Of a stretch of 55,758 nucleotides of DNA, positions 1-55,758 are shown one piece after another. The stretch lies in assembly GCA_017625725.1 (NCBI GenBank), contig JAGAKH010000010.1, forward strand, positions 1-55,758, given 5' to 3'. Made by a program: the position numbers and the translations under genes. Below the pieces are notes generated by a model. That model was not told the DNA's origin. It was given only the letters and a program-made list of their open reading frames with translations, and did not search any database. Origin of the DNA: Bacteroidales bacterium. GTDB lineage: Bacteria; Bacteroidota; Bacteroidia; Bacteroidales; UBA932. Position 1 is the first letter of the stretch. The number at the start of each line of letters is the position of its first letter.

Positions 1-647
1 ATGTGAGCAACTGATTTGTTGAATTCACATACTGCTTTAACCATTTTATCGATTGATTCTTGGCTTGTATCTTTGGTAGAAAGGCAACAATGTACTAGTG
101 CTGAATAATGAGGCAATATCTTGTTCCAATCGAAACCATCGCCAAAGATATATACACCTCGTCCGGAAGCTCCACCCCATACTTGAATCAAGTGGAAGAT
201 TTCCTCAAGACTCTCTCCATCAACATATTCCCCAATCTTTTGAAGAGCTGCATTCTCGATATCGTCATCCTTTTTATAAGCATCAAAGAAATCTCCAGGT
301 ACAATCTTCTTATTTATCAAGATGGTCATCAATCCCTTAACCGGAGCAGACATTGCTTCTGTATTAGCTAAAGGCTTCATTTCAGAAACATAATCAAGAT
401 CCGGAAAATGGTATTTAGGATTTAATTCAACCGGTATCAAAGGAAGAGCATCCTTATCTATAATAGGCGTAAACCGTCCTTCATCGAGAAACATGGTCTT
501 TGGACGAGCCCATTTATCACCTTTGCCATACATAGCTTGATATATGACCATATCTTCTCCGGTCTCCGTGTGTTTAACCACGTGTAATGTTCTATAGATA
601 TTACCCTTGTAATGTTTGTAATATCCTGGCACATTTAGTTTTTTCAT
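1..647 (-). CDS. DUF1653 domain protein, 3' end cut by window edge
   Basis: An open frame runs from ATG at 647 to the window edge without a stop (215 codons visible), so it was read directly from the complement. It begins MKKLNVPGYYKHYKGNIYRT and continues with a region like DUF1653: YKHYKGNIYR, then YQAMYGKGDKWARP and MFLDEGRF at about residues 8-56. DUF1653 domains are small and have no firmly assigned activity. The rest (residues 57-215) is acidic and soluble, with no signal peptide or membrane segment, and I do not recognise it. A palindrome shared with the gene at 2011 lies about 80 bp upstream. The domain call is good; the function is unknown. Confidence 0.75.
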   Translation of the reverse strand, partial: MKKLNVPGYYKHYKGNIYRTLHVVKHTETGEDMVIYQAMYGKGDKWARPKTMFLDEGRFTPIIDKDALPLIPVELNPKYHFPDLDYVSEMKPLANTEAMSAPVKGLMTILINKKIVPGDFFDAYKKDDDIENAALQKIGEYVDGESLEEIFHLIQVWGGASGRGVYIFGDGFDWNKILPHYSALVHCCLSTKDTSQESIDKMVKAVCEFNKSVAH

Positions 648-726
648 AGGCCAGCTACGTAAATTTTATAGCACTCAACAAAAATAATGAATATGTTTCA
701 TATTCGATGCAAAGAACATGGAATAT

Positions 727-745
727 TGTTCCATTTCGTGGGACA
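727..745. promoter_or_regulatory. Palindromic operator candidate, copy 1
   Basis: Read on the minus strand this is TGTCCCA-CGAAA-TGGAACA, a 7-5-7 inverted repeat with one mismatch. It lies upstream of the gene starting at 647. The same motif, with an identical 5-base spacer, occurs at 2057-2075 upstream of the gene starting at 2011. In both places TTTGCATCGA follows at exactly the same distance. A binding site for one shared regulator is inferred. Confidence 0.5.
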
Positions 746-811
746 GCATAAAAGCAATGTACCTAAACCAAAATATTTTTCGGATATTAAACAATTTGAT
801 ACATAGATGAT

Positions 812-819
812 TATCTTTG
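812..819 (+). promoter_or_regulatory. Bacteroidetes -7 element (TATCTTTG)
   Basis: TATCTTTG matches the Bacteroidetes -7 consensus TAnnTTTG. A TTTG at 795-798 is only 13 bases upstream rather than the usual 19 or so, so the -33 part is poor. The element sits 37 bases before the ATG of the decayed gene at 856 and would have driven it. Confidence 0.4.
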
Positions 820-855
820 CCGGTAAAGATGGTGAAATGATTCAACTTAATTGAT

Positions 856-1287
856 ATGGGAACATATATTATACTTCATATAGAGTATCGACTGAAGTCT
901 GTTGGATAGTGGAAACATGTCAACTTTGACTCTTCATTCATGACTCGCGGATATAGCCCGTTGTGTGCTTATCTCGGTTAGGGTGGAGTTGAAGGACATC
1001 TTCCTTTGAGAGGCTTGCCAGAAGACATTACAATTGATACAAGGGAGTCTATTTTTCATGATGAAGACTATATGGATCCGGATTACTACAATTACTCTTG
1101 GGCCTCTTCTGAAGAAATCGAAAGTGCTGTAGAACTTGCATATGATGTTATGCAAACACAAGCAGATGTAAAGGGTAATCTCAGAGTTCTGGATGAGTAT
1201 CTGGAATGGAAAGGATTTATCGGATATATGAAATCCATGGAAAGCAGCATGCGTTACGAATGTAGAGCGATTTATTGGTTCTTTTAA
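856..1287 (+). pseudogene. Decayed small gene with two in-frame TAG codons
   Basis: One frame runs from ATG 856 to the TAA at 1285-1287 and is interrupted only by TAG at 907-909 and TAG at 979-981. The pieces are MGTYIILHIEYRLKSVG, WKHVNFDSSFMTRGYSPLCA (and three more residues), and a 100-residue tail containing LRGLPEDITIDTRESI, YSWASSEEIESAV and MRYECRAIYWF. From memory this resembles a family of roughly 150-residue phage and bacterial proteins of unknown function that start MG-x-[DH]-I and carry an RGLP[ED]D motif. The tail is well preserved, so decay would be recent. Reading TAG as an amino acid is possible in principle, for example in phage-derived DNA, but nothing nearby supports it. 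A TTG start at 1006 would give only the tail. Confidence 0.65.
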
Positions 1288-1291
1288 TAAG

Positions 1292-1323
1292 CACCCCGCT
1301 TAAATTGTTGTTTAAGCGGGGTG
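1292..1323. terminator. Strong hairpin between convergent genes
   Basis: A perfect 13-bp stem (CACCCCGCTTAAA paired with TTTAAGCGGGGTG) with the 6-base loop TTGTTG lies between the decayed gene ending at 1287 and the minus-strand gene ending at 1340. Neither side has a clear T-run, so it may be a weak bidirectional terminator or an mRNA 3'-end stabiliser. Confidence 0.65.
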
Positions 1324-1339
1324 TATGATTATCGCCAAT

Positions 1340-2011
1340 TTACTCGCTTTGTTTGTTTTCAATGGTCCACTCGACTGTAACCTCGTCACTAATTACCAAG
1401 TCTTCTGGTGTTATATCAAGTCCTTCTGGTGTGCTTGCCTTTGCTTCTGCGGTGGAATGGATATTACGAGCCTGCGAATATACATGGATATTAGTGTCTG
1501 AATAATTTATACTAAACACATCTTGTAATGAACATCCCAGAGCAGATGCCATTATCTTAGCCTTTTCCTTTGCATCCTTGACTGCTCTTTCTAGCATTTT
1601 CAGCTGATAAGGTCGAGGATCTTGCACTGTATGCCCTATCTTGATCTGTGCTTCTTCGATGAATTTTCCCACACCTCTCACGATCTTGTTTACCAGCACA
1701 TTATCAATACCGAGATCAATTTTGATTTTCTGATGCAACTCATAGCCGTCTTTTTCATAATAGGCGTGATAGCCTTTGGCATCTTTGACACTATACTCGT
1801 GTTCAATGATATCCATACTGACCGTCTTCGCCAAACTGCCTGGCTTGTTATTGTATTCAAGAATCTTAACCATTGAGGTCAGATTCTTCTTTGCCATTTC
1901 ATAAGCATCACTATAAGTTTCATGTAAGGTCGCTATTGTCACCTCTAAACGAGTAATATCAGGAACGACGTGAATGGCACCTTTGCCGGTAACTGTAATT
2001 TTCTTATCCAT
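1340..2011 (-). CDS. SIMPL domain (DUF541) protein
   Basis: A 223-residue protein of the SIMPL/DUF541 family. The signature start is visible: KKITVTGKGAIHVVPDITRL, a beta strand followed by the V-x-PD motif. Later come ERAVKDAKEKAKIMASALG, the helix typical of the family, and the closing strand SDEVTVEWTIE. Most relatives are exported (for example periplasmic Omp28-type proteins), but this one has no signal peptide and is probably cytoplasmic. The family has no defined enzymatic role; links to oxidative stress and to immune signalling are known for individual members. It stands alone on the minus strand. A TAAATTTG -7 element (2040-2047) and the palindrome at 2057-2075 lie just upstream. Confidence 0.85.
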   Translation of the reverse strand: MDKKITVTGKGAIHVVPDITRLEVTIATLHETYSDAYEMAKKNLTSMVKILEYNNKPGSLAKTVSMDIIEHEYSVKDAKGYHAYYEKDGYELHQKIKIDLGIDNVLVNKIVRGVGKFIEEAQIKIGHTVQDPRPYQLKMLERAVKDAKEKAKIMASALGCSLQDVFSINYSDTNIHVYSQARNIHSTAEAKASTPEGLDITPEDLVISDEVTVEWTIENKQSE

Positions 2012-2056
2012 ATTTCTAGGTTATTAAGGGTTCTCGATGCAAATTTAGCCTACGAT

Positions 2057-2075
2057 TGTCTCATTTCGTGGGACA
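2057..2075. promoter_or_regulatory. Palindromic operator candidate, copy 2, next to a -7 element
   Basis: On the minus strand this reads TGTCCCA-CGAAA-TGAGACA, the same 7-5-7 inverted repeat as at 727-745, again with one arm mismatch. A -7 element TAAATTTG lies on the minus strand at 2040-2047, 17 bp from the operator start in the same register as the first copy. The -33 region falls inside the palindrome and has no TTTG, which would suit an activator-dependent promoter. Confidence 0.5.
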
Positions 2076-2341
2076 TCTTTAAAAGATTTCAGCAGCAAAA
2101 TACCACGTGCCTTTCAACACCCAAACTGTCGTCTTGATTAAAATCTCAAGAATTCTTCTACTGCTTTCCCCTAATGTTTATCCTTTTCCATATAAAAATA
2201 TTTTAGAGTCTCCATAAAAACGGTCATTTTTATGGACAGCAAACGTCTTTGCACTGAGTCGCAGGGGATTTGGTGAGGGGACCAATTGTACCTGATACGA
2301 AAACCTGCCATTCGTTTTGATTTTCGTTATATTTGTAAAGT

Positions 2342-2422
2342 AAGTTCTACATCTTACCACAATAAGGCTATATGCCGAAGGATTTAATTCCTATGCCTCC
2401 GCTTCGGTGGAGGCTTTTGTTT
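2342..2422 (+). ncRNA. Candidate small RNA ending in a UUCG terminator
   Basis: TATATTTG at 2328-2335 matches the -7 consensus TAnnTTTG, placing a start near 2342. About 80 bases later a textbook terminator closes the unit. No plus-strand coding frame lies between or upstream, so the terminator has no gene to serve. Three short hairpins can be drawn in series: GGC-TATAT-GCC, AGGA-TTTAAT-TCCT, and the terminator. There is no TTTG at -33. I do not recognise an RNA family. Confidence 0.35.
2395..2422 (+). terminator. Rho-independent terminator with C(UUCG)G tetraloop
   Basis: GCCTCCGC-TTCG-GTGGAGGC forms an 8-bp stem (one G-T pair) capped by the stable UUCG tetraloop and followed by TTTTGTTT. 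The T-run is on the plus strand only. Confidence 0.8.
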
Positions 2423-2681
2423 AGCCAGAAAATCTCATATACCGACTGACGCGACTTTCACTTATGGATTGGCAGAAAGTTGCTAAAAGACTAGGTGCCC
2501 AGGAAAGAGACATCAATCTCTTCAGTCAAAGATTCATTACAGAGTAGAGACACGTTCCATTCCATTTCGGGATACGGGCCTGTATTCCGCTTCTGAAATG
2601 ACGGAAGGACTCTATGCACGCTCATTGGGTAAGTGCTGTGACATAATGTTTCCTCCTGAGTCAACCGTACAGCATAGAAAA
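2423..2681. other. Gene-poor stretch
   Basis: I see no convincing gene here. A 27-codon frame at 2464-2547 (+) starting MDWQKVAKRLGAQERD could be a remnant, but it has no upstream signal. A GTG-started frame on the minus strand that overlaps the end of the next gene has no protein-like features. Confidence 0.4.
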
Positions 2682-3554
2682 TCACAAGACGAAAGTCAAT
2701 CCGAAGTATGATCCTCTTGATTTGTCGGTATTGAAATGCTGTTCAAAGAAGATCTTTATATGGGTATTGAACTCAAAGCCGGCTCGTAGGGAGAAGATGG
2801 CAATCGGTTTGCCTGAGAATGAATAGGTTGCGTATGGATATCCATCTTCAGTGTCCTGCGTGAATCCTGAAACCGTTCTATAGGAACTTTTTCCGACTCC
2901 GACTCCCAGACCGACATATGGGGTGAATCTATGCCATCTGTAAAAATTGAAGTTCGTTACGGCCTGGACTGCCCAATAACCAAAACTCATCACCTCTCCT
3001 ATAGGTGTGTCAGGACTAGCTTCGGACGGTTCCATGGTGAATGGAAGTGAATATGAGAAGTTGAGTCCAACGTCCATCGGAAGACGTCTGAAATTGTATC
3101 GTCCTTCCAGACCAAGGATGGTCTGAGCAGCATCCATGACGCTCGTGATTCCTAATGTGTTGAAGAACCTGCCCTCAAACTCAAAACGCTTTGGAATATA
3201 TGAGTGGAAAAGAATCTGTGCCTCATCTGTCGCTAACGCACAATTGACCGTAGTGTCGACTTCGGTATCAATATTAATATCAGTTCCCGTGTACCCGATA
3301 GCGCTGAATTGAAGATTGATCTTGCCAGGGACTACCTTGATGGAATAACCGCCATCAGATTCTGAGAAGACGCAATTGTAGCCATCCCAATTCGCCATAA
3401 CAGCCGCATGGCGGATTGCACCTCCTGTATCCTTATCTGTTATGACACCGCTTATGGTTACAGTCGGATCCGAAGTCTTGAACCATCTGACCTGCTGAGC
3501 ATTCAGAAGAGATGAAATCAGAATTACTGACAGTAATATGAAGATACGCTTCAT
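2682..3554 (-). CDS. Outer-membrane beta-barrel protein with carboxypeptidase-like domain
   Basis: A 290-residue exported protein. Residues 1-19 form a signal peptide ending LLNAQ. Residues about 30-110 look like a carboxypeptidase regulatory-like (CarboxypepD_reg) beta-sandwich: VTISGVITDKDTGGAIRHAA, the G[YF]SI-type core (GGYSIKVVPG) and AIGYTG. The remainder alternates aromatic and polar residues as in a small beta-barrel (FTPYVGLGVGVGK, FSLRAGFEFN) and ends in the strand SYFGLTFVL. Such proteins are common in Bacteroidales and usually lack an assigned substrate. The gene is one base downstream of the next listed gene, also barrel-like, so the two form an operon. Confidence 0.7.
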   Translation of the reverse strand: MKRIFILLSVILISSLLNAQQVRWFKTSDPTVTISGVITDKDTGGAIRHAAVMANWDGYNCVFSESDGGYSIKVVPGKINLQFSAIGYTGTDINIDTEVDTTVNCALATDEAQILFHSYIPKRFEFEGRFFNTLGITSVMDAAQTILGLEGRYNFRRLPMDVGLNFSYSLPFTMEPSEASPDTPIGEVMSFGYWAVQAVTNFNFYRWHRFTPYVGLGVGVGKSSYRTVSGFTQDTEDGYPYATYSFSGKPIAIFSLRAGFEFNTHIKIFFEQHFNTDKSRGSYFGLTFVL

Positions 3555-3555
3555 G

Positions 3556-4698
3556 CTATGGTTTGATATACTTTGATAGAATATTGAAACTTAACGAGCA
3601 ATTGATTGAATACGGACTCATTGCATTTGGATATGAGGTGCGGGCCACATAAACTTTCAGTCTCAGGCTGTGCTCATTGATGCCTCCGTACATTGATGAC
3701 CAGACAGGATCACCGACCAGATAAAGAGAACGCAAGTACTTTAATTCAAAACTAAGTCCGGCCAAAAGTCTGAGTCCGGCGATTTCATCTGTCTTGATTT
3801 CTGCATCCTTGTCCGGGCTGTCATAATCCATAAATCCGACACCTACGCCAGCAAACGGACTAATCTTGAAGATATCACCATCATAAACATCACAGGCATA
3901 TTGGAACGTGATTTCTCCGTATCTTAGTTTATTACCGGAGTACCATGTACCTATCCTTTTGCCTTGGATATCTCTGTTCAGTCTTGATCCACCTCCCAAA
4001 ACCATATCCCAATATATTGCAGAGCGTCCTATTCCGAAATTGAAGCCCCACAGAAATCCATATGCCGGAGTAAAGTATGATGAATAATCTCCCAGATGGA
4101 ACTGAGATGCTGCACCTATATACGCTCCTATTGCAAACTTTCTAAGAGAATATTCTGGAATCTCACCTCTCGTTTCCGGGGTCTTGGCCAGTTCTTCTGC
4201 AATAATAGTCTCCTGTAATTGAAGCTCAGTAAGATTCCTGCCCTCCTCTGTAACTCTTTCGATTTCATCTGTACGAGCCTCATGAAAATCATAATATCTT
4301 CTTACTACAGCATGATAATCAGCCTTATATGTACCAGATATCAGATAATTCATCATCTGACGTCTGGTAAGTTCGGTCGCGTCAAATATAAGCTGGGCAT
4401 ATCTGATGGCCTGATCGGTCAAAGTATCACTTCTGACCCAAGAACGTATAGGGTCGAATAACGCTTTAGACTGAAGACGCTTGACTCTTAGGTTCCAACT
4501 CATCTTTTCCCAGTCTCCGGGAAAAGTCTGAATACCTGTATATACCTGTCCGATCAGTTCTCCAGATGATCTTCGTATTGCAAAATCTTCTGCCTTAAGA
4601 GTTCCGTCATGCCATTCCTTATAAGAAAGATCTGTTTGAGCCAATAACGAGAATACCGACATGATCATGACGGAAACGAATGAGACGAATCTTTTCAT
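3556..4698 (-). CDS. Exported outer-membrane protein of unknown role
   Basis: A 380-residue protein with a signal peptide (residues 1-20, ending SLLAQ). The N-terminal half (about 22-180) is mainly helical and charged, with DLSYKEWHDGTLKAEDFAIR and TEEGRNLTELQLQETI. The C-terminal half reads as a beta-barrel: YGFLWGFNFGIGRSAIYWDM, SPFAGVGVGFMDY and a final strand CSLSFNILSKY. I do not recognise a specific family. It is the first gene of a two-gene operon with the barrel protein downstream, and a -7 element lies at 4726-4733. An accessory or assembly partner for the second protein is an inference only. Confidence 0.6.
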   Translation of the reverse strand: MKRFVSFVSVMIMSVFSLLAQTDLSYKEWHDGTLKAEDFAIRRSSGELIGQVYTGIQTFPGDWEKMSWNLRVKRLQSKALFDPIRSWVRSDTLTDQAIRYAQLIFDATELTRRQMMNYLISGTYKADYHAVVRRYYDFHEARTDEIERVTEEGRNLTELQLQETIIAEELAKTPETRGEIPEYSLRKFAIGAYIGAASQFHLGDYSSYFTPAYGFLWGFNFGIGRSAIYWDMVLGGGSRLNRDIQGKRIGTWYSGNKLRYGEITFQYACDVYDGDIFKISPFAGVGVGFMDYDSPDKDAEIKTDEIAGLRLLAGLSFELKYLRSLYLVGDPVWSSMYGGINEHSLRLKVYVARTSYPNAMSPYSINCSLSFNILSKYIKP

Positions 4699-4725
4699 AA
4701 GCTATAGGAGAATGGTTCCAAGCCC

Positions 4726-4733
4726 CAAATATA
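4726..4733 (-). promoter_or_regulatory. -7 element (TATATTTG, minus strand)
   Basis: The complement reads TATATTTG, matching TAnnTTTG, 28 bases before the ATG at 4698. No TTTG lies at the expected -33 distance. Confidence 0.45.
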
Positions 4734-4792
4734 GCAATATTTATCATTTGCATATTTAACGAGCTTGACAAATCCGATAATAGCGGCTCACA

Positions 4793-6184
4793 TCATGCCA
4801 TTTCCAATGACTCTCTTGAATCCTTAAGAGCGGAATCTATCTCCGACATTCTGGAAGTGGTCAGCGGATAGAGCCATACGAGAACCATTGCGACAAGGGC
4901 TATACCGGCCGGGATGATACTCATCAGCAGATTGAGTCCGGTGAGGGCTTCAGCTGTCTGGACGCTTCCTTCGGCTGTCTGGTATCCAAAAGCTGCAAGC
5001 AGCCACATCACCATAGCACCACCGAAGGCACTTCCGAACTTCTGGGCCATTGAACTGGAAGAAAAGATCAGTCCGACGGATGCTGAGCCGTATCTGTACT
5101 CAGAATAATCTGCGACATCAGCATACATGCTCCATAGCAGGGGCGAGATGACTCCGGTAAAAATGCAGATGAGTACCTGAAGCAGAAGCATCAGCAAAAA
5201 ACCTATCCGATTCACCGGAATAAAGAAGAAAGCGATAGAAAGAACAGCTAGAACAAACATCGAAAACAGGAATGTATTCTTCTTTCCGATACGGACAGAG
5301 AGTGGTGCCGCGAATACAACTCCTGCCATATTTGAAATCTCTCCCACAGAAAGGAACAGTCCCGCATAGAACAGCACGGACATCCCGCCTATGGTCAGTT
5401 GTGTCCCCTCCGGAATATAGTCTTTGAAAAAATATGCAACAGTAGATCCTCTTAGTGTCATGAAGAGATTTGAGCAGAGAGCTGCACAAACGAGAATCCA
5501 GAACGGAGCATTCCTGAACAATGCCTTCACATCCTTCAATACAGATTCAGAAGCATGAGTAACAACTCTTTCCCTAGTCATTGTAAAGGTAAGGTAAAAC
5601 AGAACCACACACATGATCGCAATAACCGTCATAGCAGCTTGCCAACTACCCTGCAACGACATTACCTCGCCAAAATGGCCGACCAAAGGTTCCCATAGAA
5701 ATAACACGATAAAGCTTCCGATATATGCAAAGAACATTCTGAAAGAAGACAACGAGGTCTTCTCCGCACTGTTTTCCGTCATGACCCCCAACATTGCTCC
5801 ATACGGAACATTGATTCCAGTATAAACGGTCATCATAAGGATGTACGACGCATAAGCGTAAATCAGCTTGGCCTGTTGCCCCCAGGACGGAGTCGTAAAC
5901 AAGAGCACCCCACAAAGGGCAAAAGGCACTGCCATGAAAAGCAGGTATGGACGATATGTTCCCCATTTTGTGTGAGTCCTGTCGGCAATAACTCCCATCA
6001 TCGGATCTGAAACCGCATCCCACACCCTCGTAACGATAAGCAGCAAAGCAACCTGATCCAAGGTCAGACCAAACACATTGGAATAAAAGAACGGGAGATA
6101 ATATGAAAACACCTTCCAAAACATAGAAGACGCCATATCTCCAAAACCATATCCTATCTTCTCAGTAATTTTCAAGTTATTCAT
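4793..6184 (-). CDS. GPH-family sugar:cation symporter (probably mannobiose)
   Basis: A 463-residue protein with about 12 membrane segments, of the glycoside-pentoside-hexuronide (MelB-like) branch of the major facilitator superfamily. Diagnostic stretches are EKIGYGFGDMASSMFWKV at the start, the RVWDAVSDPMMGVIADRT loop between helices 2 and 3 (the conserved D-x-x-x-DP-x-x-G motif), KWGTYRPYLL, and YGSASVGLIFSSSSMAQKFG late in the protein. It is the last gene of the mannan operon and overlaps the epimerase gene by 8 bases. In the described Bacteroides fragilis mannan pathway a symporter delivers mannobiose to a cytoplasmic 2-epimerase and a GH130 phosphorylase; the same gene set here makes mannobiose the likely substrate. 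Confidence 0.88.
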   Translation of the reverse strand: MNNLKITEKIGYGFGDMASSMFWKVFSYYLPFFYSNVFGLTLDQVALLLIVTRVWDAVSDPMMGVIADRTHTKWGTYRPYLLFMAVPFALCGVLLFTTPSWGQQAKLIYAYASYILMMTVYTGINVPYGAMLGVMTENSAEKTSLSSFRMFFAYIGSFIVLFLWEPLVGHFGEVMSLQGSWQAAMTVIAIMCVVLFYLTFTMTRERVVTHASESVLKDVKALFRNAPFWILVCAALCSNLFMTLRGSTVAYFFKDYIPEGTQLTIGGMSVLFYAGLFLSVGEISNMAGVVFAAPLSVRIGKKNTFLFSMFVLAVLSIAFFFIPVNRIGFLLMLLLQVLICIFTGVISPLLWSMYADVADYSEYRYGSASVGLIFSSSSMAQKFGSAFGGAMVMWLLAAFGYQTAEGSVQTAEALTGLNLLMSIIPAGIALVAMVLVWLYPLTTSRMSEIDSALKDSRESLEMA

Positions 6185-7337
6185 TCGTCAGTTCCTTTAA
6201 CATTTCAACACACATCCTCCCATTGTGATAGGGACATTTCCAAAAACCGGCCTTATCCTCATTCATATTGACAGAGCCATCTGAAAGCCTGCTCCAATAC
6301 CACTCTCCCCCTTCTGAATCTATAATATTTCCACGTATATATTCCCAGGCCTTGCAGCATTTGTCAAGCCACCTCTTATCTCCGCTTCTTCGATACATCT
6401 TCATGAGGCCGACAACAGCCTCCGCCTGCACCCACCAATGCCTTTCCTCATCCCAGCAACCGGATTCACATCTATATACAAGACTGCCATCGTCGCGGAA
6501 CCCATCTTCGCACGCCATGACAAGCCGGTCTGCCATATCATAATAGACCTGATCTGCAGTTCCTATTGCATCTGCAGCCTCACAGACAAGCCAGGAAGCT
6601 TCAATATCATGGCCATACGAAATCTCATTATCCAACCTCTTCCACTCTGAAGAAAAGAATGACCCTAGATGACCACTTTCCTCACAATATATACGACTGT
6701 GGAATATATCCAGCAGACGCCCCACAGCACCCGCAACCCTACCATCATGGGTAAGCAGATACAGGTTGGTGTAAGGTTCAAGGATATGGAGGTGTGTATT
6801 CATGGTAAAGACCGCATTCATATCCTTGTCGCTCAGACGCACATCTGCAAGTGGTGACCAATCTGCAGACTGAGCCTCCACATATCCATAACCATCTGAA
6901 TCCCAAGCTTTTTCTTCCAGACAGCAGAACAGATGCATGGCCTGCCTCTCCGCCTCAGACGATTTTCTCAAAAGAGCATACTCAGACAGGGCATATATGG
7001 CAAACCCTATTGCATAACTTTGTTTCTTGTCGGAAAGCACATATCCTTCAGGTGAGATTGCCCACCAGACACCCCCGTTGACCTCGTCAATAAAGGAACG
7101 GGTGACATATCCGTAAAGCCGGTCAGCTATCTTCCCGGAATGCTCATCATTCAGATGACGGGAAACAGACGAAAACATCCAAAGCATTCTGAAAGCCATC
7201 ACAGCACTTATAGGAGCAGACGAATCCTCCCGGCCATATATATCTGTTCGGCCGGGAAAACTTCCGTCCCCTCTGACCATCCGGCTCCAAAACGGAAGGA
7301 TATTGGTTAAAAGTTCTTGTCTGAACGACTCTCTCAT
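6177..7337 (-). CDS. AGE-family 2-epimerase (mannobiose/cellobiose 2-epimerase)
   Basis: A 386-residue (alpha/alpha)6-barrel enzyme of the N-acylglucosamine/cellobiose 2-epimerase family, of normal length and with no signal peptide, so cytoplasmic. Three histidine motifs expected for the catalytic site are present: MNTHLHILEPY (His182 and His184), YGHDIEASWL (His243) and KCPYHNGRM (His371), along with HWWVQAEAVV at 300-309. The family interconverts the reducing-end sugar at C2. In mannan loci it turns beta-1,4-mannobiose into mannosyl-glucose, the substrate of the GH130 enzyme encoded at the head of this operon. One base separates its start from the preceding lipoprotein gene. Cellobiose could also be accepted. 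Confidence 0.88.
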   Translation of the reverse strand: MRESFRQELLTNILPFWSRMVRGDGSFPGRTDIYGREDSSAPISAVMAFRMLWMFSSVSRHLNDEHSGKIADRLYGYVTRSFIDEVNGGVWWAISPEGYVLSDKKQSYAIGFAIYALSEYALLRKSSEAERQAMHLFCCLEEKAWDSDGYGYVEAQSADWSPLADVRLSDKDMNAVFTMNTHLHILEPYTNLYLLTHDGRVAGAVGRLLDIFHSRIYCEESGHLGSFFSSEWKRLDNEISYGHDIEASWLVCEAADAIGTADQVYYDMADRLVMACEDGFRDDGSLVYRCESGCWDEERHWWVQAEAVVGLMKMYRRSGDKRWLDKCCKAWEYIRGNIIDSEGGEWYWSRLSDGSVNMNEDKAGFWKCPYHNGRMCVEMLKELTNE

Positions 7338-7338
7338 A

Positions 7339-8244
7339 TCACTGAAGCGGATTTACGATGTAAGTAAACCGGTAACTGCTTCTCCAGAAATTGTCATAGA
7401 AATTGGATCCGCCAATTTCCTGCGAAGCATCAGGCAGATTGAAGACAAATACCATATTAGACCATTCATCCGTCTCAAAGGTCATTGTAGAGGTGATGTT
7501 CCTGTTGGTAATCTTCATCTCGTTGGTTGTCAGATCCAGCACCCATTCCGATTCTCCAGCAGGAAGAAGATGTCTCAGGCGTGGATTCATGTCAAGTGGT
7601 GCATCTTCCGGATACTCACCAGGCCATACGCCCTTGAATTCTCCCCATAAGCCATCAGCACCGGCATCATTTGTTATAATGCCCGTAAACTTACCGTCGA
7701 CCATCTCGGAGTTCATCTCTATGGTTATGATATTGTCCAGCTCGGGTGCGAAATAAAGTCCGAATTCAGCTCCATTCATCGGAGTCCCCCAGGAGCCGGT
7801 TCCGCATCCTGATATATTCTGGTCTACATATATCTTGGCATCAATGACTTTCCATACTCCGGCATAGAATGCCTCATACGGCTTGAGTATTACGGTCCAG
7901 TCAACTGACTTTCCTGTCTGCGAAGTCACCTTTATGACTGCCTTTCTCTGAGGATTATAGAAATCCAGCACAGCCTCTTCACCGAGATCCGAACCAGCAT
8001 ATGCCGACAAGGCTATAGACTCAACCTTGACCTCACTCCAAGGATAGTCATCAGTCTTGTTGATAAAGAGAGTCACTTCTCCGGAAGTGTCATCAATGCG
8101 TACTATCTCAGGTTTACCCAACTGGCCAAAGACACGAATGTCAAGAATTGAACATTCATTGCTTGGAATATCCATATTTATCTGCTTGGAACATGAAGCA
8201 ACAAACAGCAACGGCAGTATAAACACTATGGAAAAACGTTTCAT
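7339..8244 (-). CDS. Surface lipoprotein downstream of SusD, likely glycan binding
   Basis: A 301-residue lipoprotein: the signal peptide ends FVASC with Cys18 as the lipid anchor. Residues about 30-120 look like an Ig-like or PKD-type strand domain (QINMDIPSNECSILDIRVFG to SVDWTVILKPYEAF). Residues 125-301 form a second beta-rich domain with many aromatic residues (YAGVWKVIDAKIYV, GLWGEFKGVWPGEYP), the kind of surface that stacks on sugars. I do not recognise a named family. In Bacteroidetes polysaccharide loci the gene after SusD commonly encodes a surface glycan-binding protein, so that role is inferred from position. It is one base away from both neighbours. Confidence 0.6.
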   Translation of the reverse strand: MKRFSIVFILPLLFVASCSKQINMDIPSNECSILDIRVFGQLGKPEIVRIDDTSGEVTLFINKTDDYPWSEVKVESIALSAYAGSDLGEEAVLDFYNPQRKAVIKVTSQTGKSVDWTVILKPYEAFYAGVWKVIDAKIYVDQNISGCGTGSWGTPMNGAEFGLYFAPELDNIITIEMNSEMVDGKFTGIITNDAGADGLWGEFKGVWPGEYPEDAPLDMNPRLRHLLPAGESEWVLDLTTNEMKITNRNITSTMTFETDEWSNMVFVFNLPDASQEIGGSNFYDNFWRSSYRFTYIVNPLQ

Positions 8245-8245
8245 C

Positions 8246-9739
8246 TCACTGCAAATTAGGATTCAGATCAATTTCTCTTTGTGGAATCGGAAAGAAGGCT
8301 GTCTCCATTTCTGAAAGTCCGGAGGCCTTCATATCTGTAAGCGTAACGCTTGCAGTACGTCTGAGGTCATATAGACGGTTTCCTTCAAACGCCAGTTCAA
8401 GGGCTCTTTCCTTTATCACCTCACGTCTGTAGACATCTGTATCAAGCCCTTCAGGCAGAGGTATGAGGCCGGCCCTCGTCCTTATCCTGTTCAACACAGG
8501 GAGTCCCTCCACAGGACCTGCAGCCTCCGCATATACAAGGGCGATATCCGAAAATCTGATAAGGTATGGTCTGGCACTTGTCCTTTCTCCGATAAAGTCC
8601 GGGTCCACATACTTCGAAGTGTAATATCCCTTCACCTGATTCGGTACAATAGGATTGCCTGAGGCATCATAAATGTTACGGTGGATAAGCTCAGTCCTGC
8701 GTCTGTCCACTGCACTGAAGGAATTCTCCACAAAGTCATCGTTGCAAAGGAATACTCCCCAGCCGTTTCCATTGGCCTTCTGCAGAGAATCATCAGAATA
8801 CTTGATATAGAAAGGTATCGAACTGTTTGAAGGAAGGAACATAAGAGGAAGCTTGGAGTAGTTGCCCTCTTGGGTTCCGGAACGCTCAATAGGCATGATG
8901 AAGATATGTTCAGGACCATCAGGATAATTGACATCATAGATATGTCTGAGATCTTCGTCAAAATCATACTGTTCCTTATAATCATTGATAACCTTGCCCG
9001 CATAGAATGCGCTGCTGTCGTACATCTCACTTACAGTCACGTCCATATCAGAATACAGATAAGCCTTGTTCTCCTTGGCTGAGGCTACTGTCAGATAGGT
9101 CTTGGCGAGGAGAGATTCTGCAGCCACTTTGTCAGCTCTTCCGAACTCCTTATTCACGCTGAGAAGAGAAATGGCCTTCCAGCAGTCACTGCGTATCATC
9201 TCGAATATCTCGTCCAGGTCTTCAGCCATCGGAGCTGTAGTCATCGACAGTTCACTGACTGCTTCCTTATGAATCGGTACCTTACCAAAGTTACGCATCA
9301 GATTGAAGTAGTTCCAGGCTCTGAGAAAATAAGCCTCGCCACTGATACGTTTCTTGGCTTCTACGGGAACCGAAGGAGTGTCGATATAGGCAAGGACAGA
9401 ATTCGCCCTGTTGATGGCAATATAGCAGAACTTGAAATAATACTCAAGCTGTTCGGTCTGATTGGTGCAGATCCAGTTTTCCAGCTGATAGACATCTCCT
9501 GCCTCATCAGTCTTCGGACTCATGGTCTCGGTAGGAATATCTCCAAGATAGAATATGCCTCGGGAATACTCCAGAAAGGTGAGAGCATTGTATGCATACA
9601 GCAGAGCAGAAGTTGCATCCGCCTCTGACTTGTAGAAGTTGTCGTTCGAATAGAAGCCATACGACCTCTCATCAAGACTGCAGGATGTAATGAACAACGC
9701 AGCCACCGACATCATCAATATATATTTCTTCATCTTCAT
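8246..9739 (-). CDS. SusD-like starch-binding outer-membrane lipoprotein
   Basis: A 497-residue SusD/RagB-family lipoprotein. I start at ATG 9739 (MKMKKYILMMSVAALFITSC; the last residue is Cys20, the lipid anchor) rather than the ATG 24 bases upstream, which would put eight extra residues before the signal peptide and lie inside susC. Family marks are FYKSEADATSALLYAYNAL, AYFLRAWNYFNLMRNFG (the first TPR-like helix pair), PYLIRFSDIALVYAEAAG and the C-terminal RTRAGLIPLPEG with ERALELAFEGNRLYDLRR. SusD lids the SusC channel and helps capture oligosaccharides. It follows susC by 4 bases. Confidence 0.93.
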   Translation of the reverse strand: MKMKKYILMMSVAALFITSCSLDERSYGFYSNDNFYKSEADATSALLYAYNALTFLEYSRGIFYLGDIPTETMSPKTDEAGDVYQLENWICTNQTEQLEYYFKFCYIAINRANSVLAYIDTPSVPVEAKKRISGEAYFLRAWNYFNLMRNFGKVPIHKEAVSELSMTTAPMAEDLDEIFEMIRSDCWKAISLLSVNKEFGRADKVAAESLLAKTYLTVASAKENKAYLYSDMDVTVSEMYDSSAFYAGKVINDYKEQYDFDEDLRHIYDVNYPDGPEHIFIMPIERSGTQEGNYSKLPLMFLPSNSSIPFYIKYSDDSLQKANGNGWGVFLCNDDFVENSFSAVDRRRTELIHRNIYDASGNPIVPNQVKGYYTSKYVDPDFIGERTSARPYLIRFSDIALVYAEAAGPVEGLPVLNRIRTRAGLIPLPEGLDTDVYRREVIKERALELAFEGNRLYDLRRTASVTLTDMKASGLSEMETAFFPIPQREIDLNPNLQ

Positions 9740-9743
9740 AGCT

Positions 9744-12700
9744 TTAGAAATTAATGTCAACACCCAAAGACCATCTTATGAGTTTCGGATATCCGCCCCA
9801 ATAGATACCGTCTACCCCGACTTCAGGATTATATCCGTCAAACGATGTGAACGTGTAGAGATTGTCCACATCAGCAAACACCCTGATACTGCTGAGAATA
9901 CTCCTTAAATTGAATGTATAACCGAGAGAGAGGTTCTGAATACGCAGATACGAGCCGTCCTGGATGAAGTAGTCCGAGAAAAGATAGCTCCTTGTAGAAT
10001 TAAGGCTAGGATACTTGTCTGTCGGGTTGTCGATGGTCCATCTCTTGACCTTGACTCTCGGATCGAATGTATATCCGTTATAGATCACATCGTTACCATA
10101 TACTCCGTTCAGGAATATCGAAGCATCCAAACCCTTCCATCTGACACTGAGGTTGAGACTGGCTGTAAAGTCAGGATTAGGATCGCCGATGACACATCTG
10201 TCACGCTCATCTATGGCATAGTCACCATTGAGGTCGACGTACTTCAGTTCTCCAGGCATATCCTTGCCGTCATTGCTCATGAAACCAGGGTCTTCATCCT
10301 TCTGGATGACACCGTCCACCCTGTATCCGTAGAACGAATACATCGGATATCCCACAGCATAGATACAAGGAGTTGCACTGAATGTATCCAAAGAGGAACC
10401 GCAGAATTCATATTGCATTCCTGTAGCAGGATCGATGTTCAGACCACTCGAAACTGCATTTCCCAAGCCTGTCACGGTGTTTCTGTTCAACGAGAATATC
10501 ATAGTTCCGGAAAGGGAGAAATCCCTCTTGTTCACGATATTGGCATCGACAGTGACTTCGAATCCTCTGTTGAGGATACTTCCGTCATTCACCCACATCT
10601 TGTCATATCCGCTGGAAAGCGGGAGGAACTTTTCTCTGAGAAGGTCGGTCGTGTACTTTTCATAATAATCGACAGTGATTCTAGGACCATTGCCCTTGAA
10701 TGTAAAGTCTGCACCGATATTGAACTGACTGGTCGTCTCCCACTTAAGTTCAGGATTGGAGATGCCTCCCCAAATTACATACCTGTCATTCGCTCCTTCA
10801 CGACCGACCTCATAACCGGGACCAACTGCAGTCTGCCATTTTCCGTCAGACCAGTATTTTTCTGTTCCGAACCGGTTGAGTGTCTGGTAAGGGGATATGC
10901 CCTGATTACCTGATACTCCGAAGCTTGCCCTGATCTTGAATTCCTCAAACACACGGTTTTTCTTCATCCACTCCTCGTTATGGAGCTTCCAGCTGACTGC
11001 CGCAGACGGGAAGTAGCCCCATTTGCTATGAGCTCCGAACTTTGACGAACCGTCCGCACGCATGGTTACCGTGAGCAGGTATCTGTCATCATAAGCATAA
11101 TTGGCACGGCCATAGAAAGACAACATCCGGCTGTCGGAATATGAATTCGAAATATAGTTTTTCTCAGGATCACCGGCACTCATGTCTTCATTCTGAAGAG
11201 AATCGTTGACAAAGCCATAAGCTGTAGTATACAGACCTCTTGCAACTGCCGTATCAAAGGAATGACCTGCCATTACCGAATAATCATGTCTGCCTGATAC
11301 TCCTGAATAGGTGAGGTAGGTCTCAGAGAGGATGTCCTGCGAAGACCAGGTGTTCATCTGAGCCTGTCCCTTGAGGTCATAGGCATCCTGTGATGTATTG
11401 GAAGCATAGTAGATATCCTGAATACTCGTGAGATAGCTGTAATTGAGCTGAGACCTGAGTTTCAGTCCCTTGACAAGTTCAGCTTCAATAGCGAGCGATG
11501 TTATGAAATCCTTTCCGTCAGTCTGGTTCTTTACATTGTCTGTAGTGACGAGAGGATGTCCGAAATCCGTTTCCGAGGTAAGGAAATATTCTCCGTTGCT
11601 GTCATAGACCGGCCACAGAGGGTTACGGCCGTATTCCAACGTATTATTGACGTTCCTGCCGTGGAAAGACAGTATGGATGATGCCTGGACAGTCACTGCC
11701 TTTGAAAGATGATATATCGAATTGAAGTTTACATTGGTCTTGTTGAAACTGTCCTTGATGTAGACTCCCTGATCGTCAAAATAGTTAAGGCTGAGATTCA
11801 TTGAGACCTTATCAGTCGAATAGGCGACAGACGCTGCCGTATTGTTGACCACAGGGGTACGGAGAGCGATCTTCGACCAGTCTGTATTGCTCCACTTGCC
11901 TTCCTCGATCTCAAGTAGCGAAGGATAGTAAACTCCATTGGTATATGCACCTATATATGTCGGTGAAAGGCCGGCATTGACCAATTCCTCATTTGAGATC
12001 TGAGCCATCAGCAGAGGATCCCTCCAGATGTTGAGAGGTTCTGTAAAATGGCCGACAGTCGTCTGATGTTTCACACTTACGGTTGTCTTGCCTTTCTCCG
12101 CTCTCTTGGTCTGGACAAGGATAACACCGTTGGCACCACGTGAGCCATATATGGCTGCTGCCGAAGCATCTTTCAATATCTCAACCGAAGCAATGTCGGC
12201 TGGATTTATCTGAGACAGATTTCCTGCCTCGCCGAGAGGAAATCCGTCCACTACTATAAGAGGAGTATTCGATCCGTTAAGGGAACTGTTTCCACGGATT
12301 CGTATGATAGAACCTGCTCCCGGATCCTGTGAGGTATTGAGCACCTGAAGTCCGGCCGCCCTTCCCTGAAGCAGTCCCTCTATGGAATTACTGTTCCTGT
12401 CCTGAAGAGCCTCCATCTTCACTGAAGCGACGGAGCCCGTCAGGTCACTCTTCTTCATGCTGCCGTAGCCTACAACAACAACATCTTCAAGCATCTGACT
12501 GTCAACCTCCAGATCGACAAGATAATCCATTCTGTCCTTTTCCACCGCTAATTTGCATGTCTTGTATCCAAGACATTCCACACAAAGGATTTCACCGTCA
12601 GATACCGCAATGACAAAATGTCCGTCAGCATCGGTAACTGTTCCGGACTGTGTCCCTTGAATATATACAAAAGCCCCTACCACAGGTTCTTGACCGGAAA

Positions 12701-12794
12701 CGACTGTTCCGGAAACACTCCTCTGTGCCGAAGTGCTCACTGCCGATGACAGAAAGGACGCAAGGGACAAAGTAATTAAAATCAGTCTTCTCAT
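9744..12794 (-). CDS. SusC-like TonB-dependent oligosaccharide transporter
   Basis: A 1016-residue outer-membrane transporter. In order: signal peptide (1-23), a carboxypeptidase-like N-terminal extension (SVSGTVVSGQEPVVGAFVYI to about 95), a TonB box-like EDVVVVGYG, a plug domain with GLLQGRAAGLQVLNTSQDPG, SIIRIRGNSSL, IVVDGFPLG and the diagnostic ILKDASAAAIYGSRGANGV, then a 22-strand barrel ending RWSLGVDINF. Length and motifs are fully typical. With SusD it should import manno-oligosaccharides released by the GH26 enzymes of the same operon. Its start overlaps the end of the GH37 gene by 4 bases. Confidence 0.95.
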   Translation of the reverse strand: MRRLILITLSLASFLSSAVSTSAQRSVSGTVVSGQEPVVGAFVYIQGTQSGTVTDADGHFVIAVSDGEILCVECLGYKTCKLAVEKDRMDYLVDLEVDSQMLEDVVVVGYGSMKKSDLTGSVASVKMEALQDRNSNSIEGLLQGRAAGLQVLNTSQDPGAGSIIRIRGNSSLNGSNTPLIVVDGFPLGEAGNLSQINPADIASVEILKDASAAAIYGSRGANGVILVQTKRAEKGKTTVSVKHQTTVGHFTEPLNIWRDPLLMAQISNEELVNAGLSPTYIGAYTNGVYYPSLLEIEEGKWSNTDWSKIALRTPVVNNTAASVAYSTDKVSMNLSLNYFDDQGVYIKDSFNKTNVNFNSIYHLSKAVTVQASSILSFHGRNVNNTLEYGRNPLWPVYDSNGEYFLTSETDFGHPLVTTDNVKNQTDGKDFITSLAIEAELVKGLKLRSQLNYSYLTSIQDIYYASNTSQDAYDLKGQAQMNTWSSQDILSETYLTYSGVSGRHDYSVMAGHSFDTAVARGLYTTAYGFVNDSLQNEDMSAGDPEKNYISNSYSDSRMLSFYGRANYAYDDRYLLTVTMRADGSSKFGAHSKWGYFPSAAVSWKLHNEEWMKKNRVFEEFKIRASFGVSGNQGISPYQTLNRFGTEKYWSDGKWQTAVGPGYEVGREGANDRYVIWGGISNPELKWETTSQFNIGADFTFKGNGPRITVDYYEKYTTDLLREKFLPLSSGYDKMWVNDGSILNRGFEVTVDANIVNKRDFSLSGTMIFSLNRNTVTGLGNAVSSGLNIDPATGMQYEFCGSSLDTFSATPCIYAVGYPMYSFYGYRVDGVIQKDEDPGFMSNDGKDMPGELKYVDLNGDYAIDERDRCVIGDPNPDFTASLNLSVRWKGLDASIFLNGVYGNDVIYNGYTFDPRVKVKRWTIDNPTDKYPSLNSTRSYLFSDYFIQDGSYLRIQNLSLGYTFNLRSILSSIRVFADVDNLYTFTSFDGYNPEVGVDGIYWGGYPKLIRWSLGVDINF

Positions 12795-14080
12795 AGTTCT
12801 TGAGTTTCAAGATAATCAACCAGATACAAAAATGTTCCCGCACTCCATCCCAACATCTGAGGTGTTTCATACTCAGCATCTGCATTTTCGAAGATGTCGG
12901 TCACATTATATTTTTCCCATAGCGTTCCGGTACGCCGGTAAATACGACATATGGAGTTTACATACTTTTCAGCCAGACGCCTAGCCTCTGTCCGATATCC
13001 GTAGTTTTCAAGACCTCGTACCGCCATATAGGCTCCCGGGGCCCATCCGTATGGCCACGACCATTGATAATCATGACCGTAGTCACCTTCTGCACACATT
13101 GACAGTCCATACCTGCATTCCAACCGGTCCAGCCCCTCCTCCACCAGAGACTGAGCCTCCTGGGCTTCCAGCACCCCGGCAGCCAGAAGATTGAACACAG
13201 CAGCAGAAACAACATCACTTTTCTGTCCTGTCTTATAATCATAGTCATAGAAAAGACCGTCTTCACCCTTCATCAGCATTTCGATACGCTCCTTCCTCCG
13301 CTCTGCCCTCGAAGCCCACAAATGTTCCTCTCCCCTGTTCAAAATCAAAGAAAACTTCTCCATCAATCTCTCATAATAGTAGAGATTTGCATTCAAGTCC
13401 ACAGGATAAAAGTCCTCGCAACGTCTGCAGAACCTTGGATTAAAATCCCAGCCGGACTCAGCTTCAGCCGCGAAATGCCTTCCCATATGCAATACTTCCT
13501 CATGCGTAGCACATTCTGAAATGAAATCATGCTGCAGCCTCCTGGATCCTGTGACCACAAACTCCTCTGCCAAAGCATCATCCGCTGACGAAGAGTAGAA
13601 AGACAACCCGCCTGGCACAGACCTTTCCTTCACCCAGAATGCATATTCCTTTCCTATCACATCATAGGCTCGCGACAGCCAGAGGGTATCACAGGTCCGC
13701 TCAAAGACAGACTCTACCATCCATGCCAGATATGGAGGCTGCGAACGGTTCAGATACCATGTCCTGCTGCCGTTAGGCATGTATCCGTACTTATTCACCA
13801 GATACATCACGTTCTCGACATTCCCTAAGGCAAGATCGGTCCTTCCATCTTTTAGAAGTCCTTCATTGGTAAAGAAAGTATCCCAGTAATACATTTCCTG
13901 AAAAGTACCTTCCGGACATGGAACAGTATAGCGACAAGGCAGGCCCAGCAGGGTTCCATCATCCTCGGGATTGTAACGTACAGTACTGTCCCATGATGAC
14001 GAAATGTACTCCCTTACCTCCTCCACATGCGAACAGCCAAGAGCAAGGCATATCGGTAATATCAGTGATATCCTATTCAT
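12791..14080 (-). CDS. GH37 trehalase-family lipoprotein
   Basis: A 429-residue lipoprotein (lipobox LALGC, Cys16). The start at ATG 14080 gives a clean signal peptide; the longer frame to 14290 would place 70 basic residues before it and run through the preceding GH26 gene. The fold and motifs are those of alpha,alpha-trehalases: GTFQEMYYWDTFFTNEGLL (58-76), YMPNGSRTWYLNRSQPP (100-116), ESGWDFNPRF (candidate catalytic Asp212), LWEKYNV (candidate catalytic Glu389) and YQWSWPYGWAPG (338-349). The second signature departs from the usual QWD-x-P by having Ser for Asp. It is shorter than E. coli TreA (about 565 residues). Trehalase in a mannan operon is unexpected, so a different substrate is possible. 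Confidence 0.82.
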   Translation of the reverse strand: MNRISLILPICLALGCSHVEEVREYISSSWDSTVRYNPEDDGTLLGLPCRYTVPCPEGTFQEMYYWDTFFTNEGLLKDGRTDLALGNVENVMYLVNKYGYMPNGSRTWYLNRSQPPYLAWMVESVFERTCDTLWLSRAYDVIGKEYAFWVKERSVPGGLSFYSSSADDALAEEFVVTGSRRLQHDFISECATHEEVLHMGRHFAAEAESGWDFNPRFCRRCEDFYPVDLNANLYYYERLMEKFSLILNRGEEHLWASRAERRKERIEMLMKGEDGLFYDYDYKTGQKSDVVSAAVFNLLAAGVLEAQEAQSLVEEGLDRLECRYGLSMCAEGDYGHDYQWSWPYGWAPGAYMAVRGLENYGYRTEARRLAEKYVNSICRIYRRTGTLWEKYNVTDIFENADAEYETPQMLGWSAGTFLYLVDYLETQEL

Positions 14081-15197
14081 ACAGATTTCCTGTTTCGCTT
14101 TCCAACAATATATTGTCCGCACCTGCAAAGTTCCTGAAGTCATCTTCAGACACACATCCGGGATAAGGACCGTAGAAATGTGACATATCCTTGTTTCTCC
14201 ACACAAGCACATAAGCCGGAGAGAGATCCTTGAATGAAGCAGCAAGGTTTTCAGTCCACCATTCCGGCTGGGTTGTATTGCATTCCACACCTGTCTCTGT
14301 AAATGCGAACGGTTTGTTCTTCTGATATGAGATATGGTTGAGCAGACGCATAAGCCTTATACCGTTTTCCGGCAACGTCCAGCCCGGTCTCTCATAGGCA
14401 TCGATACCCAACACATCCACCCATTCGTTCCCAGGCCAGAAATTCAGATAGGCACTCTGTGAAGAAACTATATCTGTGCTGAACACATAAAGTATGTTGT
14501 GCAATCCCTTGGTATCCCTCAGATACTCCACAGTAAATCTCCACAGGGCAACGAACTGCTCTGCAGTACAATTTCCGTTACCCCACCAGAATCCGCTGCC
14601 TGAGTGCTCATGCCATGGACGGAAAAACACAGGAATCATCTCTTTCCCTACCTTGAGACTGCCTATGAATTCGGCAACTTTGTCAAGATAGCCACAGAAC
14701 TTCGCATTCAGGTCCCCTCCCGGTATGATCCGATACACGGCTTCAGTAATATCCCAGGACGTACCGTCTGTTACAGGATTGGTGGTATGCCAGCTCAAGG
14801 TGGTGACACCGCCTCTTGTATAGGACAGCTTTATCAGTTCACGGATTGCCGCAAAGCTGTCGCCGTCGATATTGGCCTCATGACCCAGTTCAATCTCTGC
14901 CAGATCCCAACCTGTAACAGCAGGATAGTCTCCACAGATATCCTTGATGTCAGAACGCCCAGACTCGCCCGACCAACCTATTCCATACAAAGTCGAACAC
15001 TGGTGGCCGAACATGGTCTTGCCTTCCTTTGAGAGCTGCTTCATGTTATTCAGCAGATTTCTGGTCTGCTCAGTCATGTCCGGATCGGCGTACGTCACTT
15101 CTTCGGGTTCAACCGGCGGATATGGATTATACACATCCTCCTTGCATCCGCATAGCAACATTATAAGTGACATCAGTGAAAAACAGATTCTTCTCAT
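14073..15197 (-). CDS. GH26 beta-mannanase lipoprotein A
   Basis: A 374-residue glycoside hydrolase of family 26 with a lipoprotein signal (LLCGC, Cys18), so anchored in the outer or inner leaflet and acting outside the cytoplasm. The GH26 catalytic pair is visible: acid/base Glu197 in FFRPWHEHSGSGFWWG and nucleophile Glu301 in FAFTETGVE. Other conserved pieces are MFGHQCSTLYG at the start of the barrel, SDIKDICGDYPAVTGWDL, and TTLSWHTTNP. The family hydrolyses beta-1,4-mannosidic bonds. It shares its operon with a second GH26 enzyme; one is likely the surface endo-mannanase and the other a periplasmic mannobiose-releasing enzyme, but sequence alone does not say which. It overlaps the GH37 gene by 8 bases. 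Confidence 0.92.
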   Translation of the reverse strand: MRRICFSLMSLIMLLCGCKEDVYNPYPPVEPEEVTYADPDMTEQTRNLLNNMKQLSKEGKTMFGHQCSTLYGIGWSGESGRSDIKDICGDYPAVTGWDLAEIELGHEANIDGDSFAAIRELIKLSYTRGGVTTLSWHTTNPVTDGTSWDITEAVYRIIPGGDLNAKFCGYLDKVAEFIGSLKVGKEMIPVFFRPWHEHSGSGFWWGNGNCTAEQFVALWRFTVEYLRDTKGLHNILYVFSTDIVSSQSAYLNFWPGNEWVDVLGIDAYERPGWTLPENGIRLMRLLNHISYQKNKPFAFTETGVECNTTQPEWWTENLAASFKDLSPAYVLVWRNKDMSHFYGPYPGCVSEDDFRNFAGADNILLESETGNLYE

Positions 15198-15205
15198 ATC
15201 GCGTA

Positions 15206-16288
15206 TCAGATTATATCATTGACAGTCAAAATATCTTCTTCGTCTATCATTTTCCTGAAGTCGTCTTCTGAATCATGTCCCTTGAAAGGTGCAAAGAAAT
15301 GGTTTTCCATCTTCTGTGAATTCCTCCACAGAAGCACCCAGCTCAAGCCATATCCTCTCACCGAAGGCAACAGGTATCCAGTCCACCAATCATTCATATA
15401 TACGGATTCCAGCCCTGTCTCTGTAAAGGCGGCAAGCTTATGATGCTCTTCGGCAAGAGTACTTACTGTCCTTGCCATTTCAGCCATGCCTTCAAGAAAA
15501 TCCCACTCCTGCGGTCTGTGGTATGCATCCCATCCCATGATGTCAACCCACTCGTCACCCGGATAACGGAGCATATACTCCTGCCCGCTTCGGAAAATGT
15601 CTGTTGAGTAGGCATATAGGAGATTATGGACATCAGAAGCATACATATACTCTACAGTCCATTTCCAGAGGGCTATATAATCTTCCGGGTCGCAAGAAAG
15701 AGCACCCCACCAGAAAGCTCCGCCTGTATTCTCATGATAAGGGCGATATATCACCGGGATAGGATTACCTTGTGCATCCTTGAGAGACTTCAGGAAAATT
15801 ATGCATCTATCTGTCCACTTCTTGTATATATCATGGCAACTGCCGCCGGGGAGGACTTCCCTGACAACATTACCGCCCGAAAGATCCCATGAAGAACCTC
15901 CTGTGAGAGGGTTACGCATGTGCCAGGAAAACGTAATCACGCATCCCATGGAATCTGCCTTTGCCACGGCCTCCCTCATCTTATCAAAAGGCACTCCATC
16001 CAGATTACAGCTGTCATCAAGTTCGACACCGCCAAGATCCCATCCCATGACTGCCGGATAGGCTCCGCACACTTCCATGATGTCGGACCGTCCGTCTTCA
16101 TACTCCCATGCATGACCGTACATGAGGTCATCCTGATGGCCTATCATGATACCTTTATCCCTCAACTGCAACAGTCGGCCGTGCAGATCATGAACACGCC
16201 GGTCCGCATGAGGATCGCATGGAGCAGCTTTCTCCCCGCATCCCGCCAGCAGGAAGACCGTCAGCAGGAAAAACAATATTCTTCTCAT
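15206..16288 (-). CDS. GH26 beta-mannanase lipoprotein B
   Basis: A 360-residue family 26 glycoside hydrolase with a lipobox LLAGC (Cys17). Catalytic residues are Glu186 in IYRPYHENTGGAFWWG (acid/base) and Glu290 in AAFTETGLES (nucleophile). MIGHQDDLMYGHAWEYEDGR (49-67) and SDIMEVCGAYPAVMGWDL match the B. fragilis ManA type that releases mannobiose from chain ends, and the partner enzyme is different in this loop. That functional split is inferred. The start overlaps the AraC gene's stop as ATGA, implying translational coupling. Confidence 0.92.
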   Translation of the reverse strand: MRRILFFLLTVFLLAGCGEKAAPCDPHADRRVHDLHGRLLQLRDKGIMIGHQDDLMYGHAWEYEDGRSDIMEVCGAYPAVMGWDLGGVELDDSCNLDGVPFDKMREAVAKADSMGCVITFSWHMRNPLTGGSSWDLSGGNVVREVLPGGSCHDIYKKWTDRCIIFLKSLKDAQGNPIPVIYRPYHENTGGAFWWGALSCDPEDYIALWKWTVEYMYASDVHNLLYAYSTDIFRSGQEYMLRYPGDEWVDIMGWDAYHRPQEWDFLEGMAEMARTVSTLAEEHHKLAAFTETGLESVYMNDWWTGYLLPSVRGYGLSWVLLWRNSQKMENHFFAPFKGHDSEDDFRKMIDEEDILTVNDII

Positions 16289-17184
16289 ATTATAATCTTG
16301 TTTTTCTTATAATAGCTTCTGAACTCCTTTGGAGTTATGCCCCTTTTCGCCTTGAATATCCTATTAAAATTGGACAGGTTGTTGAAACCGCATCTGTAGG
16401 CTATTGAGGAGATGGTTTCCGCAGGTTCGTCTATCAGTAGTCTAGCCGCACTGCCGACTCTGATATTGTTAAGACAGTTTACAAAACTGAACCCGGTCCT
16501 TGCACGTATGAATCTGGCGAAGGACGGGACACTCATATTTACAAGTTTAGCTGCATCCTCCAATGTAACCTTCTTATGATAATTGCTGTTCAGATATTCC
16601 ATAATGACACCTATGTTCTTACTGTCATAGGCTTCGTGGTATGAACTGAATTTCGAATTGGAGAGCACCCTGTAATTATCATCGTGAGCCATGAGATTAA
16701 GCAATGAGAGGAACAGCAGGAAAGAATTGAATCCATCCTTGCTTACAAGGATCTGCTGAATGACGGCACTGCATTGCCTGATCACAGATTCGGAAAAAAC
16801 TATTCCATTCTGACCGTCCTGAAACATCTTCCTTATCGGCACAAAATGCTTCTTATTCAGAAGTCCCTCTATGCCAAGCAGTTCAGGAGAAAATTGAATG
16901 GTTACCTCATATATATCCCTGTTCTCGAAAATCTCTCCATTCTTCCATGTATGCTCCAGATTGCTTCCTGTGATAAGCACCATTTCCATATCTGTCACCT
17001 CCTCCACACTGTCGCCCACCACCCTTACTGCTCCTGCGGCACCCGTTATGAAATTGATTTCATACTCCGGGTGGACATGGACCGGGAAGTTGAATTCTGT
17101 CTTTCTTCTTTCGAAGATGACAAATATATCGTCCTTGGAAATAGGTGGAAATTCCGTAAATATGTTATGGTGGCCTGTCATCAT
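16285..17184 (-). CDS. AraC-family transcriptional regulator of the mannan operon
   Basis: A 299-residue regulator. I start at ATG 17184, which overlaps the GH130 stop as ATGATGA; the longer frame to 17286 lies entirely inside GH130. The N-terminal half is cupin-like (FNFPVHVHPEYEINFITGA, GSNLEHTWKNG), the usual sugar-sensing domain. The C-terminal 100 residues hold two helix-turn-helix motifs: VTLEDAAKLVNMSVPSFARF and ISSIAYRCGFNNLSNFNRIF, followed by GITPKEFRSYY. Most Bacteroides mannan loci use hybrid two-component or sigma/anti-sigma regulators; here an AraC protein sits as the second gene of the operon it probably controls, giving positive feedback. Candidate sites lie at 18433-18613. 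Confidence 0.92.
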   Translation of the reverse strand: MMTGHHNIFTEFPPISKDDIFVIFERRKTEFNFPVHVHPEYEINFITGAAGAVRVVGDSVEEVTDMEMVLITGSNLEHTWKNGEIFENRDIYEVTIQFSPELLGIEGLLNKKHFVPIRKMFQDGQNGIVFSESVIRQCSAVIQQILVSKDGFNSFLLFLSLLNLMAHDDNYRVLSNSKFSSYHEAYDSKNIGVIMEYLNSNYHKKVTLEDAAKLVNMSVPSFARFIRARTGFSFVNCLNNIRVGSAARLLIDEPAETISSIAYRCGFNNLSNFNRIFKAKRGITPKEFRSYYKKNKIII

Positions 17185-18356
17185 CTGTCCTGGTCTGTAA
17201 TGAATGGAAGATTGCTTTCTACCAATGAAGAAAGTCTGTGTACTGAGGTCTCGGATGTAAGACCGTCGGAGCCGCTGCACATGCAATAATCGACTAGCCT
17301 GTCTATTGTGGAGACGGCTACATGCATCCTCGTGTCACTGGAGGCATAATACAGATAGACACTCCCGTCTTCGTCAGCGATCCAGCCGTTTGTAAAGAGT
17401 ACGTTGCTCACATCGCCCACTCTTTCCTGACCTACCGGGGCAAGGACATAACCCGGAGGAGAAGCAATTACCTTGGTCGGATCAGCAAGTGAGGTCATAT
17501 ACATATAAAGCACGTATCTCAAGCCAGCCGCACACCCTCTGACTCCATGAGCCATATGCAGCCATCCCTGCGGAGTCTTCAAAGGATGAGGCCCTTCTCC
17601 GTTCTTGCTCTCCTTCACAGTATGATACAGTCTGCCGTCAATGATCGTTTCTTCAGTAATCACGGCATTGCACATATCATCAACCAGAGCGAAACCGATA
17701 CCCATTCCCTCGCTTCCGGCTTCTATAAATCCGCCTTGAGGCCTTGTGTAAAGGGCATATTTCCCCTTTACAAACTCAGGATGAAGCACGACATTACGCT
17801 GCTGGGTAGCTGACTTTATGTTCGGGAGCCTTTCCCACACCTCCATGTCCCTTGTCCTCACCACGCCCGCTTCTGCCACCGCAGACGAAAGATCACCAGC
17901 TCCGGCAGTTTCGTCATGTTTCTCTACACAAAATATCCCATATATCCATCCGTCTTCGTGCCTGGTGAGCCTCATGTCATAGACATTGGTCTCTCCTAGA
18001 CTACCGATATCTACAGGATAAGGCAGAAACCGGAATCCGTCCACAGGGCTGGTGCTCTGAGCGATTGCAAAAAACGACTTTCTATCATTTCCTTCCACTC
18101 TTGCTACCAGGGTATATTTGCCGTCAATCTTGATGGCTCCTGCATTGAACACGCCATTGATTCCGAATCTCTCCAACAGGAGCGGATTTGTTTCCGGATT
18201 AAGGTCATATCTCCAATATAACGGAGCATGCTCAGCAGTCAGGACAGGATACTGATATCTTGTCCAGACTCCGTTGGATAAGGACCGGATGTTTTCTCTA
18301 TCAATAAGTTGAGAATGCTGAGTTCTCAGACTGTCTAATCTTGCATGATAATCCAT
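17181..18356 (-). CDS. GH130 mannosylglucose phosphorylase
   Basis: A 391-residue cytoplasmic enzyme of glycoside hydrolase family 130, the same length as the B. fragilis 4-O-beta-D-mannosyl-D-glucose phosphorylase. Family blocks are GVFNAGAIKIDGKYTLVARV (69-88), EGNDRKSFFAIAQS, TNVYDMRLT with the likely proton donor Asp127, LHPEFVKGKYALYTRPQGG, GEGPHPLKTPQGWLHMAHGV and PVGQERVGDVSNVLFTNGW. It would convert mannosyl-glucose and phosphate to alpha-mannose 1-phosphate and glucose. It is the first gene after the operon promoter at 18387-18417, with a leader of about 24 bases. Subfamily 1 is favoured by the epimerase in the same operon. Confidence 0.92.
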   Translation of the reverse strand: MDYHARLDSLRTQHSQLIDRENIRSLSNGVWTRYQYPVLTAEHAPLYWRYDLNPETNPLLLERFGINGVFNAGAIKIDGKYTLVARVEGNDRKSFFAIAQSTSPVDGFRFLPYPVDIGSLGETNVYDMRLTRHEDGWIYGIFCVEKHDETAGAGDLSSAVAEAGVVRTRDMEVWERLPNIKSATQQRNVVLHPEFVKGKYALYTRPQGGFIEAGSEGMGIGFALVDDMCNAVITEETIIDGRLYHTVKESKNGEGPHPLKTPQGWLHMAHGVRGCAAGLRYVLYMYMTSLADPTKVIASPPGYVLAPVGQERVGDVSNVLFTNGWIADEDGSVYLYYASSDTRMHVAVSTIDRLVDYCMCSGSDGLTSETSVHRLSSLVESNLPFITDQDR

Positions 18357-18386
18357 AATTCCGATAGATTACTATTAAGCTTTTAA

Positions 18387-18417
18387 CAAAAATATGAATT
18401 AGACCGGTATATGCAAA
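18387..18417 (-). promoter_or_regulatory. Full Bacteroidetes promoter of the mannan operon
   Basis: On the minus strand TTTG (18417-18414) is followed after exactly 19 bases by TATTTTTG (18394-18387), a complete match to TTTG-N19-TAnnTTTG. Transcription would start near 18380, about 24 bases before the GH130 ATG. Every later gene down to 4793 starts within 10 bases of, or overlaps, the previous stop, so one transcript of about 13.6 kb is likely. Confidence 0.85.
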
Positions 18418-18432
18418 CGGATAGATAGGATA

Positions 18433-18613
18433 GTATCAGTATTAAATAATATTGTATTATTTTACAATGTATATTCACTCTTGTGGATGTCAGAAAGTAT
18501 CATAATAAGTAATCTCCAAGAGTGTTCATAGTCAACATGTCACCCAACATCCGGCAGAAGAGAAAACTGCAACGAAACCCACATAATGATACTATCCAAT
18601 CAAGATATGATAC
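18433..18613. promoter_or_regulatory. Four ATGATAC-type boxes, candidate AraC operator
   Basis: Boxes lie at 18433-18439 (GTATCAG), 18497-18503 (GTATCAT), 18586-18592 (ATGATAC) and 18607-18613 (ATGATAC). The last two are direct repeats exactly 21 bp apart, two helical turns, the usual geometry for AraC-family dimers. The first and third extend to an exact 11-bp inverted pair, GGATAGTATCA (18428-18438) and TGATACTATCC (18587-18597). They lie between the divergent GH130 and SusE/F-like genes and could activate both. Confidence 0.6.
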
Positions 18614-18651
18614 CATAACGACGATTGACATCGACTATTGCTTTTCTATTC

Positions 18652-18659
18652 TATATTTG
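18652..18659 (+). promoter_or_regulatory. -7 element (TATATTTG) of the SusE/F-like gene
   Basis: TATATTTG matches TAnnTTTG and lies 18 bases before the ATG at 18678. There is no TTTG at the -33 position, and the nearest candidate box (18607-18613) ends 38 bases upstream, which fits an activator-dependent promoter. Confidence 0.6.
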
Positions 18660-18677
18660 TTAAAAATTGATTAAGCT

Positions 18678-20555
18678 ATGAAGAGAATTTTTAAATTATT
18701 TGCAGCCGCAGCAATAGTTGCAACGGCGGCAGGTTGTGCTCCGGAAACTCCAGAGGAAGGGCCACAAGTGAATGATCCAAAAGAAGATGTTCTCAGTGCT
18801 CCGGAGCTCACTGCCACTGCAAGTGAGGGGTCTATCGCATTCACATGGACTTCAGGTACCATCGAAGAATCAAAACTTAGTGTAAACTACACTCTTTATG
18901 TAGGCAAGGCCGGTTCTGACTTATTTGAGGATGGTGTCACCTTTGAAGAGGATGGTCTGTCATATACCATCAGTGGAGACAAATACACTGCACTGCTGAA
19001 TGACTTGGGATGCCAGAGCGGAGGAACAATAGACATGATTGCCGTAGTGACTGCAACATCCGGCAAAGACACCAAGACTTCGGCACAGAAAGCATTTACA
19101 GCCGGACTTCCGGCTGCAGAGGTCGTCTTCCCAGATGCACTTTATATGAAGGGAGGAGCATGCCCGGGAGAATGGGAGACAGCTACCGTACTCACCAAGA
19201 AGGCTGAAGGTATATATGAGGCCGCAGAAATTACTCTGCTCTTTGGAAAGCCGGATGATGGAAAAGGTCTGAAGTTCTTCGTTTCTGAAGAAGCATATCC
19301 TTTCTATGGTCAGGACAACACAGAAGGTGCAGCTTTCGGAGACATCAAGGTGTTTGCATCTGAAAACGACGGAGACTCACAGTTCTATCCTCTTCAGCAT
19401 GAGTACACAAGCGGCATCTACACAATCAAAGTTGACCTCAATACTCTCAAGCTCACTCTGACCAAGACCGGTGACGTGTTCGAGCCTAGCAAGCCATTCT
19501 ATGTATTCGGCGAAGGCCTTGACAAGAACTGGGAAATGGTTGATGAACTGAAGCTCAGCGAAATCGAGAAGAATATCTTCGAGGGCCACAATATCCATAT
19601 CTGTAAGAACAGTTCTTTCAAGTTCGACAACGAAGACTGGACTGAGTATCAGAGAGATGACAATGCAGGCGAATACTGGACTGTAAAGGCCAAGGTAGAG
19701 GGAGAGGATATCAGATTCGTTCCTAAGGATTCCGACCCTGACTTCAAGGATGGAAAGTACACTGTACGCCTCGACCTTAATACCATGAAGGTCACTCTTA
19801 CCCTCACTGAGGCGGATCCTGTAATCGAGTCTCCGTACCCTACAACTCTATATATGAGTGGCGGTTTCAACGGATGGGCACTTGAGCAGCTTGATATGAT
19901 TGCAGAGGGTAAATTCCAGAAGGAAAACGTACAGATGAATCTTGACAATGGTGCAGATGACCCTAAGGGACATGGTATCAAATTCATGGAAAACGCAGAC
20001 TGGAGCGGTCAGTGGGGACCTAAAGAAGATTGGGAACATACCGAATATCGTGGTTGGGAACTTGCTTCCTACCCGGATGCTCCTCAGTTCTACCCACTGC
20101 TTGCAGGTTTCCAGTCAGGAGTTTACACCATCCTTGTCGACTTCACGACAATGACCCTTACCCTGACTCCGGCAGGTGGCAATCCGACTCCTGAACCAGA
20201 ACCTGAGGTGACTTATGCATACCTTTACGGTGCGGCATTTGCAGATTACACTGACTGGGTAGACTGGATTCCGGTTCCAAGCATTGCAGAGAATGTCTAT
20301 GAAGCAACCATCAACCTCAATGTGGGAGACGCATCATATGCAAGAGGCTTCAAGATCTACAAAGCAAAAGAAGATTGGGCCAACGAGTACTGCATGTTCA
20401 CAGACTCCAACAAGGACGACATAAAGTTCGGACATAAGAACGACACAGGTGACAATCAGATCATTCCGTTTAATGTCGGCTACACTGAAAGCGGCAATTA
20501 TGTTGTGCGTATCGATTTCAACACAATGAAGATCACATTCACAAAAGCGAACTGA
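18678..20555 (+). CDS. SusE/SusF-like surface lipoprotein with four tandem modules
   Basis: A 625-residue lipoprotein (signal ending TAAGC, Cys20). Residues about 40-140 form the N-terminal SusE-type beta-sandwich (APELTATASEGSIAFTWTSG). Four repeated modules follow, each opening with LYMKGG/FYVFGEG/LYMSGGF/AYLYGAA and each closing with a near-identical hairpin: GIYTIKVDLNTLKLTLT, GKYTVRLDLNTMKVTLT, GVYTILVDFTTMTLTLT and GNYVVRIDFNTMKITFT. Modules carry many tryptophans, as expected for glycan binding. A PEPEPE linker (near residue 505) precedes the last module. The gene is divergent from the mannan operon and shares its control region, so it probably captures mannan at the cell surface. Individual modules may bind other glycans. 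Confidence 0.82.
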   Translation: MKRIFKLFAAAAIVATAAGCAPETPEEGPQVNDPKEDVLSAPELTATASEGSIAFTWTSGTIEESKLSVNYTLYVGKAGSDLFEDGVTFEEDGLSYTISGDKYTALLNDLGCQSGGTIDMIAVVTATSGKDTKTSAQKAFTAGLPAAEVVFPDALYMKGGACPGEWETATVLTKKAEGIYEAAEITLLFGKPDDGKGLKFFVSEEAYPFYGQDNTEGAAFGDIKVFASENDGDSQFYPLQHEYTSGIYTIKVDLNTLKLTLTKTGDVFEPSKPFYVFGEGLDKNWEMVDELKLSEIEKNIFEGHNIHICKNSSFKFDNEDWTEYQRDDNAGEYWTVKAKVEGEDIRFVPKDSDPDFKDGKYTVRLDLNTMKVTLTLTEADPVIESPYPTTLYMSGGFNGWALEQLDMIAEGKFQKENVQMNLDNGADDPKGHGIKFMENADWSGQWGPKEDWEHTEYRGWELASYPDAPQFYPLLAGFQSGVYTILVDFTTMTLTLTPAGGNPTPEPEPEVTYAYLYGAAFADYTDWVDWIPVPSIAENVYEATINLNVGDASYARGFKIYKAKEDWANEYCMFTDSNKDDIKFGHKNDTGDNQIIPFNVGYTESGNYVVRIDFNTMKITFTKAN

Positions 20556-20589
20556 AAGCGGTAAGACAGTAAAATATTATTCTATATGG

Positions 20590-20608
20590 GGCTGGTTGAT
20601 AACCAGCC
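20590..20608 (+). terminator. Terminator after the SusE/F-like gene
   Basis: GGCTGGTT-GAT-AACCAGCC is a perfect 8-bp stem with a 3-base loop, followed by TTCATGTTTTCT. It lies 35 bases after the stop codon at 20555. Confidence 0.75.
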
Positions 20609-20707
20609 TTCATGTTTTCTTGACCTGTACCGTAATCCTGCACTTGGCATTGCCGGTGCGGGATTTCCGGAAAAATAGCGATATTTGCAGCCTGAAAACT
20701 GGACATC

Positions 20708-21625
20708 ATGGTAACTAAGAGCTCTATAACCGGACATGCAGCGGCATTCATCGCTTACGCCATATTCGGAATCAATATAATCGTATGCAAAGACCTCACG
20801 AGCGGACATCTGATTCCGCCTCTGGGAATATTCACATTAAGGTCGCTGATTGCCGGTGCCCTGTTCTGGATCGTATCTGCCTCCCTGCCTGAAGAAAAGG
20901 TGGAGAAGAAGGACTATATCAGGATCTTTGCCGCATCAATGCTTGGCTTCCTGACGTGTCAGGTGACATTTCTGGTCGGCATCCCATACATCACCCCGAT
21001 GGACTGCTCGATCCTTACGGCAATGTCTCCTATATACACGATGGGAATTGCAGCAATCGTCATAAAGGAGCCGATAACATGGAAGAAAGCAGGAGGGGTC
21101 GCGATAAGCTTTGCCGGCATTATCTATCTCATAATCAGCAGAGTAGCAACCTCTGGAGGGGTACCGGAAAGCACTCCTTTCGGAATATTCATGATCATCC
21201 TCAACAGCCTGAGCTTCTCGATGTATCTTGGAATATTCAAGCCTCTGATCTCCAAGTACTCTGCAGTTACATTCATGAAATGGATATTCCTCTTTTCAGC
21301 ATGCGTGTCAACTCCCCTGTCCCTGAAAGGTCTTATCAATGTCGAATGGGCAGCCATTCCTCCGGTCCAGTACGCAGAACTGGCATATCTGATCATCTGT
21401 GCCACCTTCATCACATACTTCCTCATCCCGGTATCACAGAAAAGGATAAGGCCGACTTTGGTCAGCATGTACAGCTATGTACAGCCGATCATTGCGATAG
21501 TGATCAGCATCGCCATAGGGACGGATGTACTCACATGGCAGAAAGTCCTGGCCGCAGCCATGGTATTCGGAGGAGTGATCATCGTCAGCCGCAGCAGGAG
21601 AGCTACAACGATAAAGGAGTCTTGA
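20708..21625 (+). CDS. EamA/DMT-family permease
   Basis: A 305-residue inner-membrane protein with about ten transmembrane helices in two EamA repeats of roughly 140 residues. The first repeat opens ITGHAAAFIAYAIFGINIIV; the second begins near SLSFSMYLGIFKPLISKYSA. Repeat ends show PIYTMGIAAIVIKEPITWKK and PIIAIVISIAIGTDVLTWQK, the paired P-I/V-x-A motifs of the family. Members export metabolites or amino acids, but the substrate cannot be told. It is a single gene between a terminator and a convergent metallophosphoesterase gene, with which its last 23 bases overlap. Confidence 0.88.
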   Translation: MVTKSSITGHAAAFIAYAIFGINIIVCKDLTSGHLIPPLGIFTLRSLIAGALFWIVSASLPEEKVEKKDYIRIFAASMLGFLTCQVTFLVGIPYITPMDCSILTAMSPIYTMGIAAIVIKEPITWKKAGGVAISFAGIIYLIISRVATSGGVPESTPFGIFMIILNSLSFSMYLGIFKPLISKYSAVTFMKWIFLFSACVSTPLSLKGLINVEWAAIPPVQYAELAYLIICATFITYFLIPVSQKRIRPTLVSMYSYVQPIIAIVISIAIGTDVLTWQKVLAAAMVFGGVIIVSRSRRATTIKES

Positions 21626-24008
21626 TATAATCCGGATAATTCAGTCCGTCAGTAATTACATCATCACAAGTGTATACATTACCATACGGATCCTCCGCCT
21701 CAACCATTATCTTAGCGGATGGATTCATTGCAGACCATTTCCACATATGGTAATTAGAAGTCTGGTAACCTGAGCCTCCTGTACCTCTCTTACAGCATCC
21801 GACATGATAGCCTATCGCCCACCAGTCCTGGCTTGACACAGAAGGGATAGAATGGGTCTGACCTTCGGTTCCAGGAACAAGCGTATGCTTGTGATGAGGA
21901 ATCTGATCAGCCTGTCCGACATACACTCCGTCCTCATACACCTTGACGTTCCACTTTGCATCACCATTGAATACATTTATAAGATATTCATGCTCTTTAT
22001 GGGACGACTGGAAATACGCATACTTACCTCCGGTACGAAGATTGCCCTTATATATTCTCATCTGATAATCTCTCGTATTCATACCTTCATTCACACCGAT
22101 GAAGTACGCATCTACAATATCTCTGTCATTGAAATAGTGTATGGTATACCCATTCGGGCATCCGTCTCCTTCGATACGGCTCCACCACCACTGTCCGCAG
22201 ACTGCCGCATGGATCTGTTCATAAAGCCTGTCACCGTCATAGACCGTACGCTGATAATGCGTGTGGCCACTGAATACGACCGCATCTGCAAAGGAATCCA
22301 GAAGTTCCTTCACCTTTGACATATTCGGTCCGTTGCTTGTTGACACTGGTATATGTACACACAGAACCACCTTCATGCTCTTTGACGTCTTGCCCAGATC
22401 CTGCACAAGCCACTGGTATTCCGCATCAGTGAATCCTCCGGAATAGTTACCGGCATCCCATGTAGATGTAGAGTTGAAATGTACATCCTTCATACACACA
22501 AAATGAACATCACCTCTTTCGAATGAGAAATTGACAGGTCCGAAGACTTCCTCATAGGATCTTTGAGAGAGGAGGTTGATGGAACTGCTTTCTTCCGATG
22601 TGCTTACTGAAGCGTCTGGCTTGAAATACGTGAAGTCATGGTTACCCATAACATTGAATATCGGCATATTGACCCTTGAGAAATGGTCTCTGATAATTTC
22701 CATTGAAGGAGTCGAATCACGATTGCCCTCGGAATATGTGATGTCACCCAGAGATATTCCATAACAAGGCAAGGTCTGTCTGGCTATTTCCGCATTGAGA
22801 GCAGGTACTGTCTCTGAGGCATATCTGTCTGTATCTGCATATTTCTGCGAACCTCTCGCCTGGTAATGAGTCTGAGGGTCAGCCATGGCAAAAATGGCAA
22901 ATTCCTTTTCGACCGGCTGGCGTATGAGGTTGAAATCATAAATATATTTTCCTTCTTCGTACTTCTTGAAAAATTCAGGACAGCCGTCTGCAGAGACAGT
23001 AACACGGGCATCTGACGGATAAGTTATGTAAATATACCTCACATCCTTACCCGCTGCCTCAAAAGCATACATGCCGTTTTGATCGGTCTGTACCACAGTA
23101 AATCCATCACTGACTTTCACTCCAACTGCAGGCTGACCATCATCATAGACCACTTTTCCCTGAGCACTGTATTTTCCGAAGAGCGGAAGATCCTCCAGCT
23201 CTGTAAGCGTACCTGACCCGTAATCATCACCTGGCTTCAAGGTTGTCTTATAGCCTCCGGAGTAGGCTATCTTGAATTCAGTGACACTATCTGGTGCAAG
23301 CTGACCGTTCTTGAGATCCAGGTTCACCACCATAAATCTGAATGAACTGTCATAGAGTGTAAGCCTTAGACCTTTTGAATAAGATATTGCAGGAATTGGA
23401 ATATAAATATCTATAGCATTATCCTGATCCAGCTCCAAGGAAGCATTGAAAACCACCGTCGTACTGTCTGCAGTGCTCCTGACAGGAGACATGGAACCAT
23501 CCTTGGCAAGACTGAAGACACCATTGACTGATTCCCCGCCCACTGCACTTACGTTGGCATGGATAAGAGCCTCATCGCCTTTTAGGGAAAACTTAAGGAC
23601 CGACATTACATCCTTAAGCTCGACGGAAGGTACCTGACCTTCATTCAGTTCAACTATGCCATGCAAATGTATTGCCGCCGGATCATAACCTCCGCCGACA
23701 GAGGTCTGTTCAGCCGGAACGGTAAGGGTACCTGGATTCGCTACAGCAGGGAAACGGACAACAGCCCCATCGCTCAAAGCCTTCTTGAAAGAGAAATCTG
23801 CCGTACGGGAATCTCCGGTCACTCCGGACAAAGGCGATGACATATTGTTGACTCCTGCCGAAATGACATCACGATTCTTCCATGACATTCCTGACGGAAG
23901 TGTGACCTTGAGGTCATATACCTCCTGTGGATTAATATTATTCTCTTCCTTATCACAAGATATGATAAAGAAAGCCGATAATGCTAATGTTGACAGTATT
24001 CTTTTCAT
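21603..24008 (-). CDS. Calcineurin-like metallophosphoesterase lipoprotein
   Basis: An 801-residue lipoprotein (FIISC, Cys18). Residues about 30-280 are beta-rich and fimbrillin-like (YDLKVTLPSGMSWKNRDVIS). Residues 285-350 form a carboxypeptidase-like strand domain (YSAQGKVVYDDGQPAVGVKV). The metallophosphoesterase core follows with all metal motifs: FAMADPQTHYQ, SLGDITYSEG, NVMGNHDFTYF, VVLCVHIPVS and FSGHTHYQRTVYD. A C-terminal beta domain (about 620-801) matches the calcineurin-like C-terminal type, with SHKEHEYLINVFNGDAKW and MVEAEDPYGNVYTCDDVI. Such enzymes hydrolyse phosphodiesters or monoesters outside the cytoplasm; the substrate is unknown. It lies downstream of two damaged small lipoprotein genes in the same direction. 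Confidence 0.85.
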   Translation of the reverse strand: MKRILSTLALSAFFIISCDKEENNINPQEVYDLKVTLPSGMSWKNRDVISAGVNNMSSPLSGVTGDSRTADFSFKKALSDGAVVRFPAVANPGTLTVPAEQTSVGGGYDPAAIHLHGIVELNEGQVPSVELKDVMSVLKFSLKGDEALIHANVSAVGGESVNGVFSLAKDGSMSPVRSTADSTTVVFNASLELDQDNAIDIYIPIPAISYSKGLRLTLYDSSFRFMVVNLDLKNGQLAPDSVTEFKIAYSGGYKTTLKPGDDYGSGTLTELEDLPLFGKYSAQGKVVYDDGQPAVGVKVSDGFTVVQTDQNGMYAFEAAGKDVRYIYITYPSDARVTVSADGCPEFFKKYEEGKYIYDFNLIRQPVEKEFAIFAMADPQTHYQARGSQKYADTDRYASETVPALNAEIARQTLPCYGISLGDITYSEGNRDSTPSMEIIRDHFSRVNMPIFNVMGNHDFTYFKPDASVSTSEESSSINLLSQRSYEEVFGPVNFSFERGDVHFVCMKDVHFNSTSTWDAGNYSGGFTDAEYQWLVQDLGKTSKSMKVVLCVHIPVSTSNGPNMSKVKELLDSFADAVVFSGHTHYQRTVYDGDRLYEQIHAAVCGQWWWSRIEGDGCPNGYTIHYFNDRDIVDAYFIGVNEGMNTRDYQMRIYKGNLRTGGKYAYFQSSHKEHEYLINVFNGDAKWNVKVYEDGVYVGQADQIPHHKHTLVPGTEGQTHSIPSVSSQDWWAIGYHVGCCKRGTGGSGYQTSNYHMWKWSAMNPSAKIMVEAEDPYGNVYTCDDVITDGLNYPDYIKTPLSL

Positions 24009-24034
24009 GGCAATAAATTATTAAATCCGGACAA

Positions 24035-24322
24035 TTATCTGACTCTGGCGACCATATCCTTAGGTTCGGCAGAGACATTCATGTCCTGCATATGGTCAGG
24101 ACTGTATTTTCCACGAGGGATATCCCTTAAGATGAAATAGTTCTCTCCTGAATCCACAGACATATCCAGAAACAGGTCGCAACTCCTGTCAAAAAGGATT
24201 TCAGCTGTATGGGCCGACTTGATGACATAGGACCCTCAAAAAAGTTCTCTGGTAATCGTGGATACCACGCCGCATGACGATAGAGCGATGCTGAAAAACA
24301 AGATATACAGTATTTTTCTCAT
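24035..24322 (-). pseudogene. Small lipoprotein gene with an in-frame TGA
   Basis: From ATG 24322 the frame reads MRKILYILFFSIALSSCGVV, a lipoprotein signal with Cys17, then TITRELF, then TGA at 24236-24238. The same frame then continues for 66 codons (GSYVIKSAHTAEILFDRS, DSGENYFILRDIPRGKY, AEPKDMVARVR) to TAA at 24035-24037. The continuation is protein-like with correct composition, so this was a 95-residue lipoprotein and the TGA is a nonsense mutation or sequencing error. The T6 run just before it does not explain it, because neither a shorter nor a longer run gives a sensible frame. It lies 26 bases upstream of the metallophosphoesterase gene. Confidence 0.7.
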
Positions 24323-24333
24323 AGGTCAATCAT

Positions 24334-24481
24334 TTACATAGTTTCTTCATCAAAGGAGCTATGAATCTGACGGATTCCGGATATAGAAGCATATTCAACG
24401 CCGGAATGGATGGAATGTGTTCCGACACCACAACCTGTCAGGCATATAACCGCAAAAAACAAGACGTGTAATCTTTTTCAT
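24334..24481 (-). pseudogene. Small lipoprotein gene frameshifted in a T6 run
   Basis: From ATG 24481 the frame reads MKKITRLVF and then breaks at six Ts (24454-24459 on the plus strand as A6). With five Ts the frame becomes MKKITRLVFAVICLTGCGVG followed by THSIHSGVEYASISGIRQIH and SSFDEETM, ending at TAA 24334-24336: a 48-residue lipoprotein with lipobox LTGC. As written it stops after 28 codons. The restored N-terminus resembles small Bacteroides lipoproteins beginning CG-x-x-THSxxSG (recalled, not searched), whose full length is greater, so the 3' part may also be lost. Slippage in the homopolymer or an assembly error are both possible. Confidence 0.6.
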
Positions 24482-24509
24482 AATCGGTTTCAATTAAATA
24501 TGTATTTCA

Positions 24510-24517
24510 CAAATATA
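24510..24517 (-). promoter_or_regulatory. -7 element (TATATTTG, minus strand)
   Basis: The complement reads TATATTTG, 29 bases before the ATG at 24481. It would drive the two small lipoprotein genes and the metallophosphoesterase. No -33 TTTG is seen. Confidence 0.45.
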
Positions 24518-24561
24518 ACAATAATATACGATTTCTCTGTACCGCATGCCGGAATTCTTCC

Positions 24562-24569
24562 TATCTTTG
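24562..24569 (+). promoter_or_regulatory. -7 element (TATCTTTG) of the cobalamin riboswitch transcript
   Basis: TATCTTTG matches TAnnTTTG immediately upstream of the riboswitch, placing the start near 24576. No clear -33 TTTG is present. Confidence 0.6.
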
Positions 24570-24572
24570 TAG

Positions 24573-24752
24573 CCGGATTACGGATAAGGGAATCCGGTGA
24601 AAGACCGGAACTGTGCCCGCAGCGGTAATTCCTGAAACACCTCCGCAAAATGCCATTGCAGCATAGGGCTGTGAGAAGGTGCGGACAAGTGGGGAAAAGT
24701 CCGAAGACCTGCCGTGGTCAAGTCAAACCAATGAAGTCCGGGGGCAGACTTC
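24573..24752 (+). promoter_or_regulatory. Cobalamin (B12) riboswitch
   Basis: The leader contains the conserved core: AAGGGAATCCGGTGAAAGAC, CCGGAACTGTGCCCGCAGCG with GTAA after it (the B12 box region), and the later GAAGACCTGCC. Beyond the aptamer, GAAGTC (24733-24738) can pair with GACTTC (24747-24752) just before the start codon at 24769, a plausible expression platform that would hide the translation start. Cobalamin binding should shut off the receptor and permease genes downstream. Boundaries are approximate. Confidence 0.9.
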
Positions 24753-24768
24753 CGTTAAGGCGTCATAT

Positions 24769-26556
24769 ATGTCATTCAATCTGTTTTTAACGGCAGGTTT
24801 GCTCATTGCAAGCCTTGCAGACTCTCTGGATGCAGTCGTCATCTCAGCTGAAAAGGGAGTCACAGTTTCACAACAGGACACAGTCCTGTCTGAAAATTCA
24901 ATTTCACTTTCTGAAGCTCTTCTCAGAAACACATCTCTGCAAGTCAGCGACAACGGAGGTCCCGGAGGACTGAAGACCGTCAGTCTCAGAGGCTTGGGCA
25001 GTGCCCATACCGCGATTTACATAGACGGAATTAGGGCCGGAAATGTACAGTCCGGGCAGAACGACCTGGGGATGTTCGACATTTCATCCTCCTGCATTGT
25101 GGTGGATTACGCACAGAACAGCATAAGCATCAACACTGCAAGACCACACTTTGACAGACTCCCTGTCACAGGGAACTTCAACATCAGCGGAGGTTCGTTC
25201 GGCACATGGCTGCCCACTGCAAGACTGGACTTCAGACTATCAGAAAATGTTTCGCTTTCCGCCAACGCATCCGGAGTATTCAGCAAGGGCGATTTTCCTT
25301 ACGGAGCCGGACTGAAAAGAACAAATAACGATCTGAATCAGATCCGCTCCGGCCTCGACCTTTTCGGATTGATGAATCTTGGAGACTACCATGTAAAAGC
25401 CTGTTTCAATGGATCCAGACGCGGAACTCCCGGATCTACGGCATGGCCGTCCGATGACAGGCAGGAGGACAGGAATGTCTTCGTCCAAGGATCGGTCAAG
25501 ATGAGATTTTCAGACCTTTACACACTGAGAACCAGTGCCAAAGGTTCTGTCGACAACATCTTCTACACCAGCTCATGGGGAGACAGCAGATACAGGCAGA
25601 CTGAAGTCCAGCTCAACACAGTCCACGACTTCAAGATCAAGGACTGGTGGAGACTGTCGCTCGCTGCAGACACTCACTGGGACGGACTTAACTCCACATA
25701 TTATGAAATGAACCGAGTCTCTATCCTTACAGCTCTGGCCTCCGCTTTCAAGGTCAGAAGATTCGCAGCAGATCTGGCCTTGGAATACAATCTTGCACTC
25801 GACAAGGGATATCAGCACAAAGACGCACTCTCCCCATCCATGAACCTGAGGTTCAACATCATGGAAGGTTTCGAGATATCAGCTCTCGGACGGAGGATGT
25901 ACCGTATACCGACATTCAACGAACTCTATTATACGGGATACGGCAATCCGGAGCTGAACCCGGAAGATGCATGGACATCAGGCATAGGAGCCTCATTCCA
26001 ACGCAAGATATCGAAACGATGGAGGATAAATGCAGATCTGAACGGTTTCTACACATACCTCAGGAACAAGATCACATCTGTACCGACAGAAGCGGATCCG
26101 AACATCTGGATGCCGGTGAACATCGGACGTGTCAGGTCCACCGGATTTGATTCCAAAGCCGCTGTCGGATACCGGCATAAAGACTTCAGGGCAGGCCTCA
26201 CTGCAGCATACTCATTCCTTTCATCTGTAGACTGTACGGAGGGAAGCAGCACTTTCGGTCAGCAGGTTCCGTTCACCACAAGGCACAGCGTTTCCTTAGC
26301 CGGAGACCTTATATGGAAAGGATGGGGACTGAACGCTATCTTCAATTCAAGAAGTGGATACACCGGATCATCCGGTCCTCTTCCCGACTGGAGCACGCTC
26401 GACCTGACGATAAGCAAGGAAATAAATACAGACATATACGGCAGTCTGAAACTGAAATTCCAGATAAGGAACATTACAGACTGCCGATACGAACTTGTCA
26501 GCGGCTATCCGATGCCAGGCCGCAGCATTATGGGTGGCATTGAATATAAATTCTAG
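24769..26556 (+). CDS. BtuB-like TonB-dependent cobalamin receptor
   Basis: A 595-residue outer-membrane receptor. The ATG at 24769 gives a signal peptide (MSFNLFLTAGLLIASLADSL); the longer frame from 24679 would run through the riboswitch. The plug domain shows LSENSISLSEALLRNTSLQV, GGPGGLKTVSLRGLGSAHTA and IYIDGIRAGNVQSGQNDLGM, close to vitamin B12 receptors. The barrel includes LGRRMYRIPTFNELYYTGYG (with NPEL after) and ends PMPGRSIMGGIEYKF. The riboswitch upstream identifies cobalamin or another corrinoid as substrate. It is slightly short for the family but complete at both ends. A BtuC-like gene follows after 3 bases. Confidence 0.92.
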   Translation: MSFNLFLTAGLLIASLADSLDAVVISAEKGVTVSQQDTVLSENSISLSEALLRNTSLQVSDNGGPGGLKTVSLRGLGSAHTAIYIDGIRAGNVQSGQNDLGMFDISSSCIVVDYAQNSISINTARPHFDRLPVTGNFNISGGSFGTWLPTARLDFRLSENVSLSANASGVFSKGDFPYGAGLKRTNNDLNQIRSGLDLFGLMNLGDYHVKACFNGSRRGTPGSTAWPSDDRQEDRNVFVQGSVKMRFSDLYTLRTSAKGSVDNIFYTSSWGDSRYRQTEVQLNTVHDFKIKDWWRLSLAADTHWDGLNSTYYEMNRVSILTALASAFKVRRFAADLALEYNLALDKGYQHKDALSPSMNLRFNIMEGFEISALGRRMYRIPTFNELYYTGYGNPELNPEDAWTSGIGASFQRKISKRWRINADLNGFYTYLRNKITSVPTEADPNIWMPVNIGRVRSTGFDSKAAVGYRHKDFRAGLTAAYSFLSSVDCTEGSSTFGQQVPFTTRHSVSLAGDLIWKGWGLNAIFNSRSGYTGSSGPLPDWSTLDLTISKEINTDIYGSLKLKFQIRNITDCRYELVSGYPMPGRSIMGGIEYKF

Positions 26557-26559
26557 AAT

Positions 26560-27345
26560 ATGTTGTTGAGCCTTCTATATGTACTCATATCCGGAATTGC
26601 CCTGCCGGTAGGGGGCATCCAGATGCAATATCTATGGAGAAACCAGTTGGGAGATGTCTATAGCCTGGGACTAGGAAGTGCCGCATGTCTGGGAGCAGCG
26701 GCAGCCACCATGTCTGGTCTTTGTTCCTTGACAATCGGAAGTTTTATCTGTACCCTGATCTGTACAATAATCTGCTTCTTCGTAACCTTGAGGGTAAGCA
26801 CACAGAACCTCATCACCTTCGGAATCCTGTTCGGGACATTCATCGGGTCATTGGGTACGATAGTCGTGACAAATGCTCCAAACGGGGAACTGCTGAAGCA
26901 GTATTACCTTTGGGGAGCCGCCAATTTCAATCTTGAAGGTGTCACCACTGGTGACATATGCTTTTCTCTTGCCCTCTTCATTGCAGGGATCAGTGTCGCA
27001 TTACTTGCTTCCAGGCAGTTGACAAGGCATTTCAAAGGAGAAACGGAACTGTCAAGACTTCACAAGGCATTGCTGCTGCTTGCCATAATGTGTCTTGTAA
27101 CCAGTTCCGTCTCCATCTGCGGACCGATAGGTTTCGTATCACTTGGGGTACCGAATCTGAGCCGCACAATCTGCAAAAGTTCTGATATCCGCAAGCACTA
27201 TCTGATTTCAAGTGCCATGGGAGTCGGTCTTCTCCTTACGACCTATCTTGTGGTCACTTACGTAAATTTCGGGATATATCTCCCGATCAGTGCAACAATG
27301 GCTATCATCGCCCTCCCGCTGATGCTGATTCTGTTTCTGCGTTAA
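26560..27345 (+). CDS. BtuC/FecCD-like permease, N-terminally short
   Basis: A 261-residue membrane protein of the FecCD/BtuC family, whose members usually have about 330 residues and ten helices. The matching region starts at once: VGGIQMQYLWRNQLGDVYSL corresponds to the family's G-x-x-x-Q-x-x-x-RNPLADPYLLG block. GAANFNLEGVTTGD and SICGPIGFVSLGVPNLSR (family: G-x-IGFVGLxxPHxxR) follow. The first helices and the usual R-LPR motif are missing, and the histidine of PH-x-x-R is Asn here. No binding protein or ATPase gene is adjacent. It shares the riboswitch transcript with the receptor, so a corrinoid-related role is likely, but function as a normal ABC permease is doubtful. The last 4 bases overlap the convergent lipocalin gene. 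Confidence 0.78.
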   Translation: MLLSLLYVLISGIALPVGGIQMQYLWRNQLGDVYSLGLGSAACLGAAAATMSGLCSLTIGSFICTLICTIICFFVTLRVSTQNLITFGILFGTFIGSLGTIVVTNAPNGELLKQYYLWGAANFNLEGVTTGDICFSLALFIAGISVALLASRQLTRHFKGETELSRLHKALLLLAIMCLVTSSVSICGPIGFVSLGVPNLSRTICKSSDIRKHYLISSAMGVGLLLTTYLVVTYVNFGIYLPISATMAIIALPLMLILFLR

Positions 27346-27884
27346 TCGTCTTCCCATGCATCTATGTTACGGCTCTGATCCACCCAGATCAGCTTGGATG
27401 TGTCATAGCCACGTCTCTCAGCCTCGGCAAGCACCGCCTTTAAAAGGTCAGGATCAGCTACAGGCGTACGTGAAAGAATCCACAGATAGTTGTCGGACTT
27501 GCTTCCTACAAGTGAAATTGTGTAGTCCTGATCGACCATCATCACATTGTATTCAGAATAGAAGAAGAGAAAGAATGAGACTTTAAGGGCCCCTGGATTG
27601 CCTGATGGATCGAGGTATTTAGCCTTTCCTTCAGCAACTTCGAACTTGCCGTTTTTCCAACCGGTGTTCAGGACGAAGACCTTTCCGTCATCCTGAAGGA
27701 TGTACTGGGCCATGGTATTGTCCATACCCTTTTCAAAACTGTGATTGTAGCGTGCCACTTCATACCACTCGCCAAGATATCTTGACAGATCGAATCTGTC
27801 GACAGTGGAGTTGTCGAAATCCTTGCTGCACGCTGTTACAGGCAGGATGCTGGCGATTGCAATCGCATAAATCAGACTTTTCAT
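27342..27884 (-). CDS. Lipocalin (Blc-like) lipoprotein
   Basis: A 180-residue bacterial lipocalin. I start at ATG 27884, which gives a lipoprotein signal (MKSLIYAIAIASILPVTAC, Cys19); the upstream ATG adds 14 residues. The lipocalin signature is YLGEWYEVARYNHSFEKGM (about 35-53). The second is the LV/TD-type strand region YNVMMVDQDYTISLVGSKSD, and the third is YLWILSRTP. Blc-type lipocalins sit in the outer membrane and bind fatty acids or lysophospholipids, often under membrane stress. Length matches the family. It is convergent with the BtuC-like gene. Confidence 0.9.
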   Translation of the reverse strand: MKSLIYAIAIASILPVTACSKDFDNSTVDRFDLSRYLGEWYEVARYNHSFEKGMDNTMAQYILQDDGKVFVLNTGWKNGKFEVAEGKAKYLDPSGNPGALKVSFFLFFYSEYNVMMVDQDYTISLVGSKSDNYLWILSRTPVADPDLLKAVLAEAERRGYDTSKLIWVDQSRNIDAWEDD

Positions 27885-27971
27885 AACACTAAAGAACTTT
27901 AAAGAATTAAACACAAACGGCCACAATCCAAAAACCGTTCCCGTCCTTAAGTGCTGAAAAGGGATTATTAT

Positions 27972-29372
27972 CTATTCATGGGACATTCTTGAAACAAGAT
28001 CTTCACGATATGCCTTATATGAGTCATAAAGCTGTATCGTCCTTTCCTCTCCGACTGTTCTTGACATGATTTCCGGAGCATTGAAGACACCAGGGAACTG
28101 ATAGCAGAGAATCTTTTCAAAATTGTCAAGAAGGGTCAAGTCTGCCACGATTTCATCTATCGGGCGAGGATACAATGACATGTCGGGATTAAAGAGAAAT
28201 GCTTCAAGATCGAACCAGAGATGAGAGCCTGCCTCATCACAGAATTTCTGAAGCATCTGAGCAGCCTCATAGCCAGTCAGGTCCCCCTGAGGCATTCTTG
28301 CAAAGCCGAATGGACAGAGTATGTCCAGATGTTCAAGAAGACGGGGATATGTATCCGCACCATAAGGGACTCCCATGCTGTTGGTTGCCAGCATCACAGG
28401 CTTTCCTGGTGCCATCGTATTGGTAAACTGCCTGAACTCGCGGAAGAAATCAACTATTTCGTCTTTCCTTTTCTGCTTTCCTTCCGGGGTAGGCTCAGAC
28501 ATGTACAGGCTGCCGGCACATTCCTCGGAAACATAGAATCCATAGAATGAGTCATGGCTTCCATATCTGCTCCAGAGCTCCTCTGCAACGGCTTTATGCC
28601 ATCTAAGCGACTCCTCAGTGAAGTCGAACCAGGCAAACATGCCGACTCCGACCAGCACATCCATTCCGAGAAGGTCCGCCTCCGACATTATAGCCTCAAG
28701 AGGATCTTCATAGGCCACATCCATTCTTCCCGGATAAAGGTCAGACGGATAGAAAGCCTTGCCGGAATAGCTCTCCATCGTCAAGGAGTGCTTTCCTACA
28801 TATTCCTCATTACGGAACATTTCCTGAATCACTATGGTATTCATCCCCACCGAATTCATGGCACGCACCATCTCTTTCCAGTTCTCCGCTGTCATTTCCT
28901 TGATGTCGCTGTTCCAGTGAAGTCCCTCGATTTCACTCCAATGATATATGCCTATCCAGGCTCCTTCTACCAGTTCCGTAGACCTGATTTCTGATGGCAT
29001 GACTTCAAAACCTTCTTCTACAATTGTCTTTTTCCTACCTTCCTTCACCACGGTTACAATCTTCCTATCCCCCGTCATTCCGGAGGTAGGGACCTTGAAC
29101 CCGGCATAGTCTGCCGATGACGGCTCCAATGTAAGCCTGCCTTCATGCAGAAGGGTACCGTCCATAACATCATCAAGGTAGACGGAAATCTCATAATCCC
29201 TGCTTTCATCGGAATCATTCACAACACCTACCCTCACATCCAGATCGACCTTATCCGTCACAAGTCCCGGCGGCACAATGGTAAGATAGACCTGATCGGT
29301 AGCACTGACACATGAAACTGCTGCTGCAAGAAGCGTAAGGAAGGCCCACGTGAGGCAGAATGACTTTTTCAT
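27972..29372 (-). CDS. DUF4434-type lipoprotein with glycosidase-like barrel
   Basis: A 466-residue lipoprotein (AAAVSC, Cys21). Residues 25-125 are an Ig-like strand domain with VYLTIVPPGLVTDKVDLDVR. From residue 130 a TIM-barrel-like region of the DUF4434 type begins: EGAWIGIYHWSEIEGLHWNS, NSVGMNTIVIQEMF, LGMDVLVGVGMFAWFDFTEE, DSFYGFYVSEECAG (a candidate acid pair Glu-Glu), ILCPFGFARMP and HLWFDLEAFLF. Proteins of this type are frequent in Bacteroides polysaccharide loci, and glycoside hydrolase activity is suspected but not established. It starts 13 bases after the membrane protein gene upstream. Confidence 0.72.
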   Translation of the reverse strand: MKKSFCLTWAFLTLLAAAVSCVSATDQVYLTIVPPGLVTDKVDLDVRVGVVNDSDESRDYEISVYLDDVMDGTLLHEGRLTLEPSSADYAGFKVPTSGMTGDRKIVTVVKEGRKKTIVEEGFEVMPSEIRSTELVEGAWIGIYHWSEIEGLHWNSDIKEMTAENWKEMVRAMNSVGMNTIVIQEMFRNEEYVGKHSLTMESYSGKAFYPSDLYPGRMDVAYEDPLEAIMSEADLLGMDVLVGVGMFAWFDFTEESLRWHKAVAEELWSRYGSHDSFYGFYVSEECAGSLYMSEPTPEGKQKRKDEIVDFFREFRQFTNTMAPGKPVMLATNSMGVPYGADTYPRLLEHLDILCPFGFARMPQGDLTGYEAAQMLQKFCDEAGSHLWFDLEAFLFNPDMSLYPRPIDEIVADLTLLDNFEKILCYQFPGVFNAPEIMSRTVGEERTIQLYDSYKAYREDLVSRMSHE

Positions 29373-29385
29373 TTATTGAATGCCT

Positions 29386-30846
29386 TTATAATTCTACAAT
29401 GTCCAAGACTCCGTCACGCGTCATGGATATACGGAAATGATGATACTTCGTATTTCCGTCATGCTGGACCTGAAAGACAATATTGACATAATACAGTTTC
29501 TGCACTTTCAGGGACAGGAGATTGCCATCCGTATCCACCGAGTCGATAGGGACGACCGGATTATCCATCTTATGCGTAAATCGGTTGAGATGCAATCTCA
29601 TGATTTCATTGATTCCACGCATAGGATAGTCTGCATTTGCCGCAAGAGCCACATCATCGATCGTAACATGCTTGCGGTAGAGAAGAACCTTTTCTTCAAA
29701 GATTCTTGATTCATCCTCAACTGAAGAAGCCGCTTCACGCATAGCTTTCACCTCGGGAGGTGTCTTTGTCTCTGAAATGAAGTCGAAACCTTCCTTTATC
29801 TCACCGATACGATGCTTTCCGATGGTGATGCTGGCCTTCTTATCATAATATTTATTGCCTAACTTATGGGCAAAATAGTATCTCAAAAGATCCTTGATAC
29901 GGTCTTTAAGCATGTAGCTCACAACCAGGACTATGAAAAGCGGCCATGTGATGTTGCCGTAACGTACCTGAGTATGCCACGCAACAGCTGTCGCAAATAT
30001 CATGGCGATTCCGGCAGCAATGCTATAGTAGATCTGTTCGATGGCCACACCGTCCTTCTTCTTGTCAAGACGTATGTAAAGTTCACTTTCAATGAACTTC
30101 TTCAGCATTCCACGATGGAAGACCAGCTGACGGTCATGTTCAGGTTCGTTCCTGATAACTCCGTATTCCATCGACATCTTATACGCCCTTTCATCCTGGA
30201 TCAGTTCCATGAAGTCACTGCGGATCTTGCCGCATACCTCCGGGTTGAGGGAAGTATCGATATGGCGGATGAGCCTTATGGTACGCAGCTCCACTACATG
30301 GCTCATGAACTCGTCGCAGAGACGGAAATAACTGCGGGTCTTATCAGAAACCGTAGGTACATCTATTATCCTGTATAGTTCACGGAACTTCTTCAGGACA
30401 AGCCTTGCCCCTCCCACGAAATCCTCAACCAGATAACCGGCGGATTCAAGAGAGCGTGCTGCATGGATATGTGCTGCCTGATCGCGGAGCGAACTCTTGA
30501 ATATGGCGGCAAACATCTTCAGATGATACTCATAGGCATCAAGCTGTTCCTGTGTCGGATTATACACGACCTCTTCAAGGGCATGCTTCAAAGAAACCAG
30601 AGGCAAAGAACTTTCAAGTCCGATCTCGCGAAGCAGATAAACTGGGGTTATCAGGCGTACATTTGACTTTATATCGCGGTAGAACTGCTTCTTTCCGTAG
30701 TTTTCCGGATTGATATCCAGGCTGTTGGGAACGAACATCCAGGCGTTGACCGAGAAGTCATCGCGTTTTCCGTCTTCTGTGCAGTTGAATCCGAATTTGA
30801 ACTCTACTGAAAAATTGTCGTGTTTCTTTGCCTGTATCGATATCAT
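29386..30846 (-). CDS. Unrecognised membrane protein with central helix pair
   Basis: A 486-residue protein I do not recognise beyond similarity, from memory, to conserved hypothetical proteins in several phyla. It has no signal peptide. Residues 1-265 are soluble and mixed (MISIQAKKHDNFSVEFKFGF; the repeated R[TL]IRLIRHID region). Two hydrophobic segments at about 275-295 and 300-318 (IYYSIAAGIAMIFATAVAW and WPLFIVLVVSYML) form a membrane hairpin. The remaining 165 residues are soluble again (SITIGKHRIGEIKEGFDFIS). Both large parts should face the cytoplasm. It may be transcribed with the DUF4434 gene after it. Upstream lies the GC-rich repeat pair. Confidence 0.6.
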   Translation of the reverse strand: MISIQAKKHDNFSVEFKFGFNCTEDGKRDDFSVNAWMFVPNSLDINPENYGKKQFYRDIKSNVRLITPVYLLREIGLESSLPLVSLKHALEEVVYNPTQEQLDAYEYHLKMFAAIFKSSLRDQAAHIHAARSLESAGYLVEDFVGGARLVLKKFRELYRIIDVPTVSDKTRSYFRLCDEFMSHVVELRTIRLIRHIDTSLNPEVCGKIRSDFMELIQDERAYKMSMEYGVIRNEPEHDRQLVFHRGMLKKFIESELYIRLDKKKDGVAIEQIYYSIAAGIAMIFATAVAWHTQVRYGNITWPLFIVLVVSYMLKDRIKDLLRYYFAHKLGNKYYDKKASITIGKHRIGEIKEGFDFISETKTPPEVKAMREAASSVEDESRIFEEKVLLYRKHVTIDDVALAANADYPMRGINEIMRLHLNRFTHKMDNPVVPIDSVDTDGNLLSLKVQKLYYVNIVFQVQHDGNTKYHHFRISMTRDGVLDIVEL

Positions 30847-30871
30847 AATATTTTTAAGTAATATTCCCGGA

Positions 30872-30957
30872 TAGGGGCCGGCCCGGGTAGGGCCGAAGTC
30901 CCCCTAAAAGGGGGTGCAGGGGGTTAAGAACCTTCATGCTCCTGGGCTAAAATAGCC
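30872..30957. repeat. GC-rich direct repeat, copy A
   Basis: An 86-base unit starting TAGGGGCCGGCCCGGGTAGG and ending CTCCTGGGCTAAAATAGCC. It matches copy B (30981-31065) at all but a few positions: CTAAAAG versus CTGAAG and AACC versus AAGC. It is much richer in G and C than its surroundings and contains internal inverted repeats (CCCCCTAAAAGGGGG). Confidence 0.9.
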
Positions 30958-30980
30958 TGTGCGGTGGTTATCAAGCCCCG

Positions 30981-31065
30981 TAGGGGCCGGCCCGGGTAGG
31001 GCCGAAGTCCCCCTGAAGGGGGTGCAGGGGGTTAAGAAGCTTCATGCTCCTGGGCTAAAATAGCC
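30981..31065. repeat. GC-rich direct repeat, copy B, overlapping a gene end
   Basis: The second copy, 85 bases, 109 bases after the first. Its last 11 bases include the stop codon and the last codons of the DASS transporter gene (stop complement at 31055-31057). The internal palindrome CCCCCTGAAGGGGG is kept. Confidence 0.9.
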
Positions 31066-31071
31066 CAGGAG
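31047..31071. terminator. Perfect hairpin over the DASS gene stop codon
   Basis: CTCCTGGGCTA-AAA-TAGCCCAGGAG is an 11-bp perfect stem with a 3-base loop. It spans the end of repeat B and the last codons of the DASS gene. It lacks a T-run, so termination is uncertain; 3'-end protection is equally plausible. In copy A the second arm is destroyed. Confidence 0.55.
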
Positions 31072-32665
31072 TATATCCAAGCCAATGCAGCACAGTCTCA
31101 CCCCAAACAAGAATCATCACCCAGGAGATGAGCATCATGGTGATTCCGAACTTGAAGGTATCGCTCCAGCTGTAATGGTTTGTAGTATATAGCAGTGCAG
31201 CCGGCTTGCTGTTGAACGGCAGCACGTAGACATGTTCAATCAAAAGTGACACAGGGAACGAGAGACTGAGCGGCGGAAGGCCGAACTGCTGCTCGACACC
31301 TATGGCTATCGGAACGAATACCAAGGCCCTCATATTCTTTGACTGGAAGATAAGAGCACTGAAAAGCATAAGTCCGGTAAGGAGGATATAAAGAACTATA
31401 AACGGCGTATCCGCTGTGATTCCCAAAGCATCCATTCCTGCACCCACCATCACTGCAGGCAGGTCTGTTGCATTGAGGCCGGATCCGATGACATAAGCAC
31501 CGGCCGAGAAAATCATCAGATGCCATGGAATATCCACATCATTCCACTTGACGACTCCTATTCCAGGCATCAGTGCTATGATGGCTCCTATGAGCACGAC
31601 CACCTCGGCAGAAACGCCATGCCAGCTTTCTGTAACCCACATCACGAGCACTCCGACAAATATGGCAACAGACTTGAACTCTTCTTTTGTCATCTTGCCC
31701 ATTGCACTAAGTTCCTGACGAAGGCGTTCCATACCACCCTCGATCTGAGGCTTTCTTTCTTCCGGTTTGAGAGGGAATATCACCTTGACCCCGATGAACC
31801 ATCCTATGATCAGAAGGAGCATCGCAAGCGGGAAGGCGGCTGCCAGCCAGTCGGAATAAATCATTGTCACTGAGCTGTATGCACCTGTAAGCAGTGATAT
31901 TGCAAGAAGGTTGGCACCTGAGCCGGTCATGAAGGCACTGGCACCTATATTGATCTGGAACAAGTTCTGGAGCACGAGGTTGCGTCCGAAATTGTTGCGG
32001 TTGCCCTGGCTAGCTCCAAAGATGGCTGCCACTACCATAAATATAGGCAGAAGGATGGTGGCCTTCACTGTGGTAGCGGAAATGAACATCGACAGGACGA
32101 CATTGATGACAAGGAAGCTGAAGAAAATTCCGGAAGCACTCTTACCGAATTTGAGCACGAACCATAGGGCGAATCTCTTGGCCACCTTTGTCTTTACGAG
32201 CATGCTTGCAAGAACGAAGGAAAGGATGTTCAGCCACATCACAGGATGTCCGAGCTGGGCAAAGGCATCCTTCTGTGTGGTCACGCCGCATAGGATCACG
32301 GCCATAATCACCATAAGTGAAGTCAGATAGCTCTGCACAGCCTCAGTGATCCAAAGGACTATGGATGCACAGAAGATGGCAAGCATGGCATAGCATGCCC
32401 TGATGAATGCGGCCTCTCCTATTACATTGAGCCTTGCCTGAGCCTTGCTTGACAGACCGGAGAAATCCAGATTGTCAAACAACGGGATGTCTATCACCCA
32501 ATATATAAGGATGAATACAAGGGCGGCGATCGGTCCTCCCAGACGTGCCATCCACTTCTCGAAGCCGGATTTCTCCATCTTCGGAAGTTTCTCCACCTTA
32601 TAATTATTCATATCCAGCGGGTCAAAGACCTGCTCCTGTTCCAGTTCAGTGTTCTTGTCAGTCAT
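31055..32665 (-). CDS. DASS (SLC13) family anion:sodium symporter
   Basis: A 536-residue membrane protein with 11-12 helices of the divalent anion:sodium symporter family. Conserved features are an ITEAVQSYLTSLMVIMAVIL region, GHPVMWLNILSFVLASMLVK, the substrate/sodium loop SMFISATTVKATILLPIFMV (where an SNT or SAT motif is expected), and ASAFMTGSGANLLAISLLTG in the first half, with FSAGAYVIGSGLNATDLPAV in the second. Substrates in this family include dicarboxylates, citrate, sulfate and, in yeast relatives, phosphate. The first 40 residues are an extra charged tail. It ends the putative phosphate cluster and its stop codon lies in a repeat. Confidence 0.88.
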   Translation of the reverse strand: MTDKNTELEQEQVFDPLDMNNYKVEKLPKMEKSGFEKWMARLGGPIAALVFILIYWVIDIPLFDNLDFSGLSSKAQARLNVIGEAAFIRACYAMLAIFCASIVLWITEAVQSYLTSLMVIMAVILCGVTTQKDAFAQLGHPVMWLNILSFVLASMLVKTKVAKRFALWFVLKFGKSASGIFFSFLVINVVLSMFISATTVKATILLPIFMVVAAIFGASQGNRNNFGRNLVLQNLFQINIGASAFMTGSGANLLAISLLTGAYSSVTMIYSDWLAAAFPLAMLLLIIGWFIGVKVIFPLKPEERKPQIEGGMERLRQELSAMGKMTKEEFKSVAIFVGVLVMWVTESWHGVSAEVVVLIGAIIALMPGIGVVKWNDVDIPWHLMIFSAGAYVIGSGLNATDLPAVMVGAGMDALGITADTPFIVLYILLTGLMLFSALIFQSKNMRALVFVPIAIGVEQQFGLPPLSLSFPVSLLIEHVYVLPFNSKPAALLYTTNHYSWSDTFKFGITMMLISWVMILVWGETVLHWLGYTPGLF

Positions 32666-32683
32666 GGTTTTGTTTGTTTAAAG

Positions 32684-32736
32684 ATCCCCGGTCAAGCCGG
32701 GGATGACGTGACGTCATTGCCGGCCTGATCGGCAAT
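32684..32736. repeat. Three back-to-back palindromes
   Basis: ATCCCCGG-TCAAG-CCGGGGAT (32684-32704), ATGACGT-G-ACGTCAT (32703-32717) and ATTGCCG-GCCTGAT-CGGCAAT (32716-32736) lie head to tail between the DASS and CYTH genes. The first followed on the minus strand by CTTTAAA could terminate the CYTH transcript. The first unit resembles widely scattered REP-like elements and the sequence at 34562-34586. Confidence 0.75.
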
Positions 32737-32743
32737 CTCAAAA

Positions 32744-33217
32744 TTATTTTGCCCAATTCTTATATGGGTTCTTCATAAGCATAGAGTTGTAGTACTTCAC
32801 ATCTCCGGTAACCTCCTCTCCGAGCCACTCTGGCTTAGCAAAAGCCTCGTCCTCAGAAGAAAGCTCGACTTCAGCCACTGTAAGACCTTCGTTGTCACCG
32901 TAGAATTCGTCCACCTCGTAAGTATGCTCGCCAGCCTCCACAAGATAGCGTGTCTTGTCGATCACTCCTGGCTCACATATCTTGAGGAGTTCCTGCACTT
33001 CTGCTACAGGAATCTCCTTCTCCCACTCGAAACGGCTTGCACCGCTCTCAGAGCCGATACCCTTGATGGTGATGAATCCCTTCTCACCCTTTACACGCAC
33101 ACGTACTGTGCGCTCAGGAACTGAGCTGAGATAACCCTGAGTGATACGGGTCGCCTTCTTTGCAAACGGCTTGAAGTCGCCTGCAACCAAGAATTTTCTT
33201 TCGATTTCCTGTGCCAT
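32744..33217 (-). CDS. CYTH domain protein (triphosphate tunnel enzyme)
   Basis: A 157-residue single-domain CYTH protein. The signature ExExK-type start is present as MAQEIERKFLV (Glu4, Glu6, Lys8 by this count), then KATRITQGYLSS, RTVRVRVKGEKGFITIKG, EWEKEIP, TRYLVEAGEHTYEVDEFYGD and LTVAEVELSSEDEAF, which supply the ring of acidic and basic residues lining the tunnel. Bacterial CYTH proteins of this size typically hydrolyse tripolyphosphate or a nucleoside triphosphate. It is cytoplasmic. The gene begins 2 bases after the stop of a second, larger CYTH-like gene. Confidence 0.9.
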   Translation of the reverse strand: MAQEIERKFLVAGDFKPFAKKATRITQGYLSSVPERTVRVRVKGEKGFITIKGIGSESGASRFEWEKEIPVAEVQELLKICEPGVIDKTRYLVEAGEHTYEVDEFYGDNEGLTVAEVELSSEDEAFAKPEWLGEEVTGDVKYYNSMLMKNPYKNWAK

Positions 33218-33219
33218 GA

Positions 33220-33858
33220 TTACTCGTTTGCAAGTGGTTTGTCGGACATTCCGATGACACGCTTGATAGCCTGAAGATAATTGATATTCTCAACACCCTC
33301 GAGACCACAGTCCGCGATTGTCTTCTTGATGTCCTCGATTTCAGTAGACTCAGAGTTGATGGTAACCACCTTCGCTCCATTGATAAGAACGTTTCCAACC
33401 TCGCAGATGGTGTCGTTTACCATATAGCCGAAACGCTGCTTGTGCACGCGTACAGCCGCAAGATCAGGATTGGTCTTAACCATAGCGATGAACTCGTCGT
33501 AGGTGTACTCATCCTTGTCAAGTGCCGGCATCTCAACCATGAATGCAGGGAAAACCTCGTTCTCAAGCACTGCACGAGAGATAGGGAACTCGCCCTTCAT
33601 GAGAGGATTCCACTGCTCGAGGCCGTCAACAGTCTGGACATAAGTCTTGATGTCCATCTTTCCATTGCGGATCTTGGTGTTGTTGATATCGTTCTTGCGT
33701 GAAATGATGTAGATTTCGTCGCTTTCACGCTCCCATACCTTTTCAGGTACAGGAACGGAAAGACGAGCCATTCTCTTGTGTGCCTCACAGAAGCACTGTC
33801 CGAAAGAGCGGAACTCGAAACGTGGCTTCGAGATCTCGCCAATCTTCAATTCTGCCAT
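33220..33858 (-). CDS. Probable divergent CYTH-fold protein
   Basis: A 212-residue soluble protein with no assigned family. Its pattern parallels a CYTH tunnel: an early FEFRSFGQCF strand in place of ExExK, SDEIYIISRKNDINNTKIRN followed by GKMDIKTYVQ (basic strand pairs), then VRVHKQRFGYMVNDTICEVG and KVVTINSESTEIEDIKKTI, which mirror the R-x-x-KxR...E-x-D and the final V-x-x-E-[SL] strands. The gene is 2 bases before a clear CYTH gene, supporting a partner or duplicated fold. The catalytic ExExK glutamates are not obvious, so it may be a non-enzymatic partner or use another substrate. Confidence 0.55.
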   Translation of the reverse strand: MAELKIGEISKPRFEFRSFGQCFCEAHKRMARLSVPVPEKVWERESDEIYIISRKNDINNTKIRNGKMDIKTYVQTVDGLEQWNPLMKGEFPISRAVLENEVFPAFMVEMPALDKDEYTYDEFIAMVKTNPDLAAVRVHKQRFGYMVNDTICEVGNVLINGAKVVTINSESTEIEDIKKTIADCGLEGVENINYLQAIKRVIGMSDKPLANE

Positions 33859-33883
33859 AGTATATTGACTATCTTAGCTTTAA

Positions 33884-34504
33884 TTATTTCTTAGGCTCCT
33901 GCTCGATTACAGCAACCTTTGCACCATTAGCAGCCTTCTTGGTTGGAGCAGCATATACGAACTCACCTGTTCCGTCTGGTACGCGTGAGAAAGAGCACTC
34001 CTCATTCTCTGGATATCCCTTAACCTGATTCCAGCCAGCACCCTCAGTTCCGCGAACGAATGAATCGAGAAGCTTATCCTTAGCATCATAAAGTTCGAGC
34101 TTCACATTCTTCTTTGGTGAAAGACCACCCTTGAACACATGCTCTTCAGTCTCATAAACATAGTCATTGTCACGAACGCCATCTTCGTTCTCATCGCAAA
34201 GATCTGAACTCTCGATAACAACATAACCCTTAGCAGCTATCTTGATGTTAGCAGTACCAGTCCATGTTGTGCTCTTTCCATCTGGCTTCTCTGAGTCATA
34301 TTTCACAACATATACTCCCTCAAGAGAAATTTCCCTGTCAGTAGTGTTGTAGAACTCGATGAACTTGTTCTGTCCATCAACTTCGTTAAGAACTACGCCT
34401 GTAGCATCATTGACATCACCGCTACCTTCGATGTTGTGGTCTGCTTTGTTACATGCAACAAGTGCAAATGCAGCAGCTGCTGCGAATACAAGAATCTTTT
34501 TCAT
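33884..34504 (-). CDS. Lamin-tail domain lipoprotein
   Basis: A 206-residue lipoprotein (ALVAC, Cys18). Residues about 35-175 match the lamin tail (LTD) beta-sandwich: TGVVLNEVDGQNKFIEFYNT with T after, ISLEGVYVVKYD, AAKGYVVIESSD and GWNQVKGYPENEECSFSRVP. LTD domains occur in surface and secreted nucleases and phosphatases of bacteria, where they seem to be binding modules. Here the domain stands alone. It is encoded between a phosphate-type porin and two CYTH-type genes, in the same direction, 25 bases before the second of these. The function is not known. Confidence 0.78.
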   Translation of the reverse strand: MKKILVFAAAAAFALVACNKADHNIEGSGDVNDATGVVLNEVDGQNKFIEFYNTTDREISLEGVYVVKYDSEKPDGKSTTWTGTANIKIAAKGYVVIESSDLCDENEDGVRDNDYVYETEEHVFKGGLSPKKNVKLELYDAKDKLLDSFVRGTEGAGWNQVKGYPENEECSFSRVPDGTGEFVYAAPTKKAANGAKVAVIEQEPKK

Positions 34505-34561
34505 AATTGTTTTGAATTTAAATAGTTAATATAAATATTGGATGTTGTTTTTTATTATCAT

Positions 34562-34586
34562 ATCCCTCGACTAAGCTCGGGATGAC
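34562..34586. repeat. Degenerate REP-like element
   Basis: ATCCCTCGACTAAGCTCGGG followed by ATGAC matches the layout of the element at 32684-32708 (ATCCCCGGTCAAGCCGGGGA and TGAC). It lies in the gap between the porin gene's stop and the lamin-tail gene. The stem is imperfect. Confidence 0.5.
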
Positions 34587-34593
34587 AGGGACA

Positions 34594-35982
34594 TTAGAAT
34601 GCAACCTGGAAACGACATGCTATCATATGATAATCGATACCGTTTCCTGAGCCACCATTCATGATATCTCCAGGATAGAGGGAAGGATTACCTGCTTTGT
34701 CATAACCGGTAAAGTACGCACCCTTGTCTTTACCCTTATGATCTCCCTTTCCATTTGCAAAGATATCATTGTCATTATACTGATAGTTTATGACAAACTT
34801 GATATTTTCAGTCACATGGAAATTCAAGCCAAGAGAGTAAGCATAGGCCGAACCACCCATATAATGATTAGAGATATTGAGGTCGCAGTATTCTATACGT
34901 GCACAAAGCTCGATATCACCCCACTCCTTTCCACGCTTTACACGGGTATACTTCGCTCCACCTGCATCATAGTTCTGGCTTCCTCCGAAAAGAAGATATC
35001 CTGCCTGAGCATACCATCCCCAAGCTGGATCAAGTTCTCCAAAGCTACTCTTTACCGGATCCAGAAATGCCTGACGAGCAATATATGCAGCCTCATAGCG
35101 GAGACCCTTCCAATGGCCGGCAATCTCAAATGTGTATGCAAGTTCGTGATCGAGCCCCTCGATTGCATCTGTATCAAGGAATTTCTTACGGTTGATTCCT
35201 GTGGTGTTACGAGTGCTGTATCTCACGACGTTATAACCTTCACCCGTAGAAAGCTTAGGATTTCTGTAAGAAACAGCTGCACCGATGTGAAGTGAAGCAT
35301 TCTTTGCCTTGTGAAGCGGACGATATACGAGCTTACCAGTATATGACAATCCTTCATTCAAGCCCAAGTCCTTATTTCCTGTCTCAAATGAATTATGTGC
35401 CTCTGTACCTTCAAGTTCAGGTCCGAAAACACCTGCAGAAGCCCAAAGATAAGGAAGGTCATACCTCACATTGATACCCATGTGACGTGATGGAGCAAGA
35501 TATGTAGCCATAGGACGCTCCATGAACTGAAGGTAACGTGAAGTGGTGTTTCTCTGAATAGAGAAATTCTCCTTGAAGTTACCGATCTTAAGCTGGAAGT
35601 GATCCAGACCGTTATACTCAACAAACGCATCCTTGATTTCAGGAGTACCGCTGGTCCAGTCAGTGTCAAGCTCACCGTACCAATTCTCATCGAGCTGAGC
35701 CTTAACGGCGAAACGTGTACGACGCATAGCCATACCATTACCGATCTGAGTAAGGTTCTTGTCATAGCCGAAGAAAACAGCAGCGTCACCCTGAACACGT
35801 ACGTCGAACCACATCTTGTAGTTCTGAGCCTTGTTCTGGAACACAAGGATACCGTCCTGAACTGTTGCGTCAATAGGATAGGAATTAACCTTCTGTCCGT
35901 ACTGGTTCACATCAGTCTCCTGAGCTGTAGCAGCGATTGACATCGAAAGTGCCAAAGCTGAAAGTAGAAATAACTTTTTCAT
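34594..35982 (-). CDS. OprO/OprP-like porin (phosphate-selective type)
   Basis: A 462-residue outer-membrane porin. I start at MKKLFLLSALALS (35982); a Met two codons upstream is possible. The signal peptide ends ATAQ. The body follows the phosphate-selective porin O/P pattern: MRRTRFAVKAQLDENWYGEL, DWTSGTPEIKDAFVEYNGLD, FQLKIGNFKENFSIQRNTTS, RYLQFMERPM and the late NIKFVINYQYNDND, ending MIACRFQVAF. In Pseudomonas, OprP and OprO bring in phosphate and pyrophosphate. Specificity in Bacteroidales members is not established. The gene lies 35 bases after the membrane regulator gene. Confidence 0.85.
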   Translation of the reverse strand: MKKLFLLSALALSMSIAATAQETDVNQYGQKVNSYPIDATVQDGILVFQNKAQNYKMWFDVRVQGDAAVFFGYDKNLTQIGNGMAMRRTRFAVKAQLDENWYGELDTDWTSGTPEIKDAFVEYNGLDHFQLKIGNFKENFSIQRNTTSRYLQFMERPMATYLAPSRHMGINVRYDLPYLWASAGVFGPELEGTEAHNSFETGNKDLGLNEGLSYTGKLVYRPLHKAKNASLHIGAAVSYRNPKLSTGEGYNVVRYSTRNTTGINRKKFLDTDAIEGLDHELAYTFEIAGHWKGLRYEAAYIARQAFLDPVKSSFGELDPAWGWYAQAGYLLFGGSQNYDAGGAKYTRVKRGKEWGDIELCARIEYCDLNISNHYMGGSAYAYSLGLNFHVTENIKFVINYQYNDNDIFANGKGDHKGKDKGAYFTGYDKAGNPSLYPGDIMNGGSGNGIDYHMIACRFQVAF

Positions 35983-36017
35983 TTCCAAAAGGTTTAAAGT
36001 TAATGTTTAGTTGTTGT

Positions 36018-37613
36018 TTATATTGATTTAATGAAATTCACAAGGTTGTCTCCCTTAGAAAGCCCCAGCTTCTGCCTCAGACGGTAACGGCTTATCTCCA
36101 CACTCTTAGGGGTTATATTCATCAGGGTCGCAATATATTTTGAAGAGAATCCGAGTCTGAGCAATGTGGCAAGACGCCTTTCCTGCTGTGTGAGTCCCGG
36201 GTGATTCTCAGCAAGTTTTGCATTGAAATCTTCATGTATAGACTCTGCCTGAGCGTAAAAATACTGAGAATCGACATCACGGTCATATGAGAGCCTCTGC
36301 TTCAGGGACGACCCCAGCTCGGCAATCAGACTATCCCTTTCCTTCTCGTCCGAAGTCTTGGCCAGTTGCCTGACCATGGCATCAAGCGATTCCAGATATT
36401 CTTTCTGCTCCACCATGCTCAAGGCAACATTCATTACTTCCTGCCTTTTCATTTCCACCGCATTGTGCAGAGCCTGATTCTCTGAAATGATGACCTTGAG
36501 TTCCATATCGTTGAGTGCCCTGCTGTTTTCATATATCTGTTGCTGCTGGGCATAGACTATACGCTCCGTGGCCTCACGCTGACGCTTCTGAGTCCTGACA
36601 TAAGCAGAAAACAGGATGAATGCCAGTACTATGATGGCTGAAGACATGACTGCAAAACCTATCATATTCCCGTCATCTGCAATTCCGGACATATACAGAA
36701 GCATATATGAAAGAAAGAAAGAGCAGACCGGAGTCAGAATCAGTGCTGCAAGCTCACGGGCATAGTACTCTTGTTCAACCAGATATGATTTCTGAGCCAG
36801 AGCTGCACCGGCTATGGCCGCCGTTACGACCGGACCGACGGCAACCGGAACCGGTACAATCAAGAAAACGACAGCCGCAGAAAGGCCGACAGACAGCATC
36901 GTATATACAGAGAAATCGGAATAATGACCGTTATCCTCAGCTGACTCCCACGAAAATGCATATAGCAGAACCATTACAACAAGTGTTACCACGAAGATGG
37001 CGGCCAGATCGATTCCGGAAGAAGAAATCATATCCGACGCTCCTGCAACAAAACCTCCCCAATTGACACCGACCGCAATTGAAGTCAGTAGAATCGTAAG
37101 GACTGTGGCCAACCTCATATAATAAGACAACCGTATCAGATGAATTCCGCTTGAAGCCAATGTATGCTTGAAAAACCTATAAATCAGATATGAAATCACA
37201 AATGCCGCACACAACGAAACTGAAACGGGAATGATATAATTCCATACAGGAGACAGTTCATGTCCGGAATTCAGGAGGAATGCAGCATAGGAACCAAGCA
37301 CCGCATAGACGACGGAACCTTTCAATGAGAAGAAGTTAAGGAAGAAGAGCACTATCAAAGATGACAACAGCAAGAGAATCACTGACTGGCAGTCTATTGA
37401 TATGTACTCGACATGGAAGGTTGCGGTTTCACGTGCAAAAGCCAGGCTTCGAAGCAGAATCGCTGACAGAGCGGCAGTATATGAAATAAAAATAAATGTC
37501 TTTCTTCTTAAGGCACACGCAGGGAGATACAGTTCCATGCATGATGAATACTCCCTGGTAAAGAACCAGAGAGATGCAACTGCAAGAAAAAGTATGAGAC
37601 AGAAATTGATCAC
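36018..37613 (-). CDS. PiT-like membrane domain fused to LuxR-type HTH
   Basis: A 531-residue protein in three parts. Residues 1-340 have about ten membrane segments arranged as two repeats like the PiT phosphate transporters: LLLLSSLIVLFFLNFFSLKG and FVISYLIYRFFKHT in the first, IVPVPVAVGPVVTAAIAGAA and LILTPVCSFFLSYMLLYM in the second. The PiT substrate motif (family GANDVAN) appears only as GVNWGGFVAG (182-191), with the Asp and second Asn lost. Residues 341-460 look like a coiled coil. Residues 467-531 are a LuxR-type helix-turn-helix: GLTQQERRLATLLRLGFSSK and TPKSVEISRYRLRQKLGLSK. This suggests a membrane phosphate sensor that binds DNA. The stop-start overlap with the DUF47 gene upstream (ATGA) argues for joint action. 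Confidence 0.72.
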   Translation of the reverse strand: MINFCLILFLAVASLWFFTREYSSCMELYLPACALRRKTFIFISYTAALSAILLRSLAFARETATFHVEYISIDCQSVILLLLSSLIVLFFLNFFSLKGSVVYAVLGSYAAFLLNSGHELSPVWNYIIPVSVSLCAAFVISYLIYRFFKHTLASSGIHLIRLSYYMRLATVLTILLTSIAVGVNWGGFVAGASDMISSSGIDLAAIFVVTLVVMVLLYAFSWESAEDNGHYSDFSVYTMLSVGLSAAVVFLIVPVPVAVGPVVTAAIAGAALAQKSYLVEQEYYARELAALILTPVCSFFLSYMLLYMSGIADDGNMIGFAVMSSAIIVLAFILFSAYVRTQKRQREATERIVYAQQQQIYENSRALNDMELKVIISENQALHNAVEMKRQEVMNVALSMVEQKEYLESLDAMVRQLAKTSDEKERDSLIAELGSSLKQRLSYDRDVDSQYFYAQAESIHEDFNAKLAENHPGLTQQERRLATLLRLGFSSKYIATLMNITPKSVEISRYRLRQKLGLSKGDNLVNFIKSI

Positions 37614-38257
37614 AATGTTCTACGTATCGCCATTACAGCCAGCTGGTCAGCCACATTTGCAGCAGCTTTCGACAGATTCTCTATATGCAATGAAAAGTAG
37701 CGGAGGTGGAACTTCTCACTGAGCTTGAGTGCTGTCATATTATGGAATACCTTTCTCTTGATGGTCTGAGAGTATCTCACAGCCTCCTTTTCATAAAAAT
37801 ACGACCTTGATATCTTGTCAGGGATTGTTTCCGGAGACTTGAAATATGCCTTTGCAGCAGGAATGACCGACTCGACCGAAAGTGCCGAAAACTCTGTAAG
37901 CTTCATGAATTCCTGATTCAATTCTGCAGGTATATATGGAGTCTCGATCTCAAACTGAAAGAGACTCTCGTAAAGGATGTCGGTAATATTCCTTGTCTTC
38001 TCCAGAAGTCTCATGATATCTCCCCTGGACCTGACCAGTGCAGTCTGAGTATACAGGGCATTTTCAATCTCCCTACGCAACATTTCTGTCTCCGCTTCAA
38101 GAGAAGATACTCTCTGAAGATTCTCGTTAAAGTCATTCTTATTGGAATACAGATAGTTACGCACTCCATCCTTGAACACGAGCACAGTCTTGTCCATCAG
38201 GTCAAAATAGCGGTCAATATTCTCTATAAGTTTCTTCGTCTTCTCTCTGCCGAACAT
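37610..38257 (-). CDS. DUF47 family PhoU-like protein
   Basis: A 215-residue all-helical protein of the DUF47 (TIGR00153) family, related to PhoU and usually encoded beside a PiT phosphate transporter. I start at ATG 38257 (MFGREKTKKLIENIDRYFDL), because the longer frame begins with TTG inside the -7 element. Family length is matched exactly. Visible pieces are RVSSLEAETEMLRREIENAL (E-x-x-D-x-x-x-R type helix), LVRSRGDIMRLLEKTRNITD and EKEAVRYSQTIKRKVF. DUF47 proteins are thought to control PiT transporters according to phosphate. Here the partner is a PiT-like regulator instead of a transporter. Confidence 0.88.
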   Translation of the reverse strand: MFGREKTKKLIENIDRYFDLMDKTVLVFKDGVRNYLYSNKNDFNENLQRVSSLEAETEMLRREIENALYTQTALVRSRGDIMRLLEKTRNITDILYESLFQFEIETPYIPAELNQEFMKLTEFSALSVESVIPAAKAYFKSPETIPDKISRSYFYEKEAVRYSQTIKRKVFHNMTALKLSEKFHLRYFSLHIENLSKAAANVADQLAVMAIRRTL

Positions 38258-38278
38258 CGGAAATACATTTATATATAG

Positions 38279-38286
38279 CAAAGATA
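38279..38286 (-). promoter_or_regulatory. -7 element (TATCTTTG, minus strand)
   Basis: The complement reads TATCTTTG, 21 bases before the chosen DUF47 start, giving a short leader. No TTTG is found at -33. It would head the phosphate-type cluster. Confidence 0.55.
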
Positions 38287-38377
38287 CAATTTATCTCATT
38301 GTAGAGTGCATTTTATATACAATAACAAAAAATCGTCATTTGCATATTTTAAGATATTTAACTGATATATAATAAAT

Positions 38378-38415
38378 TATACGTGCTGTTCGTTACACAA
38401 CAAAAAGCACGTATA
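38378..38415. terminator. Hairpin downstream of rnr
   Basis: TATACGTGCT (38378-38387) and AGCACGTATA (38406-38415) form a perfect 10-bp stem around an 18-base loop, 20 bases after the RNase R stop. On the minus strand it is followed by ATTTATTATA, so termination would be weak. Confidence 0.45.
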
Positions 38416-38435
38416 GAGAAAATGTAGAGGTTCAA

Positions 38436-40778
38436 CTATTTCTTTGAGGAGTTCCGGCCAACCGGTTTACGCTTGGCGGAGCGTCGTTTCGAATCCTTTA
38501 TCGCCTTACGGACCTTCTCTTTTCTTGCCGCCTTGTTAATACCTACAGTGATATTGTCAAACGTTCCGTCCTCACCCTTGAGGAAGGAAGATCCACGACC
38601 CTGCTCGTAATCGATCCTGTCATATATACGGTCTTCCAGGCCGGACTCTATAAGTTCATAATCAAGAAGTTTCTGTTCCAGATTGGTCTTCTTTACACGT
38701 ATACGGACCGGATCACCGAGATTATAGACGATTCCTGTACGTCGGCCTACCAGCCTGTAATGCTCGGCATCGAACTCAAAGAAGTCACTTTTTATATCCC
38801 TGAGTGGGACCATACCTTCGATCTTTGTCGGTTCCACCTCCACGTACATACCCCATTCCGTCAGACCCGAGACATTTCCTCCGAAGACAAAGCCAACCTT
38901 GTCTTCCATGTATTCCACAAGTTTGTACTTGATGCTCGCCCTTTCGGCCTCAGCCGCAACAATTTCACGCTCTGATGCATGTCTGCACAGCTTTTCATAG
39001 GTTTCAGCCTTAGCGGACTCCCCTCCCTGAAGATAATGAGCAAGCAGGCGGTGGACCATCATGTCAGGATAACGTCTGATCGGAGACGTGAAGTGAGTGT
39101 AATATTTGAATGCCAGGCCATAATGGCCGAGATTCTCGATGTCGTATCTGGCCTTGGCCATGGTCCTGAGAGAGAGAAGCTCGATGGCATTGTACTCAGG
39201 TGTGTCTTTAGCTGCAGCAAAAAGGGAATTGAGTTCTTTGGAAATCTCTTTTCCATTGTTTGTAGGTCCAAGCCTATAGCCGAAGTTGCCTATGAAATTA
39301 CGCAGATTCTCGAGTTTTTCCTGATTCGGTTCGTCATGAACTCGATATACAAAAGTCCTGGCCGCCTTGCGTGCCTTGGAGGGCTTTTCCTCCATGCCCT
39401 TGCAGCCTGTAGCCACGAATTCAGCAACAGCCCTGTTAGCAAGAAGCATGAATTCCTCAATCAGCCAGTTGGCTTCCTTGGACACTTTCTGATAGACATC
39501 GACCGGTTTTCCCTTCTCATCGACAACTACCTTCATTTCCGGACGTTCAAAGCTGATGGCACCTGCTGCAAATCTCTTCTTGCGAAGCTTGGAAGCAAGT
39601 TTATGGAGGACAAGTACAGCCTGCCTGATCTTAACCGGCACATCTTCTGGAATCTTTTCCTCCTCAGATTCTATAATTGCCTGAGCCTGATCATAATTGA
39701 ATCTGAAATCCGAATATATTACAGTCTTTCCGAACCATCTGTTCTGAATCTTGCCGAGAGGGGTAAGTTCAAACACCGCGGAAAAAGTCAGTTTTTCCTC
39801 ATTAGGACGAAGAGAGCATAGCTTGTTACACAGTTTCTCCGGCAACATAGGCACGGTGCGGTCTACAAGATAGACGGAAGTACCTCTTCGAAGAGCCTCT
39901 TCATCAACCTCTGAACCTGGTCTGACATAATGAGTTACATCAGCGATATGAACTCCGACTTCATAATTTCCGTTTTCAAGTTCCCGGAAAGACAAGGCAT
40001 CGTCAAAATCCTTTGCATCGGCAGGATCGATAGTGAAGGTCAGTACGTCACGGAAATCCTTCCTTCCTTCAAGATCCTTAGGAGTGATTTCCTCTGAAAT
40101 GGAATCCGCCGCATCCTCGACCTGTGATTCGAAACGATAAGGCAGAGCATATTCGGCCAGGATGGCATGCATCTCCGTATCGTTCTCGCCCGGCTCTCCG
40201 AGCACATCCACTATATGTCCGGTCGGAGTGGACTCGGAACGCGGCCAGTCATCGACAACGGCAGCGACCTTCATCCCGCTACGGACAGTCATATCTGTCT
40301 TATTGACAGAATAGATTCCGTCCTCAAGAGGCTTCAGCCATCCTGTCTCATCCTTAGGCTCGGCCATAGACTGTGCCTTGACATTATGTCGGCGGAATCT
40401 CACCTTATCGGGCTCAGTGAAAGGAATCGTTATATCATATGGCATAAAACGGCTCTGCATAAGCACCCATGCGTTATTCCCTACAATATGAAGGACGCCG
40501 ATGAATGGCCTTGGCGAACGTTGGATGATCTCAACGACTTCACCTTCACGCCTCTGACGGTCGGTCTTTTCCCTTGTGACAGTCACTCTTACCGTGTCAC
40601 CGTTCAATGCCCCTCTAGTCTTCGACGCCTTGACAAATACATCATCCTCTTCACCCTCGACAATGACAAAGGCAAAACCTTCTCTTGTCATCTGGACCTT
40701 ACCTGTAACCTGAGGAAAAACCTTCTTCTCCTTCCTTCCTCTTCCTTTCATTCCTCGCGAATTCTTCTTTCTTGCCAT
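38436..40778 (-). CDS. rnr: Ribonuclease R
   Basis: A 780-residue 3'-5' exoribonuclease. In order: a basic N-terminus (ARKKNSRGMKGRGRKEKK), cold-shock/OB domains (GKVQMTREGFAFVIVEGEED), the RNB catalytic domain with the metal-binding TIDPADAKDFDDALSFRELE (the D-x-x-x-x-x-D-D-D set) and VGVHIADVTHYVRPGSEVDE, then HFTSPIRRYPDMMVHRLLAH, an S1 domain (GFVFGGNVSGLTEWGMYVEV) and a lysine- and arginine-rich tail. It degrades structured RNA and takes part in RNA quality control. It is a single gene, divergent from the RND efflux operon with a 130-base gap. Confidence 0.96.
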   Translation of the reverse strand: MARKKNSRGMKGRGRKEKKVFPQVTGKVQMTREGFAFVIVEGEEDDVFVKASKTRGALNGDTVRVTVTREKTDRQRREGEVVEIIQRSPRPFIGVLHIVGNNAWVLMQSRFMPYDITIPFTEPDKVRFRRHNVKAQSMAEPKDETGWLKPLEDGIYSVNKTDMTVRSGMKVAAVVDDWPRSESTPTGHIVDVLGEPGENDTEMHAILAEYALPYRFESQVEDAADSISEEITPKDLEGRKDFRDVLTFTIDPADAKDFDDALSFRELENGNYEVGVHIADVTHYVRPGSEVDEEALRRGTSVYLVDRTVPMLPEKLCNKLCSLRPNEEKLTFSAVFELTPLGKIQNRWFGKTVIYSDFRFNYDQAQAIIESEEEKIPEDVPVKIRQAVLVLHKLASKLRKKRFAAGAISFERPEMKVVVDEKGKPVDVYQKVSKEANWLIEEFMLLANRAVAEFVATGCKGMEEKPSKARKAARTFVYRVHDEPNQEKLENLRNFIGNFGYRLGPTNNGKEISKELNSLFAAAKDTPEYNAIELLSLRTMAKARYDIENLGHYGLAFKYYTHFTSPIRRYPDMMVHRLLAHYLQGGESAKAETYEKLCRHASEREIVAAEAERASIKYKLVEYMEDKVGFVFGGNVSGLTEWGMYVEVEPTKIEGMVPLRDIKSDFFEFDAEHYRLVGRRTGIVYNLGDPVRIRVKKTNLEQKLLDYELIESGLEDRIYDRIDYEQGRGSSFLKGEDGTFDNITVGINKAARKEKVRKAIKDSKRRSAKRKPVGRNSSKK

Positions 40779-40801
40779 AAAACTGATATATTATTCTTTC
40801 A

Positions 40802-40809
40802 CAAATTTA
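40802..40809 (-). promoter_or_regulatory. -7 element (TAAATTTG, minus strand) of rnr
   Basis: The complement of CAAATTTA is TAAATTTG, 24 bases before the rnr ATG at 40778. No TTTG lies at a 19-base spacing. Confidence 0.5.
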
Positions 40810-40861
40810 GATAATATTATCAAAATCGAGCCAGATGTCTCACAAAAAGGAGGATTTTAGG

Positions 40862-40869
40862 TATCTTTG
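40862..40869 (+). promoter_or_regulatory. -7 element (TATCTTTG) of the RND operon
   Basis: TATCTTTG matches TAnnTTTG 39 bases before the ATG at 40909. No -33 TTTG is seen at the usual spacing. Confidence 0.55.
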
Positions 40870-40908
40870 CAGGTTGTTGAACTGTAAAACAAAACTAAGA
40901 AAAACGAT

Positions 40909-42024
40909 ATGAACAGAGCATTTATCCCCCTTCTAATGTTTGCCGGTCTGGCGTTTTCTTCCTGCAAAGAAGGAACAAAGACCGTAGCTAAAGAGGATTC
41001 CTACTATGAAATCCATGAGGTCGCACTCAGCGACAGAACCTTGACCACCGGATACTCTGCAGCCATAAGCGGAGTACAGACAGTTGAAATCCGCCCTCAG
41101 GTGAGCGGTATGATTACAGACATACTTATAGAAGAGGGTGAAAGCGTGCACAAGGGACAGGTTCTTTTCATCATCGACCAGACCCCATACAAGGCAGCAT
41201 ATGAAATAGCTGTGGCAAACGTAAAGAGTGCAGAGGCCTCGCTGTCAACAGCCCAGCTCGTATATGAAAGCAACAAAGACCTTTATGAGCAGGATGTCAT
41301 CTCGGAATTCGACCTGATGACGGCTCAGAATAACCTCACGGAAGCGGAGGCCAGACTGACCCTGTGCAAGGCGGAAGAGGTGAATGCAAGCAACAACCTG
41401 TCATACACCGAGGTCCGTTCTCCTGTAAACGGTGTCGCATCCATGATTCCATACCGCGTCGGAGCACTCGTCAGCAGCAGCATCACACAGCCTCTGGTGA
41501 CAGTTTCTGATGACAGCCGCGTATATGCATATTTTTCAATGGCAGAGAACCAGATGCTTGACATGGTGCAGCAGTACGGTTCCCTCAACAACGCAATCAG
41601 GCAGATGCCTGAAGTCGAACTCATCCTCAGCAACGGCCAGACCTACGAACACAAGGGAAAGATAAACGCTATAAGCGGAACAATCAGCGAAAGCACCGGT
41701 GCAGTCAGCATCAGGGCGGTATTCAACAACCGCAATCACCTTCTCCGTAACGGAGGAAGCGGTACAATCGTGATTCCTGTGACAATGAAGAACTGCATGG
41801 CGATTCCTCAGTCCGCAACTTTCGAGCTTCAGGACAGAGTGTTCGTCTACAAGGTCGTCGACGGAAAAGCATCAGCCACAGAGATTCAGGTTGCTCCTCA
41901 GAACAACGGTACTGAATATATCGTGACCAAAGGTCTTGAAATAGGAGACATCATCGTAGCAGAGGGAGCAGGCCTCCTGAAGGAAGGTACAGTCATCAAG
42001 ATTCGTGAGGAGGGAGAAGAATAA
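40909..42024 (+). CDS. RND efflux periplasmic adaptor (membrane fusion protein)
   Basis: A 371-residue lipoprotein (AFSSC, Cys19) of the AcrA/HlyD adaptor family. A first lipoyl half is SGVQTVEIRPQVSGMITDIL followed by GESVHKGQVLFIID; a helical hairpin of about 80 residues follows (AYEIAVANVKSAEASLSTAQ to LTEAEARLTLCKAEEV), then the second lipoyl half TEVRSPVNGVASMI and beta-barrel and membrane-proximal domains. It links the inner-membrane pump to the outer-membrane channel. The stop overlaps the pump gene start as TAATG. It is the first gene of a three-gene operon. Confidence 0.94.
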   Translation: MNRAFIPLLMFAGLAFSSCKEGTKTVAKEDSYYEIHEVALSDRTLTTGYSAAISGVQTVEIRPQVSGMITDILIEEGESVHKGQVLFIIDQTPYKAAYEIAVANVKSAEASLSTAQLVYESNKDLYEQDVISEFDLMTAQNNLTEAEARLTLCKAEEVNASNNLSYTEVRSPVNGVASMIPYRVGALVSSSITQPLVTVSDDSRVYAYFSMAENQMLDMVQQYGSLNNAIRQMPEVELILSNGQTYEHKGKINAISGTISESTGAVSIRAVFNNRNHLLRNGGSGTIVIPVTMKNCMAIPQSATFELQDRVFVYKVVDGKASATEIQVAPQNNGTEYIVTKGLEIGDIIVAEGAGLLKEGTVIKIREEGEE

Positions 42025-45000
42025 TGAATGTAAAGACTTTCATAGACCGTCCGATTCTGGCAGGGGTGATCTCTGTCATAATCCTCCTTCTGGGACTGAT
42101 AGGACTCAGCCAGCTTCCTGTGGAGCAGTTCCCGGAAATAGCCCCGCCTACCGTCAGCGTTTCCGCTGCATACGCCGGTGCAAATGCGGAAACTGTACAG
42201 CGAAGTGTTCTTGTTCCCCTTGAGGAAGCCATAAACGGAGTGGAAGACATGATGTATATGGTTTCTTCCGCAACGAACTCAGGCTCAGCAAGCATTCAGA
42301 TATATTTCCGTCAGGGAACCGACGGAGACATGGCGATGGTAAACGTGCAGAACAGGATTGCATCAGCACAGAGCCTTCTTCCTGCAGAAGTCACACGAAG
42401 CGGTGTGACCGTACGTAAACGTCAGACAAGCCGCATCAAGACACTCGCAGTATATAGCCCGGACAATTCTTTCGACAGAAAGTTCATCGTCAACTACCTT
42501 AAAATCAATATCGAGCCAAGACTTTCACGTGTTGCCGGCGTGGGAGAAGTCGACGTCAGAGGAGGAGACTACTCCCTCCGTATATGGCTTGATCCGGGAA
42601 AGATGGCGAAGTACGGACTCATGCCTTCCGACATATCCGCAGTTCTGGCAGAACAGAACCTCGAAGCTCCGACCGGTACACTCGGCACCGAATCGGAAAA
42701 CACTTTCCGCTATGTTCTCAAATACCGTGGCCGCTATGAACAGGTGACAGACTACGAGAACATGGTCATCAGGGCTGAAAGCGACGGAACTGTCCTGAGG
42801 CTGAAGGATGTGGCAAGCATCGAGCTGGGAGAGAGAAGCTATGATTATGTCGGCATGGTGAACGGCCATCCGGGCACAACCATCAGCATATCACAGACAT
42901 CGGGTTCCAACGCCAACGAAATCATCAAGGAGGTCGACAAGACAGTGGAAGAAATAAGGAAGGATCTTCCGAAAGGACTTGAAATCGTGGACCTGATGAG
43001 TACTAAGGACTTCCTTGACGCATCCATAAAGAATGTGATCAAGACCCTTTTCGAGGCAATCATACTTGTGATCCTTGTAGTATTCATCTTCCTTCAGAGT
43101 CTACGCTCTACCATCATTCCTACCATCTCCATCATTGTATCCCTGGTCGGAACGTTCGCATTCCTGATGGTTGCAGGATTCAGTCTGAACATGATTACGC
43201 TTTTCGCCCTCGTGCTTGTGATCGGAACGGTGGTGGATGACTCCATTGTGGTCGTCGAAGCGGTGCAGGCTAAATTCGATTCAGGATACAAATCAGCATA
43301 CAAAGCCACTGTAGACGCTATGGGTGGCATTTCCACAGCCCTGCTTGCGACCACATTCGTATTCATGGCCGTATTTATCCCTGTCAGCTTCATGGGAGGA
43401 ACGACAGGTACATTCTATACCCAGTTCGGTCTCACCATGGCTGTGGCAGTCGGTATTTCGCTGATCAATTCGCTCACACTCTCCCCTGCCCTCTGTGCCC
43501 TGATCATGACCCCTCATGACGAAATAAGGCCAGGAGAGAAAGCCAGCTTCTCATCCCGTTTCCATGCTGCCTTCGACGCAGGATTCGGAAGACTCGTGGC
43601 AAAATACAAGCATCTTGTCCTCTTTATCTTCAAGAGGAAATGGATAACCTTTGTTCTCATAATCATCGCAGGTGGCGGACTCTTCTACCTCATGAACACG
43701 ACCAAGACAGGTCTTGTTCCTAAAGAGGATATGGGCTCCATCAACATGGATATCAGGACTCCTCCGGGAACGAATATAGCCGAGACCGACAAGGTTCTTG
43801 AAGAAATAGACAAAAGAATCAGCACCATACCGCAGATCAAGGCCTACTCACGTACTACCGGATGGGGAATGATGTTCGGTCAGGGATCTTCTACAGGTAA
43901 CTTTGTCATCCGCCTGCATGACTGGAAGGACCGTACCGGAAAGGGGGATGACATCGATTCTGTAATCGAGGAAATGTATGCCCGCACAGCCGACATAACA
44001 TCAGCGGACATCATGATATACACACGAGGAATGATTCCTGGATACGGAGCCAGCAACGGTTTTGAGATCTATGTGCAGGACCAGAAGGGCGGAAAGCTGG
44101 AAGATCTCCAGAAAGTGGCGAACGACTTCATAATCGAGCTGAACATGAGGCCGGAAATCCAGCGTGCAAAGACATCATTCGACACCAAATATCCTATGTA
44201 TCTGGTGGAGGTGGATGCCGTGCAGTGCAAGAGGAACGGAATCTCGCCGGGCGATGTCCTCAGCGTACTCTCAGGTTATGTAGGAGGTAGTTATGCTTCC
44301 AACATGAACAGATTCTCCAAGCTCTACCGCGTCATGCTGCAGGCAGCCCCTGAGTACAGGCTTGATACCGAATCTCTCCAGAACATGTTTGTGAGGAATT
44401 CCCAGGGAGAGATGTCACCTATCAACCAGTATCTGAAGCTTACCAGGATCTATGGTCCTCAGTCAATATCCCGATTCAACCTGTTTACTGCGATTTCAAT
44501 AAACGGTAACGCAGCAGACGGATACAGTTCCGGCCAGGCCATCCAGGCCGTAAGGGAGACCGCAGAAAAGGTCCTTCCTGAAGGATATGGATATGAATTC
44601 GGAGGAATGTCAAGAGAGGAGGCTAACCAGGGTAGCTCAGTAGCCATCATTTTCGTGATCTGCGTAGTATTCATCTACCTGATTCTCTGCGCCTTGTATG
44701 AGAGTATCTTCATCCCGATCGCGATCATCCTTTCAGTTCCGTTCGGACTTGCCGGAAGTTTCCTCTTTGCAAGATGGTTCGGACTTGAAAACAACATATA
44801 CCTCCAGATCGGACTGCTGATGCTCATCGGACTTCTCGCCAAGACCGCCATTCTTCTTACAGAATATGCGTCACAGAAACGTGCAGAAGGAATGTCCATC
44901 ACAATGGCTGCGATGTCCGCTGCCAAGGCCAGACTCCGTCCTATCCTGATGACCTCACTCACCATGATCTTCGGTATGCTTCCTCTGATGTTCGCAAGCG

Positions 45001-45170
45001 GAGTAGGAGCCAACGGAAACATATCTATCGGTGTAGGAACCGTAGGAGGTATGCTCATCGGAACACTGGCCCTCATCATAATAGTTCCTGCACTGTTCAT
45101 CATCTTCCAGTATATTGAGGAAAAGGTGATGCCGGGCAAGAAGGAAAGAGAGAACAATATAATCGAATAA
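42024..45170 (+). CDS. RND efflux pump, HAE1 (AcrB-like) type
   Basis: A 1048-residue inner-membrane pump of the hydrophobe/amphiphile efflux family with 12 helices and two large periplasmic loops. Typical landmarks are FIDRPILAGVISVIILLLGL, YAGANAETVQRSVLVPLEEA, DSIVVVEAVQAK with VVDDSI (the helix 4 proton-relay Asp pair is present as TVVDDS), FMAVFIPVSFMGGTTGTFYT, and in the second half LLAKTAILLTEYASQKRAEG and ARLRPILMTSLTMIFGMLPL. It exports drugs, bile salts or other amphiphiles using proton flow. Sequence does not give the substrate. Start and stop both overlap neighbours by TAATG. Confidence 0.96.
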   Translation: MNVKTFIDRPILAGVISVIILLLGLIGLSQLPVEQFPEIAPPTVSVSAAYAGANAETVQRSVLVPLEEAINGVEDMMYMVSSATNSGSASIQIYFRQGTDGDMAMVNVQNRIASAQSLLPAEVTRSGVTVRKRQTSRIKTLAVYSPDNSFDRKFIVNYLKINIEPRLSRVAGVGEVDVRGGDYSLRIWLDPGKMAKYGLMPSDISAVLAEQNLEAPTGTLGTESENTFRYVLKYRGRYEQVTDYENMVIRAESDGTVLRLKDVASIELGERSYDYVGMVNGHPGTTISISQTSGSNANEIIKEVDKTVEEIRKDLPKGLEIVDLMSTKDFLDASIKNVIKTLFEAIILVILVVFIFLQSLRSTIIPTISIIVSLVGTFAFLMVAGFSLNMITLFALVLVIGTVVDDSIVVVEAVQAKFDSGYKSAYKATVDAMGGISTALLATTFVFMAVFIPVSFMGGTTGTFYTQFGLTMAVAVGISLINSLTLSPALCALIMTPHDEIRPGEKASFSSRFHAAFDAGFGRLVAKYKHLVLFIFKRKWITFVLIIIAGGGLFYLMNTTKTGLVPKEDMGSINMDIRTPPGTNIAETDKVLEEIDKRISTIPQIKAYSRTTGWGMMFGQGSSTGNFVIRLHDWKDRTGKGDDIDSVIEEMYARTADITSADIMIYTRGMIPGYGASNGFEIYVQDQKGGKLEDLQKVANDFIIELNMRPEIQRAKTSFDTKYPMYLVEVDAVQCKRNGISPGDVLSVLSGYVGGSYASNMNRFSKLYRVMLQAAPEYRLDTESLQNMFVRNSQGEMSPINQYLKLTRIYGPQSISRFNLFTAISINGNAADGYSSGQAIQAVRETAEKVLPEGYGYEFGGMSREEANQGSSVAIIFVICVVFIYLILCALYESIFIPIAIILSVPFGLAGSFLFARWFGLENNIYLQIGLLMLIGLLAKTAILLTEYASQKRAEGMSITMAAMSAAKARLRPILMTSLTMIFGMLPLMFASGVGANGNISIGVGTVGGMLIGTLALIIIVPALFIIFQYIEEKVMPGKKERENNIIE

Positions 45171-46528
45171 TGAAAATGAACAGACATATATATAGGATGA
45201 TTCTGGCTGTTTCTGTCCTGCTGATGACAGGCAGCTGCAGTCTGTACAGACAATATGAAAGACCTGACATCTCTTTTGTAGACAGTCTCTACAGGAGAAT
45301 GGAGGTACTGCCTGACTCGATTTCGACAGCAGCCGTTTCGTGGGACAAGATATTCACTGACTCACTGCTGCAGGAATGGATAAGGCTGGGACTCAAATAC
45401 AACACAGACCTGAATGTCGCAAGATTCAAGGTGGATGAGGCTCAGGCTGCCCTCGTTTCTGCCAGATGGGCTCTTCTTCCCGGTGCTTCTGCAAATCTTC
45501 AGGGAGGTATTCCGGGATCTGCCGGACTTTCGGTCAACGCAAGCTGGGAGACAGACATCTTCGGCTCGCTCCGGAATGCCAAAAGAAAGGCTCAGGCAGC
45601 TCTGGAACAGAGCGAGGCCTACAGACAGGCCGTAGAGACAAATATAGTTGCAACAATTGCCGACTGCTACTATACTCTACTAATGCTGGACGAGCAGCTA
45701 AGCATCAGCAACAGGACATTGAAGACTTGGGAAGAGAACATCAGGACTCTCGAGGCCCTCAAACGTGCCGGAAAGACAAATGAAGCAGCTGTCCTCCAGG
45801 CAAAGGCCAACAGACTGAAGGTAGAAGCTTCCGTTCTCACACTGGAAAAAGAGATCCTGTCTCTGGAAAATTCTTTCTGTGCCCTCGTAAGCATAGTGCC
45901 TATGCCTATAGAGAGAAGTACACTCGCTGAGCAGAAACTTCCGGAAACACTGTCTGCAGGGGTTCCGGCAGAGCTCCTCAGCAGACGTCCTGATGTCAGA
46001 CAGGCAGAACTGGCATTGGCACAGACCGTATACAATACCAATATCGCACGTGCTGCATTCTATCCGAACCTGACTCTCAGCGGAACTTTAGGATGGACAA
46101 GCGGAAACGGTAACATCGTTCTTGACCCTGGAAGCCTTATAACAAACCTGGTCGGCACAATCACACAGCCCATCTTCGGCAGAGGAGTAAACAAGGCACG
46201 TCTGATGGAGGCCCAGGCTCAACATAAAGAAGCATTGTTCACATTCAGACAGAGCCTGCTTGACGCAGGTGTCGAAGTGAACAATGCCCTTATTATGTGG
46301 CAGACAGCACAGAAGAGAGTGGAGATCGACAAGAAGCAGATAATCAACCTGCAGGCTGCCGTATGGAACACCCAGCTTCTTATGAAGCATGGAAACACCA
46401 ACTATCTTGAAGTGCTTACCGCCCAGCAGAACCTTCTCCAGGCAGAACTTACAGAGGCTTCAGACCGCTTTGACGAAATTCAGAGTGTCGTGAACCTCTA
46501 CCATGCCCTTGGAGGCGGATATGAATAA
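45170..46528 (+). CDS. TolC-like outer-membrane efflux lipoprotein
   Basis: A 452-residue outer-membrane factor of the NodT/OprM type. The lipobox is MTGSC (Cys20 or so). Two structural repeats of the TolC fold are visible: LLQEWIRLGLKYNTDLNVAR to NASWETDIFGSLRNAKRKAQ in the first, and LLSRRPDVRQAELALAQTVY, NIARAAFYPNLTLSGTLGW and ITQPIFGRGVNKARLMEAQA in the second. It forms the trimeric channel through the outer membrane for the pump encoded just upstream. Its stop lies 4 bases from the convergent folD stop, and no terminator hairpin is visible. Confidence 0.94.
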   Translation: MKMNRHIYRMILAVSVLLMTGSCSLYRQYERPDISFVDSLYRRMEVLPDSISTAAVSWDKIFTDSLLQEWIRLGLKYNTDLNVARFKVDEAQAALVSARWALLPGASANLQGGIPGSAGLSVNASWETDIFGSLRNAKRKAQAALEQSEAYRQAVETNIVATIADCYYTLLMLDEQLSISNRTLKTWEENIRTLEALKRAGKTNEAAVLQAKANRLKVEASVLTLEKEILSLENSFCALVSIVPMPIERSTLAEQKLPETLSAGVPAELLSRRPDVRQAELALAQTVYNTNIARAAFYPNLTLSGTLGWTSGNGNIVLDPGSLITNLVGTITQPIFGRGVNKARLMEAQAQHKEALFTFRQSLLDAGVEVNNALIMWQTAQKRVEIDKKQIINLQAAVWNTQLLMKHGNTNYLEVLTAQQNLLQAELTEASDRFDEIQSVVNLYHALGGGYE

Positions 46529-46532
46529 CAGC

Positions 46533-47390
46533 CTAAGCCTGCTGTTTCCTTAAAAAACACTCAATCGTATTTTCCATCAGACAGGTAATGGTCATCGGTC
46601 CTACGCCACCAGGTACAGGAGTGATGACCGATGCTTTCGGCTCAACCGCAGCATAATCCACATCACCACAGAGCTTGCCTGTCTGAGGGTCACGATTCAC
46701 GCCTACGTCTATGACCACAGCACCCTCTGCGACCATGTCAGCGGTCACGAACTTCGGACGTCCTATGGCCACTACCAGTATTTCAGCATTACGGGTGACA
46801 GATGGAAGATCTACAGTACGGCTATGAGCAATGGTCACTGTCGCATTCTCATCAAGAAGAAGTTTTGAAACAGGAAGACCGACGATGTTGCTTCTGCCGA
46901 TCACCACAGCCCTCTTACCCTTGATGTCGACTCCAGCTACCTTGAGCATCTTTATTATACCCTTTGGCGTACATGGCAGAATGCAATCCTGCTTCTGCCA
47001 TAAAGCCGCCACATTAAGGGGATGAAATCCATCAACGTCCTTTTCTTTTGCAATGGTCGCAATCACCTTATCCTCGCTTATATGCTTAGGAAGAGGCAAC
47101 TGGACCAATATTCCATCAACGGAGTCATCATCATTGAGTTCATTTATAAGATCCAGAAGCTCGTCTTCAGAGATAGTGTCAGGCTTACGGATAGTAGTGT
47201 TTCTGATTCCCACATACTCGGAAGCCTTGGCCTTACCGGTAACATAGGACACACTTCCCGGGTCGTCACCGACCAGAATCACGACTAGATGAGGGACACG
47301 ACCATATTTTTCAGGGAAACCGGCAACCTGCACCTTCATTTCATCCTTCAGTTTCGCTGAAAGCTCTTTTCCGGATATAACGATCGACAT
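46533..47390 (-). CDS. folD: FolD bifunctional methylenetetrahydrofolate enzyme
   Basis: A 285-residue cytoplasmic enzyme with methylenetetrahydrofolate dehydrogenase and methenyl-THF cyclohydrolase activities. Signatures are VVILVGDDPGSVSYVTGKAK (active-site Tyr and Lys), DGILVQLPLPKHI, KDVDGFHPLN, the Rossmann region VVIGRSNIVGLPVSKLLLDE, and VTPVPGGVGPMTI near the end. Length is normal. It supplies one-carbon units for purine and thymidylate synthesis. It begins one base after the GH2 gene and is likely cotranscribed with it, an unusual pairing without metabolic logic. Confidence 0.96.
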   Translation of the reverse strand: MSIVISGKELSAKLKDEMKVQVAGFPEKYGRVPHLVVILVGDDPGSVSYVTGKAKASEYVGIRNTTIRKPDTISEDELLDLINELNDDDSVDGILVQLPLPKHISEDKVIATIAKEKDVDGFHPLNVAALWQKQDCILPCTPKGIIKMLKVAGVDIKGKRAVVIGRSNIVGLPVSKLLLDENATVTIAHSRTVDLPSVTRNAEILVVAIGRPKFVTADMVAEGAVVIDVGVNRDPQTGKLCGDVDYAAVEPKASVITPVPGGVGPMTITCLMENTIECFLRKQQA

Positions 47391-47391
47391 A

Positions 47392-49290
47392 TTACTTGCT
47401 CATTGTTTCGATTACAGACCTGTTGATTTCAGCAAATGCCGGGATATCAACCTTCACTACCTTTCTGTCATAGGTCATCAGACCATTGACCTCGCCTTCC
47501 ACGTCTGTTGTCTGGGTATAAACGGCTGCTGCACATCCCGTCGTAACAAACACCTTAAGCATCTGAGCGAAATCCTCATACTGCTTCATCAGCTGTTCCT
47601 TATCTTCCTTCACCTTGCCGTATCCCCACTTATTGTCAATATTCCAGGTATGTCCTTCAATAGGGAGTCCGATGCCTCCGTACTCTCCAAGAACATTCAC
47701 AAACTTCCTTTCAAAGAAATTCATGGCAGGACATGGATAGTGGTGAACGTCAATGATGTCTCCGCAAAGGCTGAAGTTTCCTCCTGAAGACTCATTGATA
47801 AGGCGTGTAGGGTCGGCCTCTCTTGTGAATTTAACGACATCCTCAGTGTCGAACTGGCCCCATGCCTCATTGAAAGGAACCCAAACCACGATACACTGGA
47901 ATCCCTTGAGGGCATTCATGATGGCACCCCACTCCTTATAATAGTTGTCCTTCCACTCCTGAGGAATCTCACAGTCTGTACCACCAAGGATACTGTCCAT
48001 CGACCACTTGTTATGCACAGCCTTCACGACTTCCGGATCTCTTGCAGGGAACTGAGGAGTAGAATGGTCACCGATACAAGGCATATCCTGCCAAACCATG
48101 ATTCCATGCTTGTCGCAATGGTAGTACCAACGTGCAGGTTCAACCTTGATATGCTTTCTTATCATATTGTAGCCGAATTCCTTGGTCTTGATCACATCGA
48201 ATTCCAAAGCCTCATCAGTAGGAGCTGTATAAAGTCCGTCAGGCCACCATCCCTGATCAAGCGGACCATAGTGGAAGAGAAGCTCATTATTCAGAGCCAT
48301 TCTATGATAAGCATTCGGTGTAGTATCCTTCTTGACTGAAATCTTACGCATCGCAGTGTATCCGTCAATTGCATCAATCACCTTTCCGTTACGCTCAAGG
48401 ATAACCTTCATACCATAAAGATATGGTGTGTCAGGAGACCAGAGCTTCACATCAGAGACATTGAGAACAGCCTTTCCTTCTGCAGCCACAGTCTCTGCAA
48501 GCACTGTTGAAGAAGGTGTCTCTGCACTATATCCCTGACCTCCTTCAAGAAGCTGTACTTTTATAACATCACCTTCCTGTGTTCCCGTAGCATTGATCTC
48601 GACATTGATCCTGCCTTCGTCTATATCACTTACTGCATAATAGGAATCGATATGCGATGCAGCTACAGGCTCCATCCAGACTGTCTGCCATATACCGCTG
48701 ACAGGTGTATACCAGATGCCGGTTGAAATGATGCACTGCTTTCCACGAGGCTGGAAACTATTGTCTGAAGCATCCTGCACCTTTACGCGGAGAGTCTGCT
48801 TCCCTGATTTCTTCAGATATGGAGTGATATTGAAAGAGAACGGATCATATCCTCCTCTATGCTCACCCACAAGCACCCCATTCACATATACCTCTGCCAG
48901 CCAGTCAACAGCACCGAAATGAAGAAGCACGTCCTTGCCCTTCCATTTCTTAGGGACTGTGAACTGACGCTCATACCAAAGGGCATCATCCTTAGCGAGC
49001 CTCTTTCCTACTCCCGACAGTGCTGACTCGACAGCGAAAGGAACAAGAATCTTTCCCTGGGGCTCGAAAGCAGATGACTCTGCTTCTGTAATGGCATAAT
49101 CCCAAAGTCCGTTAAGATTCAGCCACTCTCCTCTTATCATCTGAGGACGAGGATATTCCGGAAGCGGAGCTGACGGATCAAGACTTTCAGCCCAAGAAGT
49201 CTTGATGTTATCTCCCACCGGAGCCCATTCCTGGGCAGAAACTGTCAAAGCCATAAAGGCTACAGCTAGCGATACGATTGTTCTTTTCAT
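47392..49290 (-). CDS. GH2 glycoside hydrolase, exported
   Basis: A 632-residue enzyme with a signal peptide (1-19, ending VSAQ). The GH2 layout is complete: sugar-binding jelly roll (EWLNLNGLWDYAIT, AVDWLAEVYVNGVLVGEHRG with GYDPF), Ig-like domain (about 210-315) and a TIM barrel. The acid/base Glu475 is in WVPFNEAWGQF and the nucleophile Glu536 in NVLGEYGGIG. GH2 includes beta-galactosidases, beta-mannosidases and beta-glucuronidases; the short length and EYGG nucleophile do not decide which. It is probably periplasmic. An acetylesterase gene 52 bases upstream suggests joint action on acetylated side chains. Confidence 0.88.
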   Translation of the reverse strand: MKRTIVSLAVAFMALTVSAQEWAPVGDNIKTSWAESLDPSAPLPEYPRPQMIRGEWLNLNGLWDYAITEAESSAFEPQGKILVPFAVESALSGVGKRLAKDDALWYERQFTVPKKWKGKDVLLHFGAVDWLAEVYVNGVLVGEHRGGYDPFSFNITPYLKKSGKQTLRVKVQDASDNSFQPRGKQCIISTGIWYTPVSGIWQTVWMEPVAASHIDSYYAVSDIDEGRINVEINATGTQEGDVIKVQLLEGGQGYSAETPSSTVLAETVAAEGKAVLNVSDVKLWSPDTPYLYGMKVILERNGKVIDAIDGYTAMRKISVKKDTTPNAYHRMALNNELLFHYGPLDQGWWPDGLYTAPTDEALEFDVIKTKEFGYNMIRKHIKVEPARWYYHCDKHGIMVWQDMPCIGDHSTPQFPARDPEVVKAVHNKWSMDSILGGTDCEIPQEWKDNYYKEWGAIMNALKGFQCIVVWVPFNEAWGQFDTEDVVKFTREADPTRLINESSGGNFSLCGDIIDVHHYPCPAMNFFERKFVNVLGEYGGIGLPIEGHTWNIDNKWGYGKVKEDKEQLMKQYEDFAQMLKVFVTTGCAAAVYTQTTDVEGEVNGLMTYDRKVVKVDIPAFAEINRSVIETMSK

Positions 49291-49342
49291 GATTCAAATA
49301 TTACGATAATATACATTACTTTCTAAATAGTCCAGTATCGGA

Positions 49343-50773
49343 TCATTTCCAGTCGTCTGATCTGAATGGGGTTGCAGGAATACCAAAGCAATTGAACAGA
49401 CTTGGAACAGAATAATTCTTCATTCCGTAACGCACAGCTATCGGCTTAGGAACATCCGGTGAAGAAACGGATATCTTCTGCATATTGTCAATGACCCATG
49501 CGGTTGCAGGATAGAACACCTTGTCTTCTCCTGCCAGTTCAAATCCCTCGAGCGGCATGTTTATCGGACTCAGTCCCATCAATCCTGCATCAAAACCTAC
49601 AATGACGCTTCCTTCCTTGAATTCAAAGACATGTGGATATGGTGGTGCGACATCGACTCCTTTCAGTCCATAATCATTGACGAGAGCCTGCATGGCGAGA
49701 CGGTCGCCGACTTCCTTCTTCTTTGCAGGGTGTATGCAGTACAGGTCTCCAATATCGTGAGTGGCTGCCATACCGCTGTATGGAATAAGTTCCAGAGTCT
49801 GAGCCTGTGCCCACATCATATACCCGCCTTCCGGTCTGTTCGGATCCTCATAAATGAATGGTGCGATCTGGGTAAAATAGAACGGCATCCTGTCATTGCC
49901 CCACTTTTCACGAAGCATCTTTACGAATGCAGGCTGAAGCCTCTTATACTGATCATACAGCAACCTGTTATTACAGCCCTGATACCAGATGAATCCTTTT
50001 GCAGTATATGGAATCAGTGAATGCAGCATGCCGTTATAAAGCACAGCCGGGTGCTGATATGCATAATCCTTAGGCATGACTCCTGAGTCAATATGGGAAA
50101 GATTGATTTCACCTGCAAAATCCTTTCTGAGATACTCTGCATCCATCCAGCCCTCGATCGGAGTTCCTCCCCACGAAACATTGATGACTCCTACCGGAAT
50201 CTTCAGTACATCATAGAGCTTTCTGGCGAAGAAGTACGCAGTAGCACTTGCCTCTGCAACTCCTTCAGGAGTGTGCTCGTACCAGACTGCACCGCACTCA
50301 GGCTGCGGAGTAAGTGATATTACTCTCTCTATGTTACAAGAACGGATCGGAATCTGCGGATCCGCACCCAGAATATACTCTGCCGAATGTTCCACAGGCT
50401 GTCCCCAGAATCCTCTCACCTGCATCTCCATATTGGACTGTCCAGAACAGATCCATACCTCACCGATCATCACATTCTTCAGTGTGAGCTTTTCCCCGTC
50501 ACTGATTGTGATTTCATAAGGGCCGCCTGCTTCCGGAGTAGCAACACGTGCCTTCCAGGCTCCTTCAGTGTCTGCAGTCACGACAGTCTTTGCCTTTGAC
50601 CATGTTGTCTTGATCACTACCTTAGCATTCGGTTCTGCCTTACCCCACAAGGCCACGTCAGATTTCTGCTGAAGAACCATATTATCAGCAAATATCGGTG
50701 CCGGCTGAACTTTAGCTGACATCATAACTGTTGCAGTCAAAAGCAACATCAAAGTAGATAACAGATGTTTCAT
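49343..50773 (-). CDS. Sialate O-acetylesterase-type carbohydrate esterase
   Basis: A 476-residue exported SASA (DUF303) family esterase. I start at ATG 50773, which gives a signal peptide (MKHLLSTLMLLLTATVMMSA); the frame extends 84 bases upstream without one. The N-terminal beta domain is ADNMVLQQKSDVALWGKAEP. The SGNH-like catalytic serine block is EVWICSGQSNMEMQV, followed by VGVINVSWGGTPIEGWM, a GCNN motif in IWYQGCNNRL and the late DIGDLYCIHPAKKKEVGDRL, which carries the Asp-x-x-His pair. It removes acetyl groups from sugars. Two -7 elements lie upstream. Confidence 0.88.
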   Translation of the reverse strand: MKHLLSTLMLLLTATVMMSAKVQPAPIFADNMVLQQKSDVALWGKAEPNAKVVIKTTWSKAKTVVTADTEGAWKARVATPEAGGPYEITISDGEKLTLKNVMIGEVWICSGQSNMEMQVRGFWGQPVEHSAEYILGADPQIPIRSCNIERVISLTPQPECGAVWYEHTPEGVAEASATAYFFARKLYDVLKIPVGVINVSWGGTPIEGWMDAEYLRKDFAGEINLSHIDSGVMPKDYAYQHPAVLYNGMLHSLIPYTAKGFIWYQGCNNRLLYDQYKRLQPAFVKMLREKWGNDRMPFYFTQIAPFIYEDPNRPEGGYMMWAQAQTLELIPYSGMAATHDIGDLYCIHPAKKKEVGDRLAMQALVNDYGLKGVDVAPPYPHVFEFKEGSVIVGFDAGLMGLSPINMPLEGFELAGEDKVFYPATAWVIDNMQKISVSSPDVPKPIAVRYGMKNYSVPSLFNCFGIPATPFRSDDWK

Positions 50774-50797
50774 GATTAATATGCAGTTAATTGTACA

Positions 50798-50813
50798 CAA
50801 ATATACAAAGATA
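50798..50813 (-). promoter_or_regulatory. Two adjacent -7 elements for the esterase gene
   Basis: On the minus strand TATATTTG (50805-50798) and TATCTTTG (50813-50806) sit side by side, 25-33 bases before the ATG at 50773. Either may act; no TTTG at -33 fits both. Confidence 0.55.
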
Positions 50814-50829
50814 ACATAATTTACATAAA

Positions 50830-50877
50830 AAGTGACTGACTGAAAAGAGTTAGGCACAACTTTTCAGTCAGTCACTT
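50830..50877 (-). terminator. Terminator of the transporter-ROK-purD operon
   Basis: An 18-bp perfect stem, CTTTTCAGTCAGTCACTT pairing with AAGTGACTGACTGAAAAG around a 12-base loop, starts 20 bases after the purD stop. On the minus strand the stem runs into TTTTTATG, giving a T-run. Confidence 0.9.
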
Positions 50878-50896
50878 ATGACAATTATAAAGAAAG

Positions 50897-52156
50897 TCAA
50901 AGTACTCTCCAGCCGATATCGCGACGATAGAAGAGGTTATCACATTCTATTGATTCGACAGCTTTCAATGCATTGTCATGTGCATCCTGCAATGTCTCGC
51001 CGGAACCTACAACCATGAGAACACGACCACCTGATGTGACATATTGCCCATCCTTGAGGGCGGTTCCCATATGGAATACCCTGATATCTGAAGGAAGGGA
51101 GTCAAGCCCCTTGATCTCGAATCCTTTCTCATATGATCCAGGATAACCCTTAGACGCCATGACAAATCCCATGGTAACCTCCTTTCTCCACTTTATCTGA
51201 GGCATCTGAGTACCGTCAGCAACGGCTGAGAAGATGTCATAGATATCAGATTCAAGACGAGGCAGGACAACTTCTGTTTCAGGATCACCGAAACGGCAGT
51301 TGAACTCAATCACCTTGACTCCTGCAGGGGTCTTCATGAGTCCGCCGTAAAGGACACCCTTGAAAGGACAGCCTTCCGCAACCATTGCCGCAGCAGTTGG
51401 CTTCATCACCTTCTCCATTGCAAACTCAAGGTCCTCGTCATCGATCAGAGGTACAGGAGAGTAGGCTCCCATTCCACCTGTATTCGGTCCCTTGTCTCCT
51501 TCATAGGCACGCTTATGGTCCTGTGAAAGAGTCATCGGATAGACATCCTTTCCGTCAACGAAACACATGAAAGAGAACTCCGGTCCTGTCAGGAACTCTT
51601 CCACTACAACCTTGCCCTTTCCGAACTTATCATCAAGAAGCATGTCCCTGAGGGTTTCCTCAGCCTCCTCGAATGTCTCCGGAATGACCACACCCTTGCC
51701 GGCAGCAAGACCGTCATATTTCAGAACTACAGGGAAACTTCCCTTTCTGACATAATCAAGAGCCTGATCATAATCCTCGAATGTCTCGAACGCAGCTGTC
51801 GGGATGTCATACTTCGCCATCAGCTGCTTTGCGAAATCCTTGCTGGATTCAATGGTAGCCGCGGCCTTGGAAGGGCCGAAGACTCTCAGACCGGCAGCGG
51901 CAAAGACATCAGCAATACCTGCCGCCAATGCCACTTCAGGTCCGACAACCGTCAGATCCACTCCGTTTTCAAGTGCAAATGCCTTAAGTTCATCCACCTG
52001 GGTCTCCTTCAGTGGAACACACTCAGCTTGTGCCGATATTCCGGCATTGCCCGGAGCACAATAGATCTTGCCAACCTGTGGAGAACGGCTGAGTGCGTCT
52101 ACGATTGCATGGCATCTTCCACCGCCACCTACTACCAGAACCTTCTTCATATTCAT
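50897..52156 (-). CDS. purD: Phosphoribosylamine-glycine ligase
   Basis: A 419-residue ATP-grasp enzyme making glycinamide ribonucleotide in purine synthesis. Marks are IYCAPGNAGISAQAECVPLK, VVGPEVALAAGIADVF, VLKYDGLAAGKGVVIPETFE, YPMTLSQDHKRAYEGDKGPN, TGGMGAYSPVPL and IEFNCRFGDPETEVVLPRLE. The N-terminal motif is GGGGRCHAI, with Cys where most PurD proteins have Glu (GGREHA). From memory such a variant occurs in some Firmicutes, so transfer is possible. The start could also be the Met two codons later. It closes an operon with a ROK kinase and a sugar transporter, rather than other pur genes. Confidence 0.95.
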   Translation of the reverse strand: MNMKKVLVVGGGGRCHAIVDALSRSPQVGKIYCAPGNAGISAQAECVPLKETQVDELKAFALENGVDLTVVGPEVALAAGIADVFAAAGLRVFGPSKAAATIESSKDFAKQLMAKYDIPTAAFETFEDYDQALDYVRKGSFPVVLKYDGLAAGKGVVIPETFEEAEETLRDMLLDDKFGKGKVVVEEFLTGPEFSFMCFVDGKDVYPMTLSQDHKRAYEGDKGPNTGGMGAYSPVPLIDDEDLEFAMEKVMKPTAAAMVAEGCPFKGVLYGGLMKTPAGVKVIEFNCRFGDPETEVVLPRLESDIYDIFSAVADGTQMPQIKWRKEVTMGFVMASKGYPGSYEKGFEIKGLDSLPSDIRVFHMGTALKDGQYVTSGGRVLMVVGSGETLQDAHDNALKAVESIECDNLFYRRDIGWRVL

Positions 52157-52161
52157 TTACA

Positions 52162-53130
52162 TTAAAGTTCCCAAGCAAGAGCGGATGCACCGAGAATGGC
52201 CGCATCAGACTCCTTGAGCTGAGAGAACACAACCTTAACCTTATTTTTCCACAAAGGAAGCACGTTGGAATTCATCGCATCCTCAATCGGTGCAAGGAGA
52301 TACTCCTTCGCTCTTGCAAGACCACCAAAGAGAACGATTGCCTCAGGAGAACTGAAGGCGATGAAATCAGCAAAAGAACGTCCAAGAATCTTTCCTGTAA
52401 ACTCAAATATCTTGAGTGCAAGCTTATCACCTTCCTTCGCAGCCTCATAAACATCCTTTGACGAGATAGTGTCAAGACTTCTGAGAACCGATGGCTCGTC
52501 AGAAAGCTCAAGCCACTCACGTGCCGTACGTGCAACACCCGTAGCTGAAGCGTAAGTCTCAAGACAGCCAGTCTTTCCGCAGTTGCATGAACGTCCGTTA
52601 TTGCGGACAGCAGTAACGTGACCAAGTTCACCTGCAAAACCGTCATGACCGTAAACCACATCACCGTTGATAACGATTCCGCTACCGACACCGGTACCGA
52701 GGGTAATCATGATGAAATTCTTCATACCTCTTGCGGCACCATAGGTCATTTCACCTACAGCAGCTGCGTTTGCGTCATTGGTAAGAGCTACAGGAAGACC
52801 GTTCATAGCCTTGGAAAGCAGCTCTGCGAAATGAATTATCCTTGTACCACCCCATGAAAGGTTTACAGCATTCTCGATTGTACCTGTGTAATAGTTGCCG
52901 TTTGGAGCTCCGACACCGATTCCTCTGATTTCACCCTCCTTGCCAGATTCCTTGATGATTCTGTTGAGAGCCTCAGCAAGTTCTGCAATATAAGGGTTGA
53001 TATCATCATATGTATCTGTGCGTATCACTGTCTGAGCAAGCACTGTTCCGCGTGCATCAACAACTCCAAGCTTGGTAGTCTGTCCACCGACATCAATACC
53101 TATTACATACTGTGAATTCATATCTGTCAT
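52162..53130 (-). CDS. ROK-family sugar kinase (glucokinase-like)
   Basis: A 322-residue cytoplasmic protein of the ROK family without a DNA-binding domain. The ATP motif is YVIGIDVGGQTTKLGVVD, followed by GVGAPNGNYYTG, ALTNDANAAAVGEMTYGAAR, the catalytic-loop region FIMITLGTGVGSGIVINGD with GELGHVTA, and the ROK zinc motif CNCGKTGCLETYAS. This layout is that of glucokinases and related hexokinases. It may phosphorylate glucose or a similar sugar imported by the transporter encoded 18 bases upstream, and could also use glucose released by the mannan pathway. A Met at residue 4 is an alternative start. Confidence 0.92.
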   Translation of the reverse strand: MTDMNSQYVIGIDVGGQTTKLGVVDARGTVLAQTVIRTDTYDDINPYIAELAEALNRIIKESGKEGEIRGIGVGAPNGNYYTGTIENAVNLSWGGTRIIHFAELLSKAMNGLPVALTNDANAAAVGEMTYGAARGMKNFIMITLGTGVGSGIVINGDVVYGHDGFAGELGHVTAVRNNGRSCNCGKTGCLETYASATGVARTAREWLELSDEPSVLRSLDTISSKDVYEAAKEGDKLALKIFEFTGKILGRSFADFIAFSSPEAIVLFGGLARAKEYLLAPIEDAMNSNVLPLWKNKVKVVFSQLKESDAAILGASALAWEL

Positions 53131-53148
53131 GATCGTATTAATTTATTA

Positions 53149-54387
53149 TTAAGCCTTCTTTACCTTTGATCCAAAAAGAGCAAACCAGAGAATGTATGCA
53201 AGAGCTGCAATAAGTACCCAGTAGCTCTGGATATATCCGGCCACGTCAGCAACAGCACCCTGAACAAGCGGAACGATACCTCCACCGCAAACCATCACCA
53301 TAAAGAGACCGGATGCGATTGAAGTGTACTTGCCAAGTCCCTCAACTGCGAGATTGAAGATTGCTCCCCACATAACCGAAGTACAAAGACCGCAGAGAAC
53401 GAAGAATGCAACACCTACAGGAACAGTAGCTCCGAGAAGGTTCACAGTCATTGTCTCAGGAAGGAACATTCCGAGAAGGAGGAAGAGGATAGCTACTGAA
53501 CTTACTGCTGTCATCATAGTACGGCTGGAAACCTTTCCTCCGACAGCACCTGCAACAAGACGGCCGCAAAGCATGAGGAACCAGTATGCTCCGACGAGCG
53601 TACCAGCCACACCGGCTGCGATATTAAGACCGTTTACGTCTGTCATATAAAGGTTTGCGACGTTTGGAATACCTACCTCGATACCTACATAAAGGAAGAT
53701 TGCAATCACACCGAATACAAGGTTCTTGTGTGAAACTGCACCCTTGATGCTGTCAGCTGTGCTTTCTTTCTCCTGATTGCCAGCCTCAAGTTCAGGCTCT
53801 GGAATATATGAGAAGAGGATGATGAGGAATGCGAGAGCGAAGATTCCCATAGCTATGAACAATGCCGGGTTCACGTCAGCAACCTGAGTCTTCTCAGTAA
53901 CCTCACCGATGAGGTAACCTGCGAACACAGGAACGATTGTAGCTGAAAGTGAGTTGCATGATCCGCCGAGCTGGATGAGCTGGTTACCTCTGTTTCCGCC
54001 GCCACCGAGGGTGTTAAGCATCGGGTTTACAACTGTATTGAGCATACACATTGAGAAACCTGAAACGAATGCACCGAGAAGATAGATTACAAAGCTGCCG
54101 AAAACACCTGAAAGATATGAGATTCCGACACCCACAAAACCTACCGCTACTGCTGCAAGAGCAGTGAACTTGTAACCCTTTCCTTTAAGAAGGAAGCCGG
54201 CAGGAAGACCCATGAATGCGTAAGCGATAAAGTTAGCCGCATTACCGAGCTGAGACATGAAGTTTGTAGCTCCGAACTGAGCCTTTGCAATGATACCCAT
54301 TGGGTTCTGAAGTCCTGTCACAAATGAGATCATGGCGAAAAGGAAGAACATGATTCCAATCGCGAGGACGTTACCTTTTTTGTTCAT
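53149..54387 (-). CDS. MFS sugar transporter (FucP/glucose-galactose type)
   Basis: A 412-residue transporter with 12 helices of the fucose/glucose-galactose:proton symporter group. Supporting stretches are AMISFVTGLQNPMGIIAKAQ, FIAYAFMGLPAGFLLKGKGY (helix 2-3 loop with G-x-x-x-G), NTVVNPMLNTLGGGGNRGNQ, which matches the family NP-x-x-x-x-LG core, and GIEVGIPNVANLYM at the start of the second half. Later come GAYWFLMLCGRLVAGAVGGK and ALCTS-like GLCTSVMWGAIFNLAVEGLG. It heads the operon with the ROK kinase, so uptake and phosphorylation of a hexose are coupled. A stretch TATCTTAG upstream is a near match to a -7 element. Confidence 0.9.
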   Translation of the reverse strand: MNKKGNVLAIGIMFFLFAMISFVTGLQNPMGIIAKAQFGATNFMSQLGNAANFIAYAFMGLPAGFLLKGKGYKFTALAAVAVGFVGVGISYLSGVFGSFVIYLLGAFVSGFSMCMLNTVVNPMLNTLGGGGNRGNQLIQLGGSCNSLSATIVPVFAGYLIGEVTEKTQVADVNPALFIAMGIFALAFLIILFSYIPEPELEAGNQEKESTADSIKGAVSHKNLVFGVIAIFLYVGIEVGIPNVANLYMTDVNGLNIAAGVAGTLVGAYWFLMLCGRLVAGAVGGKVSSRTMMTAVSSVAILFLLLGMFLPETMTVNLLGATVPVGVAFFVLCGLCTSVMWGAIFNLAVEGLGKYTSIASGLFMVMVCGGGIVPLVQGAVADVAGYIQSYWVLIAALAYILWFALFGSKVKKA

Positions 54388-54492
54388 ATTACCTGTTTTT
54401 TATGTTAATAATTAAATATGGTCAGTAAAAATCGCACTAAGATAGGAAAAAAAACTAAACTACGCTATAACAGGCGTGATTTTATCCCTTGA

Positions 54493-55104
54493 TCAATGGG
54501 CAAATATGAATCCGAAATACAATCTCGGGCCTGAAGGACGATTCACACCTGAAGAGTTTACTGCAACAAGCCAATCCAGCTTAAGAGTCAGGTGAAGGGC
54601 CTTGCCGGCCGCATATTCTACCCCGACAAAAGGATCTACCGCAAAGAACGGTGTCTTGTTGAACACAACGTGTTCTTCTCTGATCCAGTCATCCTTCCTG
54701 CCGTCAAACATATAGAAGGCAGTTTCCATACCTCCTCCCACCATCACACCTGCATAAGGATAAAACTTCCCCGTCTGCCAATACCAGTCACAAAGGGCTC
54801 CGGTCCAGAAAAGTTTGTTGAAACTGCCATCTTCCACGCCCCTGGAAAGTCCCATATTGGAGAAATATCCTTCTGCTCCGAACCTGAAATGTTCCGTCAC
54901 CCTAAGTTTGACGAGACCTCCTATTCCAAAGGTTGGTCCTTGTGGATTGAATAAATACGGATTGTCACATCCGCTGAGATATCCGGTATGAACGAGCATA
55001 CCTCCTGAATAGCCCTTTATGAATCTGTCGTCATCCCTTTCTACTGCTGATAAAGCAATTGCTGCACTGAACAATGCAGCCATAGATAATAGAAGTTTTC
55101 TCAT
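54493..55104 (-). CDS. Small outer-membrane beta-barrel protein
   Basis: A 203-residue protein with a signal peptide (1-20, ending ALSA). The rest reads as an eight- to ten-strand beta-barrel, with strands such as PTFGIGGLVKLRVTEHFRFG, PYAGVMVGGGMETAFYM, FFAVDPFVGVEYAAGKALHL and RLYFGFIFAH at the end. It resembles porin-family or outer-membrane-protein-W-like proteins without clear assignment. It stands alone with its own -7 element at 55123-55130. Confidence 0.65.
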   Translation of the reverse strand: MRKLLLSMAALFSAAIALSAVERDDDRFIKGYSGGMLVHTGYLSGCDNPYLFNPQGPTFGIGGLVKLRVTEHFRFGAEGYFSNMGLSRGVEDGSFNKLFWTGALCDWYWQTGKFYPYAGVMVGGGMETAFYMFDGRKDDWIREEHVVFNKTPFFAVDPFVGVEYAAGKALHLTLKLDWLVAVNSSGVNRPSGPRLYFGFIFAH

Positions 55105-55122
55105 AATTTATAAATCAAGCTA

Positions 55123-55130
55123 CAAATATA
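55123..55130 (-). promoter_or_regulatory. -7 element (TATATTTG, minus strand)
   Basis: The complement of CAAATATA is TATATTTG, 19 bases before the ATG at 55104. No TTTG is seen at the -33 distance. Confidence 0.55.
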
Positions 55131-55459
55131 CACAAAAATAGGGTTATCATATATCAGTACATGACATTAGGGTTTAAAGACCAATGGTTGCAGACCTGTA
55201 TTAAAAATCATATAAGGTATATGTATTGAACTGCCCGAAGCACATATATAAACAAGTCAGGAGGCAGATTGCAGGTATACAATCTTGGGACTTCAGATTT
55301 TTCTTTGAGTCGTTGTGCAATCAGAACAGGCATATTACTAAAAAAGTAATAGAACGAGGCTACCGGATGAAGTAGGATAATAATTTTAAAGCATAAAAGC
55401 TGAATAATTACAACTTTTTACCGGGAAACGGATTTTTTGACAAAAATTTTTATAAAGAA
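55131..55459. other. A+T-rich gap without genes
   Basis: I see no reading frame, repeat or hairpin of note in these 329 bases on either strand. Confidence 0.5.
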
Positions 55460-55490
55460 TTTGGATATTAATTAAAAATCTTTACCTTTG
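55460..55490 (+). promoter_or_regulatory. Full Bacteroidetes promoter without a gene
   Basis: TTTG at 55460-55463 is followed after exactly 19 bases by TACCTTTG at 55483-55490, a complete TTTG-N19-TAnnTTTG match. Transcription would begin near 55497. No coding frame follows. Confidence 0.85.
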
Positions 55491-55496
55491 CCATAG

Positions 55497-55583
55497 ACAT
55501 CAGAAATAATTTCGTGTCTATTTGTTAAGTTCGTTTTATATAGGGCAGGATTCCTTGGGGAGGGAGTCCTGCCATTCCTTTTT
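55497..55583 (+). ncRNA. Candidate small RNA, about 87 nt
   Basis: The unit runs from the strong promoter above to a terminator hairpin: 12 bp between 55544-55555 and 55562-55573 (two or three G-T pairs) with loop TGGGGA, then ATTCCTTTTT. A second, weaker pairing, AGACA (55496-55500) with TGTCT (55515-55519), can form at the 5' end. There is no start codon with a usable frame. The region is unlike the tRNA gene downstream, which has its own -7 element. No RNA family is recognised. Confidence 0.55.
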
Positions 55584-55598
55584 GAAAGACTGGGCAAC

Positions 55599-55619
55599 GG
55601 GGATGTGCTCCCCTTCTGT
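55599..55619 (+). terminator. Second terminator-like hairpin
   Basis: GGGGA-TGTGC-TCCCC forms a 5-bp stem followed by TTCTGTTT. It may back up the terminator of the candidate small RNA. Confidence 0.45.
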
Positions 55620-55659
55620 TTAACGGTTTAACTTCTGTTTATTTTCTACTTATTTTTAT

Positions 55660-55667
55660 TATATTTG
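55660..55667 (+). promoter_or_regulatory. -7 element (TATATTTG) of the tRNA gene
   Basis: TATATTTG matches TAnnTTTG and lies 13 bases before the mature 5' end of the tRNA. GTTTA near 55637 is an approximate -33. Confidence 0.6.
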
Positions 55668-55680
55668 TACCCTCAATAAT

Positions 55681-55758
55681 GGAAAGATGCTCGAGTGGCT
55701 GAAGAGGCACGCCTGGAAAGCGTGTAGTCGCCTAAAGCGGCTCACGGGTTCGAATCCC
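55681..55758 (+). tRNA. tRNA-Ser (anticodon GGA), 3' end cut by window edge
   Basis: The acceptor 5' strand is GGAAAGA. The anticodon arm is CACGC-CTGGAAA-GCGTG, giving anticodon GGA (reads UCC and UCU serine codons). A long variable arm (GTCGCC-TAAA-GCGGC) marks a class II tRNA, and the T-arm begins GGTTCGAATCC. The 3' acceptor strand lies beyond the window. Confidence 0.95.

Follow-up and report, generated by a model that had tools for sequence, protein, structure and literature searches.

How should a protein be understood that resembles a phosphate permease in its membrane part and a transcription factor at its C-terminus? The question is raised by a locus in a 55,758-bp stretch of DNA from Bacteroidales bacterium (GTDB lineage Bacteroidota; Bacteroidia; Bacteroidales; UBA932; assembly GCA_017625725.1, contig JAGAKH010000010.1, positions 1 to 55,758 of the forward strand), hereafter called the window. 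A preliminary description had proposed that a 531-residue protein encoded there joins a PiT-like membrane domain with a degenerate substrate motif to a LuxR-type helix-turn-helix (HTH), is paired with a DUF47 protein and acts as a one-piece phosphate sensor and transcription factor. The reading preferred here, which we regard as moderately probable, is that the 531-aa protein is a membrane-tethered PiT-HTH transcription factor which, with the DUF47 protein, would control its own operon of porin and anion-transporter genes through the sequence CTCTACA.

The features of the locus are shown in Table 1. The system is found at 36018..38257, where it had originally been placed, but it reaches beyond these limits, up to 38429 with the candidate operators and down to about 29386 with the conserved genes. 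The reported ATGA overlap of the fusion and DUF47 genes has to be corrected to GTGA (37610-37613), in which the GTG start of the fusion gene lies over the DUF47 stop. Upstream, the RNase R gene (38436-40778) is followed by a gap of 178 bp to ATG 38257, the likely DUF47 start, which was chosen by conservation; the reference for the promoter-like box is the Bacteroidetes -7 consensus. A CitMHS-like match accompanies the DASS-type symporter in the operon. The proteins encoded at 29386-30846 and 33220-33858 yielded no Pfam or NCBIfam match at E<=0.01, and an Rfam scan of positions 33000-41500 yielded no match. Elsewhere in the window (24679-27926), genes for a TonB-dependent receptor, a FecCD-type permease and a lipocalin lie side by side.

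Table 1. Features of the fusion operon and its upstream region (positions in the window)
Feature	Positions	Strand	Basis or remark
Fusion gene, 531 aa: PiT-derived membrane domain, linker and LuxR-type HTH	36018..37613	-	GTG start
PiT-derived membrane domain, residues 1-340	36594..37613	-	profile comparison, PDB match, hydrophobic segments
Worn first PiT motif FTREYSSCMELYLPA, residues 18-32; E21 in GAND Asp column	37518..37562	-	alignment
Worn second PiT motif GVNWGGFVAG, residues 182-191; N184 kept	37041..37070	-	alignment
Cytoplasmic linker, residues 341-470	36204..36593	-	
GerE/LuxR HTH, residues 474-520	36054..36194	-	Pfam
DUF47 (PhoU_div, PitR-like), 215 aa from ATG 38257	37610..38257	-	PF01865, conservation of start
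Candidate operator CTCTACA, 20 bp before TAnnTTTG-like box	38300..38306	-	comparative 7-mer count
Second candidate operator CTCTACA	38423..38429	-	comparative 7-mer count
Promoter-like box TATCTTTG	38279..38286	-	sequence
Porin O/P family outer-membrane protein	34594..35988	-	PF07396; likely ATG 35982
Lipoprotein-like protein with lamin tail domain (LTD)	33884..34504	-	PF00932
Conserved 212-aa protein, no Pfam match	33220..33858	-	conserved in loci
CYTH domain protein, 157 aa	32744..33217	-	PF01928
DASS-type anion symporter	31055..32665	-	PF00939
Conserved 486-aa protein, no Pfam match	29386..30846	-	conserved in loci

The strongly hydrophobic segments of the 531-aa protein lie within residues 1-341. 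In the Pfam scan PF01384 (PiT) did not match the window protein alone, so that homology is shown through relatives and profiles; it also had no match anywhere in the window genome (79.7% complete). When 199 genomes of the family were searched with the protein and genome contigs were scanned, 28 full-length homologues (L002-L020 and L031-L039) were obtained. Five of them (L016-L020, about 582 aa) are intact: all five match PF01384 over its full length (E 3.5e-54 to 8.3e-54), carry the motifs GANDAANIFGTAVGS and GANNIANVMG, and have a linker and HTH as in the window protein. Together with the window protein, the remaining 23 make up the degenerate set of 24 rows, 21 of which were in the alignment used for the PDB profile search and for the PF01384 and GerE scans; eight of these 21 match PF01384 singly at E<=0.01 (best 4.7e-11), the window protein not being among them.

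Regarding the profile comparisons with hhalign (E-values are those of one-against-one comparisons), the degenerate membrane domain matched the intact one with a probability of 99.3% (E 8e-21) over 311 collinear columns, and the window protein with its eight closest relatives did so with 96.3% (E 1.8e-9), whereas the controls (reversed, shuffled, DASS and RND) gave at most 2.5%. Against standalone PiT proteins the whole degenerate set reached 65.7% and the nine closest rows 9.4%, and the intact fusions 98.9%; given the low scores of the degenerate rows, the link to PiT passes through the intact fusions. The best PDB match of the profile of 21 degenerate rows was 6l85, a phosphate transporter of T. 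maritima (E 1.5e-6). The intact relatives, this match and the profile-profile comparison that the preliminary description had proposed thus uphold its PiT-like membrane domain, and PiT descent of this domain is shown at the level of sequence. Many genomes of the family (G183:C7, G139:C26, G058:C10 and others) hold ORFs of about 750-800 aa with a partial PF01384 match at about positions 4-261, perhaps a different PiT-related subfamily.

The C-terminal HTH of the window protein scored above the Pfam cut-off for GerE/LuxR (E 8e-7, 29 bits versus 23.5), and the domain is present in all 21 degenerate rows scanned, in agreement with the domain assignment made initially. The DUF47 protein matched PF01865 (E 4.3e-10, 39.7 bits versus a cut-off of 24.4); its score against TIGR00153, 38.2, is below the stricter cut-off of 104.3. 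The preliminary description had suggested a survey of homologues for DUF47 and porin neighbours, and homologues lacking any link to DUF47 or phosphate genes were to speak against its reading; the DUF47 gene adjoins the fusion gene in 28 of the 28 full-length homologues. Neighbouring genes were surveyed in 30 loci (the window, L100-L119 and L031-L039; L100-L118 overlap L002-L020), several of which end at contig ends, and the porin was found in 30, the LTD protein in 28, the 212-aa protein in 24, the CYTH protein in 24 and the DASS symporter in 22. The porin present in all 30 is the one that had been noticed after the fusion gene (PF07396, E 1.6e-29).

One of these loci, L119 (G066), encodes a protein in which the HTH follows DUF47 directly, the membrane domain being absent; porin and LTD genes come next. 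This form, the DUF47 part of which contains unread bases, occurs in 1 of 26 genomes of its genus and appears to show that the membrane part is dispensable there. In L037 (4546-5328) and L038 (4424-5323) a gene of about 260-300 aa, forming one cluster, directly precedes DUF47; a member of the same cluster lies elsewhere near the operon in L107 (3504-4283). A second DUF47 gene of the window genome (L120, G000:C80, 2884-3537) has no adjoining PiT gene and lies next to glycosyltransferase-like genes. By eye the 212-aa neighbour had looked like another CYTH-like protein, but hhalign (1.5%) led to rejection of this idea.

A search with the membrane-domain profile against 344 genomes of the order gave 31 strong matches outside the family, of which 28 further loci were taken (left out were G313:C29, G382 and G387). 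Twenty of them encode DUF47 with a PiT-HTH fusion, seven a standalone PiT with DUF47, and one (L139) is cut before the HTH. The 20 fusions are spread over 14 other families and, by a strict pattern, 13 carry both transport motifs, five carry one and two carry none. In one of the 20, L125 (G272), the PiT-HTH gene has an in-frame stop, and related genomes carry intact copies. Among 296 genomes sampled from the phylum, ten related PiT loci were found, all ten with DUF47 and none with an HTH; the fusion thus occurs within the order alone in these samples.

The DUF47 tree unites the degenerate operons, L119 among them, in a single clade of 25 rows (100/99). Intact members of the family group with the fusions of other families and not with this clade, so that an origin of the degenerate clade inside or outside the family would both fit. 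Three fusions (L135, L138 and L147) are interspersed with standalone PiTs, and the trees, which were rooted at the midpoint, contain long branches that the program flagged and leave out L125 and L139, are compatible with more than one number of HTH gains or losses. The relatives range from motif-bearing to worn-down forms such as the window protein, a series that suggests the conversion of a transporter into a gene regulator held in the membrane.

The substrate motif had been called degenerate, and this description extends to the whole set: GANDxAN-type motifs are absent from all 24 degenerate rows, the window protein included, and the S-T rich loops are altered. The column of the GAND Asp is nevertheless acidic in 24 of 24 rows (14 E, 10 D; E21 in the window protein), as is column 233, and N184 of the second motif is kept in 23. 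Regarding the nine closest rows, identity was 42.0% in the membrane part, 78.1% in the linker and 94.1% in the HTH, and DUF47 was 82% identical in four close rows; in the five intact family members membrane part, linker and HTH were 84.2%, 78.4% and 89.2% identical. The dN/dS of the membrane part (only pairs with finite dS, some of them with dS near saturation) was 0.08-0.33 in seven degenerate pairs versus 0.03-0.06 in five intact pairs, and that of DUF47 was 0.006-0.06. In the two closest degenerate pairs the values for membrane part and C-terminus were 0.089 versus 0.053 and 0.115 versus 0.138, so the membrane part is not clearly the more relaxed of the two. Taken together, the lost motifs, the kept acidic columns and N184, and the dN/dS values indicate that the membrane domain of the window clade probably no longer functions as an ordinary permease, although its sequence is still under constraint. 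Since nearly all PiT motif residues are lost, phosphate binding in the degenerate clade would be weakened.

To seek a candidate operator, all 7-mers in the 200 bp preceding DUF47 were counted. The top 7-mer was CTCTACA, present in 34 of 51 fusion-type operons versus none of the eight others then scored, or in 36 of 51 if L037 and L038 are read before the extra gene that precedes DUF47. (The 51 operons include L139, with the HTH region cut by the locus end, L125, with its in-frame stop, and L119, which lacks the membrane part.) The wider form C[ACT]CTACA occurs in 28 of 30 operons of the family and in 19 of the 21 fusion-type operons outside it, a total of 47/51 that overstates independence because the operons are related; it is missing from L110, L114, L127 and L140. 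Single-base shuffles of this pattern average 1.6/30 and 0.9/21. Among the non-fusion operons of the order it was found in none of seven with standalone PiT and none of 21 with canonical DUF47-PiT (nine of the 30 canonical loci were left out of the count because their flanks are cut), and outside the order in one of ten DUF47-PiT operons. Of 51 spacings tallied, 29 come to a multiple of 11 bp give or take one base (about 14 expected), and in seven of the nine closest loci, those giving a TAnnTTTG-like box, the last site precedes this box by 20-21 or 30-31 bp. As the loci are related, this does no more than suggest helical phasing.

Within the window CTCTACA is not enriched (9 sites versus 6.9 expected; 28 of 100 shuffles reach 9), so the case for an operator rests on the comparison across operons. 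The tandem pattern CTCTACA-N4-CTCTACA gave six matches in 199 genomes, three of them before the fusion operon, versus 12 for the backwards control. Paired sites gave 38 matches in 20 genomes, nine of them before the fusion operon in seven genomes, versus 23 for the backwards control. A site-plus-promoter pattern matched in one of eight genomes, exactly before the fusion operon. No wider regulon was found with these patterns in the 199, 20 and 8 genomes, respectively, the 29 remaining paired matches being taken as a total. Tandem CTCTACA away from the fusion operon is seen in three genomes (L159, L160 and L162), the first two of which share a neighbouring frame of 547 aa.

Regarding other phosphate systems, PstC was above the cut-off in one of 21 fusion-type genomes (G029; G066 is included in the 21) and PhoU in none, versus both in two of five genomes without the fusion, in a small and uneven sample in which several genomes are incomplete. 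Encoded in the window genome is a protein of 567 aa whose end is weakly PhoU-like and which we take to resemble NptA. A CACTACA before this NptA-like gene lies in the neighbouring reading frame and was taken as chance.

Among membrane-bound one-component regulators, ToxR and CadC are single-pass proteins with a winged helix, in some cases with a co-encoded partner. The fusion is likewise a membrane protein with its own DNA-binding domain and a co-encoded partner, but its membrane domain is multi-pass and derived from a transporter, and its HTH is of LuxR type. With PiT transporters (PF01384; PDB 6l85) it shares a homologous membrane domain and, in many intact relatives, also the motifs GANDAAN/GANNIAN and the DUF47 neighbour; it differs by the added C-terminal linker and HTH and, in the window clade, by the absence of the motifs. 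In Staphylococcus aureus, according to PMC13170248, adjacent genes encode a DUF47 protein and a PiT-type protein as here, and PitR (DUF47) works as an accessory regulator with PitA in the PhoPR control of phosphate signalling; the PhoPR two-component system provides the output in that species, whereas here a DNA-binding domain is found within the PiT-derived protein. Ks-Amt5 is described in PMC5764959 as an ammonium transporter-histidine kinase whose transporter domain is a sensor that binds ammonium with inefficient translocation. The likeness to the fusion is one of layout, a transporter domain joined to an output domain; Ks-Amt5 has ammonium and a histidine-kinase output, the fusion a PiT domain and its own DNA-binding domain. 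Phosphate-responsive control in Bacteroidales is exemplified by PhoRB of Bacteroides fragilis, which according to PMC3547664 is a two-component system acting on pst, unlike the regulator proposed here. No described regulator with a PiT-HTH architecture was found in searches of open-licence literature, in line with the preliminary description, which knew of none.

How the membrane domain of the window clade is used can be read in more than one way. It may be an anchor only, with DUF47 sensing and handing its state to the HTH, an explanation that we consider possible though on the doubtful side: the lost motifs, the low identity of the membrane part beside a well-kept linker, HTH and DUF47, and the DUF47-HTH protein of L119 with the same porin behind it would fit an anchor, but purifying selection still acts on the membrane part, the acidic columns 21 and 233 and N184 are kept, and the L119 form is known from a single genome of its genus with a gap in its DUF47 part. 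Continued transport of phosphate or another ion by the window protein, the HTH adding feedback, is very unlikely; the acidic GAND column, the second-motif Asn, the purifying selection and the existence of intact-motif fusions would fit, yet GANDxAN is gone from every degenerate row, the S-T rich loops are altered, and dN/dS exceeds that of the intact relatives in most pairs.

Two further alternatives concern the signal and the sites. A regulator of the same kind might respond to another anion (sulfate, dicarboxylate or polyphosphate-related) and not to phosphate, which seems rather unlikely to us. The loss of the PiT substrate motifs and the DASS-type symporter and CitMHS-like match of the operon, of a family moving sulfate and dicarboxylates, point that way, but some DASS relatives move phosphate, and the PiT ancestry and the invariable DUF47 partner point to phosphate, to which DUF47/PitR is tied elsewhere (PMC13170248). 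It is unlikely that the CTCTACA sites belong to a different regulator and merely accompany the fusion operon: the link between HTH and sites comes from sequence comparison, and no clear link of the second operator base to the recognition helix emerged (the helix pattern failed in many rows), but the near-constant presence of C[ACT]CTACA in fusion-type operons and its absence from all 28 non-fusion operons of the order speak against this.

According to the preferred reading of a membrane-tethered regulator, a PiT phosphate permease would have been fused via a cytoplasmic linker to a LuxR-type HTH, giving a transcription factor held in the membrane whose working partner is the DUF47 (PitR-like) protein of the preceding gene. 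Its HTH would bind the repeated CTCTACA sites before the DUF47 gene and so control its own operon, which also holds the porin, the CYTH protein, the DASS anion symporter and the conserved proteins of unknown kind. The many relatives in the order that keep the PiT motifs may be transporter and regulator in one, whereas the PiT part of the window clade most likely does not transport and may act either as a sensor or as a dock holding DUF47 at the membrane. Fusion architecture and DUF47 partnership are firm as judged from gene order and domain matches, and control of the operon through CTCTACA is likely. We infer that this HTH binds CTCTACA, that phosphate or a related anion is the signal, that the worn PiT domain senses it with DUF47 as signalling partner, and that transport is lost in the window clade. 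That control is activating is a guess made from where the sites lie. A worn motif is no proof of sensing, and the worn PiT domain could be a membrane dock for DUF47. A broader proposal, held tentatively as somewhat short of probable, is that Bacteroidales possess order-wide, kinase-free phosphate transceptors made up of PiT, an HTH of its own and DUF47, of which the window clade would be a transport-dead sensor and of which intermediate stages survive.

The coupling of nutrient transport to gene expression is unsettled for phosphate in bacteria, and is so called in a 2026 study of PitR, which also names Bacteroidota among the taxa having genomes with neither PhoP nor PhoR identified (PMC13170248). 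With a permease-derived protein and an HTH on one chain, a DUF47 protein and a candidate operator, this question becomes testable with two genes and one promoter. New here, as a result of comparing upstream regions, is the association of C[ACT]CTACA with fusion-type operons. Because 20 of the 21 fusion-type genomes (several of them incomplete) have no PstC above the cut-off, the fusion could be a main phosphate regulator in these gut lineages. In whichever order its steps came, the living series of standalone permease, fusion with motifs, fusion without motifs and DUF47-HTH without permease documents how a transporter can turn into a regulator in nature.
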